Shown one piece after another: positions 1-64,000 of a stretch of 64,000 nt of DNA. The notes beneath the pieces were generated by a model that saw nothing but the letters and a program-made list of their open reading frames with translations, was not told where the DNA came from and did no database searches. The position numbers and the translations under genes are program-made. How positions within the stretch are numbered: the first letter of the stretch is position 1; every line of letters begins with the position of its first letter. This stretch comes from Mesorhizobium sp. PAMC28654 (GTDB lineage Bacteria; Pseudomonadota; Alphaproteobacteria; Rhizobiales; Rhizobiaceae): positions 4,774,001 to 4,838,000 of the forward strand of contig NZ_CP085135.1 of assembly GCF_020616515.1 (NCBI RefSeq), read 5' to 3'.

Positions 1-1
1 G

Positions 2-290
<289 letters not shown>

Positions 291-291
<1 letters not shown>

Positions 292-1106
292 TAGGCAGGG
301 TCGCTCATACCACTCGTTTCTGGTAGCCGTTGCCTCTCTTGCATCTCATGACGCCACAGGAAGGCAACGGCGCCCAGCATCATCAAGGCCAGCCCGAACC
401 ACGTGGCGGCATAGATCAGGTGGCTGTTGTGGAACGAGACGACCGTCAGGCCGCCGACCGGCCATCCGCCGGGATTGGAAGTGGCGTCGGCATCGATGAA
501 GTAGGGGGCGGCCTCCACGATGCCTTGCTGGGTGGCGATCGCCTGGACATCGCGCGAATACCAGCGGTTACCAGCCGGATCGTTGTTGCGCAGGAAGCCG
601 CCCTTCGGTTCGCTCATGCGCAGCAAGCCGTGAATTTCAGTGTGTTCGCCTGAGGGCTTGCCGGCCAGACGAGCCTGCGGGTCACGCTTGTCCGGCGGCA
701 CGAAGCCACGGTTCACCAGCACAGTAAAACCGTCGTCCGTGCGGAACGGCGCCATCACCCAGAAGCCACCGCCGAGATCACTCACCGCCTGAACCAGGGT
801 CTCGCGATCGTCGAGAAAACGGCCCGCGACGACAAGCCGGCGATACTCGTCATCGGCCGCGTTGACCGTCGCCCAGGCCGCCGGCCCTGGTGCTGCCACT
901 GGCGCCGCCCGCAGGCGATGCTCGACGCGGTCGATCAGGTCGAGTTTCCAGACCCGGCGCTCCAGCTGCCAGATTCCAAGCGCTGAAAACCCGGCCACGC
1001 CCATGGCGCCGCAAAGGGTGAGCACCAGCAGCGTCCATTTCGAACGCCAGGCTTGAGGGCTGTCGCCTCTGTCGGAACGCGGTCGCGTTTGCGCCTTTTC
1101 GTCCAA
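291..1106 (-). CDS. SURF1 family cytochrome oxidase assembly protein
   Basis: A 271-residue inner-membrane protein of the SURF1/Shy1 family, which helps haem insertion and assembly of haem-copper oxidases. It has the family topology: an N-terminal membrane segment at about residues 24-45 followed by GIWQLERRVWK, a large periplasmic domain containing VLVNRGFVP and NNDPAGNRWYSRD, and a second membrane segment near the C terminus (TWFGLALMMLGAVAFLW). It is the last gene of the cyo operon, 17 nt after cyoD, so it most likely matures this quinol oxidase. The start is a TTG codon, so the exact N terminus is uncertain. Confidence 0.9.
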
Positions 1107-1123
1107 AGGAGGGGGTACGCCTC

Positions 1124-1504
1124 TCAGGGTATCTGGCTCATGTCGTGGCCGGGCATCATGTTGGCGTTGAGGTGGTACATGACCCAGAGCGAACCGGTCA
1201 GCGCGATCACCACCAGGATGAGGGTGAAGATCAGCGCCATCATGGTCCAGCCGCTTTCCGACCTAGTGTTCATATGCAGGAAGAACACCATGTGGACGAC
1301 GATCTGCACGACCGCGAAGGCCATGATGGCGATCGCCGATGCCATCTGGTTGCCCAGCGCGTTGGTCATGACCAGCCAGAAGGGAATGGCGGTCAGCACC
1401 ACCGACAGGCCGAAGCCCGTCAGATAGCCGCGCAGCGAGCCGTGATCGACGCCGTGATGCGCGTGGCCGTTTTCGGTGGTGTCGGCGTGATGTCCGGCGC
1501 TCAT
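1124..1504 (-). CDS. cyoD: Cytochrome bo3 ubiquinol oxidase subunit IV
   Basis: A 126-residue protein with three membrane helices (about residues 28-50, 56-78 and 88-111), matching CyoD in length and topology. The N terminus is His-rich (GHHADTTENGHAHH) and faces the cytoplasm in the family. CyoD has no redox centre; it stabilises subunit I and CuB binding. The ATG overlaps the end of cyoC by 4 nt, so translation is probably coupled. A longer upstream extension of the frame is only shadow sequence inside cyoC. Confidence 0.93.
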   Translation of the reverse strand: MSAGHHADTTENGHAHHGVDHGSLRGYLTGFGLSVVLTAIPFWLVMTNALGNQMASAIAIMAFAVVQIVVHMVFFLHMNTRSESGWTMMALIFTLILVVIALTGSLWVMYHLNANMMPGHDMSQIP

Positions 1505-2136
1505 CGCAACATTCCCATCAGATAGACGAAAGTGAAGACGCCGATCCAGATGACGTCGAGGAAGTGCCAGAACATGCTCAGGCACATCAGGCGCCGCTGG
1601 TTCGCGGCGATCAGCCCATGCCGGGAGACCTGGACCATCAGCACCACCAGCCAGACAAGGCCGAAGGTGACGTGCAGGCCGTGCGTTCCCACCAGCGCGA
1701 AGAAGGACGACAGGAATCCACTGCGCTGCGGCGTCGCGCCTTCGTGGATGAAATGCGCGAATTCGTAGAGCTCGATGCCGAGGAAGGCGAGGCCGAACAG
1801 GCCGGTGACCACCAGCCATATCTGCATAGAACCCACGCGCCCTTTCGCCATCTCCAGCATGGCGAAGCCATAGGTGATGGAGGACAGGAGCAGCATGGTC
1901 GTGTTGAGCGCGACCAGCGGAAGATCGAACAGATCCTTCGGCGCCGGCCCGGCGGCGTAATTGCCGCCGAGAACGCCATAGACCGCGAACAGCATCGCGA
2001 AGATGAGGCAGTCGCTCATCAGATAGATCCAGAAGCCGAGCATGGTGCTGCTGCCGCTCTCGGCATGCCCGTGGTCGTCCTCCAGATGGAAGATCGTGTC
2101 GTCGATCGCAGTGTCAGCGTGTGCCATTGTGCTCAT
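1501..2136 (-). CDS. cyoC: Cytochrome bo3 ubiquinol oxidase subunit III
   Basis: A 211-residue membrane protein with five predicted helices, typical of CyoC/COX3-like subunits. Diagnostic stretches include [19 protein letters not shown], the glutamates in [14 protein letters not shown], and the C-terminal [15 protein letters not shown]. The start chosen is the ATG at 2136, which overlaps the cyoB stop (ATGA); upstream in-frame codons lie inside cyoB and are not used. It is part of the cyoABCD-SURF1 operon. Confidence 0.95.
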
Positions 2137-4145
2137 CCCGCCTGGCTGGTGACCGCGAGTAGGCGTGTCCGCTCGTCCTCGACGTGCGTGACGTCGCTGG
2201 ACGGAATGTGGAAGTCCCGGTCGTAATTGAAGGTATGCGCGATGGCGGTGCCGATCAGGGCGACGAAGCTGACGATCGCCAGCCACCAGATGTACCAGAT
2301 GAGCGCCACGGCGAGCACCACGCTCAACCCCGCCAGGATGACGCCGGCTCCGGTGTTGCGGGGCATGTGGATGTCGCGGAAACCCGTCAACGGACGCTGG
2401 TAGCCGCGCCTCTTCATGTCCGCCCACGCGTCGAGATCATGGACGACCGGCGTGAAGGCGAAGTTGTAGGCTGGCGGCGGCGACGAGGTCGCCCATTCGA
2501 GCGTGCGCCCGTCCCACGGATCGCCGGTGTCGTCACGAAGCTGCTCGCGCCGCATCACGCTGACGAAGATCTGGATGAGGAACGACAGGATGCCGAGCAG
2601 GATCAGGAAGGCGCCGAAGGCGGCGATGATGAACCAGATCTGCAGCGAGGGATCCTCGAAGGTGCGCAGCCTTCGTGTCACGCCCATCAGGCCGAGGATA
2701 TAGAGCGGCATGAAGGCGAACCAGAAGCCGACGACCCAGAACCAGAAGGACATCTTGCCCCAGAACGGATCGAGCCGGAAGCCGAAGGCCTTGGGGAACC
2801 AGTAGCTGATGCCGGCGAACAGGCCGAACAGCACGCCGCCGATGATGACGTTGTGGAAATGCGCGACCAGGAACAGGCTGTTGTGAAGCACGAAGTCGGC
2901 CGGCGGAACCGCAAGCATCACGCCGGTCATGCCGCCGACCACGAAGGTCAGCATGAAGGCCACTGTCCACATCATCGGCAGTTCGAAGCGGATACGGCCC
3001 CGGTACATGGTGAACAGCCAGTTGAATATCTTGGCGCCCGTCGGGATCGAGATGATCATCGTGGTGATGCCGAAGAACGAGTTGACGCTCGCTCCCGATC
3101 CCATGGTGAAGAAGTGATGCAGCCAGACGAGATAGGACAGGATGGTGATGACGACGGTCGCGTAGACCATCGAGGTGTAGCCGAATAGCCGCTTGCCGCA
3201 GAAGGCAGAGGTCACCTCGGAGAATATGCCGAATGCCGGCAGGATCAGGATGTAGACCTCCGGGTGGCCCCAGATCCAGATCAGGTTCACGTACATCATC
3301 GGGTTGCCGCCGAAATCGTTCGTGAAGAAGTTCGTGCCGACATAGCGGTCGAGGGACAGCAGCGCCAACACCGCCGTCAGCACCGGGAAGGCGGCGACGA
3401 TGAGCACGTTGGTGCAGAGTGCGGTCCAGGTGAAGATCGGCATTCTCATCAGGGACATGCCTGGGGCACGCATCTTGACGATGGTGCAGACGAGGTTGAC
3501 GCCTGAAAGCAGCGTGCCGACGCCCGCCACCTGCAGCGCCCAGATGTAATAATCGACGCCGACATCGGGACTGTAGCCGATGCCTGACAGCGGCGGATAG
3601 GCGAGCCAGCCGGTGCGCGCGAACTCGCCGACGAACAGCGACATCATGACGATCACCGCGCCGCCGGCCGTCATCCAGAAGCTGAAATTGTTGAGGAACG
3701 GGAACGACACGTCGCGCGCGCCGATTTGCAGCGGGACGACGAAATTCATCAGGCCCGTCACCAGCGGCATCGCCACGAAGAAGATCATGATCACGCCATG
3801 CGCGGTGAAGATCTGGTCGTAGTGATGCGAATTGAGATAGCCTTCCGAGCCATTGAAGGCCATTGCCTGCTGGAGGCGCATCATGATCGCGTCGCTGAAG
3901 CCGCGCAGCAGCATGATGATGCCGAGCACCATGTACATGACGCCGATGCGCTTGTGGTCGACGCTGGTGAACCACTCGCGCCATAGATAGCCCCAGAGCT
4001 TGAAATAGGTCAGCACGCCGAGAAGGGCGATGCCGCCCAGTGCGACGACAGCGAAAGTCGCGACGACGATGGGCTCATGAAGCGGCAGCGACTCGAGCGT
4101 CAGCCGGCCGAAGATCGCCTTGAGAAGTGCGGGATTGTCGAACAT
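2133..4145 (-). CDS. cyoB: Cytochrome bo3 ubiquinol oxidase subunit I
   Basis: The catalytic haem-copper subunit, 670 residues, the usual CyoB length. It oxidises ubiquinol, reduces O2 to water at a haem-CuB centre and pumps protons. The CuB and haem ligand motifs are all present: [12 protein letters not shown] (CuB His cross-linked to Tyr), WLHHFFTMG (two CuB His) and [12 protein letters not shown] (haem ligands). N-terminal DHKRIGVMY and about 14-15 hydrophobic segments fit the family. The ATG lies 15 nt after cyoA. It sits under the same promoter as cyoA. Confidence 0.97.
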
Positions 4146-4160
4146 GTCTTGCGTGGCGCC

Positions 4161-5330
4161 TCAGGAGTTGAAGGGCGACCGAACCGTGCCGGTTGCTTGG
4201 GGTGACGGCAGTCGGATCGACAGGGGCATTGGCCGTTGCAGGCCCGCGCCGAGGATCGGCGTGGAGGTCATCGGCGAAGAGGGTTGCGCCGCGTTCGAAG
4301 CCGCCAGTGCTTCCTCGGTCGTGCATATGCTGGCGACATAAGATGGTGCGGGGCCCAGCGCCGAGCCTCGCCGTGCGAACTTGTCGTATAGAAGCGGAAT
4401 GGTGTTGTGGATGCCGGCGAGGCCGAGGCCGCCCTTGGCGTCGATTTGCGTCATCTCGCTCATGCACATCTTGCCGGCCTCGACGCACATGTTGAGGATC
4501 GCCTTGTAGAGATCGGGATCCACGCCCGCATAGCGTTGAACAGGCTGGTTCTCGCTGGGCTGTTCGAGCTGCAGATAGGTGGGTCGATCGAGCTTGCCAC
4601 CGCCGTTCTTGGCCTTGGCGACCCATGCCTGGAAGTCGGCGTCGCTCAGTCCGTGGAAGCCGAAGTGCATTCCCGAGAAGCCGGCGCCGCTATAGTTGGC
4701 GGAGAACCCTTCATAGTCGCCGGCCTTGTTTATAACCGCGTGCAGCTTGGTTTCCATGCCGGGCATCGCATAGATCTGGCCGGCCAGCGCGGGAATGTAG
4801 AAGGAGTTCATCACCGAGGCGGAGGTGATGCGGAAACTGATCGGCCGATCGACCGGTGCCGCCATCTCATTGACCAGGGCGACGCCGTATTCCGGATAGA
4901 TGAACAGCCATTTCCAGTCGAGGGCAACGACCTCGACCTCAAGCGGACGCACGTCCGGCGCAAGCGGCTTGCCGGCGGCGACACGGCCGATCGGACGATA
5001 CGGGTCTAGCAGATGCGTGCCCGTCCAGGTCACGGCGCCCAGGCAGATGATGATCAGGAGAGGTACGGCCCAGATGACGAGCTCAAGGTGGGTCGAGTGG
5101 TCCCAATCCGGTTCGTAGCGCGCCTCTCGGTTGGACTGGCGGTATCGCCAGGCAAAGAATATGGTGAGAGCCATCACCGGTATGATGACGATCAGCATCA
5201 ATGCCGTGGACACCACCAACAGGTCGCGCTGCTGCGCGGCCACGTCGCCGGAGGGGTTCATGACAACCATGCTGCAGGAGCCGAGCGATGCCAGCAAGGG
5301 CAGCAGGAAGAGGGTACGGAGACGGCTCAA
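4161..5330 (-). CDS. cyoA: Cytochrome bo3 ubiquinol oxidase subunit II
   Basis: A 389-residue subunit with a lipoprotein signal (LLASLGSC, lipidated Cys about residue 19), two membrane helices and a periplasmic cupredoxin domain. The motifs DWKWLFIYPEYG and FSANYSGAGFSGMHF are characteristic. As in quinol oxidases, the CuA cysteine cluster of cytochrome-c oxidases is not seen, so the electron donor should be ubiquinol. A C-terminal COX_ARM-like extension carries a CVEAGKMCMSEM segment. The start is TTG at 5330. It is the first gene of the operon; the 181-bp upstream gap holds a perfect palindrome. Confidence 0.95.
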   Translation of the reverse strand: MSRLRTLFLLPLLASLGSCSMVVMNPSGDVAAQQRDLLVVSTALMLIVIIPVMALTIFFAWRYRQSNREARYEPDWDHSTHLELVIWAVPLLIIICLGAVTWTGTHLLDPYRPIGRVAAGKPLAPDVRPLEVEVVALDWKWLFIYPEYGVALVNEMAAPVDRPISFRITSASVMNSFYIPALAGQIYAMPGMETKLHAVINKAGDYEGFSANYSGAGFSGMHFGFHGLSDADFQAWVAKAKNGGGKLDRPTYLQLEQPSENQPVQRYAGVDPDLYKAILNMCVEAGKMCMSEMTQIDAKGGLGLAGIHNTIPLLYDKFARRGSALGPAPSYVASICTTEEALAASNAAQPSSPMTSTPILGAGLQRPMPLSIRLPSPQATGTVRSPFNS

Positions 5331-5382
5331 TTTATGACCTGTCGGTTGTTCCCCCGAGTGCTAGCTGCACTGCAGCAATGAA

Positions 5383-5407
5383 GGCATTGGACAATTTGTC
5401 CAATGCC
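5383..5407. promoter_or_regulatory. Perfect 25-bp palindrome, candidate operator
   Basis: Arms of 12 bp at 5383-5394 (GGCATTGGACAA) and 5396-5407 are exact inverted copies around one central T. It lies between divergently transcribed cyoA and the MFS/RegBA-like operon. Two smaller inverted repeats follow at 5461-5478 (ATCGCAT and ATGCGAT) and 5479-5494 (GGGAG and CTCCC), just before the MFS start. The placement suggests a shared operator. The regulator is unknown; the RegA-like protein encoded downstream is an obvious candidate, but the site is not a clear match to a RegA consensus I can recall. Confidence 0.55.
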
Positions 5408-5511
5408 GCAATGACGCGGCAACCGCCATCAAAGCACCTGGCCGGCGCATATGGCAAGCGATCGCATGCGAATGCGATGGGAGTCATGTCTCCCGGGCAA
5501 CGGAGAATGCT

Positions 5512-6825
5512 GTGAGCCCCACTTCGAACATCGAAGCCGACGCAAGACGGATCAATGCGCGTCATCATGACGTGAAGCCTGGCGAAATCGCCGTCGGCGT
5601 CATCATCGGGCGCACGTCGGAATTCTTCGATTTCTTCGTCTACGCGATCGCCTCCGTCATCGTTTTTCCCAAGCTGGTATTCCCCTATGCCGATCCACTG
5701 ACCGGAACGCTCTACTCCTTTGGCATTTTCGCGCTCGCCTTCATCGCGCGGCCGATCGGCACGACGATCTTCATCTCGGTCGACCGCGCCTTTGGGCGCA
5801 GCGCCAGGCTCACCATCGCCCTGTTCCTGCTGGGGACCTCCACCGTGGCGATCGCCTTCGTGCCTGGTTACGAGAGTATCGGCTCGGCGTCCGCCTGGCT
5901 TCTGGCTATGTTTCGTATCGGCCAGGGACTGGCGCTGGGCGGAACGTGGGACGGCCTTGCCTCGTTGCTGGCGCTGAATGCGCCGGAAAACCGTCGTGGC
6001 TGGTATGCAATGATCCCGCAGCTTGGGGCGCCGCTCGGTCTCATCGTCGCCAGCTCGCTGTTTGCATACTTTGTCGGCACCTTGTCGGCGGAAGACTTCT
6101 TCAGCTGGGGTTGGCGCTACCCGTTCTTTGTCGCCTTCGCCATCAATGTCGTGGCGCTGTTCGCGCGTCTGCGTATCGTCATGGCGCCGGAATACACGAA
6201 GCTGTTTGAAGGTCAGGAACTGGAGCCGACCTCGGTCAGCGAGACATTGCGCGCGGAAGGGCGCACTGTCGTGCTTGGCGCCTTCGCGCCGCTGGCAAGC
6301 TTCGCCCTGTTCCACATGGTCACGGTGTTTCCGCTGTCCTGGATCTTCCTGTTCACGCGCGAAGCGCCGGCGCGGTTCCTGGTGATCGAGACGATCGGAG
6401 CCTTCTTCTGTCTTGCGGCAATCGCCGTCTCGGGTTTTGTCGCCGACCGCGTCGGGCGCTGGCCGCTGCTGGGTGGCTCGGCCGTGGCCATCGCCGTGTT
6501 CAGCGGCTTCGCGCCGCAACTGCTCGACGGCGGTTTCGTCGGAGAGTCCATCTTCATGGTGCTGGGCTTCGTTCTGCTCGGCCTGTCCTTTGGGCAGTCT
6601 TCCGGTGCGCTCGCCTCGAACTTTTCCAAGACCTACCGCTACACCGGCGCCGCGCTGACCTCGGATCTCGCCTGGCTGTTCGGCGCCGGCTTCGCGCCTA
6701 TCGTGGCTCTGTTCCTGTCCGCCCATTTCGGTTTGATCTCGTCGGGCGCCTATCTGCTGTCGGGAGCGGCCTGCACCTTGCTGGCACTGAGGCTCAGCCA
6801 GCGCCTGGATCGTACAACCGCCTGA
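5512..6825 (+). CDS. MFS transporter
   Basis: A 437-residue major facilitator with about 12 hydrophobic segments. The loop after helix 2 (FARPIGTTIFISVDRAFGRSAR region) and the matching one in the second half (GFVADRVGRWPLLGGSA) are the MFS signature loops; FFDFFVYAIASVIVFPKLVF resembles the metabolite:H+ symporter branch (ProP/ShiA-like). The start is GTG at 5512, with GGAG about 8 nt upstream. It is the first gene of an operon with a RegB/RegA-like pair, 5 nt before the kinase. The substrate cannot be told from sequence. Confidence 0.9.
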   Translation: MSPTSNIEADARRINARHHDVKPGEIAVGVIIGRTSEFFDFFVYAIASVIVFPKLVFPYADPLTGTLYSFGIFALAFIARPIGTTIFISVDRAFGRSARLTIALFLLGTSTVAIAFVPGYESIGSASAWLLAMFRIGQGLALGGTWDGLASLLALNAPENRRGWYAMIPQLGAPLGLIVASSLFAYFVGTLSAEDFFSWGWRYPFFVAFAINVVALFARLRIVMAPEYTKLFEGQELEPTSVSETLRAEGRTVVLGAFAPLASFALFHMVTVFPLSWIFLFTREAPARFLVIETIGAFFCLAAIAVSGFVADRVGRWPLLGGSAVAIAVFSGFAPQLLDGGFVGESIFMVLGFVLLGLSFGQSSGALASNFSKTYRYTGAALTSDLAWLFGAGFAPIVALFLSAHFGLISSGAYLLSGAACTLLALRLSQRLDRTTA

Positions 6826-6830
6826 GTGAC

Positions 6831-8144
6831 ATGCTCAGCCATGGCCCAGGACCTGCCGGCCGCATGACCCTGCACGACAAGACCAACAAGCAGAATTTCC
6901 TGCTTCTGATCCAGTTGCGCTGGATCGCGGTCGGTGGTCAGGTCGTGACGATCCTGTTCGTCCGCTACGCGCTCGGCATCGGCCTGCCGCTGGTCCCGAT
7001 GGCGGTGGTGATCCTGCTGCTGATCGCGCTCAACATCGCCAGCCTGCGCCGGCATGCCAGCCAGGACGCGATCACCAATACCGAGATATTCCTCGGACTC
7101 CTGCTCGATGTCGCCGCCTTGACGGTCCAGCTCTATCTGAGCGGCGGCGCGTCCAATCCTTTCATTTCGCTCTACCTGCTCCAGGTCATCCTGGGCGCGG
7201 TGCTGCTGGAGACGTGGTCGGTCTGGGCGCTGGTTCTCATCGCCAGCGCGTGCTTCATCGCATTGACCACGTTCTACCGTGAGATCAACCTGCCGCATAC
7301 GCATGACGCCGGGTTGTTCAGCCTGCACATCCAGGGCATGTTCATCTGCTTCGTGCTCGCGGCGACGCTTCTGGTGCTGTTCATCACCAGGGTCCAGCAC
7401 AACATTCGCACCCGTGACGCGCATCTGGCCGATCTGCGCCAGCAATCGGCGGAAGAGGATCATATCGTCAGGATGGGCCTGCTCGCCTCGGGCGCCGCGC
7501 ATGAACTTGGCACACCGCTCGCCACGCTTTCCGTGATCCTCAACGACTGGCAGCGCATGCCGACGCTCAAGGCCGACCCGGAAATGGCGCAGGAAATCCG
7601 GGTGATGCAGGGCCAGCTGGACCGCTGCAAGAAGATCGTCTCGGGAATCCTGATGTCATCGGGCGAATTGCGCGGCGAGGGAACCGTTCGCACCTCCGTT
7701 GACGCCTTCCTGGCGGAACTGGTGGCTGAATGGAAGGTGACACGGCTGCCGCAAGGTTTCGAATACACCAAGCGTTTCGGAACCAACCAGGAGATCGTGT
7801 CGGATCCCGCGCTCAAGCAAGTGATGTTCAATGTGCTGGACAATGCGCTCGAAGCGTCGCCTCTATGGGTTGGGCTGATCGTCAGCCGCCGTGCCGACGA
7901 TCTCATCGTCGAAGTCGTCGACGCGGGGCCGGGATTTGAAGAAGCCATGCTTGCTGAATTCGGCAAGCCTTACAGTTCGACCAAGAACCGGCCCGGCAGC
8001 GGGCTTGGCCTGTTCCTGGTCGTCAACGTCATCCGCAAGCTGGGGGGTACCGTCACCGTAAGGAACAGATCCGAGGGGGGAGCTTCGGTCACGTTGCATC
8101 TGCCGCTGGCTGCTCTGTCCCCAGGAGGGCACAATGCCGACTAA
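6831..8144 (+). CDS. RegB/PrrB/ActS-like redox-sensing histidine kinase
   Basis: A 437-residue membrane kinase. Six hydrophobic segments fill residues 22-190. GGASNPF at about 105-111 matches the ubiquinone-interaction motif of RegB. The H-box is GAAHELGTPLATL with phospho-acceptor His about 224, and LDRCKKIV carries Cys about 266 at the place of the redox-active RegB cysteine. The catalytic domain follows (NVLDNALEAS, DAGPGF, GSGLGLFLV). Family knowledge says such kinases sense quinone pool and disulphide state. The gene ends overlapping the response regulator by 11 nt. An alternative ATG at 6864 would remove 11 residues. Its position beside cyo suggests control of respiration, which is inference. 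Confidence 0.92.
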   Translation: MLSHGPGPAGRMTLHDKTNKQNFLLLIQLRWIAVGGQVVTILFVRYALGIGLPLVPMAVVILLLIALNIASLRRHASQDAITNTEIFLGLLLDVAALTVQLYLSGGASNPFISLYLLQVILGAVLLETWSVWALVLIASACFIALTTFYREINLPHTHDAGLFSLHIQGMFICFVLAATLLVLFITRVQHNIRTRDAHLADLRQQSAEEDHIVRMGLLASGAAHELGTPLATLSVILNDWQRMPTLKADPEMAQEIRVMQGQLDRCKKIVSGILMSSGELRGEGTVRTSVDAFLAELVAEWKVTRLPQGFEYTKRFGTNQEIVSDPALKQVMFNVLDNALEASPLWVGLIVSRRADDLIVEVVDAGPGFEEAMLAEFGKPYSSTKNRPGSGLGLFLVVNVIRKLGGTVTVRNRSEGGASVTLHLPLAALSPGGHNAD

Positions 8145-8667
8145 ACGCTCGTTGCTGATCGTCGAGGACGATATCGCCTTCGCAAACGCGCTGCGCCGGT
8201 CTTTCGAACGGCGCGACTACGAAATACATAGCTGCCAAAGCGTCGACGGCGTGCTGGCGCTGATCGGCACGGTCGCATTCCGATATGCGGTCGTGGATCT
8301 CAAGCTTGCCGGCGGTTCGGGCCTCGAATGCGTCAAGGCGCTGCATGAACACGATCCTGAAATGCGGATCGTCGTGCTGACCGGCTTTGCCAGCATCGCC
8401 ACGGCTGTCGAGGCGATAAAACTCGGCGCCTGCCAGTATCTTGCCAAGCCGGCCAACACCGACGACATCGAGGCAGCTTTCGGCCAGGTCGAGGGCGATG
8501 CGTCGGTGCCACTCACCGAAAGGCCGACGTCGATCAAGAACCTCGAATGGGAGCGTATTCACGAAACGCTGGTCGATACCGACTTCAACATCTCGGAGAC
8601 GGCGCGGCGGCTGGGCATGCATCGGCGCACGCTGGCGCGGAAGCTCGAAAAGAGGCGCGTGAAGTAA
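8134..8667 (+). CDS. RegA/PrrA/ActR-like response regulator
   Basis: A 177-residue regulator: receiver domain (acidic pocket EDD at 11-13, phospho-acceptor Asp about 55 in VVDLKLAGG, conserved Lys in LAKPAN) followed by a short linker and a Fis-type helix-turn-helix, NISETARRLGMHRRTLARKL. This HTH is nearly the invariant RegA/ActR/PrrA DNA-binding helix. It overlaps the kinase gene by 11 nt, which supports a cognate pair. RegA-type proteins control oxidases, photosynthesis or nitrogen-fixation genes according to redox state; the divergent cyo operon is the likeliest local target. The RegA proline-rich hinge is short or missing. Confidence 0.93.
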   Translation: MPTKRSLLIVEDDIAFANALRRSFERRDYEIHSCQSVDGVLALIGTVAFRYAVVDLKLAGGSGLECVKALHEHDPEMRIVVLTGFASIATAVEAIKLGACQYLAKPANTDDIEAAFGQVEGDASVPLTERPTSIKNLEWERIHETLVDTDFNISETARRLGMHRRTLARKLEKRRVK

Positions 8668-8695
8668 GCGCGATCCGACGCTCGGCTTGCCATCG

Positions 8696-9220
8696 TCAGT
8701 CCATCGATGCCTGCGGCCCCGTCACGGTTCGCGGGCAGTCGAAGGAATCCCAATGGATGTCCTTCAAGACCCAGGAGGGTCGACTGCCGCATGCGTTTAC
8801 CGGAGGAGAACAGGCCGGGCAGACGAAGGCGCCAAAGCTGTTGACCTCGATGGCTCCCTTCAGATCGACCGGGTTCACAATCGCAGCGAACGCGCCGGAC
8901 CGATATTGAAACGCCACGATTTTCCCCGCGCCGCCGGGCCCGGTCCAACCATAGCGTGCGCGCGGTTCCTCGTAGCCATTGTCCTCCACCGACTCGAGAT
9001 GCCCGGCGGAGCCTATGGATTTCTGAAGGTCGGCGAATGTCACGAGGCCTCGCAGATGTCTCGCCCAGGTCGCCGTTATCGCGAACGCGGTCACGCCCTG
9101 TCCCGATGCCGCCGGCCAGGATTGCGCGAAGGACGAGACCGCTAGCACCACCAATATCGACACCAATGTGAAAAGAGACGCCGTCCTTGCACTACGGCCC
9201 GGACGCTCTGCTTGCGACAC
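8696..9220 (-). CDS. Hypothetical secreted protein
   Basis: I do not recognise this 174-residue protein. From the GTG at 9220, the N terminus has basic residues, a hydrophobic core (SLFTLVSILVVLAVSSF) and a plausible signal-peptidase site near AQS-WPAASG. The mature part is about 130 residues, with a Cys pair in FVCPACSPPVNACG and a C-terminal Cys. GGATAAAGG lies upstream of that GTG. The frame also extends to a GTG at 9313, overlapping the next small gene, but that would put 30 residues before the signal sequence, so I prefer 9220. It is convergent with the response regulator. Confidence 0.6.
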   Translation of the reverse strand: MSQAERPGRSARTASLFTLVSILVVLAVSSFAQSWPAASGQGVTAFAITATWARHLRGLVTFADLQKSIGSAGHLESVEDNGYEEPRARYGWTGPGGAGKIVAFQYRSGAFAAIVNPVDLKGAIEVNSFGAFVCPACSPPVNACGSRPSWVLKDIHWDSFDCPRTVTGPQASMD

Positions 9221-9309
9221 CAGAACTGCCTTTATCCAATTGGAACACTGTCCGCGCGAAGAACCCGGCAAAGCGCCGGCTCTGACGGTCGTCCGGGAGA
9301 CAGCGCTGA

Positions 9310-9540
9310 TCACTGAACAGGCCTGTGGATGCGTCGTCCCATGACCATCCCGGCGTTATTCTTTGGAACGCCGCAGCCCTTCACAGCCATATGCGACCGG
9401 GCCTTGCGACATTTCAACTGCTTGGAAACACTGGAACCCAAGGTGTTGGATTTGCTGGCATTATAGTTGATCGACGCGTTGGCGGGAGCGCCAAGGCCAA
9501 GGCCGATGGCAAGTGCGAAAACGCCTCCGAGGATACGCAT
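9310..9540 (-). CDS. Small secreted hypothetical protein
   Basis: A 76-residue protein with a clean Sec signal peptide (MRILGGVFALAIGLGLGAPANA, cleavage about residue 22) and a short basic mature part containing two Cys (LKCRKAR, KGCGVPKNN). Many such small periplasmic proteins occur in rhizobia and I assign no function. It lies upstream of the secreted protein gene on the same strand and may share a transcript. Confidence 0.6.
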   Translation of the reverse strand: MRILGGVFALAIGLGLGAPANASINYNASKSNTLGSSVSKQLKCRKARSHMAVKGCGVPKNNAGMVMGRRIHRPVQ

Positions 9541-9938
9541 CTGTCAATCTCCGACACCGAACCGAGATCGAATGATAGCAGCGACCGCCAATGAAGGGTG
9601 GTCCCGCGCGGCTCAGGTGTCAAATCAAGATACCGTAACGGAAGCCGAGGCTATTTATCGGGCCTGCCATCCCCTCGCACGAGGCAAAATGCCCCACCAT
9701 TGCCGACGGCGAGGGCAGGCATGGCTTAACTGCGCTCGAAGGCAGAGCGGACCCAAGAGACGCCGCCACCGCCAGCCAGCCGCCGCCAAACGCCGCTTCT
9801 GGCGGTTTGTTCCTGCGGAGAAGCCTCACTTGTCGAGTCAAACGGTTAGATTCTGTTCCGGGAACAAAGGCGCGGTCAGCACTTTGTATGCACGGCGACT
9901 AACGTAAGCGCCAGATGACCGAATAAGGGAGATAAACC
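9541..9938. other. Intergenic region, 398 bp
   Basis: No credible gene on either strand. It holds the promoter regions of the leftward 76-residue protein and the rightward DUF1236-type gene. GGAAC at 9861-9865 followed about 17 nt later by a TTTGT stretch faintly resembles an EcfG-type general stress promoter for the gene at 9939. The -10 half is poor, so this is only a suggestion. Confidence 0.35.
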
Positions 9939-10244
9939 ATGAAAACGTATATGATCACCTTGGCAGCCGGCGCCATTCTGATGTCGGGCCTTGGAGTGGC
10001 AATGGCCGACACCATCATCGTCAAGCCGGATGATCAGAAGGTTTACCGGGAATACGTTCACAAGAACCCGCTTGCATCGATCAAGCTGCCCGGAGTCGAA
10101 CTGAATGTCGGCACAAGACTTGACGACAAGGTCGAACTTCGAGAGGTGCCCAACGAAAGATACCAGTACACCGTCATCGAAGGAAGAACGGTGCTGGTAG
10201 ATCCCGATACCCATCAGGTCGTTCAGGTTCTGGATGCAGAATGA
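9939..10244 (+). CDS. DUF1236-like small secreted protein
   Basis: A 101-residue protein with a signal peptide (MKTYMITLAAGAILMSGLGVAMA, cleavage about 23). The mature half has the pattern VYREYVHKNP, KLPGVELNVGTRL and YQYTVIEGRTVLVDPDTHQVV, typical of DUF1236 proteins of rhizobia, which are periplasmic and of unknown role. A good ribosome site (AAGGGAGATAAACC) precedes the ATG. It is monocistronic and followed by a strong hairpin. Confidence 0.8.
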   Translation: MKTYMITLAAGAILMSGLGVAMADTIIVKPDDQKVYREYVHKNPLASIKLPGVELNVGTRLDDKVELREVPNERYQYTVIEGRTVLVDPDTHQVVQVLDAE

Positions 10245-10251
10245 TCAGCCA

Positions 10252-10277
10252 ATGGCCCGCGCGAAAGCGTGGGCCAT
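10252..10277 (+). terminator. GAAA-tetraloop hairpin after the DUF1236 gene
   Basis: An 11-bp stem (10252-10262 with 10267-10277, one G-T pair) closed by a GAAA loop, 8 nt after the stop codon. It lacks a following T-run, so it may act as an RNA 3' end stabiliser or weak terminator. Confidence 0.5.
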
Positions 10278-10430
10278 GATTGCGCTGGGTGTCGGAGGGG
10301 GTGCGCCGTTGTCAAATAGTCGTCGTGATTGCAGTGCTTTCTGTGACCACCGCCGCAATCAAGTCGATGTCCATTAGCGTTTCCTCACGAAATAGGATAT
10401 GATGACTAGCTTGGGCGGGGAGATGGCACC

Positions 10431-10583
10431 ATGCGTGCCGACAAAGGCTATCAAGGGAACTCACAAAAACTTCAGCGGTTCGACCGTCTCAGTGTTATGA
10501 CACTTGTGCTGATCTCCAGCCTGTACGTCATCCTGGTGACGGTGGTCGAATTCGGCGAGGATTTCGGGTTCTACTGGCCTTAG
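10431..10583 (+). CDS. Small single-pass membrane protein, 3' end changed by IS insertion
   Basis: A 50-residue ORF with a GGGGAGATGGCACC ribosome site before ATG 10431. It has a charged N terminus and one membrane segment (LSVMTLVLISSLYVILVTVV). The stop TAG at 10581-10583 is formed by the target TTA plus the first base of the IS element. Removing the IS and one TTA copy, the frame runs on through 11518-11538 and adds LEKRLSS before a stop, giving 57 residues. The gene therefore probably still makes a nearly full-length protein. The function is unknown. Confidence 0.5.
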   Translation: MRADKGYQGNSQKLQRFDRLSVMTLVLISSLYVILVTVVEFGEDFGFYWP

Positions 10584-11514
10584 TGTCTGACCCAAAAAGA
10601 AGTTGGGTGATATCAATGACTTGTGATTCAGTCGGAGTTGCGAAGCCTCGACGGAGCATCCCATGTGGACTGATATCACCCGCGCCAAGCATGCCCGAAA
10701 GGGACTACGTTATTCAAGTGATTTGACGGACGCGGAATGGATGGTTCTGGGACCGCTGCTTCCGCCTCGCTCGGCGCTTGGCCGGCCGCCGAAATGGTCG
10801 CAGCGGTCTATCATGGAGGGCGTGTTTTATGTGCTGCGTAGCGGTCTGCCTTGGCGAATGCTGCCCAGGGACTTGCCGCCGGTATCGACCGTGCAGCGCT
10901 ATTTCTACGCTTGGCGCGACAGCGGCCTTTGGACCACGATCAACCACCTGCTGCTGATGGCCGTGCGTGTCGCCGCAGGTCGGGAGGCGTCGCCCAGCGC
11001 CGGCGTAATCGACAGCCAAAGCGTGAAAACCACTGAAAGCGGCGGGCTTTGCGGCTACGATGCGGGCAAGAAGATCAAAGGCCGAAAGCGCCATATCCTG
11101 ACCGACACCTTGGGCCTGCTGGTCGCGGCGATCGTCCATACCGCTGACATCCAGGACCGAGACGGCGCCCCCGAGGTTCTGGCTTCCATTCGGGAAAGCT
11201 TCCCCTGGCTGCGCCACGTCTTCGCCGATGGCGGCTACGCCGGTGAAAAACTCCAGACCGCGCTCAGGGGAAAAGGTGGCTGGACCCTCGAAATCATCAA
11301 GCGATCCGACGCCGCAAAAGGCTTCGTCCTGCTGCCGCGCCGGTGGGTGGTCGAGCGAACTTTCGCCTGGTTCGGCCGCAACCGCCGCCTGTCCAAGGAC
11401 TTCGAGGAGACCATCGAAAGCTCCACCGCCTGGCTGCTCCTCGCATCCGTTCAACTCATGACACGGCGGATCGCAAACCAATGATATCAATCAGAAACAT
11501 TATGAGTCAGACTC
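10583..11514 (+). mobile_element. IS5-family insertion sequence, complete
   Basis: A 932-bp element with imperfect terminal inverted repeats (GTGTCTGACCCA at 10583-10594 and TGAGTCAGACTC at 11503-11514) flanked by a 3-bp target duplication TTA at 10580-10582 and 11515-11517. A TNA target and one uninterrupted transposase ORF fit the IS5 family, IS427-like or IS1031-like groups. The direct repeat is intact, so the insertion is fairly recent. Confidence 0.9.
10663..11484 (+). CDS. IS5-family transposase
   Basis: A 273-residue DDE transposase. The N terminus YSSDLTDAEWMVLGPLLPP is the DUF4096-type helix-turn-helix region; GVFYVLRSGLPWRMLPRDLPP is typical of the group. The catalytic triad is visible as the first Asp in GVIDSQSVKTTE, the second in VFADGGYAG, and Glu in RRWVVERTFAWFGRNRRLSKD. 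Unlike some relatives it is one ORF with no programmed frameshift. It fills nearly the whole element and looks intact. Confidence 0.95.
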   Translation: MWTDITRAKHARKGLRYSSDLTDAEWMVLGPLLPPRSALGRPPKWSQRSIMEGVFYVLRSGLPWRMLPRDLPPVSTVQRYFYAWRDSGLWTTINHLLLMAVRVAAGREASPSAGVIDSQSVKTTESGGLCGYDAGKKIKGRKRHILTDTLGLLVAAIVHTADIQDRDGAPEVLASIRESFPWLRHVFADGGYAGEKLQTALRGKGGWTLEIIKRSDAAKGFVLLPRRWVVERTFAWFGRNRRLSKDFEETIESSTAWLLLASVQLMTRRIANQ

Positions 11515-11682
11515 TTAGAAAAGCGGCTGTCATCCTAGCGTTGGGAACAGTGTTCTGGTCTGCGGCGAGAACAGCCCGCAAATGATCCGCCGCCTCGAAA
11601 TTGTCGACTCATGCCAAGGCGGGTTTTCGAGTTTCTGGTGGGAACGCCATAAAGGGCGGATGGTCGCCCGGAACCGACGCGA

Positions 11683-12084
11683 TCAAATATTGAAGACGTG
11701 CGAAGCACTCAGCCCGGCAAGGAGCACGCCCGCAATAAGAGCGATGATCGAGGCGAGGAACCAGCGCAGCGTGACTTGATAGACCGGCTCGTCGTCGTCC
11801 CGTGGTAGCAGCGACCGCCACAATGCGAGGAGCTGAAGGACGATGGCCAGTGCCAGCAGGAGCGTCGCCAGGATCGAGGCACCCGACCATCCGCCCTCGG
11901 CTTCGAAATTCCAGTACCGCAGGAAAAGAAGCGAAAATCCGAGCAGCACGGTGATAGCGGAGATGACACCCTGTCGGTAGCCGGTGGGCAGCGGAACCCT
12001 GCGCGCCTTGATTGCCTGAGGATCCGGCTCGATGGCCTCCTGGCGATCGTCATCCGGGCGCTTGGGTGGGTAGATCATCTTCAT
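11683..12084 (-). CDS. Hypothetical membrane protein
   Basis: A 133-residue protein with a charged N-terminal tail rich in Asp, Arg and Pro (about residues 1-36) and three hydrophobic segments (GVISAITVLLGFSLLFL, SILATLLLALAIVLQLLAL, FLASIIALIAGVLLAGL). GGATATGGA precedes the ATG. The family is not recognised. It is the last chromosomal gene left of the island, transcribed away from it. Confidence 0.65.
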   Translation of the reverse strand: MKMIYPPKRPDDDRQEAIEPDPQAIKARRVPLPTGYRQGVISAITVLLGFSLLFLRYWNFEAEGGWSGASILATLLLALAIVLQLLALWRSLLPRDDDEPVYQVTLRWFLASIIALIAGVLLAGLSASHVFNI

Positions 12085-12290
12085 TCCATATCCGGCACTT
12101 CGCCGTGGGTAGCACGGTCGATGGCCCTTGAATTGGTCCCCGAGTGCCGGATCGGCATGCCTGTTCCAAGCTAAGACACCGACATGTTGTCCGGAAAGCG
12201 CCTTGGCAGTTCGGATGGCGCCTTGGAAACCAAGGTATTGATTTGCAACATGATTGCACCAACGATCAGGCGTTAAACTCTTGATTTTGT

Positions 12291-12339
12291 TGGTGATCCC
12301 GACAGGAATCGAACCTGTGACCTACAGATTAGGAATCTG
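12291..12339. repeat. attL: 49-bp copy of the tRNA-Arg 3' end
   Basis: Identical to 33864-33912. It holds the CCA end, T arm, variable loop and most of the anticodon arm of tRNA-Arg, but the D arm and 5' acceptor strand are missing, so it is not a functional tRNA. It marks the integrase-proximal island boundary. Confidence 0.95.
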
Positions 12340-12500
12340 TCTCGATAGCATTGATTGATATCGATATGCATACTAAAAACAGGCGCAAATCCTTGAAAAT
12401 GCACGATTTGTTTTGAAATTCGGATCGAAAGTCATCGTTCTGCATACTTGCGCATAATCGACGGAAGCGTTACCTTTAGTCACCTTTGGAGGTAACAGCC
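12340..12500. other. Integrase upstream region
   Basis: An A+T-richer 160-bp stretch between attL and the integrase with the palindromic bits ATTGATTGATATCGATATGCAT. It probably holds arm-type integrase sites and the int promoter. I cannot define individual sites by eye. Confidence 0.35.
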
Positions 12501-13838
12501 ATGCCGAAATTGAAGCTCACCGACGCCACGCTTAAAGCTCTCAAACCGCCACCCGCTGGCCAGGTTGATTATTTCGACAATCTCTTGCCGTCCTTCGGCG
12601 TTCGCGTGGCCTTCACCGGCACCAAAACCTTTTTCGTGTTCGACCGCGTAGGCGGAAAGCTCAAGCGCATGACCATTGGCCGCTATGGTCCTTCGCCCTT
12701 GTTTGGCCTGGCAGAGGCCCGAGAGAAGGCGAGAACCTTCAAGGCCAGTGCTGAACGCGGGGCCGATCCCGTCGATGAAGCGAAGCGCGAAGCTGCCGCA
12801 GCCGAGGCCAGCACGTTCGGCAAGGCGGTGGAAAGCTTTCTGGCGCGCCAGAAATCGAGGCTGGCTGCGTCAACCCTTCGTGAATACAAGAACTGCCTCA
12901 CCGGGCAGGACGTGGCCGATTGGAAGGACCGGCAAATATTCTCGATCAGCAAAGCGGACGTGAAAGGGGTGCTCGACAAGATCGACAAGCGCGGCAAACC
13001 CTCCGCCTGCAACCACGCGCTCGCCCATATTCGTCTGTTCTTCAACGACTGTATCGACCGCGACTTGATGGAACATTCTCCCGCAAACCGCGTGAAGGCG
13101 CTGCACGACAACACCAAGCGCGACCGCGCCTTGTCTGCCGATGAACTGGCCATCGTGGCGGCAGCGCTCCGCGATGACGACGCCACGTTGTGCGTCATGT
13201 ACGGCGTCAACGATGTACCACCGCTGTCCGACACGCTCCGCGACTATTTCCTAACCCTCATGCTCACCGGCCAACGGCGCGCCGAAGTCGCCGGCATGAC
13301 ATGGGATGAGGTGCATGACCTCACCGGCAAAGACCCGCGTTGGGAGTTATCCGGCAATCGCACCAAGAACGGCTTGCCGCATATGGTGCCATTGTCGCCT
13401 ACGGTCGCCGCGATCTTACAACGACGCAAGGCATTGGGAGATGCCGAGAGGCGGAAAGCGGAGGCACTGGCGAAGCGAGACGGCGGCGAAGCGCTGGCAA
13501 AGCTCAACAGCGATGCGGTCTTCGCCGGCACCCTGCACAACACCAATCGCGCAAAGGTCGCCCTTGACTCCCGCGTAACCGCTGTGGCCAAGGCCATGGG
13601 CCGTCCCGCCCTTCCACACTGGACCGGCCACGATCTGCGGCGAACGATGGTCACAGGGATGAACGAAATGGGCATCGCCCCGCATGTTGTCGAGGCGGTT
13701 GTGAACCATATCAGCGGAGCGGCAAAGGCTGGCGTGGCTGGTGTGTATAACAGGGCGCTGTATCTGCCTGAGCGCCGGGCAGCATTGAATGCGTGGGCGC
13801 ATCATGTCGCGGCCTTGGAGCCGACGCGGGCGAGCTGA
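12501..13838 (+). CDS. Tyrosine recombinase / island integrase (P4-type)
   Basis: A 445-residue integrase with a DUF4102-like arm-binding N terminus (LTDATLKALKPP, LLPSFGVRVAFTGTKTF, MTIGRYGP), a SAM-like core-binding domain at about 105-200, and a catalytic domain with Arg 259/260 (GQRRAEVAGM), His377-x-x-Arg380 (GHDLRR), His403 (VNHISG) and nucleophile Tyr416 (GVYNRALY). TTGGAGG sits 8 nt before ATG 12501; an in-frame TTG at 12486 falls in that ribosome site and is not the start. It is next to attL in a tRNA gene, so it catalyses integration and excision of this island. All catalytic residues are present. Confidence 0.96.
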   Translation: MPKLKLTDATLKALKPPPAGQVDYFDNLLPSFGVRVAFTGTKTFFVFDRVGGKLKRMTIGRYGPSPLFGLAEAREKARTFKASAERGADPVDEAKREAAAAEASTFGKAVESFLARQKSRLAASTLREYKNCLTGQDVADWKDRQIFSISKADVKGVLDKIDKRGKPSACNHALAHIRLFFNDCIDRDLMEHSPANRVKALHDNTKRDRALSADELAIVAAALRDDDATLCVMYGVNDVPPLSDTLRDYFLTLMLTGQRRAEVAGMTWDEVHDLTGKDPRWELSGNRTKNGLPHMVPLSPTVAAILQRRKALGDAERRKAEALAKRDGGEALAKLNSDAVFAGTLHNTNRAKVALDSRVTAVAKAMGRPALPHWTGHDLRRTMVTGMNEMGIAPHVVEAVVNHISGAAKAGVAGVYNRALYLPERRAALNAWAHHVAALEPTRAS

Positions 13839-14221
13839 TCGTTTAACCGACAGTACCCTAGAAAGATTGCGCCTCGCGCGAGCAAGCCGACCAGTGGCAG
13901 TAGGCCAGCCTCCGAAACCTAGGTATTCGCGACGCAAATTTCAAGCTTCCAAAGGAAACCCAAGTCAAAAATATAGTCGTTGCTTTAATCTCCGGCCCTA
14001 TGATTTAATCATCTTCTTTCGTCTTTTCGACGGAACAGAGGGCGAACACCCCGGCATGTTCCGACCGGACCGCTAACACTCTGGCGAGGGGGTGCAATCA
14101 AGAACACCCTCCTTACGGATCAATCCCAATGCGTCGAAGTACTACGGCCTAGGTCCGCCCTTAAACACGCGTCCTCTTGGCTGGCAACACCAACCGGCCA
14201 ACGGCCGAAAAGGAAACCGCG
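13839..14221. other. Intergenic region, 383 bp
   Basis: No convincing gene. An open frame continues past the integrase C terminus in another phase but has no ribosome site or sensible composition. It likely holds the promoter of the HTH/primase operon; GGAAAAGGAAACCGCG just before 14222 is the ribosome site. Confidence 0.5.
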
Positions 14222-14437
14222 ATGACCCCTCGCGACGCAATTGACGATCCGCTTCTGACTACCGACCAGGTAGCCGAGCGGTACAACTTTCATCCCCAAT
14301 CTCTCCGCAATCTTCTGGCCAAGGGGAAAGGCCCCAAGGCCATCAAGCTACCTGGCGGACGCATCCGCTACCGCGCCAGTGATCTCTTGGCCTGGGAAGT
14401 CTCGGGCATTGCCGAGCCCGCCAGGGTGGCGTCATGA
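14222..14437 (+). CDS. Small helix-turn-helix (excisionase/AlpA-like) protein
   Basis: A 71-residue protein of the MerR-like HTH_17 type: LLTTDQVAERYNFHPQSLRN (HTH), followed by LLAKGKGPKAIKLPGGRIRY and a C-terminal DLLAWEV helix. Such proteins next to integrases act as recombination directionality factors or transcription regulators. The start is ATG 14222, after a purine-rich ribosome site; an earlier frame extension is unlikely. Its last 4 nt overlap the next gene. Confidence 0.85.
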   Translation: MTPRDAIDDPLLTTDQVAERYNFHPQSLRNLLAKGKGPKAIKLPGGRIRYRASDLLAWEVSGIAEPARVAS

Positions 14438-14685
14438 ACGCCGTCATCCACACCGCACCCTCAGAGGCGGCGGAGAACTGGCTTCACTACACCCTCACGA
14501 CGCGCACAGATCATCAGATTAGGCTCCCGGAGGCGCTGCGTCAGGGGCGGCAGGCTGGCCACCGCGCCAAGGAGGTAGTTGCCGCGAAACGGCGCCTTCA
14601 AAGGGATGGCCTCATCGAGATAGCTCGGGACGGCAAGGGAAAGCTGGTTTGGCGCTTGGTCGTCGAAGGCAGGAGGGCAGCATGA
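14434..14685 (+). CDS. Small winged-helix-like hypothetical protein
   Basis: An 83-residue basic protein. The segment from about 27 to 80 (RLPEALRQGRQAGHRAKEVVAAKRRLQRDGLIEIARDGKGKLVWRLV, given by position only as residues 30-76) has the helix-helix-hairpin rhythm of a small winged helix, but I do not recognise a named family. It overlaps the upstream HTH gene (ATGA) and the downstream gene by 4 nt each, so all three are translationally coupled. It may be a plasmid-type or phage-type regulator. Confidence 0.6.
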   Translation: MNAVIHTAPSEAAENWLHYTLTTRTDHQIRLPEALRQGRQAGHRAKEVVAAKRRLQRDGLIEIARDGKGKLVWRLVVEGRRAA

Positions 14686-15005
14686 CCAGCAGCATCGTGG
14701 AGAACATCATGGGTGACGCTTTCGCCGGCGCGGCATACGCCGATGACCCGTCGCTCTTCGCCAACGTGAACGGCATCGGCGGCTTTTTCGGTGAGCTTGT
14801 CCGGCGTGCCGCCGCAAAGGCGGCTGCTACTGGCCGCGCCGTTGAGATCGCCCCCGGCGTCACGGTTCGCATTACCAGCACCTCGCCACCGCTGATCGAT
14901 GTCTGCGCCGCTCCCGGCGTCGACCTCAACGAGGTGGCGCGGGGCTTCCGGTCCCCTCCCAATGGAAAAACCCGCCGCTCCGGGGAAAAGCGGCGGGCTC
15001 AGTAA
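14682..15005 (+). CDS. Hypothetical protein of the replication operon
   Basis: A 107-residue protein of unknown family: an acidic N terminus, an Ala-rich helix (LVRRAAAKAAATGRAVEI) and a beta-rich middle (APGVTVRITSTSPPLIDV). The start overlaps the previous stop (ATGA) with GGAGGG upstream. The last about 13 codons run through a strong hairpin, so the C terminus NGKTRRSGEKRRAQ may be low-selection sequence. The gene ends 20 nt before the primase. Confidence 0.5.
   Translation: MTSSIVENIMGDAFAGAAYADDPSLFANVNGIGGFFGELVRRAAAKAAATGRAVEIAPGVTVRITSTSPPLIDVCAAPGVDLNEVARGFRSPPNGKTRRSGEKRRAQ
14971..14997. terminator. Strong GC hairpin inside the end of the 107-residue gene
   Basis: 9-bp arms CCCGCCGCT (14971-14979) and AGCGGCGGG (14989-14997). 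On the minus strand the stem is followed by TTTTT (14966-14970), the layout of an intrinsic terminator for leftward transcription, although no leftward gene is known here. On the plus strand it could attenuate primase expression. Confidence 0.45.
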
Positions 15006-15025
15006 CCCGAAGAAAGTGAAACAAA

Positions 15026-17236
15026 ATGCCCATTCAGTCTAATGAAACTGATTGCAAAAAGCGATCAGTTTCATCCAAGCTTGCCGCCGCGCGCTGGCTC
15101 ATCGACCACTACCCCGAGTGCAACCTCTTTCCGGTCACGCCGGGCCAGAAAACGCCGCCGCTGTTCAAGGACTGGCCGTCCAGGGCCTCACGCGATCCGG
15201 CCAAATTGCAGAAATGGTTCGGCGGGCCTCACCCGGCTAATATCGGCATTGCCTGCGGTCGCGTTGTGGTGCTGGACCTGGACTGCAAGAACGGACTGGA
15301 CGGGGTGGCCGTCCTGGATGCTATGGCAAAGGAAGCCGGCGAAGCGCTCCCCGATGGGCCTGTCCATTCGACGCCGACCGGCGGCAAGCATCGCCTCTAT
15401 CTCGTCGAGGGCGTCAAACTTTCTAACAGCGTCGGCAAGCTTGGACTGAACGTGGCGCGCCGTCTCGGGCTGGCCGGTCCCGATGGCGAAAGCAGCGGCA
15501 TCGACGTTCGGAGCTTTGGCGGCTATGTCGTGGCGCCAGGTAGCATCACCAACGCCGGGACGTACACTGTCGAACACAAGGCCCCGTTGCCCGACATGCC
15601 GCAATGGTTGATCGACGCAATCCTGGCCGCATCCGCGCAGGCCGAGCCGCGCAAGGCGCCGGAGGGCTTGGAACTGGACACGCCTGCCGCTATCGCCAAT
15701 ACCGCGCGCTACCTCGCTCTCGACGCCAAGCCGGCTATACAGGGCAGCGGCGGCGATGCGCAGACATACGCAGTCTGTGCCGGGGCCCGGGATTTCGGCA
15801 TCAGCGAGGCCGTGGCGCTCGACCTCTTGCTAGAGCACTATAATCCCCGCTGCATCCCGCCGTGGGAACCGGAGGACATGGCCGTAAAGGTGGCCAACGC
15901 CTACGCCTATTCTCAAAACGAGATAGGCGCCAAAAGCATCGAAGTCGAGTTTGGCGACCTGGATGCAGAGCGCGACGCCGAACTGCAACTGTGCAATGAC
16001 CTGGGCTTGGACGTGCCGGCGATGATCCGCACCGCCGCAGCGAATGCTAAAGCGAGGGCGGAGGAGGAGGACGGCGACGCCAAGTCTGTCACCTCGCGCA
16101 TCCACGCCGCGCCGTTTGTCTGGCGTGATCCCGCCACGATCCCGCCCCGCCAATGGCTGTTCGGGAACCACTATATTCGCGGCTTTGCCACCGGCACCGT
16201 TGCCCCTGGCGGCGCCGGCAAGACCGCTATGACACTGACCGAGGCGCTTTCTATGGCCACGGGGCGCGACCTCATCGGCGGCAACCCGAGGCCGGCGCCT
16301 CTGAAGGTTTGGATATGGAACCTTGAAGACCCTGCCGAGGAAGTCGAGCGGCGCTTTGCCGCCGCCGTTCAGCATCACGGCATAGAGCCGGCCACGCTGA
16401 ACGGCCAACTGTTCGTCAACTCGGGACGCGACACGCCGCTTGTGATCGCCAAGAAAGTCCGCGAGACGATCACGGTGCTGGAGCCGGTCATCGACAACTT
16501 GGTGGCCGAAATCCGCGCCAACAGCATAGACGTGCTCATCATCGACCCATTCGTGAGCAGCCATAGCCTGCCGGAGAATGACAACGCGGCAATGGATGCC
16601 GCCGTCAAGGCATGGGCGCGTGTCGCTCACCTTGGCCGTTGCGCCGTCGAATTGGTGCACCACTCGCGCAAGCTTGGCAGGGAGGAAGCATCGGCGGAGA
16701 GCGCGCGCGGCGGCAGCGCCTTTGTCGACGGTTGCCGTGGCGTTCGCGTCATCAACCGCATGTCCAACGATGAAGCTGCCAGGCTTGGTATTTCAGAGCC
16801 GCGTCGGTTCGTCTGCATGGCGGACGACAAGCCGAACATGACGCCGCCGCCTGCCGGCAAGCGGGATTGGTTTCAGCTTGTGTCGGTGCAACTGCCGAAC
16901 GGCGACAACGTGGGAGCCGTCGACAAGTATACGCCGCCTAATCCACTTGACGACGTGACGCCGGATCACCTCGCCCGTGTCCAGGCCCTGTTTACGGGGG
17001 GTGCTTACCGGGAAAGCGATCAATCGCCGGAATGGGGCGGCTATGCTGTGGCCAGTGTGCTCGACCTCGACATCGGTGACAAAAGCGGTCGCACGCCGGA
17101 ACAGAACGCCGCACGGGCCAAGGTGAAGGACATTCTGCGCAAGTGGATGGCCGCCGAGGTGATCGGGATTGATACGCGCAAAGATCAGAACCGGGTGGCG
17201 AGGCGCTTTTATGCTGCATCGCCTGCAACACCCTAG
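15026..17236 (+). CDS. Bifunctional primase-polymerase / RepA-like helicase
   Basis: A 736-residue replication protein. Residues about 15-205 are a prim-pol domain: VVLDLDCKNG (metal-binding Asp 84 and 86), STPTGGKHRLY (His 122) and a later VVAPGSITNAG segment. A linker follows, then a RecA-fold AAA_25 domain with Walker A APGGAGKT (393-400), IWNLEDPAEEVERR and Walker B-like VLIIDPFVSS. This couples primer synthesis and unwinding, as in satellite phages and integrative elements, so the excised island probably replicates. It is the last gene of the HTH operon and is followed at once by iteron-like repeats that begin within its last codons. Confidence 0.92.
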   Translation: MPIQSNETDCKKRSVSSKLAAARWLIDHYPECNLFPVTPGQKTPPLFKDWPSRASRDPAKLQKWFGGPHPANIGIACGRVVVLDLDCKNGLDGVAVLDAMAKEAGEALPDGPVHSTPTGGKHRLYLVEGVKLSNSVGKLGLNVARRLGLAGPDGESSGIDVRSFGGYVVAPGSITNAGTYTVEHKAPLPDMPQWLIDAILAASAQAEPRKAPEGLELDTPAAIANTARYLALDAKPAIQGSGGDAQTYAVCAGARDFGISEAVALDLLLEHYNPRCIPPWEPEDMAVKVANAYAYSQNEIGAKSIEVEFGDLDAERDAELQLCNDLGLDVPAMIRTAAANAKARAEEEDGDAKSVTSRIHAAPFVWRDPATIPPRQWLFGNHYIRGFATGTVAPGGAGKTAMTLTEALSMATGRDLIGGNPRPAPLKVWIWNLEDPAEEVERRFAAAVQHHGIEPATLNGQLFVNSGRDTPLVIAKKVRETITVLEPVIDNLVAEIRANSIDVLIIDPFVSSHSLPENDNAAMDAAVKAWARVAHLGRCAVELVHHSRKLGREEASAESARGGSAFVDGCRGVRVINRMSNDEAARLGISEPRRFVCMADDKPNMTPPPAGKRDWFQLVSVQLPNGDNVGAVDKYTPPNPLDDVTPDHLARVQALFTGGAYRESDQSPEWGGYAVASVLDLDIGDKSGRTPEQNAARAKVKDILRKWMAAEVIGIDTRKDQNRVARRFYAASPATP

Positions 17237-17280
17237 GTGATGCAACGGTGATGCAGGCGATGCAAAATCACTGCATCACC
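17215..17280. repeat. Iteron-like cluster, candidate replication origin
   Basis: Five copies of GGYGATGCA in both orientations within 66 bp: inverted at 17215-17223 and 17272-17280, direct at 17236-17244, 17247-17255 and 17256-17264. A further inverted pair of GGTGATGAGG-type sequence follows between about 17316 and 17370. The position right after a primase-helicase gene is typical of an element's own origin. The remaining stretch to 17559 shows no gene. Confidence 0.5.
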
Positions 17281-17559
17281 CCACCCACGTAAGGGGTGTG
17301 GGGTGTTGCGGTGCAGGTGATGAGGCAGATCTTCAGGTAATGCAAAAGCGCGCCATTGGCCTCATCACCAAAACCGTGGCCCCGCCGATGAGCTGCAAGG
17401 GGCTGGCAGCACGGCGATGAGGGAAATAGGTACGGTGGGCGATGAGCCTAGGCTGTTAGGCGACTAAGCGGTCACGTCATCCCGATTTGAAAGAACGGTC
17501 ATGCGCACGCGCAGGAACGTGGCGCAAAGATTGGCTGTACTTTCTGCCAAACGGGGCGC
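17281..17559. other. Gene-free stretch after the repeat cluster
   Basis: Contains G+T-rich strings (GGGGTGTGGGGTGTT) and scattered GATGAGG words continuing the iteron theme. No ORF with a ribosome site is seen. It probably belongs to the replication origin region or to the 3' end of the leftward membrane-protein gene. Confidence 0.35.
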
Positions 17560-17805
17560 TCACTCAACTTCCTGCTTTTTCACTTCCGCCTTCGCTGCAA
17601 CCGATTTGCTTATTTCAGCCACCACGCCCCCTGCGATGCCGATCAGAAAACACAACACCCCACGGTCGATAGCCTGGCCTAGGGTTCTTGATCCGAAGTA
17701 TCGGGGAGCCATAGTTGGGTCGATGGAAAAGGCAAGCGCCACCTGAAGGCCACCAAGGATCACCAATAGCCACGCAATGACCAGCGCCAACTTTGTGAAG
17801 AACAT
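17560..17805 (-). CDS. Small membrane protein
   Basis: An 81-residue protein with two hydrophobic segments (LALVIAWLLVILGGLQVALAF and GVLCFLIGIAGGVVAEI) and a charged C-terminal tail (AAKAEVKKQEVE). A strong ribosome site, GGATGGAGGGATT, precedes the ATG. The family is unknown. Small two-helix proteins are frequent in mobile elements, where some are holin-like or exclusion proteins, but nothing here decides. Confidence 0.65.
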   Translation of the reverse strand: MFFTKLALVIAWLLVILGGLQVALAFSIDPTMAPRYFGSRTLGQAIDRGVLCFLIGIAGGVVAEISKSVAAKAEVKKQEVE

Positions 17806-17933
17806 AATCCCTCCATCCTCATGTCCTTACTCGTAGTTACTTTGCGCCGACGACAACCGCAACTGGGCTTGATTGCGGCCCCTTCGCCCGTAGCTCCCGG
17901 CGCGCGGGCCTTTATCGTTTAAACGAATTTCGC

Positions 17934-18500
17934 TCACTCGACGATGCGCGAACCGTCCAGCACCTTCTGCACAGTGGCTTTGGAGAAGCCGACTTTCGCC
18001 GCCGTCGCGCGGATCGACAAGCCGTCTGCACGCGCCTGCTTGATCGCTGCCACAGCTTCCGCCGTCAAAAGCGCCGGCCGGCCGCCCGTCCTGCCTTCGG
18101 CCTTGGCCGCCGCAATGCCTTCCATCTGGCGCTCCTTACGCAGCGCCGTCTCAAATTCGGCGATGCTGGCCAGGATGCCGAAGACGAGCCTGCCGGTGCG
18201 CGTGGTGGTGTCCACGCCGGAATCGTCCAGCACCTTGAAGCCGACGCCCTTGGACGCCAACTCGTCAGCGACCTGGTGCAGATGGCTGGCGGAGCGCGCC
18301 AGGCGATCAAGCTTTGTGATCATCAGCACATCGCCCTCCCGCACGTACTCCAGGCACCGCGCCAGCTCCGGCCGATCCTTGTCCAAGCCGGACTGCTTTT
18401 CAGTGAATATCTTGGTGGCGCCGGCCGCAGTCAGCTTTTCCACCTGGGTTTCGTAGTTCTGCCCGGTGCTCGATACCCTGGCATATCCGACGATTGTCAT
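17934..18500 (-). CDS. Serine recombinase (resolvase/invertase family)
   Basis: A 188-residue small serine recombinase. Catalytic Ser 10 lies in GYARVSSTGQ; ITKLDRLARSASHL and FGILASIAEFE are the conserved active-site and E-helix motifs; the C terminus has the DNA-binding HTH GLSIRATAAKVGFSKATVQ. The start at 18500 follows GGAAGGAACGCAA. Such enzymes resolve multimers or invert segments. It is the third gene of a leftward operon after the SprT-like gene and a 66-residue gene. It looks intact. Confidence 0.93.
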   Translation of the reverse strand: MTIVGYARVSSTGQNYETQVEKLTAAGATKIFTEKQSGLDKDRPELARCLEYVREGDVLMITKLDRLARSASHLHQVADELASKGVGFKVLDDSGVDTTTRTGRLVFGILASIAEFETALRKERQMEGIAAAKAEGRTGGRPALLTAEAVAAIKQARADGLSIRATAAKVGFSKATVQKVLDGSRIVE

Positions 18501-18569
18501 TTGCGTTCCTTCCACGGTTGGGATTTAGCGTTCAACCATGCCGCGCGGCAAGCGCGACACGGCAGAGCG

Positions 18570-18770
18570 CTAGTCGGCTCGGATCATCACGTCGTACAGA
18601 TTGGATGGATGGCAGGTGAGCTTGGTGCGTTGCCGGTCTTTCAACTCGACGAGCACCAAGCCGTGCTCATCGACGCCGCGAAACAGATATCGCGTCGAGC
18701 CTCTTCGCGAGCTGATTTCTTCATACGGCCTAAGCTCGACGATACCGCGCTTGAAATGGAAAGCTTTCAT
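18570..18770 (-). CDS. Small hypothetical protein
   Basis: A 66-residue protein preceded by the good ribosome site GGAAGGGAACGACC. It appears beta-rich (STRYLFRGVDEHGLVLVELKD) with no membrane segment or known motif. It lies between the SprT-like gene and the recombinase on the same strand and is probably co-transcribed. Confidence 0.6.
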   Translation of the reverse strand: MKAFHFKRGIVELRPYEEISSRRGSTRYLFRGVDEHGLVLVELKDRQRTKLTCHPSNLYDVMIRAD

Positions 18771-18836
18771 GGTCGTTCCCTTCCTGATTTGCGTTTAAAC
18801 GGAGCGCGCGCCGTAGCCGGCGCGGCGGCTTCGCCA

Positions 18837-19480
18837 TCATGCGGCGACGATGTGGAATGACGACTGGCAGCAATCGCAGGTGGCCGAAAACGTGTCGCGG
18901 CCGACCCTAGCCTTGACGGCCGGAACGCATGCGCATTCGAATAAACGCAAGCGACTGCCGGAACCGGCGCCACGCGACTTGCCGCCCTTTGTGCCGATGC
19001 CGGCCGGGCATGGTTTAACGCAACGGTACGGCCGAAGCGGTTTGTCAGAACGGCGACAGGCGCGCCATCATTCGGCTTCGGCAGGGCGTTGACGGCAAGC
19101 CGGATGCCAGGTGTGAAGTCTGCCCAGCGGTATTGATGGCCGGCCGCATGGCAATGCCGCAGGCCCAGCCGTTGGCAGGCATCCTTCCACTGCTTGCCGT
19201 GCCCGGCTTCGAAGCCGGCGACGACGTGGCCCAGCTCATGAATGGTAGTGCCGGCGAGTTGGCAGGTGTTTTCCTCGCCGAAGGCGCACACCTCGACAAA
19301 CGGTGCCGGAGCCTCGGAACCGTTCTGCCATTTGCTGTAATAGGTGACGCCGCGCAACCCGGCTTCGCCAGCGCCGAACACAAGCTTGATGGATGAGAGC
19401 TTGGCGGCATCGTCGGCATTTGCCGAAGCCGCGACGATATCCGCAACGGCGCGGACGTATTGTTCATGTGTCGTGGTCAT
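18837..19480 (-). pseudogene. SprT-like zinc metalloprotease gene with a frameshift
   Basis: From ATG 19480 the frame encodes a SprT-like domain with the zinc site TTIHELGHVVAGFEAGHG and LRHCHAAGHQYRW. Near 19040-19060 the natural frame is lost. Read one base earlier per codon, the downstream sequence gives KPCPAGIGTKGGKSRGAGSG, then FECACVPAVKARVGRD and ATCDCCQSSFHIVAA with a stop at 18837-18839, a zinc-ribbon C terminus of the kind SprT-like proteins have. The unshifted frame runs to 18767 with low-complexity sequence. One missing base would explain it: mutation or sequencing error. Role if intact: a DNA-repair-type or element-borne protease. Confidence 0.75.
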
Positions 19481-19514
19481 TCCCGTACCCTTTCGCCTCA
19501 CACCTATGTGTCCC

Positions 19515-19544
19515 ATAATTAAGGTACGCAAAAGGTACTGTCAA
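19515..19544 (-). promoter_or_regulatory. Promoter with repeats in the spacer, for the SprT-like/recombinase operon
   Basis: On the minus strand there is a perfect -35 TTGACA (19539-19544) and, 18 bp on, AATTAT (19515-19520) as -10. The spacer holds two GTACCTT copies (19532-19538 and 19521-19527) spaced 11 bp, one helix turn. This is the usual place for a repressor to block RNA polymerase. More GGGTAC/GTACCC words lie nearby (19485-19492 and about 19571). Confidence 0.6.
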
Positions 19545-20035
19545 TAGCGGTGTACTAGAAATGTTTACCAAAGGGTACATGCTGAAGGACCGAAGATTAG
19601 CAGCCAAGAGAAGCGGACAAGGTGCATACCCTTGGCACGCGACGATCAGTTTAACGCGGCGCTGGATTGAGCCGCTCTATGCCCAGCTCAATTGTCGGTC
19701 GGCCCGTACGGCGGATTCGCTACACTTTGTTTCGGCGGACGGGGGGGCGGACGGGTGGTACACCCAAACTCGAACGAGCGATGAAAGATCCCGCATACCC
19801 CGAGGGATAACAGAGGGCTCGCGCGGGCCGCCGCTTTCTGCCCTTAATGATTACGCGGCGGCCAGTGCGCTGGCACGCGCGCGGGTAAGCCGATCGCGAT
19901 CAAACCGATATATTCCAGGGGCTTCCCTAACGGCGGCCAACGCCAAAGAGCTAGCTACAACTATAGCAACACTCGTACAGGCACCGCTTCCGGGTATACC
20001 ACGGGCGTGCGACCAGCTTTTCTAAGCAGCCCCTG
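19545..20035. other. Gene-poor stretch, about 490 bp
   Basis: A frame is open rightward (19561-20025), but its predicted protein is basic, low in order and without a convincing ribosome site, so I do not call a gene. The stretch includes a run of GGGGGGGCGG and must contain the promoter for the rightward genes from 20036. No repeat or RNA gene was recognised. Confidence 0.4.
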
Positions 20036-21520
20036 ATGGTTATCGTGGACCGCTCGACACAAAAGGAATACGACGTGAACGCCTCACCGAATGAAATTGA
20101 AGGTGCGCTCGACTTGAGCAGCTTGGACGCGGCTCGCGAGAGTGCGGTCCGTCTACAAAGAGACAAGCAGCTTGTCAGCGCCACGCGCGACGCCGGTTTT
20201 TTTGCACGTATTGAAAGGCTTTGGAACGCTGCTCGCGACAAAGACGGTGTCGATCTGTTGAAAGCGGTCTCATTGCTTTTTCGGATATCCGCAGTTGCCA
20301 AGCACGTCAGGCCCCGATTCGAGGATTTGGTGTCTCAGATCGCGAATGTCCCTGCTGCAAGCCCGCAGACATTGGTTGAGAGCGATGACCGTCGCTATCT
20401 GGGCGAGGGTCTCAGGTTTGCGTCTGGCTCGTGGAAAGCGAACTACGCAGCGCAAGCAGCGGTCGAGGAGGTATCAGGAGAAGAAGCCCGCGAGCAATTT
20501 GTAGCTGTTTTGGTAGAAAGTGTGGGTAGTCTTGGAGGTGCCCTTCAAGCCTTGCGCTTCGAATTCGACTCCTGGCGGGTTGATACGCAGGACGTCGGGG
20601 CTAGTCGCGCTCGGAGGATGGCGCGAATTGTCTCTTGTCTCAAGAGAATAGTGATCGAGCAAGATCCGGAGGTCGGCAACGACGTGGGAGCTGCTCTCCT
20701 GGCATTTGCGCGATCTGCGATTGCAGGTGAGCCAATTTTAGACGTCAGTGCTCGCGTGCAAGCGGCCGAGGCGCTGTTGGACCTTGCTTCAAGTATCGTT
20801 CGTTTTCATTTTTCGATTGCTTCGGATTCCGAGACATACGCGGTAGTTGCCTTTGTGCGGCGTTGGTTTCCTTCGGACAACCCCCCGACCGAGCTACAAC
20901 CTATTCTAAATATCGTCGGGAGGCAGGTCCTAGAGGCTCTAATTTTCCTTGGCAAACAGGGCGTCCCGAACGATCAACTTCGGAGGACGTTTCTGTTGGT
21001 CCTCGGTGAATCCCGTGGATTGGTCGAGCTTCGGCAGGTCGGCAGCGAATTACCGGGGATTCCGGAAGAATTGCGCCACTGGTTTCTGTCCGGTAGGCTA
21101 AGTAGCGTCAAACTCGCAACCAATGACGCTGTCGATGAAACAGCGTTAAGGACTATCGACAGGGATATTGCCTATCTGTTCCGAGACGCGTCCGATCTAG
21201 TCGCAACCCTAGACCGAATAGAGGACGATCTTCCTGCTGCGATGTCGAATTACGAGCCGAGGCTTGTCCCGAGCGTTACGCGCCTCAGCGAGGGGGTTAA
21301 GCGAATCACGCAACGAGTGAATGTGGTAGCGGCGCGACGGCAAATGCGATTTGGCGGAATGATCGGCCAACTCGTCGATTTCAATCCTGTTGACCATGAA
21401 CTGCCTTTCGAGAGCTTGAAGGGAAGCGTTGCCAAGATTAAGCTTCCTTCCGTGATTAAAGGGGCCGAAGGGGCGCCGCCGATCGTTATTTTAAAGGCGG
21501 AAGTTGAGGGGGATGGCTAG
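20036..21520 (+). CDS. Unknown protein, partner of an Hsp70-like ATPase
   Basis: I do not recognise this 494-residue protein. It is mostly helical, with no membrane segment and no catalytic motif I can name. The C-terminal third has a coiled-coil-like part around YLFRDASDLVATLDRIEDDL and ends in a beta-rich tail (PPIVILKAEVEGDG). It is followed after 3 nt by an Hsp70/actin-fold ATPase gene, so the two probably work together. G+C is visibly lower than the flanking genes. An in-frame GTG at 20075 has a better ribosome site (AAAGGAATACGAC) than the ATG at 20036, so the true start may be 13 codons later. Confidence 0.75.
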   Translation: MVIVDRSTQKEYDVNASPNEIEGALDLSSLDAARESAVRLQRDKQLVSATRDAGFFARIERLWNAARDKDGVDLLKAVSLLFRISAVAKHVRPRFEDLVSQIANVPAASPQTLVESDDRRYLGEGLRFASGSWKANYAAQAAVEEVSGEEAREQFVAVLVESVGSLGGALQALRFEFDSWRVDTQDVGASRARRMARIVSCLKRIVIEQDPEVGNDVGAALLAFARSAIAGEPILDVSARVQAAEALLDLASSIVRFHFSIASDSETYAVVAFVRRWFPSDNPPTELQPILNIVGRQVLEALIFLGKQGVPNDQLRRTFLLVLGESRGLVELRQVGSELPGIPEELRHWFLSGRLSSVKLATNDAVDETALRTIDRDIAYLFRDASDLVATLDRIEDDLPAAMSNYEPRLVPSVTRLSEGVKRITQRVNVVAARRQMRFGGMIGQLVDFNPVDHELPFESLKGSVAKIKLPSVIKGAEGAPPIVILKAEVEGDG

Positions 21521-21523
21521 CCA

Positions 21524-23203
21524 ATGGAAATTGATACAGCGCGGATTTTAACAGCTAACTTACTTGATCGCGTGTCTGCTGCGAGTGACGGACGTACGTA
21601 TCGGCTTGACGGAGCGATCACTCAAGGAGAGCTGGACGCGTTAAATCTGCTTGCTGGGCGGGCATCGGTGCCCGTTTCACCATCAGAGCCGAGGGCAACG
21701 CAAGGGTTGGATCATGCCACCAGCGTCACGCGCACCTCCGAAACGAATTCCTTAGCAGCAGTGCCCATCATCGGCAAAGCTAAGCTGGAAACGGCAGCCC
21801 TTGTTGCCGAGGCTGATCCGACTGTCTTCGCTTGCATCGACTTCGGAACTGCTTTCTCCAAGGCGGCAGTTTGGAAAAGCGACGACTCCAGGCCCATTCC
21901 GCTCGACTTGGAGCAGGCTGGATCGGGGACCCCTGGCTTCACGATCCCATCTTCAGTCTACATAACTGGAAATTCGGTCTTCTTTGGCCATCGGGCACTG
22001 GAAGAAAGCAGGCGCGAGAACAATCCAGCCAGAGAGCGCTTCGACTCACCTAAGCAATGCTTAAGCATAGATGACCCAGACGACATCGATAGGGAAAGCG
22101 TCGGCGTTGCAATTGACCCGTCCCAAACGTTTACTCGGGGCGATCTACTCAGACTATATCTCGCCTATTTAACGTCGTGCACGGCTGAGCGGATGGAGGC
22201 CCATGGATTATCTCGGCACACTCAGCGACGATTTGCAATACCGGTTTGGCGTGGAAAGCAACTCGAATCGGCCTCGTCGCTGCTACGGCGTTCGTTGCTG
22301 GAAGCTCAAGTGATTGCGGACAGCGTTGATCCTGAGGTCTGGGGGAAGGGGATCTCGATTTCGTTTGCCAAGTCGCTTTTGAACGCACTTCCTGACTTGG
22401 ATGCTGAGCTAATTGCAAATTCAGAAACGGTGCTAGACCATGTCTTGGAACCGATGGCTGCTGCGGCTGGTTTGACGGATCATGTTCGCAACAAGAAGGC
22501 TCGTGTGCTGGTCGCCGACATCGGCGCAGGGACGAGTGACTTCGGGGCCTACCAGTTCGTTCTTCCTGCGGCTGGACGCGCCCGAGCGCATCCGTTCTTG
22601 AACAGCGAAAGCGCGTTAAAGCAAGCTGGCAATCGTCTCGACGAGTTTCTAATACGGTTCATCGTTGAAAGGAGTGGAACGCCGGTCGGTTCAGACGCAG
22701 CCGTACGGATCGCTAAGTTTCTAATGAGAGACATTCGCGAAACGAAGCAAACGCTTTTCACGGTAGGTAGCGTTTTTGTCAGCATTCCCGACTTCTTTGA
22801 CATGACCATTACGCGCGATGAGTTCTCGCAGGATCCTCACGTAACTCAATTTGGCAGAACAATCGGTGGGCAAATTGCGAAGACAATTGAGAATGCTGGT
22901 GCAAAGAACTTCACGGAGGACGGGGTAAGCACCTATGCAATTCTTACAGGAGGCGGCGCCGGCCTCCCGATGATTCGCGACCTATTCAATGCTCCTTTTC
23001 CCACCAGTAGCGGAGACGTTAGCCTCCGGTTGGTGGATGCGACGCCAGACTGGGCTCTCGACGCGGGGGATGACGTACTTGCTATATTTCCTCAACTGGC
23101 CGTATCGAGCGGGGGCTCGTCTCCCGACCTTATTGAAGTGCGCTCATCCGTTAGCGATTTGACACAAGCGCCCCGGAGGGTTTGGGGACCAAGGTGGACT
23201 TGA
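21524..23203 (+). CDS. Hsp70/actin-fold ATPase
   Basis: A 559-residue protein with the three nucleotide-binding signatures of the DnaK/actin fold: phosphate-1 DFGTAFSK (106-113), phosphate-2 DIGAGTSD (332-339) and adenosine motif TGGGAG (475-480). A non-conserved extension of about 95 residues precedes the fold, and the substrate-binding domain of true DnaK is absent, so it is not a housekeeping chaperone. FFGHRALEESRRE resembles other Hsp70-like proteins of bacterial islands. It pairs with the 494-residue gene (3-nt gap, shared low G+C). Function is unknown; a sensor or switch role in defence or stress is inference. Confidence 0.85.
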   Translation: MEIDTARILTANLLDRVSAASDGRTYRLDGAITQGELDALNLLAGRASVPVSPSEPRATQGLDHATSVTRTSETNSLAAVPIIGKAKLETAALVAEADPTVFACIDFGTAFSKAAVWKSDDSRPIPLDLEQAGSGTPGFTIPSSVYITGNSVFFGHRALEESRRENNPARERFDSPKQCLSIDDPDDIDRESVGVAIDPSQTFTRGDLLRLYLAYLTSCTAERMEAHGLSRHTQRRFAIPVWRGKQLESASSLLRRSLLEAQVIADSVDPEVWGKGISISFAKSLLNALPDLDAELIANSETVLDHVLEPMAAAAGLTDHVRNKKARVLVADIGAGTSDFGAYQFVLPAAGRARAHPFLNSESALKQAGNRLDEFLIRFIVERSGTPVGSDAAVRIAKFLMRDIRETKQTLFTVGSVFVSIPDFFDMTITRDEFSQDPHVTQFGRTIGGQIAKTIENAGAKNFTEDGVSTYAILTGGGAGLPMIRDLFNAPFPTSSGDVSLRLVDATPDWALDAGDDVLAIFPQLAVSSGGSSPDLIEVRSSVSDLTQAPRRVWGPRWT

Positions 23204-23205
23204 CT

Positions 23206-23491
23206 ATGGGTTCGGCGTTTAAATTGTTGGCCAATTCGCCCTACACTCCTACAGTTCCCTACAGATTCGCACGGTGGGGCGACGAATAGATCGGTTTTGG
23301 GCAACCCAGGGCGCTTGTAACTTTCGGGCGAGTCGCTGGGGTAACGGTTCCAGTGGAGACGTTTGCTAAAGAGACTCCTGACTCGCTGCGATTGCAGGAG
23401 AGTGGGACCCTTTTCAGTTCGGCTCGAACACTGAAATCTGACGATAGTTGGCACCTGAAGATCGGGCTGCCAGAAGATTGGAACGAGATTG
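23206..23491 (+). pseudogene. Possible remnant ORF between the Hsp70-like and ATPase genes
   Basis: One frame starts at ATG 23206, 3 nt after the Hsp70-like stop, reads MGSAFKLLANSPYTPTVPYR and FARWGDE, meets TAG at 23287-23289, then stays open in the same frame through PVETFAKETPDSLRLQESG and LKIGLPEDWNEIDAW into the next gene. The protein-like composition on both sides of a single stop suggests a third gene of the low-G+C module, broken by a nonsense change and cut off by the junction with the next module. The evidence is only by eye. Confidence 0.35.
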
Positions 23492-26167
23492 ATGCTTGGG
23501 CTGACTTTACGCGAAGAATTTCGAGGCAAGCGCCTCAAAGGCACATCCATCGAGCTGTCCAACGATCAGCATACTGGTGCAACCCAGATTGCAGCCAAGC
23601 AGTTCCTGGAAATCACCTATCCCACGCATGACCTGCTGAAGGGCATCGAGGCCGTCGGCCCTAACCAGGGCCGTCCCGTGGTCGTAATCGGCGAACGCGG
23701 TCTCGGTAAGTCGCACTTGTTGGCCGCGCTCTACCACGCGGTGACTGATCCAGCATCGACCGGGGCGTGGCTCAAAGAGTGGGCTACCAAGCTGGCTGAC
23801 CCAGGTATCGGCAGCATCGCGCTACGTGACGGGATGTATGTCATCGGCGAAAGCCTGCACCGTCAGCGCTACAAATTCTTATGGGACGTGCTGTTCGAGA
23901 ACCACCCGCACGGCCCCTTCATCAAGGGCAAGTGGGAAGGCCAAGGCGAATCCAAGACCGAAATCCCGTCCGACAAGCTCATTATCGAGCTGTTGGAGAA
24001 TAAGCCGACGATGCTGCTGCTGGACGAGTTCCAGACGTGGTTTGACGGTCTCACCAACACCAAGCAGTATCCGTGGAAGCACTGGGCGTTCAACTTCATC
24101 CAGATCCTTTCGGAGATTGCCAAGGAACGCCCCGACCTCCTGGTACTGGTGATCTCAGTGCGGAATGGCGGAAGCGATGCCTACCAGCAGGTGCATCGCG
24201 TCAACCCGGTCGCCATTGACTTCAAAGCAGGCGGTAGCGCCGAACGCATCCAGCAGGATCGTCGCCGGATGCTGCTCCACCGCCTGTTCGACAACCGCTT
24301 GCAGATCGCCAACGGCACGATTGAATCGCTGATTGCCCCGCATGTCTCCGAGTCTTTCCGTCTCCTCGCCGTGCCCCCGGCCGAGCAGGAGCGCAAACGT
24401 CAGGAGTTCACCGAATCCTGGCCCTATTCAACACACCTGCTGCGGTTGCTCGAAGAACAGGTGCTGATCGCCACCGACGCGCAGGAAACGCGAGACCTGA
24501 TCCGAATCCTCGCGAACCTTTACAAGAGTCGCGGTGAGGCCGTCCCGCTGCTCACCGCTGCTGACTTCCGGCTGGACGAAGATTCCTCGGGTATTGGCGC
24601 ATTGCTGGAAGCCGTGGCCAACCAGCATCACCGCACGTTGCGCGAGAAGGCGCAGCAGAACATTATCTCGGTGACAGAGGCAAGGCACGACCACGCCAGT
24701 ATCGTACCGCATCTGCAAGAAATCGTCGGCGCGTTGTGGCTGCGCTCGATTGCCGTGGGCAATCTCGCCGGCGCTGAACCAGCCACTCTGCAACTGGACA
24801 TTACCCGCACTAAGCCGGTGGACGACAACGCCTTTCAGGTCGAGCTGGCAACCATTGTCGAGAACAGCTTCAACATTCACCAGGAAGGCATCAAGCTGCT
24901 GTTCCGGGAGCAAGAGAACCCGCGCGCCAAATTGATAGCTTATGCGCGCAACGACAAGTTATTCGCCGATGGCGCCGACCAGGCTCAGCTTGCCAAACAG
25001 ACGCGCTATGTCATCGCCGGCAGCGACGAGGTGGCCAAGACCTTTCGCGTAATCGCTTTGCCGAAATCATGGGGCAGCGATCCGTGGAAATCGCTCGACG
25101 ACGCCGAGCATCCTGACAGATGGGATGACCGTCTTCCCATTCTGGTGCTGCCCGAAGAGCCGGACAAGCTCGACGCCACGCTTGGGCGTTGGCTCATAGA
25201 CCAACTGCAGAAACGCCGCAACACGGTGCGCTTCCTGCTGCCGCGCGCGGGCAGCATAAACGCCTTTCTGGATCGGGATCTGCTCATCCTCGCCCGCGCC
25301 GAAATGAAGGCGCAGGAATGGGGTAGCCAGAACCCCGAGTACAAAAAGCTGCATAAGGAATTCGAGAACACCCTCCGCGACAACCTCAAGAAGCGGTTTG
25401 ATCGATTCGCCGTTCTGCAACGCTGGAATTTTACTGATCCTGCACAGTGCAAGTTCAGCGTCGAGCGTCTCGACAAGCAGGGATCTCAAATTCCCGAGGC
25501 TATCGAAGAAGCCCTGGTAAACGACCTATTCGTGCCGGAGGACTTCGAGGAGTTGGTGCTCGAATTTGCCAACAATAACGAAGCGGTCGGCAAGCTGCTG
25601 CGGGAACTGCAAGAGCCGCGCCCATCTGGGCAAGACTGCATTCCGTGGTTGGGCGAAACGGCGATGAAAGAGCGCCTTTTACGCCAGTGCGCCAGGGGCA
25701 AGATCGCGCTCAACGTGCGTGGCATGGAGTACCTGCAAACCCATCCGGGCGAAGATGAAGACACCGCCTGGCGACGCTTGCGGCCAAGGCTCTCGCTCAC
25801 AGGCCGTCATCTCGATGATGTGTTTGTGATGCTTCCTTCAGCAGTGCCTGCGACAGGCGGCTCTATGCCACCGGGGCCATCGCCCACAGGTGGCGGACTT
25901 TTCGGTGGCGACGGCACAACGCCCTCCGGCCCACCAGCATCTGGAGGCGAGACAGCTACCAGCGATCCCTCCGCGCCCACGCCGGGGGGCATCTTCGGTG
26001 GCGCCACCACGGGCGCCAAACCGCGCACTCCGCTGTCCAACCCGGCTACGTCGCCGCTGAACCTGATTGGAAAGATCGAAGGCTGGGGCATTGGCCCGGC
26101 CACGCGCGTGACCGAGGTCGATCAAACTGCCTGCCGCCAACGGCGCGCAGCTCAAGGAACTGCTTAG
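23492..26167 (+). CDS. DUF499-type AAA+ ATPase, C terminus frameshifted
   Basis: An 891-residue ATPase from ATG 23492. Walker A is GERGLGKS (67-74) and Walker B LLLDEF (175-180), with arginine-rich AGGSAERIQQDRRRMLLHRL later; this layout matches the large DUF499/COG1483 ATPases of defence islands. About residues 785-850 form a Gly/Pro/Thr-rich linker. The current frame ends TEVDQTACRQRRAAQGTA, but the +1 frame from 26124 reads KLPAANGAQLKELLRRLPDG, then MTFELNLEKEDD, ending in TGA at 26220-26222 that overlaps the next ATG. An extra base near 26117-26124 would explain this. The ATPase core is intact. It is expected to power a methylation/restriction-type complex with the next genes. Confidence 0.85.
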   Translation: MLGLTLREEFRGKRLKGTSIELSNDQHTGATQIAAKQFLEITYPTHDLLKGIEAVGPNQGRPVVVIGERGLGKSHLLAALYHAVTDPASTGAWLKEWATKLADPGIGSIALRDGMYVIGESLHRQRYKFLWDVLFENHPHGPFIKGKWEGQGESKTEIPSDKLIIELLENKPTMLLLDEFQTWFDGLTNTKQYPWKHWAFNFIQILSEIAKERPDLLVLVISVRNGGSDAYQQVHRVNPVAIDFKAGGSAERIQQDRRRMLLHRLFDNRLQIANGTIESLIAPHVSESFRLLAVPPAEQERKRQEFTESWPYSTHLLRLLEEQVLIATDAQETRDLIRILANLYKSRGEAVPLLTAADFRLDEDSSGIGALLEAVANQHHRTLREKAQQNIISVTEARHDHASIVPHLQEIVGALWLRSIAVGNLAGAEPATLQLDITRTKPVDDNAFQVELATIVENSFNIHQEGIKLLFREQENPRAKLIAYARNDKLFADGADQAQLAKQTRYVIAGSDEVAKTFRVIALPKSWGSDPWKSLDDAEHPDRWDDRLPILVLPEEPDKLDATLGRWLIDQLQKRRNTVRFLLPRAGSINAFLDRDLLILARAEMKAQEWGSQNPEYKKLHKEFENTLRDNLKKRFDRFAVLQRWNFTDPAQCKFSVERLDKQGSQIPEAIEEALVNDLFVPEDFEELVLEFANNNEAVGKLLRELQEPRPSGQDCIPWLGETAMKERLLRQCARGKIALNVRGMEYLQTHPGEDEDTAWRRLRPRLSLTGRHLDDVFVMLPSAVPATGGSMPPGPSPTGGGLFGGDGTTPSGPPASGGETATSDPSAPTPGGIFGGATTGAKPRTPLSNPATSPLNLIGKIEGWGIGPATRVTEVDQTACRQRRAAQGTA

Positions 26168-26221
26168 GAGGCTGCCCGATGGCATGACCTTCGAGCTGAA
26201 CCTTGAGAAAGAGGACGACTG

Positions 26222-27211
26222 ATGGTCCTGGCCGTCAGCCTGTTGCACGCCTTGGCGCAAGGTACGGACGCCGACGCCTGGAGCGCCATCGTCAACCACG
26301 CGGTTGAGATCGCATCGAAGCCCTTGGCCGCAGGAAATGCGCCCAGCGAGGTCGTCAAGCGCGATCGTGAAATCGGTGAACTGGATTTGTTCCTTTCCTC
26401 CTGCGGTTGGGATTTGTGGCAAGCCTTCGGCGGCAGCGTAGAGCGGACCTCCGATCGCTTGCTTCGCTGGTGGACCGAACCCTTCAGCGCAAAGGCGGTG
26501 TTGATCCTCGATGGTCTTTCGTTGCGTGAACTGCCGTGGCTGTTGCAGGGAGCGAAGGAGCGCGGTTTCACCCTTCATAGAGTCGAGGCCAACGCCTCTG
26601 AACTGCCCGGCGAAACCGACGAATTCGCCCACGCGCTCGGCTTTGCCAGCCGCAGCAAGCTACAGAACAATGGCGGCGGCTCGGCTCACAAACTGCAACC
26701 GGCGCAGACGGAAACCGTCGATCTGCCGTGGAAGGACTGCGAATCCTTGGTCGGTAGCACACCGAACCAAATCTTCTGGCACCACTGGCCCGACGCCAAG
26801 CTGCACGATGGATCCGGTGCAGGTCAGGGATTGGAGCCCCTAACGAAGGATACGGCCGAGCAACTGAGCGGCGACGATTTCTGGGCCTTCGTCGAACGTC
26901 TCGCTACCGGGCGGCGGCTGGTCATCACTTCCGACCACGGCTACGCGGCCACCGGCTACTTCCCCGATGCAGAGGGCGAGGTCGGCCAGTTCCTAAAGCA
27001 GACGTTTTCCAGCGGGCGCAGCAAGCCGGGTATGGTTGACACCGGTCCCTTCGTGCCCCCCGTGGCATTGCGGATCAGCAGCCCGCGCGGCGCGTCCCTG
27101 TTGGCCTTGGGTCGCAGGAAGTGGCGCAGCCAAGGCGGCTACCCGACGCTCACCCATGGTGGCCTGTCGCTACTGGAAGTGCTGTCGCCCTTCGTCGAGT
27201 TGACCAGGTAA
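26222..27211 (+). CDS. Short PglZ-domain protein (alkaline-phosphatase fold)
   Basis: A 329-residue protein with the PglZ/alkaline-phosphatase superfamily metal motifs: VLILDGLSLRE (Asp 97), VITSDHGYAATGY (Asp and His at 238-239) and LTHGGLSLLEV (His 312). PglZ is a hallmark of BREX/Pgl defence, where it is usually about 800 residues; here only the phosphatase-like domain remains, which may be normal for DUF499-linked systems. The ATG at 26222 overlaps the frame-restored stop of the ATPase (TGATG). The methylase starts 12 nt after its stop. Confidence 0.85.
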   Translation: MVLAVSLLHALAQGTDADAWSAIVNHAVEIASKPLAAGNAPSEVVKRDREIGELDLFLSSCGWDLWQAFGGSVERTSDRLLRWWTEPFSAKAVLILDGLSLRELPWLLQGAKERGFTLHRVEANASELPGETDEFAHALGFASRSKLQNNGGGSAHKLQPAQTETVDLPWKDCESLVGSTPNQIFWHHWPDAKLHDGSGAGQGLEPLTKDTAEQLSGDDFWAFVERLATGRRLVITSDHGYAATGYFPDAEGEVGQFLKQTFSSGRSKPGMVDTGPFVPPVALRISSPRGASLLALGRRKWRSQGGYPTLTHGGLSLLEVLSPFVELTR

Positions 27212-27223
27212 GGATCGCGGTTT

Positions 27224-30200
27224 ATGGCCACCAAAAAAGAACTGCTCGCACAAGAGGTTGCCAAGGCCGTCAGCGCCGGCAAGGCGGTTGCGCTGGAGAC
27301 CGTCGATTTCAACGACCCGAACCGCCCCAAGACCTGTCTGGAAGTGGATTTTCCCATCCTGCCGGTCAATCAGGTCGCGGTAATCGAAGGTAATGCGGGC
27401 AAGCCCATCTATCAGATGTCTAAGTGGTGGGCACGGCGCCGCTCCAGTGTGTTCCGCTCGATGTTGATCGCAGCGGCCACCAAAGCGCCGGACGATTCTT
27501 CTCACGCGGCCAAGCTGGTCTGGGACAACTACTACGCCAACCATCAGAAGCGCGGCGCGTTCAAGCACCTCAAGGTCGCTGACATCTTCATGGGTGGCGG
27601 GACAACGCTAGTCGAAGGGTCGCGCCTCGGAATGCAGATGGTCGGCAATGACCTTAACCCAGTGGCGTGGTTCGTGGTTAAGCAGGAACTGGCCGATGTC
27701 GATTTGGAGGAAGTGAAGAAGCTTCTCTCCGACATCGAAGCCGAGGTCAAACCGCAGATTATGCCGTACTACTACTGCGACGGACCGGAAGGCGAAAAAG
27801 GTCAATGGACACACCTGCCCAGTAACAAGCCGATGCCCACTGACTTCGACCCGCTCGTTATCCCGCGCGACGAGCGGAGGGACTATCGCTACGAAGGTCC
27901 GGAAGCGATCTACAGCTTCTGGACCAAGCACGGGCCGTGCCATGTAACGGGCTGTGGCCATCGCACGCCTATTATGACCAGCCCGGTGATAGCGGTGAAG
28001 ACGCTTACCGTCAAACATTGGGAACATACCTGCGGCAAATGCGGCGGTGGATTCCATGTCGAGGAAGAAGCCGCACGCATGGCCCCAGATTCGCCGCTCT
28101 ACATCTCACCCACCGAACATCCGTTTTCCGCGCTTGATCGCAAGAAGGGCGTGATCTGCCCGCACTGCAGTCACACGGCTCTGGTGAACTTGGGCAAGGG
28201 CAAGAACAAGAAGGTGGAACTGAGCCTTCTGGTGCATCCGCAATGGCTAGCAGGCGAGGCCAAACTGGATGCAAATGGCCGGCCCTACGGCGGGTCGGCG
28301 CAGGATGACGTAATTTCGACGACCCGGTGGGATCAGGCACGGGCCGCGAAGGCTCGCCTACTTGAAGTGCGCGGCGTGCTCCCGGATGAAGTGATCTGCT
28401 CGGAAATCAATAATACCTTCAAAACAGGTATTGGCACGGTACCAAAGTCGGCATATTTCACTTGCGGAGCCTGCGGCACGGTGCAGCGCATCGTGAAGTC
28501 AGTCGATGCTACTAAGAAGACTGCGCCAGCTAGCATCTTTGCGGTTCAAGGCTACGCACCGAGGCGTGCTAAAGCCGGCAAGCCCTATGGCGGTCGTTTC
28601 TTTGCCCCTTGGAATGAAGCACTGGCGCGGCAGTACGATGCCGCATTTGCGGAATGGGAAACGCGCAAGGATACCGACCTGAAGGACTATTGGCCAAGGA
28701 GTGAGATCCCGTTTGGCCACATGACTCATCAGCGACAGCCGCTGCCCCAACACGGCTACCTCAACTGGTCCGACATGTTCAATCCGCGTCAGTTGCTCGT
28801 TCATGCGCAGCTACTGAAGACTATCTTGAATGTTGGCAGCTACGATTGGAAAGTTCGGGAGTTTGTGCTTGGCGCTTACCAACAGTACCTGCGCAACCAG
28901 AATATGTTCTGTTTCTGGGACATCAGTAGGGATTGTCTCGCACCCCACTTGAGCAACAATAATTTCCATCCCAAAAACAACGCTGTTGAAAATTGCGTCT
29001 TTTCTGCTCTCGGCCGTGGAAACTGGGCATCCAGCGTCGAAGGCATCGTGCAAGGACGCGAATGGGCGGTTCAGCCCTGGGACTCCGTAAGCTTTGATAC
29101 GCTGAAGCGACATTCTCCAGGTCTCGGCGAACAGATTTGGGGGAAGAGCGAGAAGGTCTTCCCCGGGGATTTGGTCGGCGAGGTCGAGGTGTACCAGAGC
29201 TCATCCACCGACCTCACGCACATCGCCTCGGCGAGCGTTGATCTGGTTATCACCGATCCGCCGTTTGGCGGCCTTCTGCATTACTCAGAGCTGTCCGATT
29301 TCTTCTACGTTTGGCTGCGGCTCGCGCTGAAAGATAAGTACCCCGACTACTTCCGGGCCGAATACACGCCCAAGTCGCTGGAAGCAGTTGCCAATCGCGC
29401 GCGCGAGCCGGAAGACCCCGATGGCTTCTATCAGCGCTTGCTCACGCAGTGCTGGCGCGAAGCGCACCGCGCACTCAAGCCCGGTGGCATCCTCGCCTTC
29501 ACCTTCCACCATAGCGAGGACGAGCCGTGGGTGGCAGTGCTGGAATCGCTGTTCGACGCGGGTTACTACCTCGAAGCCACGTACCCGATCCGCTCCGACG
29601 AAACCAAGGGCGAAGGCGAGTTTGGCTCAAAGACCATCGAGTACGACATTATCCACGTTTGCCGTAAGCGCATCGAGGAACCCAAGCCGGTAAGCTGGGG
29701 TCGGATGCGGCGCGAGGTGATGGCCGATGTGCGCCAATTGCAGGCCATGCTTGAGAACCATGCAAAGGAAGGCCTGCCCGCTGCGGACCTCCAGGTCATT
29801 CGGCGTGGCAAGGCGTTGGAATATTTCTCGCGTCATTACGGCAAGGTCTATGTTGATGAAGGGCGCACCATCGGGGTCAGGGAAGCACTCATAGGCATCA
29901 ATCAACTCATCGACGAGGATTCCGACAAAGGGAAGGAGCCGCCACCGGTCAACGCCGAGCCGATCACGCGCCAATTCTTGCGTACCTTTAGTAACGGGGC
30001 CGATCTCCAGCGCGACCAGTTGCAGAAGTTCTTGAAAGGGTCGATCATAACGCCGGACGAGTTTGTGCAGCGCGGCTGGTGCGCGGAGAAGAACAAGATT
30101 TTCATCCGTACCGACCCGCTAGAATTCGCGCGAGAATGGTCGGGCAAGCACCGCCGCCGCCTGACTTCCGATATGGATCAGGCGTTGGTGCTGATCGGTG

Positions 30201-30433
30201 CGTGCTTCGACGGCAGTGGGATCGACGCCTCGGGCACGTTGAAGAATGAAAACTTCAAACCACACGTTGCGCTGAAACCACTGCTGGAATGGATCCAGCG
30301 CAACGGTCCGGATCAAATCGCCCGCAAGGCGGCCTCGCGTGCGGTGTCGATCTACGACGCATGGCGAGCCAGCGAGGCGCCCAAGCCCGTACAGGGTTCG
30401 TTGTTCGATGACTATGAGGAATACGAACGATGA
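27224..30433 (+). CDS. DUF1156 adenine-specific DNA methylase with zinc ribbons
   Basis: A 1069-residue methylase. The DUF1156 N terminus has LPVNQVAVIEGNAG and KPIYQMSKWWARRR; SAM motif I is DIFMGGGTTL (120-129) followed by GNDLNPVAW; the catalytic motif is DPPFGG from about residue 678, suggesting N6-adenine methylation. Between them are Cys/His clusters (GCGHRTP, CGKCGGG, CPHCSH, CGACG) that form Zn ribbons, as in COG1743 proteins. Such methylases modify host DNA to mark self in BREX-type-3 or DISARM-like systems. The ATG has AAGGA upstream and the stop overlaps the next start (ATGA). Confidence 0.93.
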   Translation: MATKKELLAQEVAKAVSAGKAVALETVDFNDPNRPKTCLEVDFPILPVNQVAVIEGNAGKPIYQMSKWWARRRSSVFRSMLIAAATKAPDDSSHAAKLVWDNYYANHQKRGAFKHLKVADIFMGGGTTLVEGSRLGMQMVGNDLNPVAWFVVKQELADVDLEEVKKLLSDIEAEVKPQIMPYYYCDGPEGEKGQWTHLPSNKPMPTDFDPLVIPRDERRDYRYEGPEAIYSFWTKHGPCHVTGCGHRTPIMTSPVIAVKTLTVKHWEHTCGKCGGGFHVEEEAARMAPDSPLYISPTEHPFSALDRKKGVICPHCSHTALVNLGKGKNKKVELSLLVHPQWLAGEAKLDANGRPYGGSAQDDVISTTRWDQARAAKARLLEVRGVLPDEVICSEINNTFKTGIGTVPKSAYFTCGACGTVQRIVKSVDATKKTAPASIFAVQGYAPRRAKAGKPYGGRFFAPWNEALARQYDAAFAEWETRKDTDLKDYWPRSEIPFGHMTHQRQPLPQHGYLNWSDMFNPRQLLVHAQLLKTILNVGSYDWKVREFVLGAYQQYLRNQNMFCFWDISRDCLAPHLSNNNFHPKNNAVENCVFSALGRGNWASSVEGIVQGREWAVQPWDSVSFDTLKRHSPGLGEQIWGKSEKVFPGDLVGEVEVYQSSSTDLTHIASASVDLVITDPPFGGLLHYSELSDFFYVWLRLALKDKYPDYFRAEYTPKSLEAVANRAREPEDPDGFYQRLLTQCWREAHRALKPGGILAFTFHHSEDEPWVAVLESLFDAGYYLEATYPIRSDETKGEGEFGSKTIEYDIIHVCRKRIEEPKPVSWGRMRREVMADVRQLQAMLENHAKEGLPAADLQVIRRGKALEYFSRHYGKVYVDEGRTIGVREALIGINQLIDEDSDKGKEPPPVNAEPITRQFLRTFSNGADLQRDQLQKFLKGSIITPDEFVQRGWCAEKNKIFIRTDPLEFAREWSGKHRRRLTSDMDQALVLIGACFDGSGIDASGTLKNENFKPHVALKPLLEWIQRNGPDQIARKAASRAVSIYDAWRASEAPKPVQGSLFDDYEEYER

Positions 30434-30936
30434 GACCGCTGCTGGACACGGTGTGGCAGCGGCGCGGCACCAGTTGGATATGGGATGAGGAAGCACGTAA
30501 CCAGATCTGCGCGGCCAGCGAGGTCTGGAGCTTGCGTCAGTTTCTGCGCGCCGCGCGGGAACCGGGGTACTGGCCGGAGGACCTGCCGAGTAACGACGAC
30601 CAGACGCTGGCTGTCGCCGGGCTGGATGGCAGCCTCGACCTGCTCACGTCGACGGATGCCGAAACATGGCTGGGCGATGTGGTTAAGCCCGCCGTGCTGT
30701 CGTTTCAGGATGCCTACGCGGGCGGCGCGGCGCTGGTGTTCTGGCTACCCAGCGGCCAGAACCGCATCAGAGTGCAGGCGTCCACCGACGCGGTGAGTTG
30801 GCTATGCCACGCCCCTCACGGACATCAAATCGACTTTGGCCGCGTCCTGTGGGGTGAGGCTAACGAGTACCCACAGGAAATCCTGCTGCACAATGGCGGA
30901 AAGTCCGCTGGTTTGTTCCATCTACGGATTACTTGA
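30430..30936 (+). CDS. Unknown protein of the methylase-helicase operon
   Basis: A 168-residue soluble protein with many Trp residues (SWIWDEE, EVWSLRQFL, YWPEDLP, AVSWLCHAP, GRVLWGE). The middle (LVFWLPSGQNRIRVQ) and the end (FHLRI) look beta-rich. I do not recognise a family. It overlaps the methylase stop by 4 nt and lies 9 nt before the helicase, so it is a built-in component, perhaps a small adaptor or specificity factor. Confidence 0.75.
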   Translation: MRPLLDTVWQRRGTSWIWDEEARNQICAASEVWSLRQFLRAAREPGYWPEDLPSNDDQTLAVAGLDGSLDLLTSTDAETWLGDVVKPAVLSFQDAYAGGAALVFWLPSGQNRIRVQASTDAVSWLCHAPHGHQIDFGRVLWGEANEYPQEILLHNGGKSAGLFHLRIT

Positions 30937-30945
30937 GGGACGCGT

Positions 30946-33714
30946 GTGACGGCAGAGTTGCAGTTCCAACCCGGCGAGCGCATCACGCACCACGAATACG
31001 GCCAGGGTGTTGTTCTCGATCCAGTTCGTGACGGCTACCTGCGCGCCTTCTTCGCTGTCGGAGAGCGCCTAGTGCCTGTCGCCTCACTGCGCCGCGAAGT
31101 TACGCGCACCGAACGTATCCTGCGCGCCGTGGATGGTAGCGCGGAGCGCGGCCGTAGGGCATGGCTGTCCTATGAGGCTCATGCGCTTCCATTGATGGAA
31201 AGTGCCTCGGCGCTGACCTCGGCCAAGATCGACCTGCTGCCGCATCAGGTGGTGTTGACGCATCGTGTCGCTACCGCGTCACCCCGACGCTATCTGATCG
31301 CCGACGAGGTGGGCCTGGGCAAAACCATCGAAACCGCGTTGATCTTGCGCGAACTTGCAAGCCGGGGCGAACTGAACCGTGCGCTGATGGTCGTGCCCGC
31401 TGGCCTGGTGAACAACTGGCATCGCGAATTGAACGAGGTGTTCAACCTCGATTTCGAGGTGTTCGGCTCCGAGGGCGACATTACCGATCGCAAGACAAAT
31501 GCCTTTGCCAAGCACGACCGGCTGATCGCCAGCATCGACACGCTGAAGCGCCCGGCGCGCATCAAACGGCTACTGGATGCACCGCGTTGGGATTTGACGG
31601 TGTTCGACGAAGCCCATCACCTGACCGCCTACCGCACTGGTGGCAAGGTGCGGAAAACCGAGAACTACAAGCTGGCCGAGGCGCTCAAAGATCATTCGCG
31701 CGATCTCCTGTTGCTTTCGGCAACGCCGCACCAAGGAAATCATTTCCAGTTCTGGATGTTGGCGCAGTTACTGAATCCTACGCTGTTCCGTAGCCCCGAG
31801 GAGATGGTGGAGAACCGGCATCGGCTCAATACGGTGATGTTCCGCCGCACTAAGGCCGATGCTTGCCAGCCAGATGGCTCACCGTTGTTTGCCCGACGTT
31901 GGGTCCACACCGAATCCTTCGTGATGGCGCAGGGCGAACGACTATTTTACGAAAAGCTGCGCGAATATCTTGAGGACGGCTTCGACCTTGCGCGTCGCCG
32001 GGGCAATCAGGGGCGCGCGCTAGGCTTCCTGATGGCGATCTTCCAGAAGATCGCAGCGTCCAGCTTCGCTGCGGTGCGCCGCACGCTCAAACGGCGGCTT
32101 TTGATGCTGACGTTGCATGAGGCGCTGCTGCGCGACAAGGAACTGGACATCGAGGGCCGCGAGCGGTTGATTGGCGAGGCGCGAGCGCTGATCCACGAGG
32201 AGTTCGATCTGCCGCGCGACAGTGTTGGACGCAGCGAGGTGGACCGCGTCCTGGCCGACCTGAAATACCGATTGGTCAAGAAACTGGACGAGGAGGCTCT
32301 GGAGATGGCCTCCGATCCCTACGACAGTGAATATTCCGCCATGCACGCGGAAGAAGCTGCCTCAGCGGTGGTAAATCTGCATCTGCCCGAAGAGCGTCTG
32401 CGTATCGGCGACCTGCTGGGCGTGTTTCCGCCGGAGCGCGAAACCAAAATGCAGAAACTACTCGACGGCTTGGGGACGCTGTGGCGGCAGAACCAGAACG
32501 AGAAGATCGTGATCTTCGCCACCTATCTCGGCACGGTGGATATGATCGCCCGCGAAATCGAGCAGACCTTCCCTGGCCAGGGTGTGGCGGTTTTGCGCGG
32601 TGGAGATCACGGAGCCAAGCTGGCGGCGGAACGTCGCTTCCGCCAGAAGGATGGCCCGCGCGTGTTGGTCTGCACGGCGGCGGGACGCGAAGGCATTAAC
32701 CTGCAATTCGCACGCATCTTGTTTAATTTCGATCTGCCGTGGAACCCCATGGATATGGAGCAGCGCATCGGGCGCATCCATCGCTACGGCCAAAACCATA
32801 CGGCGCAGGTATATAACCTCGTGCTATCAGACACTATCGAGGGGCGCATTTTCCTGCTGCTGGACGAGAAGCTGACCGAGATTGCGCGGACAGTCGGCAA
32901 GGTCGATGAACAAGGCAATATCGCCGAAGACCTGCGGGCGCAAATTCTTGGGCAGTTGTCCGAGCGGTTGAACTATGATCGCTTGTATCAGGAGGCGCTA
33001 TCCGATCCCGAACTAAAGCGCACCCAGGTGGAACTGGAAGCTGCGTTGTCGAACTCCCGCGAGGCGCGGCAGGTAGTGTTCGACCTTTTCCAAAATCTCG
33101 ACGGGTTCAGCCTGGATGACTACAAGCCGTTCTCGGATGTGTCGTCCAGTCTGGACCGGCTGGTACGCTTCCTTGCAGCCGCAGTCGTTGACCGTCAGCA
33201 GAAACTGGTGAAGGTGGATGATGCCACCTACGATCTCGTCACCGCTCAAGGTACACATCGGGCTCGCTTCACCTTGAGCCGAGAGGCCGCAACAAATCAG
33301 GATGATCTGCAACTGATGGGCTTGGACCACCCGCTGGTCCAGGAGGAGTTGGGGCGCTGGCGTAGCTTGCCACCGGAGGAAATTGGCATAGCCGTGTCAG
33401 GTGAAGTGGACGAGCCGGTGTTGCTGTCGCTTTGGATGGTGGAGACGTCGGCGGGAAACGGCGAACGTCGCGTGGTGGTGCAACCCATCGCGGTAAAGCA
33501 AGATGGCACGCGCGTCCCGGCGGTCGAGCGTTTGTGTGAAAACTATCTACAGGCGCCGGCCACAACGCCGACCTTCCAACCTCAGCAACGAAGCGATCTG
33601 TTCACCCACGCCGTTGAGCCGACCTTACAACGGGAACTGAAGCACAAGGGAGCCGTGAACGACGACGGCAGCTATTCGGCCGAGTTAATTGGCTACGTCG
33701 AGATCGTAGGCTGA
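30946..33714 (+). CDS. SNF2/RapA-like helicase
   Basis: A 922-residue superfamily-2 helicase. An N-terminal CarD/RapA-like beta segment (GERITHHEYGQGVVLDPV) precedes the motor: Walker A DEVGLGKT (120-127), DEAH (221-224), SAT (258-260), and in the second RecA lobe ILFNFDLPWNPMDMEQRIGR with IHRYGQ (motif VI about 606-616). This is the SNF2 layout seen in DrmD of DISARM and in RapA. In the operon it would translocate on DNA for the DUF1156/PglZ complex. GTG start at 30946 after GAGGGA. It is the last gene, ending about 150 bp before attR. Confidence 0.93.
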   Translation: MTAELQFQPGERITHHEYGQGVVLDPVRDGYLRAFFAVGERLVPVASLRREVTRTERILRAVDGSAERGRRAWLSYEAHALPLMESASALTSAKIDLLPHQVVLTHRVATASPRRYLIADEVGLGKTIETALILRELASRGELNRALMVVPAGLVNNWHRELNEVFNLDFEVFGSEGDITDRKTNAFAKHDRLIASIDTLKRPARIKRLLDAPRWDLTVFDEAHHLTAYRTGGKVRKTENYKLAEALKDHSRDLLLLSATPHQGNHFQFWMLAQLLNPTLFRSPEEMVENRHRLNTVMFRRTKADACQPDGSPLFARRWVHTESFVMAQGERLFYEKLREYLEDGFDLARRRGNQGRALGFLMAIFQKIAASSFAAVRRTLKRRLLMLTLHEALLRDKELDIEGRERLIGEARALIHEEFDLPRDSVGRSEVDRVLADLKYRLVKKLDEEALEMASDPYDSEYSAMHAEEAASAVVNLHLPEERLRIGDLLGVFPPERETKMQKLLDGLGTLWRQNQNEKIVIFATYLGTVDMIAREIEQTFPGQGVAVLRGGDHGAKLAAERRFRQKDGPRVLVCTAAGREGINLQFARILFNFDLPWNPMDMEQRIGRIHRYGQNHTAQVYNLVLSDTIEGRIFLLLDEKLTEIARTVGKVDEQGNIAEDLRAQILGQLSERLNYDRLYQEALSDPELKRTQVELEAALSNSREARQVVFDLFQNLDGFSLDDYKPFSDVSSSLDRLVRFLAAAVVDRQQKLVKVDDATYDLVTAQGTHRARFTLSREAATNQDDLQLMGLDHPLVQEELGRWRSLPPEEIGIAVSGEVDEPVLLSLWMVETSAGNGERRVVVQPIAVKQDGTRVPAVERLCENYLQAPATTPTFQPQQRSDLFTHAVEPTLQRELKHKGAVNDDGSYSAELIGYVEIVG

Positions 33715-33863
33715 CACGCGATTCGAAATCAAGTTCGGTACCGGCATTTTGCCCTGCGCCCACAGGACTACGATTGTCCCCTTGAAGCCTTGCCGTCGAG
33801 AATTTTGTTACCTGCTGCGTTACCTATGTGGCGGAGCGGATACCTGGAAATCCAGCTAAGTGC
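33715..33863. other. Gene-free right end of the island
   Basis: 149 bp between the helicase stop and attR. No gene, no clear terminator hairpin and no repeat was recognised apart from the short CTGGAAATCCAG palindrome at 33844-33855. Confidence 0.4.
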
Positions 33864-33912
33864 TGGTGATCCCGACAGGAATCGAACCTGTGACCTACAG
33901 ATTAGGAATCTG
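33864..33912. repeat. attR: 49-bp direct repeat inside tRNA-Arg
   Basis: Identical to 12291-12339; it covers the CCA end through the anticodon arm of the intact tRNA gene. The matches stop at 33912/33913, defining the longest common core. Confidence 0.95.
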
Positions 33913-33940
33913 CCGCTCTATCCTACTGAGCTACGGGACC
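33864..33940 (-). tRNA. tRNA-Arg (anticodon CCT)
   Basis: A 77-nt tRNA with encoded CCA on the minus strand. The 7-bp acceptor stem is GGTCCCG with CGGGATC (one G-T pair), the D stem GCTC/GAGC, the anticodon stem GCAGA/TCTGT with loop TTCCTAA, and the T arm CACAGGTTCGATTCCTGTC. The anticodon at loop positions 34-36 is CCT, reading AGG. The 3' half is the integration site of the island, and integration restores the gene. Confidence 0.97.
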
Positions 33941-34109
33941 ACGCGGCCCGACACATAGCCGCTTCGGACCGTTTCGCCAAGAGGCAGGCCGAACGCAATA
34001 GGCCCTTTGTTTCGCGGGGATCCGGTGCCTCGGCCCGCGGTGTCATGCCCGGGCCGAATGCTGTCAGGGACGTTTGCCCCGGCCGCTATCGCTGACCGGC
34101 GCCTGCCTG

Positions 34110-35273
34110 TCACGCGGCGAGCGCCGTCTCCGCCAGTTTCACCCAGTAGGTCATGCCGTGCGGGATGATCTCGTCGTTGAAATCATAGGCCGGGTTGTGA
34201 AGGCCGGCCGAATCGCCATTGCCGATGAAGATGAAGGCGCCGGGCCGGGCTTCCAGCATGTAGGAAAAATCCTCGCCGCCCATCACTGGCTGGATGGCGC
34301 GGTGCACGTGGCTGTCGCCGGCGACAACAGCGGCGACATCACCTGCAAAGACCGTCTCGTCCGCGTGGTTGAAGGTGACAGGGTAGTTCGACTGAAAGTC
34401 GACGTCGATCTTGGCGCCGAACGCGGTACTCAGACCGGCGCAGATGGCGCGGATGCGCTCTTCCGCCTTATTGGCGATCTCCTTCTTCAGGGTGCGCACG
34501 GTTCCGGCAATCTCGGCCGATTCAGGAATGATGTTGTAGGCGTCGCCGGCATGGAATTTCGTCACCGAGACCACGACGGCCTCGACCGGATCGGTACTGC
34601 GCGAGGCAATCGTCTGCAGCGCCCCGACAAGCTGGCTGGTGATGACAATCGGGTCGATCGTGCCGTGCGGCATCGCGGCATGGCCGCCCCGGCCTTTGAC
34701 GGTGATGGTGAATTCGGCGGTCGCCGCCATGATAGGACCCGGACGAATGGCGAACTGCCCGACCGCCAGGCCCGGCATGTTATGCATGCCGAACACCTTG
34801 CCGATGCCGAAACGCTCCATCATGCCGTCCTTGACCATTTCATTGCCGCCGCCGCCGCCCTCTTCCGCAGGCTGGAAGATCACCGCGACCGAGCCGGCGA
34901 AGTTGCGCGTCTCGGCGAGATATTTCGCGGCGCCCAGCAACATCGCGGTATGGCCGTCATGGCCGCACGCATGCATCTTTCCGGGAATCGTCGAGGCATA
35001 GGGCTTTCCGGTGATTTCGTTGAGCGGCAGCGCGTCCATGTCGGCGCGCAGGCCAATGGTCTCACCCTTGCCCCGGCGGCCGTGGATGACGCCGACGACG
35101 CCGGTCTTGCCAAGTCCGGTCACCACGTCGTCGCAGCCGAATTCCTTCAGCTTCTCGGTGACGAAGGCCGCGGTCTTGAAGACATCGAAATTCAGTTCCG
35201 GCGTCTGGTGGATATGGCGGCGCCAGCCGGCGACTTCGTCCTGCATTTCGGCGGCGCGGTTCAGGATTGGCAT
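34110..35273 (-). CDS. M20 family amidohydrolase
   Basis: A 387-residue metalloamidase of the hippurate hydrolase/IAA-amino acid hydrolase/N-acetyl-L,L-diaminopimelate deacetylase group. Zinc site motifs are MHACGHDGHTAMLLGAAKYL, FQPAEEGGGGG, GMHNMPGLAVGQ and the C-terminal VMGGEDFSYML. The dimerisation domain lies in the middle (about 185-295). It deacylates N-acyl amino acids; the exact substrate is not deducible. It is transcribed alone on the minus strand, diverging from the D,D-carboxypeptidase. Confidence 0.93.
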   Translation of the reverse strand: MPILNRAAEMQDEVAGWRRHIHQTPELNFDVFKTAAFVTEKLKEFGCDDVVTGLGKTGVVGVIHGRRGKGETIGLRADMDALPLNEITGKPYASTIPGKMHACGHDGHTAMLLGAAKYLAETRNFAGSVAVIFQPAEEGGGGGNEMVKDGMMERFGIGKVFGMHNMPGLAVGQFAIRPGPIMAATAEFTITVKGRGGHAAMPHGTIDPIVITSQLVGALQTIASRSTDPVEAVVVSVTKFHAGDAYNIIPESAEIAGTVRTLKKEIANKAEERIRAICAGLSTAFGAKIDVDFQSNYPVTFNHADETVFAGDVAAVVAGDSHVHRAIQPVMGGEDFSYMLEARPGAFIFIGNGDSAGLHNPAYDFNDEIIPHGMTYWVKLAETALAA

Positions 35274-35481
35274 GATTCAATCTCACTGTTCGAGCAGGCG
35301 GTTCCCGCTTGCCACTTTGTAATCGTGATCGTCAGGCGCTTTGCCATGTTGGCGTCACATAGGATAAATAGCACCGCAACAACGGATCCGGAGAGGGTCG
35401 GATCCACTATGCTGGCCATCCGGTAACGAAATCTTACGGAGCCAGGGGCGACTACGGCAAGAGGCGATTTCGGATTTCACC

Positions 35482-36645
35482 ATGTGGCACAGGCATTTCC
35501 TTAAACTATTGATCGCTGGCGCGGTCGCGCTGCCGGCACTGATCGGGTCGGCGCAGGCCAATCCGGTGATCCTGTTCGACTTGAACAGCGGCAAGATCAT
35601 CCAGCACCAGGATGCCTTTGAGCGCTGGTATCCAGCGTCGCTGAGCAAGCTGATGACGGCCTATGTGACGTTTCGTGCCATCGCCGCTGGTGAGGTCCAG
35701 CTTGATTCGCCGATCAAGGTGACAAAGCACTCCGCCGGCGAACCGCCGAGCAAGATGGGCTTCAAACCAGGCTCGGTCATGCGGCTCGACAACGCGCTGA
35801 AGATGATGCTGGTCAAATCGGCCAACGACATCGCCATGGCCGTGGGCGAGAATGTCGGCGGCTCGCAGTCGGCCTTCGCCGATCGCATGAACGCCGAGGC
35901 GCAGCGGCTCGGCATGACCGGTACGCATTTCGTCAACCCGAACGGGCTGTTTTCGCCGGACCAGTATACGACGGCGCGCGATCTCGCCGTGCTGGTGATC
36001 GCTCTGCGCCGCGACTTCCCGCAATATGCGCCGTGGTTCTCGATCGAGGGTCTCGCCGTCGGCAAGAAGGCCATCTCGAACTACAATCTGCTGATCGGCC
36101 GCTATCCGGGAGCCGATGGCATGAAGACCGGCTTCGTCTGCCCCTCGGGTTTCAACATGATCGGGTCGGCGACGCGCAACGGGCGCACGCTGGTTGCCGT
36201 GGTGCTTGGCGAAAAATCCGCCGTCAGCCGCGCGGAAGCCGCCGCCAAACTGCTCGACGAGGGGTTTGCAACGCCGACCGCCGGCTCGACCACTGTCGCC
36301 ACGCTGGCGTCCTACGGCGACACCCTCGCGGTCAACGACATGCAGGACGAGATCTGCAAGAAGAAGGCGGCCGAGGAGCAGTCGGAAGCCCCGCCGCCCG
36401 TCGCCAAGAAGGATGCGCCGAAGTCGCTTTATCAGCAAAAGCTCGACCATGTGCCGACACTTGTCGCCGTCGGTCTCGGCGGCGCAACCGGCCCGGCGCC
36501 GAAGGCGCTGCTTGCTCAATCCAGCCAGGAATATGCCGATGTGCCGCTTCCGAGCTGGCGGCCCGACAGGCCGGCCCCGGCAGGTGCCGATCCGATCGTT
36601 TCGGGCGCCGTCGCGGTGCAGGGCGACCAGCCGGCCAAGAATTGA
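35482..36645 (+). CDS. D-alanyl-D-alanine carboxypeptidase (PBP5/6 family)
   Basis: A 387-residue serine peptidase that trims the fifth D-Ala of peptidoglycan stem peptides in the periplasm. A signal peptide spans about 1-26 (IAGAVALPALIGSAQA). The active-site motifs are SLSK (53-56), SAN (113-115) and KTG (215-217), in PBP5 order and spacing. The C-terminal part (about 255-387) is a Pro/Ala-rich extension without a clear amphipathic anchor helix. It lies 13 nt upstream of the CobW-type gene. Confidence 0.95.
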   Translation: MWHRHFLKLLIAGAVALPALIGSAQANPVILFDLNSGKIIQHQDAFERWYPASLSKLMTAYVTFRAIAAGEVQLDSPIKVTKHSAGEPPSKMGFKPGSVMRLDNALKMMLVKSANDIAMAVGENVGGSQSAFADRMNAEAQRLGMTGTHFVNPNGLFSPDQYTTARDLAVLVIALRRDFPQYAPWFSIEGLAVGKKAISNYNLLIGRYPGADGMKTGFVCPSGFNMIGSATRNGRTLVAVVLGEKSAVSRAEAAAKLLDEGFATPTAGSTTVATLASYGDTLAVNDMQDEICKKKAAEEQSEAPPPVAKKDAPKSLYQQKLDHVPTLVAVGLGGATGPAPKALLAQSSQEYADVPLPSWRPDRPAPAGADPIVSGAVAVQGDQPAKN

Positions 36646-36658
36646 AACGGCCAGGTAA

Positions 36659-37774
36659 ATGCCGATGAATAATGGCTTTCCTATCCCGGTCTCGGTGCTG
36701 ACCGGCTTTCTCGGCGCCGGCAAGACGACGCTGCTCAACCGGCTGCTCAAGGACCCGGCGCTGGTCGATACCGCTGTCATCATCAACGAATTCGGCGAGG
36801 TGGCGATCGACCATCTGCTGGTCGAACAGGCTTCCGACGGCATCATCCAGCTTTCGGATGGCTGTCTCTGCTGCACCGTGCGCGGCGAACTGGTCGACAC
36901 GCTGGCCGATCTCGTCGACCGGTTGCAGACCGGCCGCATCGCCCGTCTCGCCCGCGTCGTCGTCGAAACCACGGGACTGGCCGACCCGGCGCCGGTGCTG
37001 CAGTCGATCATGGCGCATCCGGCACTTGTCCAGGCGTTCCGGCTCGACGGCGTCATCACGCTGGTCGACGCCGTCAACGGCAATGCGACGCTCGACGCCC
37101 ATGTCGAGGCGGTCAAGCAGGTGGCCGTTGCCGACCGCATCGTCCTGACGAAAGCCGACCTGGCTGATGATCCCGGCGACGTCGAGGCCTTGCGGGCCAG
37201 GCTGCGGCAGCTCAATCCGGGCGCCGAGGTGCTCGATGCCGGCGATACAAAAACAGGCGTGGCGGCGCTGTTTGATTGCGGCCTCTACAATCCGGCGACC
37301 AAATCCGCCGATGTGCGGCGCTGGCTGGGTGAAGAAGCCCGCCACGATCACGACCACCATCCCGGGCATGATCATGCCCATGACCACGAGCATCACCATC
37401 ACCACGATTCCCGGGTGCGGTCCTATTCGCTGGTTCATGACGGACCGGTGCCGTTTTCAGCAATCGAGATGTTTCTCGACCTGCTGCGATCGGCGCATGG
37501 CGAGCGGTTGCTGCGGATGAAGGGTGTCATCGAATTGCGGGAAGACCCGATGCGGCCGCTCGTGATCCACGGCGTGCAGAAAATCCTGCATCCGCCGGTA
37601 CAACTGGCATCCTGGCCGGATGGTCAGCGCGGCACGCGGCTGGTGCTGATCACGCTGGACATGCCGGAAGACTATGTGCGCCGGCTGTTTGCCGCCTTCA
37701 CCAACCGGCCGTCGATCGATACGCCCGACCGCGCGGCGCTGGAAAATAATCCGCTGGCGATTGCCGGGCGTTGA
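36659..37774 (+). CDS. CobW/COG0523 family GTPase (metal chaperone)
   Basis: A 371-residue G3E GTPase. Walker A is GFLGAGKTT near the start, the metal site CxCC is GCLCC, and the guanine motif is TKAD. A His/Asp-rich insert near residues 227-248 (HDHDHHPGHDHAHDHEHHHH) suits binding of Zn2+ or Co2+, and the CobW C-terminal domain follows. Members deliver zinc or cobalt to client enzymes. It shares an operon with the carboxypeptidase, not with cob genes, so zinc homeostasis is as likely as cobalamin work. Confidence 0.92.
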   Translation: MPMNNGFPIPVSVLTGFLGAGKTTLLNRLLKDPALVDTAVIINEFGEVAIDHLLVEQASDGIIQLSDGCLCCTVRGELVDTLADLVDRLQTGRIARLARVVVETTGLADPAPVLQSIMAHPALVQAFRLDGVITLVDAVNGNATLDAHVEAVKQVAVADRIVLTKADLADDPGDVEALRARLRQLNPGAEVLDAGDTKTGVAALFDCGLYNPATKSADVRRWLGEEARHDHDHHPGHDHAHDHEHHHHHDSRVRSYSLVHDGPVPFSAIEMFLDLLRSAHGERLLRMKGVIELREDPMRPLVIHGVQKILHPPVQLASWPDGQRGTRLVLITLDMPEDYVRRLFAAFTNRPSIDTPDRAALENNPLAIAGR

Positions 37775-37777
37775 ACT

Positions 37778-38020
37778 CTACGATTGCTGGTCGCCGCGCT
37801 CTACCAGAAAGCGATGGCCGCCTGATACCGACGCCGTTTCGATCACTTGATGACCGCTGTCCGCACAAAAGGCGGGAATATCGATAACCGCGAGCGGATC
37901 GGTTGTTTCGAGCCACAGCCGGCTGCCCGGCCGCATCCCGGCAAGGCGCTTCTTCGCCTTGAGCACGGGCAAGGGGCAGTTCAGCCCCTTGAGATCGTAG
38001 ATGGCGGTATCCGCGGCCAA
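37778..38020 (-). CDS. TusA/SirA-like sulfur-carrier protein
   Basis: An 80-residue protein with the TusA-type N terminus YDLKGLNCPLPVLKAKKRL; the Cys in CPxP is the persulfide-carrying residue, followed by LWLETTDPLAVIDIPAFC. These proteins relay sulfur for tRNA thiolation or sulfur trafficking. It is convergent with the CobW-like gene (3 nt apart) and lies 8 nt downstream of the L,D-transpeptidase gene on the same strand. Confidence 0.9.
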   Translation of the reverse strand: MAADTAIYDLKGLNCPLPVLKAKKRLAGMRPGSRLWLETTDPLAVIDIPAFCADSGHQVIETASVSGGHRFLVERGDQQS

Positions 38021-38028
38021 GACGAACC

Positions 38029-39327
38029 TCAGCCGCCGAACATGCCGAGCAGCTTGTTCTTCAGCTTTGTCACCCGGCTCTCATCGGCACTCGCCGACTG
38101 CGCTTCGGCCTCTGGCGCGGCTTCGGAGGGAGCAGCGATCGTGGCGGTGGCGACGGGTGCTTCCTTGGCGGCCTTTGCCGCTTCCTTTTCAGCCAGGAGC
38201 TGCGCCTTGGCTGCTTGCTTGGCGGCCTTGGCTGCTTCTATCGCCGCAAGCTTCTCTTCGGCTGCCTTCTGCTTGGCGGCTTTTTCAGCTTCGAGCGCGG
38301 CCATCTTGCGGCCCTCCGGCGAATCGATTCGCCCCATGCGGGCCGTCTCGGTCACCGAACCGTCGGAATTGAGCGACGGTGGGTCGATCGGCACGCGCTC
38401 GCCGCGTGCCCGCTTCTTTGACCAGTCGGAAACGATGCTGGCTTCCTTGATGCCGGCGATGGTAGGCTTGGGCGGCGGGACACTCGCCTTGAGGGCGCCG
38501 TTGAAAGCCGCGTCGTAGGTGCTCATGTAGGAGTTGTAGGCGCTTTTCAGCGAATCCGGCTGCGTGGTTGCCGGGCAGGCACCGGTCGGGTTGAAAGTCT
38601 GGCCGTCGGCCGCGACCTGGTTGAAGACGTATTTCTTCTCGCAGACATCGACCTTCGGCGGCACCTTGGTAATTTCGAAATTGTCGTAGCCGACCTTCAG
38701 CATTTTCCAGAATTCGTAATTCGGGTCGTTGCGATAGCGCGCCATGTTGGCGGCGGTCATGCGGAACGGGAAGGCCTGGATCTGGAATTCGGTCTGGCCG
38801 CCCTGGAAGGCGTCGCGGCCGAAAGCGTAGATCTGTTCGATCTGCGCATCAGTCATCGAATAGCAGCCCGACGACGAACAGGCGCCGTGGACCATCAGGT
38901 TCTGACCCGTGCGGCCGTTGGCACTATCATAGTCGTTGGGAAAGCCTATGTTGAACGACAAATGGTAGTTCGAGCGCGGATTCATCTGCGACGGGCGGAC
39001 CGTGTAGAAACCCTCGGGCGCCTGACGGTCGCCCTCGGTGTATTTCGGCCCAAGCTTGCCCGACCATTTGCAAATGTCGTAGCTGGCGACCATGTCGTAA
39101 CGGCCGTTGGCCTTGGCCTTCCAGATTTCGAGCTTGCCCTCTTCCTTGAAGATGCGCGCCATCACCGAAGAGGTGCGGACCATGCCCTTGGCCCTCATGT
39201 CGGCCAGGATCTTGTCCGGCAGCGGCTTGTTGGCCTCCGGGGCGAAATTCTTCATGGAGGAATCGTTGCAGCCGGCGACACCGAGCGCGGCGATCAGGAT
39301 TCCGGTGCGGGCAAGCTTGGCAAGCAT
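38029..39327 (-). CDS. YafK-type L,D-transpeptidase lipoprotein
   Basis: A 432-residue murein L,D-transpeptidase-family protein. The lipobox LGVAGC puts the lipidated Cys near residue 20. The YkuD catalytic motif is HGACSSSGCYSM, with EGFYTV and PNDYDSANGRTG before it. The last about 110 residues form an Ala/Lys/Glu-rich coiled-coil-like tail (EAEKAAKQKAAEEKLAAIEA), unusual for YafK and perhaps a peptidoglycan spacer. YafK-like enzymes cross-link or detach wall-linked lipoproteins. Confidence 0.9.
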   Translation of the reverse strand: MLAKLARTGILIAALGVAGCNDSSMKNFAPEANKPLPDKILADMRAKGMVRTSSVMARIFKEEGKLEIWKAKANGRYDMVASYDICKWSGKLGPKYTEGDRQAPEGFYTVRPSQMNPRSNYHLSFNIGFPNDYDSANGRTGQNLMVHGACSSSGCYSMTDAQIEQIYAFGRDAFQGGQTEFQIQAFPFRMTAANMARYRNDPNYEFWKMLKVGYDNFEITKVPPKVDVCEKKYVFNQVAADGQTFNPTGACPATTQPDSLKSAYNSYMSTYDAAFNGALKASVPPPKPTIAGIKEASIVSDWSKKRARGERVPIDPPSLNSDGSVTETARMGRIDSPEGRKMAALEAEKAAKQKAAEEKLAAIEAAKAAKQAAKAQLLAEKEAAKAAKEAPVATATIAAPSEAAPEAEAQSASADESRVTKLKNKLLGMFGG

Positions 39328-39598
39328 GGGTATCGGTATCGTCTCTTCTCTGGCGCCAGGGTTTGCGAAAACCCGGCTGCTTCACTGAACATTAACGACC
39401 CTAAGCTCGTTAACCTTGAAAATTCCTTACCGCAAGCGCCAGCGTGTCCCCTCACGGCAATCTCATTGAGCCGAAGGCGGCGGCATTTTTGTGGCGAAAT
39501 TGGTGCGCGACGCCACATTGCAAGCGGCAGGCCGCGATGCGATCGGGCTTGCGCGTCACATTGTCGTATGGATGAGGTTCGAGCGTCGGGTGCGCGGC

Positions 39599-40549
39599 CT
39601 ACAGGCTGCGCCCCATCGCCAGGTATTTTTCGCGGCGCTGCTCGCGGAAATCCGTGTTGGCGCCGGAAAACTCCTTCATCGTCTTGGCGATGAGGTCGCC
39701 GGTGGCTGCAATCACTGTGTCAGCGCCCCGATGGGCGCCGCCGAGCGGCTCGGGAATGATGGCGTCGATGACCTTCAGTTCCAGGAGATCCTGCGCTGTG
39801 ATCTTCATGTTGGTCGCCGCATCCTTGGACCTGGTCGTGTCCCGCCACAGGATCGAGGCCGCACCTTCCGGCGAGATCACCGAATAGATGGCGTGTTCAA
39901 GCATGTAGACGCGGTTGGCGGTGGCAATCGCGATGGCGCCACCCGAACCGCCTTCGCCGATGACCACCGAGATCGACGGCACCCTTAGGCCGAGACAGGT
40001 CGAGGTTGAACGGGCGATGGCCTCCGCCTGTCCGCGCTCTTCGGCGTTGACACCGGGATAGGCGCCCGCCGTGTCAACCAGCGTCAGCAACGGGATATTG
40101 AAGCGGTCGGCCAGTTTCATCAGCCGCACCGCCTTGCGGTAACCCTCCGGGCGCACAGATCCGAAATTGTGCTTCAGGCGGCTGGTTGTGTCGGAGCCCT
40201 TCTCCTGCCCGATGATCGCCACCGGCTCGCCGCGGAAACGCGCGAAACCGCCGACGATCGCCTGGTCCTCGCCGAAATTGCGGTCGCCGGCCAGCGGCGT
40301 GAAATCGGTGAACAGCCCCTTGATGTAATCGACGCAGTGCGGCCGGTCGGGATGGCGCGCCACCTGCACCTTCTGCCACGGCGTCAGCGCCTTGTAGGCG
40401 TCGCGCAGCGCATCGCGCGAACGCTTCTCGAGACGGCTGATCTCGTCGCCGACATCGACGGCCTCGCCATTCTCGGCAAGCTTCTTCAGCTCGAGGATCT
40501 TGCCCTCAAGGTCCTGAACCGGTTTTTCGAAATCGAGGTAATTGTACAT
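39599..40549 (-). CDS. accA: Acetyl-CoA carboxylase carboxyltransferase subunit alpha
   Basis: A 316-residue AccA, the usual length. It forms the alpha2beta2 carboxyltransferase that moves CO2 from biotin to acetyl-CoA, the first step of fatty-acid synthesis. Characteristic stretches are [50 protein letters not shown] and [20 protein letters not shown]. The start is the ATG at 40549 because the conserved N terminus begins there; a frame extension upstream adds ten non-family residues. Confidence 0.97.
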
Positions 40550-40649
40550 TCTTGAGCGGACCGATACGCCGGAAGTCAATGGGATTGTAGGAACCTGAAA
40601 CTGGTGGTTCCGAGCGGTGGAACGTCGCCCTCACATAGCGATATGAGGT

Positions 40650-41567
40650 CTAGTCGGCAAGCGGATGATGATCGTTGACCAACCGCACCAGCCGTTCCTC
40701 CAGCACATGGGTGTAAATCTGGGTGGTTGAAATGTCGGCGTGGCCCAGCAGTTGCTGTACGGCGCGCAGGTCGGCGCCGTTCTGCAGGAGATGGCTGGCA
40801 AAGGCATGGCGCAGCACGTGCGGCGATATCTTGGCGGCCGCGATACCGGCCCTGGCGGCCAGCCCTTTCAGGTCGCGGGCGAAGACCTGGCGCGAGAGAA
40901 AGCCGCTGTCGGACGCGGCCGGAAACAGAAACGCGCTGTTGGCGAAGGCCGGGACCGTGGCACGGGCGGTGAGCCATGCCCGCATCGCGACGCGCGCCTT
41001 GACCGAGAGCGGCACCATGCGCTCCTTGTCGCCCTTGCCGCGCACCATGAAGAAGCGATCGTCGCGTTGCGCCACCGTCACCGGCAGGCCGACCAGCTCG
41101 GAAACGCGCAGGCCCGTGGCATAGAGCACTTCGACCAGCGCGTGCAGGCGCAAGGCCGCCAGGCTGTCGCTGTTGCTCGATGAGGCGTCGCCGGCCTCGG
41201 TCGCGGCACGGTCGATGAGCCGGCCGGTATCCGCCTCGCTCATCGTCTTTGGCAGTGGCCGACCCTTTTTCGGGCTGTCCAGCGTGCCGGTCGGATCGTC
41301 GCCGCGCAGGCCCTCGGCATAGAGGAACTTGAAGAATTGCCGGATCGCCGACAGTTTGCGTGCCTGCGAGGTGGCGGCGAAGCCGCGCGCGGCGATGTCG
41401 TCTAGATAGGCGCGGATATCGGCGGGGGCGGCGCCCGCGAGCCCGCCCTTGATCTCCTGCGAAGCGTCTTCGAGATCGCGGCGATAGGAGGAAAGCGTAT
41501 TTTCGGCAGCGCCCCGCTCGGCGCTCATCATTTCCAGGAAGGCCTCGATGCGGGCGGCGCTGTTCAT
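40650..41567 (-). CDS. xerD: Site-specific tyrosine recombinase XerD
   Basis: A 305-residue Xer recombinase that resolves chromosome dimers at dif with XerC. SAM-like N-terminal domain ([19 protein letters not shown]), then catalytic residues: Arg in [27 protein letters not shown] (His-x-x-Arg) and [15 protein letters not shown] with the nucleophile Tyr. It resembles XerD more than the XerC paralog in length and neighbourhood (aroK/aroB on the other side is the conserved rhizobial arrangement). Confidence 0.94.
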
Positions 41568-41589
41568 TCTTCGGATCAGCTTTTCTTTG

Positions 41590-41742
41590 TCAGCTTTTCT
41601 TGGGGTTCAGCTTTTCCGGCGGGATGCGCACGCTCATTTCCGCCTTTTTGGGCTCGACGAACATGGCCAGCGCGAACATCGTGCCATAGGCAATGCCGGC
41701 CAAAATCGCTGTTATCACGACAAAGCGGAACAGTGTCGGCAT
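41590..41742 (-). CDS. Small conserved-type membrane protein
   Basis: A 50-residue protein with one N-terminal membrane helix ([21 protein letters not shown]) and a short charged C terminus ending in [10 protein letters not shown]. The frame extends further upstream, but only this ATG (41742) gives a sensible signal-anchor. A small ORF at this place between xerD and aroK is common in rhizobia. Function is unknown. Confidence 0.7.
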
Positions 41743-41889
41743 GAATTCTCGCCCGTCTTCTTGTTCTGTGTTTCCAAACCCTGTGCCCTTATGGGACGCC
41801 ATTCCGGCCAATTCAAGGACGAAGCGTGGCCAGCACGACGCTTGACGCAAACAGGCTTTTGATGTCGATACGCCGGCAAAGAGGGCCGT

Positions 41890-42501
41890 ATGAACGCGCA
41901 ACCAGCAAATCCTCCTGGCGAGAGCCATGCCGCGCTGCTCGGCCGGCTGGGCAACCGTTCCATCGTCTTCGTCGGCCTGATGGGCGCTGGCAAGACCGCG
42001 ATCGGCCGCAAGGTGGCGACGATGCTGTCGCTGCCCTTCATCGACAGCGACCAGGAGATCGAAAGCGTCTCGCGCATGACCGTCCCGGAGCTGTTCGAGC
42101 GCTATGGCGAAACCGAGTTCCGGGCGCTGGAGCAACGGGTCATCCTGCGGGTGCTGGAGAACGGCCCGCAGGTGCTGTCGACCGGCGGCGGTGCCTTCAT
42201 GAACGCTCAGACGCGGGAGGCGATTGCCGGCCATGGCATCTCGGTGTGGCTGAAGGCGGAGCTCGATCTTCTGATGGAACGGGTTTCCAAGAAGCAGAAC
42301 CGGCCGCTGTTGAAAAGCGCCGATCCTCGTGCCGTGCTGGAGCGGCTGATGGCTGAGCGCTATCCAGTCTATGCAACAGCCGATGTCACCGTGCCGACCC
42401 GCGACGACCGCAAGGAGGTCATCGCGGCCGAGGTCACGAACGCGCTGTGCGGCCACCTTGGCGTTGCCGAAACCGCAACGACTGGTGAGGTGGAGTCATG
42501 A
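41890..42501 (+). CDS. aroK: Shikimate kinase
   Basis: A 203-residue kinase that phosphorylates shikimate in the chorismate pathway. P-loop [12 protein letters not shown]; shikimate-binding DSDQEIE and [18 protein letters not shown]; and the lid region [17 protein letters not shown]. It carries an N-terminal extension of about 20 residues relative to E. coli AroK, as in other rhizobia. Its stop overlaps aroB by 4 nt (ATGA), so the two are coupled. Confidence 0.96.
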
Positions 42502-43646
42502 GTGAAGTCGCGCCAGTCGTCGTAGAGGTCGGGCTCGGCGATAGGGCCTATGACATATTGATCGGCTCCGGCCTGCTGTCGCGCGCCGGGAGCGAGATCG
42601 CGCGCCGTCTTCCGGGCACGCGCGCGGCTGTCGTCACCGACGACAATGTCGCCGCCGCGCATCTCGAGACATTGAAGGCCGGGCTCGCGACGGGCGGCAT
42701 TCAGCCGGCGGTGATCACGATGCCGCCCGGCGAGAAGACCAAGAGCTTTGCCCATCTTGAAGAGGTGGTGGACGGCGTTCTGGCAGCGAAGCTGGAGCGC
42801 GGAGATGTCGTCATCGCGCTGGGCGGCGGCGTCATCGGCGATCTCACCGGCTTTGCCACCGGCATCGTGCGCCGGGGCATGAATTTCGTGCAGATACCGA
42901 CCTCGCTGCTGGCACAGGTCGATTCCTCGGTCGGCGGCAAGACCGGCATCAACAGCCCGCGCGGCAAGAATCTGGTCGGCGTCTTCCTCCAGCCCAAGCT
43001 GGTGCTCGCCGACACGGACGTGCTCGACACGTTGCCGATCCGCGAATTCCGCGCCGGCTATGCCGAGCTTGCCAAATACGGGCTTATCGACCGTCCCGAT
43101 TTCTTCGCCTGGTTGGAGCAGAACTGGTCAAAAGTGTTCGCCGGCGGGCCGGAGCGGGTCGAAGCCATCGCCGAGGCCTGCCGCGCCAAGGCCGATGTCG
43201 TCGCGCGCGACGAGTTCGAGACCGGCGACCGCGCCCTGCTCAATCTTGGCCATACCTTTGGCCATGCATTGGAGGCGGCCACGCAATATGACGGCGCCCG
43301 CCTCGTCCATGGCGAGGGCGTCGCCATCGGCATGGCGCTGGCACATCGGTTTTCGTCACGGCTCAACCTGGCCAGTCCCGACGACGCGGCGCGGGTCGAG
43401 GCGCATCTGCGCACCGTTGGCCTGCCCTGGCGCATGGCCGATATTCCCGGCGAGTTGCCGGACGCCGAGGCGCTGCTGTCCTTCATCACCCAGGACAAGA
43501 AGGTGTCGCGCGGCGCGCTGACCTTCATCCTGACGCGCGGCATCGGCCAGTCCTTCATCGCCAAGGATGTGCCGGCTTCGGAAGTGCTGTCGTTCCTGAA
43601 AGAGAACCATCCGGGCCAGCAGGGAACCCGTCGGGGGCAGGGATGA
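42498..43646 (+). CDS. aroB: 3-Dehydroquinate synthase
   Basis: A 382-residue AroB converting DAHP to 3-dehydroquinate with NAD and a divalent metal. Motifs: [49 protein letters not shown] and the metal ligands in [12 protein letters not shown] and HGEGVAIGM. Translationally coupled to aroK and overlapping the next gene by 4 nt. Confidence 0.97.
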
Positions 43647-44530
43647 ACGAGACCGGCTGGATCGTGGTTGCTGTCCTTGCCGGCCTTCTATTGTTGGCCC
43701 TCATCTTTCGCGCGCGACTGCTTGCCATGTTCGGCTATGAGCTCACGCGCATCGAGCCACAGCGTTCGACCCAGGACGAACTGCGCGGAGCGGTCGACGA
43801 TTTCCGCCGTGACGGCCAGGTGGTCCGGGAAGACCGCGACCGTGTCGGCGGCCTGTTCGACCTCGCCGAGCTCGAAGTGTCTGATATCATGGTCCATCGC
43901 ACCAACATGCGCTCGGTCAATGCCGACAATCCGCCGGAAGCCGTGGTGCGCGAAATCCTGCAAAGCCCGCACACCCGCATGCCCTTGTGGAAAGGCTCGC
44001 TCGACAACATCGTCGGCGTGCTGCACGCCAAGGACCTGCTGCGGGCACTGAACGATGTCGGCAACGACTTTTCCCGGATCGATGTGATGAAGATCGCCTC
44101 GAAACCCTGGTTCGTGCCCGACACCACGACCTTGCAGGAGCAGCTCAACGCCTTCCTGCGCCGCAAGGCGCATTTCGCAGTCGTCGTCGACGAATATGGC
44201 GAGGTCGAAGGGCTGGTGACGCTGGAGGACATTATCGAGGAGATCGTCGGCGAGATCGCCGACGAGCATGATGTCGACATCCAGGGCGTCAAGCAGGAGG
44301 CGGACGGCTCGGTCGTCGTCGATGGCACGGTGCCGATCCGCGACCTCAACCGGGCGCTCGACTGGAACCTGCCGGACGAGGAAGCCACGACCATCGCCGG
44401 CCTCGTCATCCACGAAACGCAGTCGATCCCGGACGAGAAACAGGCTTTTACGTTCCACGGCAAGCGCTTCATCGTCATGAAGCGCGACAAGAATCGCATC
44501 GCCAGGCTGAGGATCAGGCCGGTCGTATAA
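43643..44530 (+). CDS. CBS/CorC_HlyC-domain protein lacking the DUF21 membrane domain
   Basis: A 295-residue protein, shorter than the about 430 residues usual for the HlyC/CorC (CNNM-like) gene found after aroB in rhizobia. One membrane helix ([17 protein letters not shown]) leads within about 40 residues into [20 protein letters not shown], the start of the CBS pair (about 75-205), followed by a CorC_HlyC domain ([26 protein letters not shown]). The four-helix DUF21 transport domain seems to be missing, which would leave a regulatory protein rather than a transporter. It overlaps aroB by 4 nt. Confidence 0.85.
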
Positions 44531-44619
44531 GTGACGCTGGCGAGTACGTTACGGATCATTCATTGGAACTTCGCGGCGCCAAGGTGCATTTTCACCGAGG
44601 GCATGGCCAGGAGACGACG

Positions 44620-45426
44620 ATGATCGACAGGCGAACGCTGCTTTTGGCTTCGATGACGATGCTGCTGCCGGTTGGGGCGTTCGCGGCCCTGGGCAATCCG
44701 TCTCCGACGCCACAGACCTTCGACTATGGGCCGGCAAAGCTCGACATCTATGCGCCCGATGGCGCGCGCGGCCTGCCTGTGGTGTTTTTCGTCCATGGCG
44801 GCGCCTGGGAATTCGGCAAGCGCTCGCAAGTTCATGACAAGCCAACCTTCCTGCTCGCCAACGGCTTTTGCTTCGTGTCGATCGACTACCGCATGCTGCC
44901 GGACGCCGATGTGGCGACCCAGGCTGGCGATGTCGAAAAGGCCTATGCCTATGTGCGGGCCAACATTGCCGGGCATGGCGGCGATCCGAACCGCATCGTG
45001 GCGATGGGCCATTCGGCCGGGTGTCATCTCATTGCATTGACCGGAATGCGCGGCGGCCTGCCCGGCGTCGCGGGGCTGCTTCTCGATGACACAAGGGCCT
45101 ATGATCTCGCGGCACTTGCCAAGAATGGCGGCATGGTGCGGGCCTATGCGCGTGTCTTCTCCGATCCGGCGCAATGGGCCGCACTTTCGCCGGCGACTTA
45201 TGTCGACGGGAGCAAGCATCCGCCGACCTTCATCGCCTATTCGGGCGCGTCGGGGCGCGGCGAAGACTCCAGGGCTTTCGCGGATCGCTTGAAGGCCACG
45301 GGCACCAAGGTGACGCTGTTCGATGGCAGCGCCTATACCCACATGTCGATCAACAGTGATTTCGGCAAGGACGGCGACGCGCTGACGGCCGCCGCTCTGG
45401 CGTTCCTGAAATCGACGGTGGGGTGA
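44620..45426 (+). CDS. Secreted alpha/beta hydrolase (BD-FAE/esterase-like)
   Basis: A 268-residue hydrolase. From the ATG at 44620 (AGGAG 9 nt upstream) a signal peptide (LLLASMTMLLPVGAFA) is followed by the oxyanion motif HGGAWEFG and the nucleophile elbow GHSAGCH; the His is likely in YTHMSIN. It groups with carboxylesterases of the Aes/feruloyl-esterase type. The substrate is unknown. The frame also opens 57 nt earlier, but that would put a charged stretch before the signal peptide. Confidence 0.88.
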   Translation: MIDRRTLLLASMTMLLPVGAFAALGNPSPTPQTFDYGPAKLDIYAPDGARGLPVVFFVHGGAWEFGKRSQVHDKPTFLLANGFCFVSIDYRMLPDADVATQAGDVEKAYAYVRANIAGHGGDPNRIVAMGHSAGCHLIALTGMRGGLPGVAGLLLDDTRAYDLAALAKNGGMVRAYARVFSDPAQWAALSPATYVDGSKHPPTFIAYSGASGRGEDSRAFADRLKATGTKVTLFDGSAYTHMSINSDFGKDGDALTAAALAFLKSTVG

Positions 45427-45542
45427 TCCGCGAGTCTTCCATCGATGCACAGGTGTCGCGGAACTGGATCAGACCAAAAATGCCGGCGGGATATTGCTGT
45501 ACGGGCATGTGCGGGTGCAATTGCTCCATCTGTTTGTTTGAC

Positions 45543-45586
45543 GCAATTCTGGACGGAAAACCGCTTCACACTTGTCCTGGAATTGC
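45543..45586. repeat. Half copy of the palindromic intergenic repeat
   Basis: GCAATTCTGGACGGAAAACC with a downstream complementary GGAATTGC (45579-45586). It matches the second palindrome of the unit at 51434-51477 with a few changes and lacks the first palindrome. It lies in the leader of the ThDP-enzyme gene. Confidence 0.75.
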
Positions 45587-45614
45587 TCCTGATCGTCGAC
45601 GGGAGAGAGTTTTC

Positions 45615-47168
45615 ATGAATGGTGCCGATGTCCTGTGTGACGTGCTTCTGGCGAACGATGTGAATGTCTGCTTCGCCAACCCCGGTACTTCGGAAATGCA
45701 TTTTGTCGCGGCGCTTGACCGCAAGCCGGAGATGCGTTGCGTGCTCGGTCTGTTCGAGGGCGTGGTGACCGGTGCGGCCGATGGTTATGCGCGCATGACC
45801 GACCGTCCCGCCGCGACGCTGCTGCATACCGGTCCGGGCCTGGCCAATGGTCTCGCCAACATGCACAATGCCCGGCGCGCCCGTAGCCCGATGATCAACA
45901 TCGTCGGCGACCATGCGTCCTACCATTTGCCGCTCGATGCCCCGCTCACCAGCGATATCGAGGGCCTCGCGGCGCCGATGTCGAACTGGGTCGGCCGCGT
46001 CAAAGGTCCAGACGATGTCGGACCGGCTGCCCAAGCCGCCTTCCGTGCTTCGCTCACGCCGCCGAGCGTTGCGACGCTGATCCTGCCCGCGGACGCCGCC
46101 TGGGGCGGGGCCAAACCCGTCTCATCTGCCAAGGTCGTCCTGTCACCGCCGCCAGCCGTCGACATGGACGTTGTGCGAAAGGTCGCCGATGCCATCCGCG
46201 CCGCCCCTGGCCGTGTCGGCATGATCGTTCGCGGCCGCGCGGCGCGGGCCGATGCGCTTGAAATCGCCGGCCAGATATCGGCAGCCGGTGACGTCCGTCT
46301 GTTCAGCGAAGTCCTGATCGCGCGCATGCAACGTGGCCGCGGGCGCGTGGCGCCGACCCGCATCCCTTATCCGGTCGATGCCGCGATAGCGGTGCTCAGG
46401 GATATCGACGTTCTGGTGCTGGTCGGGGCAAAGGAGCCGGTTGCCTTTTTTGCTTATCCCGGAAAGCCAGGCCGGCTCGTCCGCGAGGGCTGCCAGGTGC
46501 TGACGCTGGCCGCCCATGGCGAGGACCTGCATGCGGCGCTGGCAGCGCTTCGCGACGAGCTTGGTGTGAAGCCGTCGCAACAGACGGTGTTCGCTACCGC
46601 CTTTCCTGACGAAGCAACGCCGAGCGGTAAGCTGACGGACGATGCCATCGCGTTGTCGGTGGCGCGAAAGCTTCCCGCGGAAGCGATCGTCTGTGATGAA
46701 GCTGTGACCTCGGCGCGGCGTTTCTTCGCCCTGTCCGCCTTTGCCGCGCCGCATGACTACATGATGGGCACGGGCGGATCGATCGGCGGTGGCATCCCGA
46801 TGGCGACCGGAGCGGCGGTCGCCTGTCCCCATCGCAAGGTGATCAATCTCGAAGCCGACGGCAGCGGCATGTACACCGTGCAGGGACTGTGGACGCAGGC
46901 ACGGGAAAATCTCGACGTGGTGACGATTATCTTTTCCAACCGGACCTACGCGATCCTGCATGGCGAGATGCGCAATGTCGGCGTGAATGCGATCGGCGAG
47001 AATGCCAGGCGGATGCTCGACCTCGACCATCCCGCGCTGGACTGGGTTTCCCTGGCCAAAGGCATGGGCGTGGAAGCGGCCCGCGCCGATACCTGTGAGC
47101 GCTTTGACGCACTGCTGGACAGCGCCCTGTCCAGGCGTGGGCCGTTTCTCATCGAAGCGGTGATCTGA
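45615..47168 (+). CDS. ThDP-dependent enzyme, acetolactate synthase-like
   Basis: A 517-residue thiamine-diphosphate enzyme. The activating Glu is in FEGVVTGAADGYARM; the ThDP/Mg motif is EADGSGMY to IIFSNRTY. It resembles the acetolactate synthase large-subunit-like and benzoylformate decarboxylase branch (about 515-520 residues) rather than IlvB (about 570-590). No ilvN is nearby, so a decarboxylase or ligase of unknown 2-oxoacid is likely. The start is ATG 45615 after GGGAGAG; a long upstream extension crosses the repeat and is rejected. Confidence 0.88.
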   Translation: MNGADVLCDVLLANDVNVCFANPGTSEMHFVAALDRKPEMRCVLGLFEGVVTGAADGYARMTDRPAATLLHTGPGLANGLANMHNARRARSPMINIVGDHASYHLPLDAPLTSDIEGLAAPMSNWVGRVKGPDDVGPAAQAAFRASLTPPSVATLILPADAAWGGAKPVSSAKVVLSPPPAVDMDVVRKVADAIRAAPGRVGMIVRGRAARADALEIAGQISAAGDVRLFSEVLIARMQRGRGRVAPTRIPYPVDAAIAVLRDIDVLVLVGAKEPVAFFAYPGKPGRLVREGCQVLTLAAHGEDLHAALAALRDELGVKPSQQTVFATAFPDEATPSGKLTDDAIALSVARKLPAEAIVCDEAVTSARRFFALSAFAAPHDYMMGTGGSIGGGIPMATGAAVACPHRKVINLEADGSGMYTVQGLWTQARENLDVVTIIFSNRTYAILHGEMRNVGVNAIGENARRMLDLDHPALDWVSLAKGMGVEAARADTCERFDALLDSALSRRGPFLIEAVI

Positions 47169-47199
47169 CAGGCTTCGGCAGCCGGCGGTGGGCTTGAAT

Positions 47200-47502
47200 C
47201 TACCAGCGCGTCGCTTCACCGGGCGCCGCGGGCTCGATCGCCAGCGCGTGCACGCCGGCCTTCAACTCGTCGGCCAGCAATTCGTTGACCGAACGGTGAC
47301 GGTCGATGCGGCTCATGCCGGCAAAACTTGGCGAGACGATGCGGACGCGGAAATGCGTCTCGCCGGTGCCGTCATAGGTTCCGTGATGGTCGGAGTCCTG
47401 ATGATGGTGGCCGGCATGGAGGTGGCTTTCATTGATGATGACCAGCCGCTCGGGCGAAAACGCCCTCTTCAGCTTGTCTTCCATCGTTGCCTGTATGGAC
47501 AT
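47200..47502 (-). CDS. BolA family protein
   Basis: A 100-residue BolA-like protein. It has the class II-fold pattern LVIINESHLHAGH followed by an unusual His/Asp-rich stretch (HHHQDSDHHGTYDGTGETHF), then FRVRIVSPSFAGMSRIDRHR and HALAIEP. With monothiol glutaredoxins, BolA proteins handle [2Fe-2S] clusters. ATG 47502 follows GGGAG; a TTG two codons upstream is a weaker start. It is convergent with the ThDP gene. Confidence 0.93.
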   Translation of the reverse strand: MSIQATMEDKLKRAFSPERLVIINESHLHAGHHHQDSDHHGTYDGTGETHFRVRIVSPSFAGMSRIDRHRSVNELLADELKAGVHALAIEPAAPGEATRW

Positions 47503-47653
47503 CGCCAACTCCCTTCACCACATATGCGCGATCAAATTACCGCGCGTCCCGCGACAAAATCTGTCAATCGCCTGCATTAAGCCGCGATTCAGCGGTTAGG
47601 GCGATCAACGCGAAAATGTCAATTCTTGTTTCGCATCCGCGAACGCCCCATAA

Positions 47654-48283
47654 ATGGGTGAGATGAAGCCGTACCCCAAATATTTCGAAAAGATTCGCGT
47701 CCGCCCCGACAAGGATGCGGAGGTGAAGTCGCATTCGCCGATCTGTCAGTGGGATGGCTGCAAGGAGGCGGGCACCCATCGCGCGCCGGTCGGGCGCATG
47801 AAGGAGGGCGAGTATTTCCGCTTCTGCATCGACCATGTGCGTGAGTACAACAAGGGCTTCAACTATTTCTCCGGCGTGCCGGACACCGAGGTCGCGCGCT
47901 TCCAGAAGGAAGCGATGACCGGTCACCGTCCGACCTGGAAGATGGGCGCTACCGCTGCCTCGACGCGTTCGTCGCCCGATATGGCCCAGCTGCGTTCCGG
48001 CCGCGCCGGCTACTACAACCGCATGCGCGACCCCTTCGACCTGTTCAAGGGACCCAAGGATCCGCGCGAGGCGCGCGATCGCAAGGCCAAGCCCCTTGAG
48101 GCCAAGGCGCTGGAAACGCTTGGCCTTGATACAAAGGCGACTGGCAAGGACATCAAGGCGCGTTATAAGGAACTGGTGAAACTCCACCATCCGGATGCGA
48201 ATGGTGGAGACAGAGGTTCGGAAGACCGGTTCCGCGATGTGCTGCAGGCCTATCGTGTGCTCAAACAGGCGGGCCTGTGCTGA
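47654..48283 (+). CDS. J-domain (DnaJ-like) protein
   Basis: A 209-residue protein whose C-terminal J domain (about 150-209) has LETLGLDTKATGKDIKARYK followed by LVKLHHPDANGG, with the HPD motif that stimulates DnaK. The N-terminal two-thirds contain CQWDGC, FRFCIDHVREYNKGFNYF and basic stretches typical of the rhizobial DnaJ-like protein encoded just before cobS. The start may be this ATG or the next in-frame ATG at 47663; neither has a strong ribosome site. Confidence 0.92.
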   Translation: MGEMKPYPKYFEKIRVRPDKDAEVKSHSPICQWDGCKEAGTHRAPVGRMKEGEYFRFCIDHVREYNKGFNYFSGVPDTEVARFQKEAMTGHRPTWKMGATAASTRSSPDMAQLRSGRAGYYNRMRDPFDLFKGPKDPREARDRKAKPLEAKALETLGLDTKATGKDIKARYKELVKLHHPDANGGDRGSEDRFRDVLQAYRVLKQAGLC

Positions 48284-48406
48284 GCGACCTTACGGTCCGG
48301 GTCGTTTTCCAACTTTCCTAAGGTTGGAAAAGGCTTTAAGACCGCCCCCGAACAAAATCGATTGCCGGCGAAACTCGGCGTTTCGCCCGTGGAGACGTTG
48401 ATAGAG

Positions 48407-49393
48407 ATGAACAAGGTCGATCGCGACATAGCCAACCTGCCTGACACGACGGTGTCGGTGAAGGAAAAATTCGGTTTCGAGTCCAAGATGGTGGTCCCGG
48501 CCTATTCGGTGACATCAGAGCATGTGCCCGATATCGACCCCGACTATCTGTTCGACAAGGCGACGACGATGGCGATCCTCGCCGGCTTCGCCTACAACCG
48601 CCGCGTCATGGTGTCGGGCTATCACGGCACCGGCAAGTCGACCCATATCGAGCAGGTCGCAGCCCGCCTCAACTGGCCCTGCGTGCGCGTCAATCTCGAC
48701 AGCCATGTCAGCCGTATCGATCTCGTCGGCAAGGACGCGATCGTCGTCAAGGACGGCTTACAGATCACCGAATTCCGCGATGGCATCCTGCCCTGGGCCT
48801 ACCAGCACAATGTCGCGCTGTGCTTCGACGAGTATGACGCCGGCCGTCCGGACGTGATGTTCGTGATCCAGCGCGTGCTGGAATCATCGGGTCGGCTGAC
48901 GCTGCTCGACCAGAGCCGCGTCATTCGCCCGCATCCGGCCTTCCGCCTGTTCTCGACCGCCAACACGGTTGGCCTCGGCGATACCACCGGCCTCTATCAC
49001 GGCACCCAGCAGATCAACCAGGCGCAGATGGACCGCTGGTCGATCGTCACCACGCTGAACTATCTGCCGCATGACAATGAAGTCGCCATCGTGCTGGCCA
49101 AGGCCAAGCACTATCGCGATGCCAAGGGCAAGGACATCGTCAACAAGATGGTCCGCGTCGCCGACATGACGCGTTCGGCCTTCATCAATGGCGATCTGTC
49201 GACCGTGATGAGCCCGCGTACGGTGATCACCTGGGCCGAGAATGCCGAGATATTCGGTAATGTCGGCATGGCGTTCCGGCTGACCTTCCTCAACAAATGC
49301 GACGAGCTCGAGCGCTCGGTGGTTGCCGAGTTCTATCAGCGCGCCTTCGGCGAGGATCTGCCGGAAAGTGCTGCCAACGTCGTGCTGGGCTAA
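48407..49393 (+). CDS. cobS: Cobaltochelatase subunit CobS
   Basis: A 328-residue AAA+ subunit of the aerobic cobaltochelatase that inserts Co2+ into hydrogenobyrinic acid a,c-diamide. Walker A is GYHGTGKST; Walker [24 protein letters not shown] and [14 protein letters not shown] follow in family order. The start is ATG 48407, where the conserved N terminus [18 protein letters not shown] begins; a GTG/TTG extension upstream is not used. It is paired with cobT 61 bp downstream, the usual rhizobial layout. Confidence 0.96.
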
Positions 49394-49454
49394 GAGCGGG
49401 ATGCCGGAAAGTCCTGTGACTTTTCGGGTAACATCGCGTTCCAGGGAATAATCA

Positions 49455-51353
49455 ATGGCGGGTCCGGGCGACAATACGCGCAACAAGTCGAAGACGGGTT
49501 CTGAAGCCGACAGCTTCAAGCGCGCCGTTACCGTTTGCATGCGCGCCATTGCCGGCGACAAGGAACTCGAGGTCGGTTTCGCCAAGGACAGGCCGGCGCT
49601 CGCCGGCAACCGCGCACGCTTGCCGGAATTGCCGAAGAAGGCGTCGAAGACCGACATCGCGATCACCCGCGGCCTCGGCGATTCCATGGCGCTGAAGCGC
49701 GCCTGCCATGACACGCGCATTCACACCAAGCTGGCGCCGGAAGGCAAGGCGGCCCGCGCCATCTATGACGCGGTCGAGCAGGCTCGCGTCGAGGCGATCG
49801 GCAGCCGCGCCATGCAGGGTGTCGCCGACAATATCGGCTCGATGCTCGAGGACAAATACACCAAGGCCAACCTCACCGACGTCCGCGACAAGGCCGACGC
49901 GCCGATCGAGGAAGCGCTGGCCCTGATGGTGCGCGAGAAGCTGACCGGCCGCCCGATCCCGAAGAGCGGCGAGCGGCTGGTCGAGCTGTGGCGCCCTTGG
50001 GTCGAGGAAAAGGCCAGCGCCGATCTCGATGGGCTTTCAGCCAAGCTCGATGACCAGCAGGCTTTCGCGCGGGTCGTGCGCGAGATGCTGGCCTCCATGG
50101 AAATGGCCGAGGAACTCGGCGATGACCAGGAGATGGAAGACTCCGAGGACAATGACGACAACCAGCCGCAAGGTGAGGAGCAGAGCGAGGAGGGCGGCGA
50201 GGACGATTCCGGCTCCGAGCAGTCGCAGTCCGAGGATGCCGAGTCTTCGGCCGACGACGAGCAGTCGGCCGAGGCGGAGGCGTCCGACGCCACCGCCGAC
50301 GATCTGTCGGACGATGACGACGCCGACGCGGAGACGCCCGGCGAGGCGCGCCGCAACGACAATCCCTTCACCAATCTGCCGAAGGAAATAGACTACAAGG
50401 TCTTCACCACCGCCTTCGACGAGACGGTTGGCGCCGAGGAGCTTTGCGAAGAGGAAGAGCTCGACCGGCTGCGCGCCTTCCTAGACAAGCAGCTTGCCAA
50501 TCTGTCCGGCGTTGTCGGACGGCTGGCCAACCGCCTGCAGCGCCGCCTGATGGCGCAGCAGAACAGGTCGTGGGATTTCGATCTCGAAGAGGGTTATCTC
50601 GACCCGGCGCGGCTGGTGCGCGTCGTCATCGACCCGATGCAGCCACTGTCCTTCAAGCAGGAGCGCGACACGAAATTCCGCGACACGGTGGTGACGCTGG
50701 TGCTCGACAATTCCGGTTCGATGCGCGGCCGGCCGATCACGGTCGCGGCCACCTGCGCCGACATTCTGGCGCGCACGCTGGAGCGCTGCGGTGTCTCGGT
50801 TGAGATCCTCGGCTTCACCACGCGAGCATGGAAGGGCGGGCAGGCGCGCGAGAAGTGGCTGAAGGACGGCAAGCCGCCGAATCCCGGCCGGCTGAACGAT
50901 TTGCGCCATATCATCTACAAATCCGCCGATCATCCGTGGCGGCGGGCGCGGCGCAATCTCGGCCTGATGATGCGCGAAGGCCTGCTCAAGGAGAACATCG
51001 ACGGCGAGGCGCTGCTGTGGGCGCACAACCGCCTGATCGCCCGGCCGGAACAGCGCAAGATCCTGATGATGATCTCCGACGGCGCGCCGGTCGACGATTC
51101 AACGCTTTCCGTGAACCCGGGCAACTATCTCGAACGGCATCTGCGCGCGGTGATCGAACTGATCGAGACGCGCTCGCCGGTCGAGCTGCTCGCCATCGGT
51201 ATCGGCCACGACGTCACCCGCTACTATCGCCGTGCCGTCACCATCGTCGACGCCGAGGAACTGGCCGGCGCGATGACCGAGCAACTGGCTTCGCTGTTCG
51301 CCGAGGAAAGCGCACGGGAAACACGGCGCGGCGGCGCACGACGCGCCGGATGA
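49455..51353 (+). CDS. cobT: Cobaltochelatase subunit CobT
   Basis: A 632-residue partner of CobS. N-terminal conserved region, then a highly acidic low-complexity stretch (about residues 218-296, rich in Glu, Asp and Ser) and a C-terminal von Willebrand A domain with the MIDAS motif DNSGSMRG. With CobS it forms the ring that drives CobN. GGGAATAATCA precedes the ATG. A palindromic repeat begins 26 bp after its stop. Confidence 0.96.
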
Positions 51354-51378
51354 TTTTTTCGCGCGGCGGTTTTCGGCC

Positions 51379-51477
51379 AGAGCGGTTCACCGTTTCATGG
51401 AAACGCCGAACCGCTCTATCTCTTTGTCTTTACGCAATTCCGGACGGAAAACCGTTTCACACTTTTCCTGGAATTGC
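51379..51477. repeat. Mosaic palindromic repeat, two-hairpin unit
   Basis: First palindrome: arms 51379-51388 (AGAGCGGTTC) and 51408-51417, with inner pairs CGTTT/AAACG. The linker is ATCTCTTTGTCTTTAC. Second palindrome: GCAATTCC 51434-51441 with GGAATTGC 51470-51477, and GGAAAA/TTTTCC inside. It has the same architecture as 187-291 but different stem sequences. It runs right up to the signal-peptide codons of the next gene. Confidence 0.8.
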
Positions 51478-52477
51478 TTTAGCGTTCCGCGTCGCCAGTC
51501 TGTTGCTGGGCATTGCCTTGGCGCCGGCGCATGCCGCCGACACAGCGGCAGTCCAGCCGATCGAAATCTCGGCCCGCCCGATCACCGAGTTCCATATTGG
51601 CCGTCCGGAAACCAGATTTGGTCCGCTCGAATTCGTCGGCGGTCTGGAGATGACCTCGCGCTCGCGCGATTTCGGCGCGCTGTCGGCCTTCCGCTTCCTG
51701 AAAGCGGGCAGCGATTTCATCGGCGTTGCGGACACCGGCTTCTGGTTCTTCGGCACGGTGGCGCACAATCCCGACGGACGCCCGTCGGGCATCCAGAATT
51801 TCCGCATGCAGCAGATGGTCGACGAGGCCGGCAAACCGTTCGCGCAGAAATGGGAGGTCGATGCCGAAAGTCTCGCGGTCAAGGACGGCATCGCCACTGT
51901 CGGCTTCGAGCGCAACCATCGCGTCGCCCAATACACGATCGATCCAGCCGACATGAAGGCACCGTTCAGGCAACTGGACTTTCTGATCCCGGCCCGGGAG
52001 CTTCGCCAGAATCGAGGCTTCGAAACCATTGCCCATGCCAATCCGGACGGACGGCTGGAGGGCGCGCTGGTTGTCGTCTCCGAGAAAAGCCTCGACAGTG
52101 CCGGCAACGTCTACGCCGCCATCCTTGAAGGGCCGAGGAAGGGCGTCTTCACCGTCAAGCGCGATGGCGGTTTCGACATCACGGATGGCACCTTCCTGCC
52201 CGATGGCGACCTGCTATTGCTTGAGCGCAGCTTCTCCATGGCCAGCGGCGTCAAGATGCGGCTGCGGCGCATTCACGGGGAGGGTATCGAGAATGGCGCC
52301 GTCGCCGATGGACCGGTGCTGATGGAAGCCGATATGGGCTACCAGATCGACAATATGGAAGGGCTCGACCTCTGGACGCGTGGTGACGGTGCGCTGATGG
52401 TGTCGCTGATCTCCGACGACAACCACTCGATCCTGCAGCGTAATCTCTACCTGGAATTCATCCTGCATCAGGATTGA
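51473..52477 (+). CDS. Esterase-like activity of phytase family protein
   Basis: About 330 residues. A signal peptide core, FRVASLLLGIALAPAHA, precedes a beta-propeller-like body of the phytase-esterase-like family: FVGGLEMTSRSRDFGALSAF, FIGVADTGFWF, DAESLAVKDG, NRGFETIAHANPDG and NMEGLDLWTRGDG. The start codon is unresolved: no ATG or GTG lies before the signal peptide, because the frame runs back into a palindromic repeat; the first feasible codons are ATT 51473 or TTA 51479, and TTG 51503 would drop the basic residue. The repeat may have replaced the original start. Confidence 0.8.
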   Translation: MALAFRVASLLLGIALAPAHAADTAAVQPIEISARPITEFHIGRPETRFGPLEFVGGLEMTSRSRDFGALSAFRFLKAGSDFIGVADTGFWFFGTVAHNPDGRPSGIQNFRMQQMVDEAGKPFAQKWEVDAESLAVKDGIATVGFERNHRVAQYTIDPADMKAPFRQLDFLIPARELRQNRGFETIAHANPDGRLEGALVVVSEKSLDSAGNVYAAILEGPRKGVFTVKRDGGFDITDGTFLPDGDLLLLERSFSMASGVKMRLRRIHGEGIENGAVADGPVLMEADMGYQIDNMEGLDLWTRGDGALMVSLISDDNHSILQRNLYLEFILHQD

Positions 52478-52600
52478 GCAGCGCCTGACCGCCGCGGCGA
52501 ACTGGCATGCGAAGGACGTAATCCCCGCACGCCATCTTTCTCCCAAAGTCCACGATCTGCCGGTGTCTCCAAGCCCTGTTGTCGCTTGGCGGAAAACTTT

Positions 52601-52645
52601 AGTCATGACTTGACAATTCTCACCGACGGCGCAATACTCAAGTCC
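52601..52645 (+). promoter_or_regulatory. Promoter and palindrome before the ArsR gene
   Basis: TTGACA at 52610-52615, a 17-bp spacer and AATACT at 52633-52638. The predicted transcription start falls at or next to ATG 52646, so the message may be leaderless. AGTCATGACT (52601-52610) is a perfect palindrome touching the -35, a plausible ArsR operator for autoregulation. Confidence 0.6.
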
Positions 52646-53014
52646 ATGCTTAACTATTCCGAGATCGACAGCATCCTTCGCGCTCTCGTCGAGCCCACGC
52701 GCCGCCAGATCCTGGAAAGGTTGGGCCGCGGACCGGCCACCGTCAGCCAGTTGGCGGAACCGTTCGGCATGACCTTCGCCGCCGTTCTGCAACATCTGCA
52801 GGCGCTGGAGGCCTGCGGGCTGATCCGCAGCGAAAAGATCGGGCGGGTGCGAACCTGCCGGATCGAGCCGGGCGGGCTTGCTCCGCTCGCCGACTGGATC
52901 GCGGAGCGCCGCATACCGGCGGAACGGCACCTCGACCGTCTTGGCCAGATTCTGGCCGAGACAGACCCATCAACCCCGAGAAATCAGAACCAGGAAAAGG
53001 ACGAAAAGCAATGA
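52646..53014 (+). CDS. ArsR/SdpR-type winged-helix regulator
   Basis: A 122-residue metal-independent ArsR-family repressor: ILRALVEPTRRQILERLGRG, PATVSQLAEPFGMTFAAVLQ (recognition HTH) and HLQALEACGLIRSEKIGRVR (wing). No metal-binding ELCVCDL motif is seen. It is coupled (ATGA) to an SRPBCC gene, the classic ArsR-AHSA1 pair. The start is ATG 52646; an upstream TTG at 52586 would lie before the promoter. Confidence 0.9.
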   Translation: MLNYSEIDSILRALVEPTRRQILERLGRGPATVSQLAEPFGMTFAAVLQHLQALEACGLIRSEKIGRVRTCRIEPGGLAPLADWIAERRIPAERHLDRLGQILAETDPSTPRNQNQEKDEKQ

Positions 53015-53496
53015 ACCAGATCGCCCCCGTGAAAGACGAGCATTCCGTCATCCACTCCACCTTCACCATCGAGCGGACCTATCCGCAATCGCCCGAACGC
53101 GTTTTCTTCGCCTTCGCCGACAAGTCAATGGTGCGGCAATGGCGGATCGAAGGCGATGGTTTTGCGATCGCCGAATTCAGCTTCGACTTTCGTGTCGGCG
53201 GCAGCGAGGTGTCACGCTTCAGCTATGCCGGCGGACCGGAGATCAGGCTCGACGCGCAGTTCCAGGACATCGTGCCCGGCCAGCGCATCGTATTCTCCTA
53301 CAGGATGGCGATCGGGCCTCAGCCGCTGTCGGCGTCGCTGACCACGGTCGAACTGACCCCGTCGGGAGAGGGCACACGCCTGACCTATACCGAACAGGGT
53401 GCCTTTTTCGATGGCGCCGATTCGGTGCAAGGGCGCGAGGAGGGCACCCGGGGCCTGCTCGAAGCGCTTGCCGCCCATCTGCAGAAATCGAAATAG
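53011..53496 (+). CDS. SRPBCC (AHSA1-like) domain protein
   Basis: A 161-residue START/Bet v1-like hydrophobic-ligand fold: FTIERTYPQSPERVFFAFAD, VRQWRIEGDGFAIAEFSFDF, RVGGSEVSRFSYAGG and the C-terminal helix EEGTRGLLEALAAHLQ. It overlaps the ArsR gene by 4 nt and is presumably controlled by it. The ligand is unknown. Confidence 0.92.
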   Translation: MNQIAPVKDEHSVIHSTFTIERTYPQSPERVFFAFADKSMVRQWRIEGDGFAIAEFSFDFRVGGSEVSRFSYAGGPEIRLDAQFQDIVPGQRIVFSYRMAIGPQPLSASLTTVELTPSGEGTRLTYTEQGAFFDGADSVQGREEGTRGLLEALAAHLQKSK

Positions 53497-53554
53497 ACTT
53501 TGCTGGCCCTATTCGGTCAAAGGCCATTCTGCAAATGGAAGGCAGAGTGGCCTG

Positions 53555-54244
53555 TCAATTTGATTGAGTTCGCTGCCCTTTGGTCGCGATCCAGATGACA
53601 TGACGCGCGCCGCGTTTGCCGTTGGCGCGGGTCTTGACATCCTCGACGTCAAAGCCGGCCTGACCGAGCCGCCGGGTGAAGCCGGCGTCGGGCCCTTGCG
53701 ACCAGACCGCCAGCACGCCGCCAGGCCTGAGCGCCGTCCGTGCGGCATTCAGGCCCGCCACGCTGTAGAGGGCGTCGTTGGCCTTGTGGACGATGCCTTC
53801 GGGGCCGTTGTCGACATCAAGCAGGATGGCGTCATAGGCTGACGCTTCCGACCGTATGAGCTGGCGGACATCGACTTCGCGAATGCTGACGCGTGGATCA
53901 TCAAGACAGCCGGCAAAGACCTCGGCCATCGGGCCGCGTGCCCAGGCGACGACCGCAGGGATCAGTTCCGCGACAACGATGCTGGCATCCTCGCCCAGTT
54001 CGGCGAGGGCAGCGCGGAGCGTAAACCCCATGCCAAGGCCGCCGATCAGGATCCTCGGTTGCCTATGACTGGCAATCCGCTGGCAAGACAGTTTTGCCAG
54101 GGCTTCCTCGGAGCCGCTGAGCCGGCTGTTCATCAGCTCGTTGGTGCCCAGCATGATCGAGAATTCGGCGCCGCGCCGCTTGAGGCGAAGCTCCTGTTGG
54201 CCATCGGGTGTCCTGGCTGAATCGAGCTGGACCCAGGGAATCAC
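53555..54244 (-). CDS. Spermidine synthase-like methyltransferase-fold protein
   Basis: A 229-residue Rossmann protein of the SpeE-like group without the N-terminal beta domain: RILIGGLGMGFTLRAALAEL (nucleotide site), VVAELIPAVVAW, VDVRQLI and AILLDVDNGPEGIVHKAND. The start is GTG 54244; the frame continues upstream through the transporter gene and is not real there. It may be a methyltransferase or aminopropyltransferase relative; the substrate is unknown. It lies 29 nt downstream of the transporter gene. Confidence 0.82.
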   Translation of the reverse strand: MIPWVQLDSARTPDGQQELRLKRRGAEFSIMLGTNELMNSRLSGSEEALAKLSCQRIASHRQPRILIGGLGMGFTLRAALAELGEDASIVVAELIPAVVAWARGPMAEVFAGCLDDPRVSIREVDVRQLIRSEASAYDAILLDVDNGPEGIVHKANDALYSVAGLNAARTALRPGGVLAVWSQGPDAGFTRRLGQAGFDVEDVKTRANGKRGARHVIWIATKGQRTQSN

Positions 54245-54273
54245 GGCCTGATTCCGTTTTCCGGGATCATGGC

Positions 54274-54954
54274 CTAAGCCGCCAGCGCCGGTTGGCTCCA
54301 GCGGGCGGCAAGCAGCCTGTAGGGGATCAGCGCCACGACGGCGATGATCAGCTTGACGCTGAGGTCGCCAAGCGCCCAGGAGACCCAGCGCATGGTGTCG
54401 ACATGGAACACGCCCATCAGCGGTGCGGTTTCCAGCGCGAAGCTGTCGTTCGGCCCCGCGAAGGCAAACGCGGCAGAAAAGGCGATGCTGAAGAAAACGA
54501 GCGTGTCGAACACCGAGCCGACCAGCGTGCCGATGATCGGCGCGCGCCACCAGCTCTGCCGGCGCAGCCGGTTGAACACGGTCACGTCGAGCAATTGCGC
54601 GGTGAGGAATGCCGCGCCGGAAGCCGCGGCGATGCGCGCAAGCCGACTGGCCGCCGTATCGAACTCGATCAAGCCATGGCGAAACAGGAAGGGCGGCACG
54701 AGGATCGAGCAGACCACCGCCGTCATGAAGCCGACAAAGACGATCCTGCGCGCCACGGCCGGACCGTAGCGGCGGTTGGCAAGGTCGGTAACCAGGAAGG
54801 AGAACGGATAGGTGAAAGCGCCCCAGGTGAGCACGTCGGCCAGCGACAGGCCGCCGATCTGGCCCTGCATCGGGAACTGGACGAGGATGTTCGACGCAAC
54901 GACGACAAGCGCCATGGCGACCACGAAAGGCAGGTATCGCGAGAAGGACGTCAT
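54274..54954 (-). CDS. VUT family, queuosine precursor transporter-like (YhhQ)
   Basis: A 226-residue membrane protein with about six helices, of the YhhQ/VUT family that imports queuosine precursors such as preQ0 or preQ1. Typical stretches: GAFTYPFSFLVTDLANRRYG, FLTAQLLDVTVFNRLRR, IGTLVGSVFDTLVFFSIAFS and the C-terminal SVKLIIAVVALIPYRLL. No preQ1 riboswitch is seen upstream. GGAT lies before the ATG in a short run of A residues. Confidence 0.9.
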   Translation of the reverse strand: MTSFSRYLPFVVAMALVVVASNILVQFPMQGQIGGLSLADVLTWGAFTYPFSFLVTDLANRRYGPAVARRIVFVGFMTAVVCSILVPPFLFRHGLIEFDTAASRLARIAAASGAAFLTAQLLDVTVFNRLRRQSWWRAPIIGTLVGSVFDTLVFFSIAFSAAFAFAGPNDSFALETAPLMGVFHVDTMRWVSWALGDLSVKLIIAVVALIPYRLLAARWSQPALAA

Positions 54955-55037
54955 TTTTTTATCCTGGGTAATGGAACCAGTGCAGCATCATCCGAAAGCC
55001 GGATCACGCTCCATTGTCGTTATTTTCTACGAAACGA

Positions 55038-55062
55038 CCGGAAACCGCTTGGCGATTTCCGG
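55038..55062 (-). terminator. Probable rpmB terminator
   Basis: 11-bp arms 55038-55048 and 55052-55062 (one G-T pair) around a 3-nt loop, about 30 nt downstream of the rpmB stop on the minus strand. The stretch after the hairpin is only moderately T-rich. Confidence 0.5.
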
Positions 55063-55091
55063 TCCGATGCGAAAAACGGTTGTCCGGAAAA

Positions 55092-55388
55092 TCAGGCGGC
55101 CGACTGCTCGGCGACCTTCTTGGCGATCTGCTTCTTCAGAAGACGAGCGCGCTGCGAAAGTTCCTTGGCATCGGCCTTGGCCAGGAAAGCGTCGAGGCCA
55201 CCGCGATGCTCGACCGAACGGAGCGCGTTGGCCGAAATGCGCAGACGCACATTCTGGTTCAGCGCTTCCGAGATCAGCGTCACATTGACGAGATTCGGCA
55301 GGAAGCGACGCTTGGTCTTGTTGTTGGCGTGGCTCACATTGTTGCCGGACATGACTGCCTTGGCAGTGAGTTCGCAGATGCGGGACAT
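55092..55388 (-). CDS. rpmB: 50S ribosomal protein L28
   Basis: A 98-residue bL28: [59 protein letters not shown]. It is a basic protein with the family length for alphaproteobacteria and has no zinc-binding cysteine set. It is transcribed alone. Confidence 0.98.
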
Positions 55389-55643
55389 TTTCTAACCTCA
55401 GTTCTCGGACTTGCCAAACCTTTGTGCCCACGCCGGGTGGCGCGCGGTTCTGGTCAGGCGGCCTTATGGAAAAAGTTGGCGTTCCATAGTTGCATTTCGC
55501 CGGTGCGTCAAGCTCCGGCTCGCCCATGGGCATGACGGGCACTTCATATAAACGCCGGATTTGAGCCTATAAGCGATCGTATAGGGACATGCCAGAGCGG
55601 AGTTGCAAATCTCCGGTCGAAAAAATCGAGGATCGATCACCGC

Positions 55644-56432
55644 ATGCTTCGTGCATCACATGCTCTCTCCTGCCTGCTCGCCATCGCGCTGCCGACAGCC
55701 GCGACGGCTGCCTCGCCGCAATCGTTCAAGGGCGAATACACCGTATCGTTCCTTGGCCTCTCGATAGCCAAGTCGACATTCTCAAGTCGCTATGAGAACG
55801 GCGCCTATTCGATCGACGGCACCGTCAGCAGTGCGGGCCTCGCCAAGCTGTTCGATGATACGCGTGGCACGATCTCGTCCAAGGGCACGATTTCGGGCCA
55901 GCAGATGCAGCCGCAAGCGTTTCGCGCCGATTATACATCCGGCAAGAAGGCATCGATGATCGATATCCGCTTTGCCAATGGCGTCGTCACCTCGACCAAG
56001 GTGATCCCCGAGCCAGGAAAACGCGACCCAAAGGACTGGGTTGCTCTCGGCGCCGGCGATCTGAAATCCGTCCTCGATCCGATGGCCGCCACCGTCATCC
56101 ATGCCGACAGTCTCGACACGGTCTGCGGGCGAACGGTGAAATTCTATGACGGCGAGATGCGCGCGGACCTGAAGCTGACCTACGATTCAAAAGGAACGAT
56201 CTCGGTGCCCGGCTACGAGGGCGACACGGTCACTTGCAGAATGGGCTTCGAGCCGGTTGCCGGCTACCGCAAGGGCCGCAAGGCGCTGAACTATCTCAAG
56301 AACCACAGTCGCATGATGGTGACGTTTGCACCGCTCGGCCAAACCGGCGTATATGCGCCGATCCACGCGACGGTCGGAACGCAGATCGGTACCCTGACCA
56401 TCAGCGCGGGCCGTTTCGAAGCTGTGAACTAG
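55644..56432 (+). CDS. DUF3108 domain-containing periplasmic protein
   Basis: A 262-residue protein with a signal peptide (SCLLAIALPTAATA, cleavage about 24) and a beta-rich DUF3108 body (FKGEYTVSFLGLSIAKSTF, SIDGTVSSAGLAKLFDDTRG, DPMAATVIHAD, RMGFEPVAGYRKGRKALNYL). The family is conserved in proteobacteria and not biochemically assigned; a lipid or envelope role has been guessed for relatives. Confidence 0.88.
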   Translation: MLRASHALSCLLAIALPTAATAASPQSFKGEYTVSFLGLSIAKSTFSSRYENGAYSIDGTVSSAGLAKLFDDTRGTISSKGTISGQQMQPQAFRADYTSGKKASMIDIRFANGVVTSTKVIPEPGKRDPKDWVALGAGDLKSVLDPMAATVIHADSLDTVCGRTVKFYDGEMRADLKLTYDSKGTISVPGYEGDTVTCRMGFEPVAGYRKGRKALNYLKNHSRMMVTFAPLGQTGVYAPIHATVGTQIGTLTISAGRFEAVN

Positions 56433-56459
56433 GCGCCATTGCGCGCCGCCGGAGGGGGC

Positions 56460-57347
56460 ATGGGGCGCGCAACACTGATCGGTTTCTCGGCGGTCGCCAT
56501 GTGGTCGCTGCTGGCCCTGTTGACGGATGCATCGGGCAGGGTGCCGCCTTTCCTGCTTTCGGCGATCACCTTCACCATCGGCACCGGCGTCGGCCTTGTC
56601 GCCCGGCTGTTCATGCCGGCCGCCGACAGGAGCCAGAAAATTCCGGTGCAGGTGTGGGTCATCGGCATTGCCGGCCTGTTCGGCTACCACTTCTTCTATT
56701 TCACCGCGCTGCGCAACGCGCCGGCGGTGGAGGCCAGCCTGATCGCCTATCTGTGGCCGTTGCTGATCGTGCTTGGATCGGCGCTGATGCCAGGCGAACG
56801 TCTGGCCTGGAACCATGTCGTCGGCGCGCTGCTCGGCCTTGCCGGCACGGTCCTGATCGTCACCAAGGGCGGCGGCCTCGCCTTCGACGCGCGCTATGTC
56901 TTCGGCTATGCGATGGCCGCCGTCTGCGCCGTGCTGTGGTCGTCCTATTCGCTGTTGTCGCGGCGCTTCCCCTCGGTGCCGACCAGCATCGTCACCTGGT
57001 TCTGTGCCGCCACCGCAGTGCTTTCGCTCGTCTGTCATCTGGCGCTGGAGGAGACGGTCCTTCCTCAAGGCGCCGGCCAGTGGCTGGCGGTGCTCGGCCT
57101 CGGCCTGATGCCGGTTGGCGCGGCCTTCTATGCCTGGGACATCGGCGTCAAGCGCGGCAACATCCAGGTGCTGGGCGCGGCAAGCTATGCCGCGCCGCTG
57201 CTGTCGACGCTTGTGCTGATATCGGCCGGCTTCGCTGAGCCGTCACTGCGCATCCTCGCCGCTTGCGTGCTGATCACCGGCGGTGCGGCACTGGCGGCAA
57301 AGTCACTGTTCTTGCGCAAGCCGGCGGCCAACGGGGCAGGGGCATGA
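56460..57347 (+). CDS. EamA/DMT family transporter (YddG-like)
   Basis: A 295-residue drug/metabolite transporter with ten helices in two EamA repeats. MWSLLALLTDASGRVPPFLL and YHFFYFTALRNAPAVEASLI are typical of the aromatic amino-acid exporter YddG-like branch. The start is ATG 56460 with a strong GGAGGGGG. Its stop overlaps the next gene by 4 nt. Confidence 0.9.
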   Translation: MGRATLIGFSAVAMWSLLALLTDASGRVPPFLLSAITFTIGTGVGLVARLFMPAADRSQKIPVQVWVIGIAGLFGYHFFYFTALRNAPAVEASLIAYLWPLLIVLGSALMPGERLAWNHVVGALLGLAGTVLIVTKGGGLAFDARYVFGYAMAAVCAVLWSSYSLLSRRFPSVPTSIVTWFCAATAVLSLVCHLALEETVLPQGAGQWLAVLGLGLMPVGAAFYAWDIGVKRGNIQVLGAASYAAPLLSTLVLISAGFAEPSLRILAACVLITGGAALAAKSLFLRKPAANGAGA

Positions 57348-58015
57348 TGCTTTTCCCGGGTGGCATCGAAGCCAATGCCAACGCGACGCTGATCTTTTCG
57401 CTGGCGGCGGCGGTGATCTACGCCTTTGCCCTCGGCATGCCGCCAAGGCTCGCCCGCTCGGCGGCAAAGACGCTGGCCGTGGCAATGCTTGCCATTCTGG
57501 CCTTTCTGCAGGGTGGCCCGTTGCTGCTGGTCGTGGCGCTGGCGCTCAGCGCCATGGGTGACGCCTTCCTGTCGCGCGATGGCGAAAAGGCTTTTCTCGG
57601 CGGGCTGGCCAGTTTTCTCGCCGCGCATTTGGTTTTTGTCGCGCTGTTTGTGCGGTCCGGCGGCGGCATTGGATTGCTTGGCGCCGAACCATGGCGCGCG
57701 GCGGTCGCCGTGGCGATGGTCTTGTTCGCGCTCGTCATGCTGGTGGCGCTGTGGCGTCGCGTCGGCCCGGAGCTGCGTGTGCCCGTCAGCGTCTATATCG
57801 TGGCCATACTTGCCATGGGTGTTTCGGCGCTCACCTTGAACAATATCTGGGTCATCGGTGGTGCGATCCTGTTCATGGCATCCGACGGGCTGCTGGCCGC
57901 CGAAAAGTTCCTGGCGCCCGCCATCTCGCCGCATCGTGTGTGGATGCGCTACGCGGTCTGGGTGTTGTACTACGCTGCCCAGCTGGGGATCACCCTGGGT
58001 TTCATACTTGGCTAG
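57344..58015 (+). CDS. Lysoplasmalogenase (YhhN family)
   Basis: A 223-residue membrane protein with about eight helices; the YhhN/TMEM86 family pattern AMGDAFLSRDGEKAFLGGLA and the later GGAILFMASDGLLAAEKF holds the conserved Asp residues thought to be catalytic. Eukaryotic relatives hydrolyse lysoplasmalogen vinyl ethers; the bacterial substrate is uncertain. Coupled to the EamA gene (ATGA). Confidence 0.87.
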   Translation: MMLFPGGIEANANATLIFSLAAAVIYAFALGMPPRLARSAAKTLAVAMLAILAFLQGGPLLLVVALALSAMGDAFLSRDGEKAFLGGLASFLAAHLVFVALFVRSGGGIGLLGAEPWRAAVAVAMVLFALVMLVALWRRVGPELRVPVSVYIVAILAMGVSALTLNNIWVIGGAILFMASDGLLAAEKFLAPAISPHRVWMRYAVWVLYYAAQLGITLGFILG

Positions 58016-58461
58016 GACTTTTTCGGCTGCCAGCCAGGCTCAGCCAGTTCGAATGCGGTAAAGTCGAAGCCTGGCGCCACGGTGCAGCCGACCAGCGTCC
58101 ATTCGCCAAGGCTGCGTGCTGACTGCCACCAGCCTGCAGGCACGACGATCTGCGGCCGTTCGCCGGCGGTCAGCTCGGTTCCAAGCACCTGCTCGATGAC
58201 CTGGTTAGCCATTGGGCCGCCTTCCTCGTACATCGACAGCGCCAGTGGATCGCCGGCATAGAAGTGCCAGACCTCGGCGGCGTCCTTGACACGGTGCCAA
58301 GCCGACAGCTGATCCTGCTCCAGCAGGAAATAGATCGCGGTCGAGTGGCCGCGCCCACCCCCCGCTGCATCACGAAAGGTTTCCGCATACCAGCCGCCTT
58401 CCGGATGCGGCTTCATGCCGAGTGTGGCGATGATTTCAGCGGAGCTGGTCATTGCTTCCAT
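58012..58461 (-). CDS. Cupin domain (DUF985) protein
   Basis: A 149-residue DUF985 cupin: LGMKPHPEGGWYAETFRD, TAIYFLLEQDQLSAWHRVKD, AEVWHFYAGDPLALSMYEEG and VPAGWWQSARSLGEWTLVGC. Likely a sugar- or small-molecule-binding jelly roll; function is not known. It is convergent with the YhhN gene, overlapping by 4 nt. Confidence 0.92.
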   Translation of the reverse strand: MEAMTSSAEIIATLGMKPHPEGGWYAETFRDAAGGGRGHSTAIYFLLEQDQLSAWHRVKDAAEVWHFYAGDPLALSMYEEGGPMANQVIEQVLGTELTAGERPQIVVPAGWWQSARSLGEWTLVGCTVAPGFDFTAFELAEPGWQPKKS

Positions 58462-58476
58462 GTCCGTTTCCCGCGC

Positions 58477-59244
58477 TCAGAAATTGTCCTTGCGCTTGCG
58501 GATTTCGGCGAACACCTCGACATCATCAGCCTTCTCCATGCCGAGATGCTTGCGGATTGCCGGATCATGCCAGCGCAGGAACGGGTTGGTCGACAATTCC
58601 TCACCGATGGTGGTCGGCAGCGTCGGCTTGTTGTCGGCGCGCAGAGCCTCGATCTTCCTGGCGCGTTCCTTCAACGCTGAATTGGTCGGGTCGACGCTCA
58701 GCGCGAAGCGGGCGTTGGCGAGCGTGTATTCGTGGCCGCAATAGATGACGGTGTCGGCGGGAAGCGCGGAGAGCTTCTTCAGCGATTCATACATCACCGG
58801 CGGCTTGCATTCGAACAGCCGCCCGCAGCCGAGCGCAAACAGCGTGTCGGCGGTGAACGCGACTTTCGATCCCGGCAGATAATAGGAGACATGGCCAGCC
58901 GTATGCCCGGGCGTGGCGATCACCTCGATTCTCTCTTCGCCGAGGTGAATGACCGAGCCCCCTTCGACGGTGTCGTCGATGCCGGGAATCTTTGCCTTCT
59001 CCGCCTCCGGCCCGACGATGCGCAGTTTGAAGCGCTCCTTCAGCGCCAGATTGGCCTCGACGTGATCCATATGGTGATGTGTGGTCAGGATCATCGTCGG
59101 CGTCCAGCCGGTGCGCTTGATCGCGGCGAGGATTGCCGCCTCATCGGGCGCGTCGATGATCGCGGTCTGGCCGCTCTTGCGGTCGTGGACCAGAACGCCG
59201 AAATTGTCGGTCCGGCACATGAACTGTTCGATTTCGACCGGCAT
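58477..59244 (-). CDS. gloB: Hydroxyacylglutathione hydrolase (glyoxalase II)
   Basis: A 255-residue metallo-beta-lactamase-fold enzyme that hydrolyses S-D-lactoylglutathione. Metal site THHHMDHVEAN, then TPGHTAGHVSYY, FTADTLFALGCGRLFE and YCGHEYTLANARFAL; the C-terminal substrate domain ends EVFAEIRKRKDNF. The start is ATG 59244 after AAAGGAGAGCACG. It lies 15 nt upstream of the DUF985 gene and is divergent from a methyltransferase gene, with which it is commonly paired in rhizobia. Confidence 0.95.
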   Translation of the reverse strand: MPVEIEQFMCRTDNFGVLVHDRKSGQTAIIDAPDEAAILAAIKRTGWTPTMILTTHHHMDHVEANLALKERFKLRIVGPEAEKAKIPGIDDTVEGGSVIHLGEERIEVIATPGHTAGHVSYYLPGSKVAFTADTLFALGCGRLFECKPPVMYESLKKLSALPADTVIYCGHEYTLANARFALSVDPTNSALKERARKIEALRADNKPTLPTTIGEELSTNPFLRWHDPAIRKHLGMEKADDVEVFAEIRKRKDNF

Positions 59245-59361
59245 CGTGCTCTCCTTTGTCGCTTCAGACATAGGGTTCCTGCGGGCCGATGTCATCTCGC
59301 AATGTCCAGTCCATCAAGGCCTTTTGTTGAAACCCGCTGATATCACGGCTACATCCCTCGC

Positions 59362-60144
59362 ATGCATTCCGACATCGTCGATCTTCGCTCCTTCTATTCG
59401 ACAACGCTCGGCCGGTTCGCCGAGCGTTCGATCACCATGGCGCTGTCCTCGATATGGGCGGCAGTGCCCAACGAGCGGCTGGTTGGCCTCGGCTATACGC
59501 TGCCCTGGCTGGAACGGTTCGGCACCGATGCGGAGCGCGTCTTCGCCTTCATGCCGGCCACGCAAGGCGCCGTGGTCTGGCCGGCAACGGGGCCGACGGC
59601 GACCGCACTTGTGTTCGACGAGGAACTGCCGCTGGTCGATTCCTGCATCGACCGCATGTTGCTGGTACATTCGCTCGAACATGTCGAAAACCCGCGCGAG
59701 ACGCTGAACGAGATCTGGCGGGTGCTGTCACCCGCTGGGCGCGTCGTCATCGTCGTGCCCAACCGGCGTGGCGTCTGGGCACGCTTCGAACATACGCCTT
59801 TTGGCAATGGCCGCCCGTTCTCGCGCGGGCAACTGACCGAACTGCTGCGCGAGGCGAACTTCACGCCGGCGGCCTGGTCCGATGCGCTGTTCTTCCCGCC
59901 GTCACGGCGCCGGTTCATGATGCGGTTCCACAACATATTGGAGCGCGCCGGCCGGCGGCTGTGGCCGATCTTTTCCGGTGTCATCGTTGTCGAGGCGCAG
60001 AAGCGGCTCTATCAGGGCGTTCCGGTCGCCCAGCGTGCGTCGCGCCGTGTCTTCGTCCCGGTTTTCTCGCCGCACGGCGCCACACGCCTCGGCCGGACGC
60101 CCGAGGCCGGAGTGCCATCTGCCCGCCGGGTGACATGTTCGTGA
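59362..60144 (+). CDS. Class I SAM-dependent methyltransferase
   Basis: A 260-residue Methyltransf_11-type protein. The first half lacks a clear glycine-rich motif I, but VHSLEHVENPRETLNEIWRV and LSPAGRVVIVVPNRRGVWAR are the post-II and post-III methyltransferase signature. The tail (RASRRVFVPVFSPHGATRLG) is basic. The target is unknown. It is divergent from gloB, whose product it often neighbours. Confidence 0.88.
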   Translation: MHSDIVDLRSFYSTTLGRFAERSITMALSSIWAAVPNERLVGLGYTLPWLERFGTDAERVFAFMPATQGAVVWPATGPTATALVFDEELPLVDSCIDRMLLVHSLEHVENPRETLNEIWRVLSPAGRVVIVVPNRRGVWARFEHTPFGNGRPFSRGQLTELLREANFTPAAWSDALFFPPSRRRFMMRFHNILERAGRRLWPIFSGVIVVEAQKRLYQGVPVAQRASRRVFVPVFSPHGATRLGRTPEAGVPSARRVTCS

Positions 60145-60278
60145 TCGGAGTGGCGTCTTGCGTGTTTGGGGTTTTGCCAGCCTATCTGCCGAGGGCGCGT
60201 TCACTGCCAGGGCGGCGCGTGCCGCCAACCGCAATCGGCTGCTGCCCGCGCCGTTTCTGATCGCAAGGAATCCCGCCC

Positions 60279-62105
60279 ATGGATGATCAACCGGACGAGG
60301 CGAGCGTTCGACCGGCTGCCACTGTCGTCGAAACCAGCCTGCGCGACCAGGTGGCGACGACCTGGCGGGCTCTTGTCGGTTCGCCGGTTCGCGCGGCCCT
60401 GCTGTGGATGTCCATTGGCATCATCGCCGTCATCGTGGCGACCTCGATCGGCCAGGTTCTGCTCAACAGCTGGAACCAGCCCTTCTACGATGCGCTTGCG
60501 CGCCGCGACATGGCGGCCTTCCTGCACCAGCTTCTCGTCTTTGCCGCCATTGCCAGCGGACTGCTGGTACTCAACATCGGCCAGACCTGGCTCAACCAGA
60601 TGTTCCGGCTGAGGTTACGCGAGGCGCTGACACTGGACCTGATCGACCAGTGGATGCGGCCGGCGCGCGCTTTCCGGCTCGCCAATGCAGGCGCCATCGG
60701 CGTCAATCCCGATCAGCGCATGCAGCAGGATGCAGCGCATCTTTCCGATCTTTCGACCGACCTTGGTGTCGGACTGTTGCAGTCGTGCATCCTGCTCGCG
60801 TCCTTCGTCGGCGTGCTGTGGCAGCTGTCTTCGGGGTTCGTCTTCCATATCGGCGGAACCTCGCTGGCCATACCCGGCTATATGGTCTGGGCAGCCATCC
60901 TCTATGCCGGCACGGCCTCGTGGCTGAGCTGGCTGGTCGGACGCCCGTTGATCCGCCTCAACAGCGACCGCTACACCCGGGAGGCGGAGCTTCGCTCCTC
61001 GATGGTGCGCGTCAACGAGAATGTCGATGCCATTGCGCTATACCATGGCGAGGCCGATGCCAGGCGACGGCTCGAACTCGACCTCGGTACGGTGCTGGGC
61101 GCCATGCGGCGCATCTACACCGCCCAGATCAATCTTTCCTGGGTGACCGATACCTATGGCTGGATCACTGTTGTTGCACCGATCCTTGTCGCCTCGCCGG
61201 TCTATTTCGCCGGGGATATCAGCTTCGGCGGGCTGATGATGGCGGTTGGCGCCTTCAACCAGGTCCATTCCTCGTTGCGATGGTTCATCAACAACATCGG
61301 CAGCATCGCCGATTGGCGCGCCACGCTGATGCGCGTCGCCGATTTCCGCATCGCGCTTGATGAGACGGATGTGCTCCACGACAAGGAAAAGCGCATCGAG
61401 TTCGGCGAGAACAAGAACGGCAGCCTGACGTTCGAGAAACTTCAAGTGGCTTCACCGGAGGGGTGCACCAAGCTCGCCGACCAGCATGTCGAAATCCATG
61501 TGGGCGAGCGCGTCATGATCACGGGCGAGCCGGGCGCCGGCAAGACACTGTTCTTCCGCGCCATTGCCGGCCTGTGGCCGTGGGGAAGTGGGCGGATCGG
61601 CCTGCCTGAGGGAGAAACCCTTATATTCGTGCCGCGCGTCCCTTATTTCCCGGCCGGTACGTTGCGTGAGGTCCTCGATCACCCGAGCGGACCCGCGCCG
61701 GCGAGTGATGCCGACATTTCGGCGGTACTTGCCGAGGTCGGTCTTAAACGGCTGTCGTCATCGCTCGACCAGGCCGGACGCTGGGATCATGATCTGAGCG
61801 ATGACGAACAGCGCTCGCTGGCCTTCGCCAGGCTCGCCTTGCGGCAGCCGAAATGGGTGATCATCGACGAAGCCCTGGATGCGTTCGACGGACCCTCCCT
61901 GCGACGCGTGCTATCGATGCTGGAGAAGCGCTTGAGCGGCGCCGCGATCCTCAACATCGGCCGTGGCCAGCACAACGACCAGTTCTTCCCGCGCGCGTTG
62001 ACGATCGTGAAAGATGCCGGAGTGCCTGCCCTGAAGCCCGCCCGTGTCAGGGCAGGCGCCATCGAACCGCCACCTCGCACTGCTGCTGTCCGTCGGAAGA
62101 AATAG
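60279..62105 (+). CDS. ABC exporter of the YddA/SbmA-like (ABCD) type
   Basis: A 608-residue half-transporter: six-helix permease at about 35-330 (NSWNQPFYDALARRDMAAFL, LRLREALTLDLIDQWM are family marks) and an ATPase at about 385-575. Walker A is GEPGAGKT. The signature is LSDDEQRSLAFARLAL instead of the common LSxGEQQR, Walker B is WVIIDEALDAFD, and the H-loop position reads NIGRGQ without its His. ATPase activity may be altered. The substrate is unknown; relatives carry peptides or vitamin B12. Confidence 0.88.
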   Translation: MDDQPDEASVRPAATVVETSLRDQVATTWRALVGSPVRAALLWMSIGIIAVIVATSIGQVLLNSWNQPFYDALARRDMAAFLHQLLVFAAIASGLLVLNIGQTWLNQMFRLRLREALTLDLIDQWMRPARAFRLANAGAIGVNPDQRMQQDAAHLSDLSTDLGVGLLQSCILLASFVGVLWQLSSGFVFHIGGTSLAIPGYMVWAAILYAGTASWLSWLVGRPLIRLNSDRYTREAELRSSMVRVNENVDAIALYHGEADARRRLELDLGTVLGAMRRIYTAQINLSWVTDTYGWITVVAPILVASPVYFAGDISFGGLMMAVGAFNQVHSSLRWFINNIGSIADWRATLMRVADFRIALDETDVLHDKEKRIEFGENKNGSLTFEKLQVASPEGCTKLADQHVEIHVGERVMITGEPGAGKTLFFRAIAGLWPWGSGRIGLPEGETLIFVPRVPYFPAGTLREVLDHPSGPAPASDADISAVLAEVGLKRLSSSLDQAGRWDHDLSDDEQRSLAFARLALRQPKWVIIDEALDAFDGPSLRRVLSMLEKRLSGAAILNIGRGQHNDQFFPRALTIVKDAGVPALKPARVRAGAIEPPPRTAAVRRKK

Positions 62106-62118
62106 CGGCTGAAGAGCC

Positions 62119-63054
62119 TCAGGCCGGACGAGCACCAAACCTGGCGCGTAGTTCTTCGGAAAGATTGCGCCGCCAGCGCCGGCCACAGACATATCCATGC
62201 AGCAATTCCGGCAGCGAATAGCCGAGATCTTTTGATGACCGGTTGGCCATATAGCCTGAAAAAGCCTGGGGAAGCCTACCCTTGATGATATCGGCGATGA
62301 TCTGGCGTGCGATCATGTAGGGCGGAATGTCCGGGTAGGCGCGGGCAATGTGCGGGTGTTTGCACATCAAGTTCGCGTAGGCTTCGACGTAGCCGTCGCG
62401 ACGGCCTGAAATCGAATTCTCCGAATTGTACTTCGTCCAGTCGACATCGTCGGACAGGTGCGCGCCATGGCGGCGGGCAAAACGCAACAGCAATTCCCGA
62501 TCCTGCATCCGGGTGACATCGCTGTCGTAGCCACCGATGGCCAGCAAAGCGTCGCGCCGCGCCGTTATCGCCGAGCCGGCAATGAAGATCGTCTGCGCGA
62601 CCAGCGCTCTTTCCAGCATCTTGGGAGGAAGGAATGCATCGTGGTTGATGCAGTTGGAGACGCGGCCGCCTTTCAGGGACACGAACGAACTGATGAGGAC
62701 TTCGAGCGCCGGATTTTGGTCGAACCGAGCCAAGGTTCGCTCGATTCGGTTCGGCAGATAGACGTCATCTGAATCAAGAAAGGTCACGATGGGCGTTTGC
62801 GCCCTCTCGATGCCCGCATTCCTGGCGGCGTTGGCGCCACGCCATTTCGCACCGACATAGATCAGGCGCGGATCGCTGATGCGGGCCAGCGCTGCTTCCG
62901 TCCCGTCGGTCGAGCCATCGTCGACAACAATGTGTTCGAATCGGGAAACGCTTTGGGAAAGTACGCTTTCCACCGCACGCAGAACCTTGTCGCGCCGGTT
63001 GTGGGTTGGCGTAATGATGGTGATGAGAGGCGCGGTGTCGGCTTTTCTGGACAT
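62119..63054 (-). CDS. Family 2 glycosyltransferase
   Basis: A 311-residue GT-A enzyme: ITIITPTHNRRDKVLRAVES, HIVVDDGSTDGTEAAL, FLDSDDVYLPNRIERTL (metal-binding DSD). The C-terminal domain (VCGRRWRRNLSEELRARFG) is typical of single-domain GT2 proteins. It probably adds a sugar to a cell-surface polysaccharide. It is convergent with the ABC gene. Confidence 0.9.
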   Translation of the reverse strand: MSRKADTAPLITIITPTHNRRDKVLRAVESVLSQSVSRFEHIVVDDGSTDGTEAALARISDPRLIYVGAKWRGANAARNAGIERAQTPIVTFLDSDDVYLPNRIERTLARFDQNPALEVLISSFVSLKGGRVSNCINHDAFLPPKMLERALVAQTIFIAGSAITARRDALLAIGGYDSDVTRMQDRELLLRFARRHGAHLSDDVDWTKYNSENSISGRRDGYVEAYANLMCKHPHIARAYPDIPPYMIARQIIADIIKGRLPQAFSGYMANRSSKDLGYSLPELLHGYVCGRRWRRNLSEELRARFGARPA

Positions 63055-63415
63055 GCCGCGGCTATGCCCCGTGCCGCGCCAGAATCGAAGAAATCCGCCG
63101 TCTGCCCATCATGCCCTGCCCCCAGGATCACGTATCGCCGATACCGTTATCAGGCTACGGAATGAATGCACCCGTGTCACCCAAAGCATACCGGATATAT
63201 ACTTGTGGAATGTCGATTTCCCGGGCTTTGCGCCGTAATGGCCACACAAGGGCCGGCCGAAGCAGCACGGCCTCCTTTTCCGATAGCCGGCTTCCACCGT
63301 CGCTGCCAACATCGTCATATTGATTACCTGTCAAGTAATCGACCGACGCAAGGCGGTTCGGCAGATTGCTCCCATGAGGCCGGTTGTACGGCTTCGATAC
63401 ATCAGGGAGCCAATC
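63055..63415. other. Intergenic region, 361 bp
   Basis: No gene supported. Short frames exist on both strands (for example plus 63162-63323) but with poor ribosome sites. It includes CATCAGGGAGCC just before the DUF1330 start. Confidence 0.45.
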
Positions 63416-63736
63416 ATGACAGCTTACGCCGTTGCCCATATGCGCCAGGTCACGCCGGGTCCGCAGATCGTCCAATACCTGCAAAAGATCGATGCCACGC
63501 TCGAACCTTTCGGCGGTCGCTTCATCGTCCATGGCGGCGATGTCGAAGTGATCGAGAACAGCTGGCCGGGATTTCTGATCGTCATCGAATTTCCCGACAG
63601 GGATCACGTGCGCGGATGGTACCATTCGCCCGCCTACCAGGAGATCCTGGCGCTGCGCACCGGCAACTCCCAGTCCGACGTTGTCTTCGCCGACGGCGTC
63701 CTCCATCCGCACAAGGCGACCGATGTCCTTGAGTAG
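63416..63736 (+). CDS. DUF1330 domain protein
   Basis: A 106-residue dimeric alpha/beta-barrel-type protein: FGGRFIVHGGDVEVIENSW, PDRDHVRGWYHSPAYQEI and LRTGNSQSDVVFADG are the DUF1330 pattern. Function is unknown. ATG 63416 follows AGGGAGCCAATC; the frame upstream is not used. Confidence 0.93.
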   Translation: MTAYAVAHMRQVTPGPQIVQYLQKIDATLEPFGGRFIVHGGDVEVIENSWPGFLIVIEFPDRDHVRGWYHSPAYQEILALRTGNSQSDVVFADGVLHPHKATDVLE

Positions 63737-63759
63737 ACGCGGGGCCGACGGCAGGCCGT

Positions 63760-64000
63760 TTATCGCCTCAGCAAAAACACCGCCTGCTGGCCGAAGAAAT
63801 TCCAGAACCACCACGGCATGGACAGGCCGATCTTCTGGCCGTTGGCGTCGAGCGCGGTCGCCTTTTCCACGGTGGCGCCGAGTTCGTCGCACAGGTTGAC
63901 GAAGTCGCGGATGGTGCAGAAGTGGATGTTGGGCGTGTCGTACCAGGAATAGGGCAGGTCCTTGGTCACCGGCATGCGGCCCTGGACGAACAGTGACAGG
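63760..64000 (-). CDS. metW: Methionine biosynthesis protein MetW, C-terminal part
   Basis: The gene runs off the right edge; 80 codons remain. MPVTKDLPYSWYDTPNIHFC and TIRDFVNLCDELG, then PWWFWNFFGQQAVFLL, match the C terminus of MetW, the methyltransferase-fold partner of MetX in homoserine acylation. The rest of the pair should lie just outside, with metX typically upstream of metW. Confidence 0.9.
   Translation of the reverse strand, partial: LSLFVQGRMPVTKDLPYSWYDTPNIHFCTIRDFVNLCDELGATVEKATALDANGQKIGLSMPWWFWNFFGQQAVFLLRR

Follow-up and report, generated by a model that had tools for sequence, protein, structure and literature searches.

The locus described here raises the question of whether five closely packed genes of Mesorhizobium sp. 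PAMC28654, coding for a DUF499 ATPase, a PglZ, a DUF1156 methylase, a 168-residue protein and an SNF2 helicase, form a new kind of defence system or belong to one already described, and whether this copy is intact. We conclude with good confidence that they are a member of Type-3 BR, the BREX-related systems centred on DUF499, acting by the mechanism proposed below and carried on a tRNA-Arg island; they are a new example of an already described kind, not a new kind. The window (the whole stretch of DNA analysed, 64,000 nucleotides) contains the following features.

12288..12339, left island end, a direct repeat of the 3' part of tRNA-Arg (52 nt, 98% identical to 33861-33912)
12486..13838, + strand, tyrosine integrase (Pfam matches Arm-DNA-bind_3 and Phage_integrase)
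15026..17236, + strand, island primase-polymerase/AAA protein (Prim-Pol and AAA_25 matches)
20036..21520, + strand, PDC-M61A, 494 aa, candidate module of its own within the island (PADLOC PDC-M61A, E 8e-44)
21524..23203, + strand, PDC-M61B, an actin/MreB-like ATPase, 559 aa (PADLOC PDC-M61B, E 8e-96)
23492..26167, + strand, DUF499/BrxC-like AAA+ ATPase, frameshifted, 891 aa (Pfam DUF499, Walker A/B)
26118..26222, + strand, displaced conserved ATPase C-terminus in another frame (translation matches the tails of relatives)
26222..27211, + strand, predicted stand-alone PglZ phosphodiesterase/nuclease, 329 aa (motifs and predicted fold)
27224..30433, + strand, DUF1156 N6-adenine methyltransferase, 1069 aa, with an exchangeable recognition region at about 361-700 (Pfam, PADLOC, recognition-region analysis)
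30430..30936, + strand, p168, 168 aa, candidate inactive STAND (BrxB/BrxF-like) subunit (AlphaFold2 model)
30946..33714, + strand, SNF2/BrxHII-type helicase, 922 aa (PADLOC, NCBIfam, motifs)
33861..33912, right island end, inside tRNA-Arg (direct repeat)
33864..33940, - strand, tRNA-Arg(CCT), the integration target (ARAGORN)

The five open reading frames from ATPase to helicase are consecutive on the + strand, as the initial annotation had described. In operon order, the first two junctions are gaps of 54 nt and 12 nt, the third is an overlap of 4 nt and the fourth a gap of 9 nt; the tight spacing given there, at most about 12 nt, holds for the later three junctions, but not for the first, from the ATPase stop to PglZ. 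The operon is carried by a tRNA-Arg integrative island of 21.57 kb, bounded by the 52-nt direct repeats and including the integrase, which bears out the island location first proposed; the ATPase frameshift, the upstream M61A/M61B pair, the island ends and the swapped methylase recognition region are additions to that account. An IS4/IS5-type transposase gene (DDE_Tnp_1, DUF4096) lies at 10663-11484, just beyond the left island end.

The same gene order, which had been suggested as a check, recurs in other genomes. Scanning genome contigs with a PglZ profile yielded thirty related loci out of 123 pattern matches, and the locus count is a lower bound because the scan uses two peptide patterns. 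All five genes are present on one strand and in the same order in 27 of these loci (tblastn), and in the remaining three (L008, L009 and L026) a contig end truncates the locus, the part that is left having the matching order. This conservation of order is far beyond chance. Protein identity to the window copies is lowest for p168 of L022 (41%) and highest for the helicase of L006 (94%). PglZ was found in two of 385 genomes of the class, one of them the window's own, and in 43 plasmid records at an E-value of at most 0.01, of which 28 are from Klebsiella and 32 are typed as conjugative; a search of 50,697 phage records at E 1e-5 found none. The system is mobile, carried by an island here and by plasmids elsewhere, and has extra genes of defence-linked families inside its operon.

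Two observations stand somewhat apart. A haloarchaeal plasmid (L037, 7270-14742) codes for DUF499, PglZ-like and DUF1156 methylase proteins and a small protein that resembles p168 weakly (pairwise E 0.007) and occupies the same position; a DNA adenine methylase stands where the SNF2 gene would be, and there is no annotated SNF2 gene within that stretch. Elsewhere in the window's own genome (G000:C1:5515246-5519829) there are two SNF2-like pieces, in open frames of 198 aa and 896 aa.

The individual assignments draw on profiles, motifs and predicted folds. The ATPase matches PF04465 (DUF499) just at the cut-off (23.1 bits, cut-off 23), has the Walker A (GERGLGKS, residue 67) and Walker B (MLLLDE, 174) motifs noted initially, and has relatives annotated as DUF499 in NCBI records. 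The helicase has a full SNF2 motor (DEVGLGKT, DEAH and SATP), and profile searches support that assignment: it matches BrxHI/BrxHII in PADLOC (E 4e-101), is RapA-like, and matches DrmD in NCBIfam at E 2e-90, below the cut-off of that model; its Pfam matches are to helicase domains only (ResIII being part of the motor), and there is no fused nuclease. The methylase carries FMGGGT (122), DPPF (678) and CxxC pairs at 270, 312 and 414, again as first described, with C270, C273, C312, C315 and C414 present in 29 of 29 sequences and C417 in 28. Its identification as a DUF1156 methylase is supported by N6_N4_Mtase (Pfam, E 5e-7, above cut-off), by HmaB (PADLOC, E 5e-37) and by DUF1156_antiphage (NCBIfam NF042963, E 5e-26, below its cut-off), although the DUF1156 domain itself falls below the Pfam cut-off (E 0.008).

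The PglZ protein has the 329 residues first reported and stands alone, with conserved metal-site residues read against the metal-site pattern of the superfamily. The motifs and the predicted fold argue for the original PglZ call, but the profile check does not: PF08665 has no sequence match in the window protein, in 28 aligned members or in a whole-genome search, and hmmsearch of solved-structure sequences gave PorX alone, at E 0.98 and ranked under two designed proteins. The identity as a putative PglZ therefore rests on motifs and predicted fold.

These are the parts from which Type-3 BR was defined, from genomes and, it seems, by computation only (Rakesh & Krishnan 2026, January; PMC12839542). 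Its components are given there as a DUF499 ATPase, a DUF1156 N6-methyltransferase with N-terminal DUF1156 and a nested recognition insert with one or more zinc fingers, an SNF2 helicase without nuclease, a stand-alone PglZ and an iSTAND. The window has the DUF499 ATPase, the DUF1156 methylase with insert cysteines, the nuclease-less SNF2 helicase and the PglZ.

An unusual feature of the window copy is the end of its ATPase gene. In 28 of the 30 relatives (L002 and L023 are partial) DUF499 keeps a single frame up to a stop that shares nucleotides with the PglZ start, 1 nt in 26 of them and 4 nt in L021 and L033. The shared C-terminal tail of the relatives resembles SIKVSAATGAQLKELLKKLPEGMTFELNLEKEDD, with small insertions in L018, L020 and L025; in L006 and L009 the gene is split further upstream, and the second pieces keep the same tail. 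Beyond ...ATRVTEV the window ATPase is out of the common frame and ends at 26167; the missing 34-residue tail is encoded at 26118-26222, and the last nucleotide of its stop is the first of the PglZ start. With the conserved tail in another frame and an early in-frame stop, the gene is therefore frameshifted; the frameshift may be real or an assembly error. Programmed frameshifting was considered and rejected, as the copies in 28 of the 30 relatives reach the PglZ start without any change of frame. In the published analysis the DUF499 C-terminal end is an RRM/ferredoxin-like domain (PMC12839542), and because its ATPase is without this conserved end the window's own copy of the system may be impaired. 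A stronger version, in which the operon is a decayed, non-functional remnant in this genome, is compatible with membership in Type-3 BR and draws on the same frameshift; we regard it as possible but somewhat doubtful, since the other four genes match the length of full-length copies in 26-31 relatives, the loss is limited to the last 34 residues, and a sequencing or assembly error could account for it.

The fifth gene product, p168, bears most directly on the class assignment. It has no match in Pfam, NCBIfam or PADLOC, and hmmsearch of solved-structure sequences gave nothing useful. Its AlphaFold2 model (pLDDT 87) has weak fold matches, nearly all to PDB entries of the P-loop NTPase fold, and the Walker A pattern is absent in 29 of 29 sequences, the window's included. 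On this model p168 may be an inactive STAND partner of PglZ, in which case BrxB is possibly present; of the absences noted in the initial annotation, those of BrxA and BrxL stand (no match), but that of BrxB perhaps does not, the fold test being weak. The lack of family matches and the weak fold matches would also suit a distinct five-gene system outside Type-3 BR, with p168 a new subunit unrelated to BrxB and iSTANDs. We consider this improbable, because the remaining four parts agree with the definition in print, the nuclease-less helicase and the cysteines of the methylase insert included, and the fold matches of p168, weak as they are, are nearly all P-loop NTPases. Moreover, none of the other four proteins is as poorly conserved as p168 (mean pairwise identity 0.72 for p168, versus 0.77-0.87), in line with the description of iSTANDs as fast-evolving, and a small separate gene fits the iSTAND subunit reported, as a separate gene, in 82% of Type-3 BR loci (PMC12839542).

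Upstream of the ATPase gene lies the M61 pair. M61B matches MreB_Mbl in Pfam below the cut-off (E 1e-4) and has no match in the plasmid collection; M61A has nine proteins at E<=1e-3, itself included, among 7992 candidates scored (database about 5.8 billion), and no mention of PDC-M61 was found among the papers listed by a literature search. Among the relatives, similarity places a small HTH gene directly next to DUF499 in 14 of 27 loci, and inspection by eye adds L028. In L030 a 298-aa protein is encoded directly upstream of DUF499 (6371-7267), which by eye we take to be a WYL/BrxR-type regulator. That the pair and the five genes make up one seven-gene system here, with M61B as an actin-like regulator, is very unlikely: they share a strand and an island, lie 288 nt apart, and no small HTH gene was found upstream of DUF499 in the window, where it is common in relatives, yet M61A (by tblastn) and M61B occur in none of the 30 relatives' loci, 23 of which have at least 5.9 kb upstream of DUF499, PADLOC treats M61 as a candidate of its own, and M61B was found in one of 385 genomes of the class and one of 398 of the phylum, each time the window's own.

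The related operons differ in the recognition region of the methylase. Averaged over pairs in blocks of 30 residues, methylase identity is 0.88-0.97 at residues 31-180 and 0.79-0.96 at 691-900, but 0.50-0.71 at 391-660. Mantel tests (500 permutations; n=25, the window and 24 relatives, all with five full-length genes) against SNF2 distances gave r 0.09 (p 0.25) for methylase 391-520 and r -0.11 (p 0.73) for 521-665, compared with 0.31 (p 0.03) for methylase 1-200 and 0.67, 0.72, 0.86 and 0.94 for methylase 666-1000, p168, DUF499 and PglZ, respectively (all p 0.002). Exchange of the recognition region is thus uncoupled from the other genes. With core distance removed, no 60-residue segment of the other four proteins tracks the recognition region (partial r -0.31 to 0.27), which supports the methylase as the site reader. 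The exchanges are visible in DNA comparisons: L012 and L013 are 42-63% identical in methylase codons 361-720, 77-85% at 201-360 and 721-840, and 80-100% elsewhere; L015 and L028 are 88-92% identical in codons 321-520, 38-72% in 521-760 and 67-74% in 41-120; and L010 and L029 drop to 55-56% in codons 561-640.

The recognition insert may consist of two separately exchanged halves (about 361-520 and 521-700), comparable to the pair of recognition domains in a Type I specificity subunit, and act as a self-contained specificity cartridge on a constant core, a proposal to which we give an even chance. In 19 of 406 pairs the first half reaches 80% identity or more and the second stays at 50% or less; these pairs represent few events because all involve L013 or L015. 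The reverse (second half at least 75%, first at most 55%) is seen in none of the 406, so that the two-block arrangement is supported mainly in one direction; in L029 and L032 the second half is 0.86 and the first 0.61 identical. Among operons with a common core, Dyella ginsengisoli LA-4 (L010) and Dyella lutea (L029) have first halves 0.90 and second halves 0.62 identical, and for L010 and Caenimonas sedimenti (L017) both values are about 0.5. If the proposal is true, one DUF499-PglZ-p168-SNF2 core works with many targets, and the restricting complex has to include the methylase. Such natural operons, related and with one core but differing recognition regions, are material for testing whether the methylase alone aims PglZ-based defence. 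The main text of PMC12839542 has no mention of TRD swap or recombination.

Variation also occurs by insertion, in seven of the 30 loci. The junction between PglZ and methylase is filled in four of 30: L004 has a 315-aa protein of no assigned family, L020 a 249-aa protein of no assigned family and a PIN protein, L027 SIR2 and HerA, and L029 an AAA protein and a subtilase. The junction between p168 and helicase is filled in four of the 28 loci holding both genes, by AAA_21 and DUF4276 in L015 and L020 (domain scan on L015 only), by a Schlafen-AlbA_2/TPR protein in L018, and in L032 by a seemingly similar protein in a split frame. A Klebsiella plasmid (L035) likewise carries SIR2 and HerA between PglZ and methylase. 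We note that the extra genes sit at two fixed junctions and that several are of defence-linked families (L015, L018, L020, L027, L029, L032 and L035). Embedded back-up nucleases, OLD-TOPRIM and Schlafen included, are described across BREX and BR, with Type-3 BR said to lack them or to keep them in limited instances, and the main text of that paper does not mention SIR2, subtilisin or subtilase (PMC12839542).

The gene set, its order and families, the predicted PglZ fold and the uncoupled recognition-region exchange are observed here. The operon probably marks the DNA of its host and attacks unmarked phage DNA. The DUF1156 methylase would read a site through its exchangeable recognition region, methylate adenine in the host copy, and double as the site reader for restriction. 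We infer a complex in which the DUF499 AAA+ ATPase and p168, as an inactive-STAND-like bridge, would form the core that holds PglZ; on meeting unmodified invading DNA, PglZ, as a metal-dependent nickase/phosphodiesterase, would cut or block it, with help from the SNF2/BrxHII motor. That the methylase reads the site and PglZ is the effector is likely from the parallel with Type I BREX, in which BrxB is described as bridging BrxC and PglZ (PMC13326643) and PglX as giving specificity for both methylation and defence (PMC11341690).

Among known systems, DISARM shares homology in the helicase only: the SNF2 helicase resembles DrmD (below cut-off), but the DrmA and DrmD models match the helicase only, DrmB and DrmC have no match among eight proteins scanned (PADLOC), and the window has PglZ and DUF499 instead. 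Type-3 BREX (BrxC, PglZ, PglXI, BrxHII, BrxF and BrxA) shares the BrxHII-type helicase, the nested-insert methylase and PglZ, but the window ATPase matches DUF499, not DUF6079, its PglZ is stand-alone, and BrxA has no match among the eight proteins (PADLOC). More broadly for BREX Types 1-6, no BrxC, DUF6079, BrxA or BrxL match was found among the five proteins (Pfam, NCBIfam and PADLOC), and the initial view that this is neither a canonical BREX nor DISARM is correct. Type-1 BR, or Hma (HmaA-HmaB-HmaC), described as helicase, methylase and ATPase (PADLOC 2021, PMC8565338), has three components of related families, and the window matches the HmaA and HmaB models in PADLOC, but Type-1 BR has those three only, and its helicase usually carries a fused nuclease (PMC12839542); the window operon adds PglZ and p168. 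The defence classifier proposed initially returned BrxHII, HmaA and HmaB matches, but the combination no longer stands as unclassified, as it fits Type-3 BR (PMC12839542), whose other four parts are all in the window, beside a small candidate iSTAND. The window differs from published Type-3 BR in its frameshifted ATPase, and the present analysis adds to the published picture the exchange of recognition regions, the two insertion slots and an HTH gene that roughly half of the relatives have upstream.
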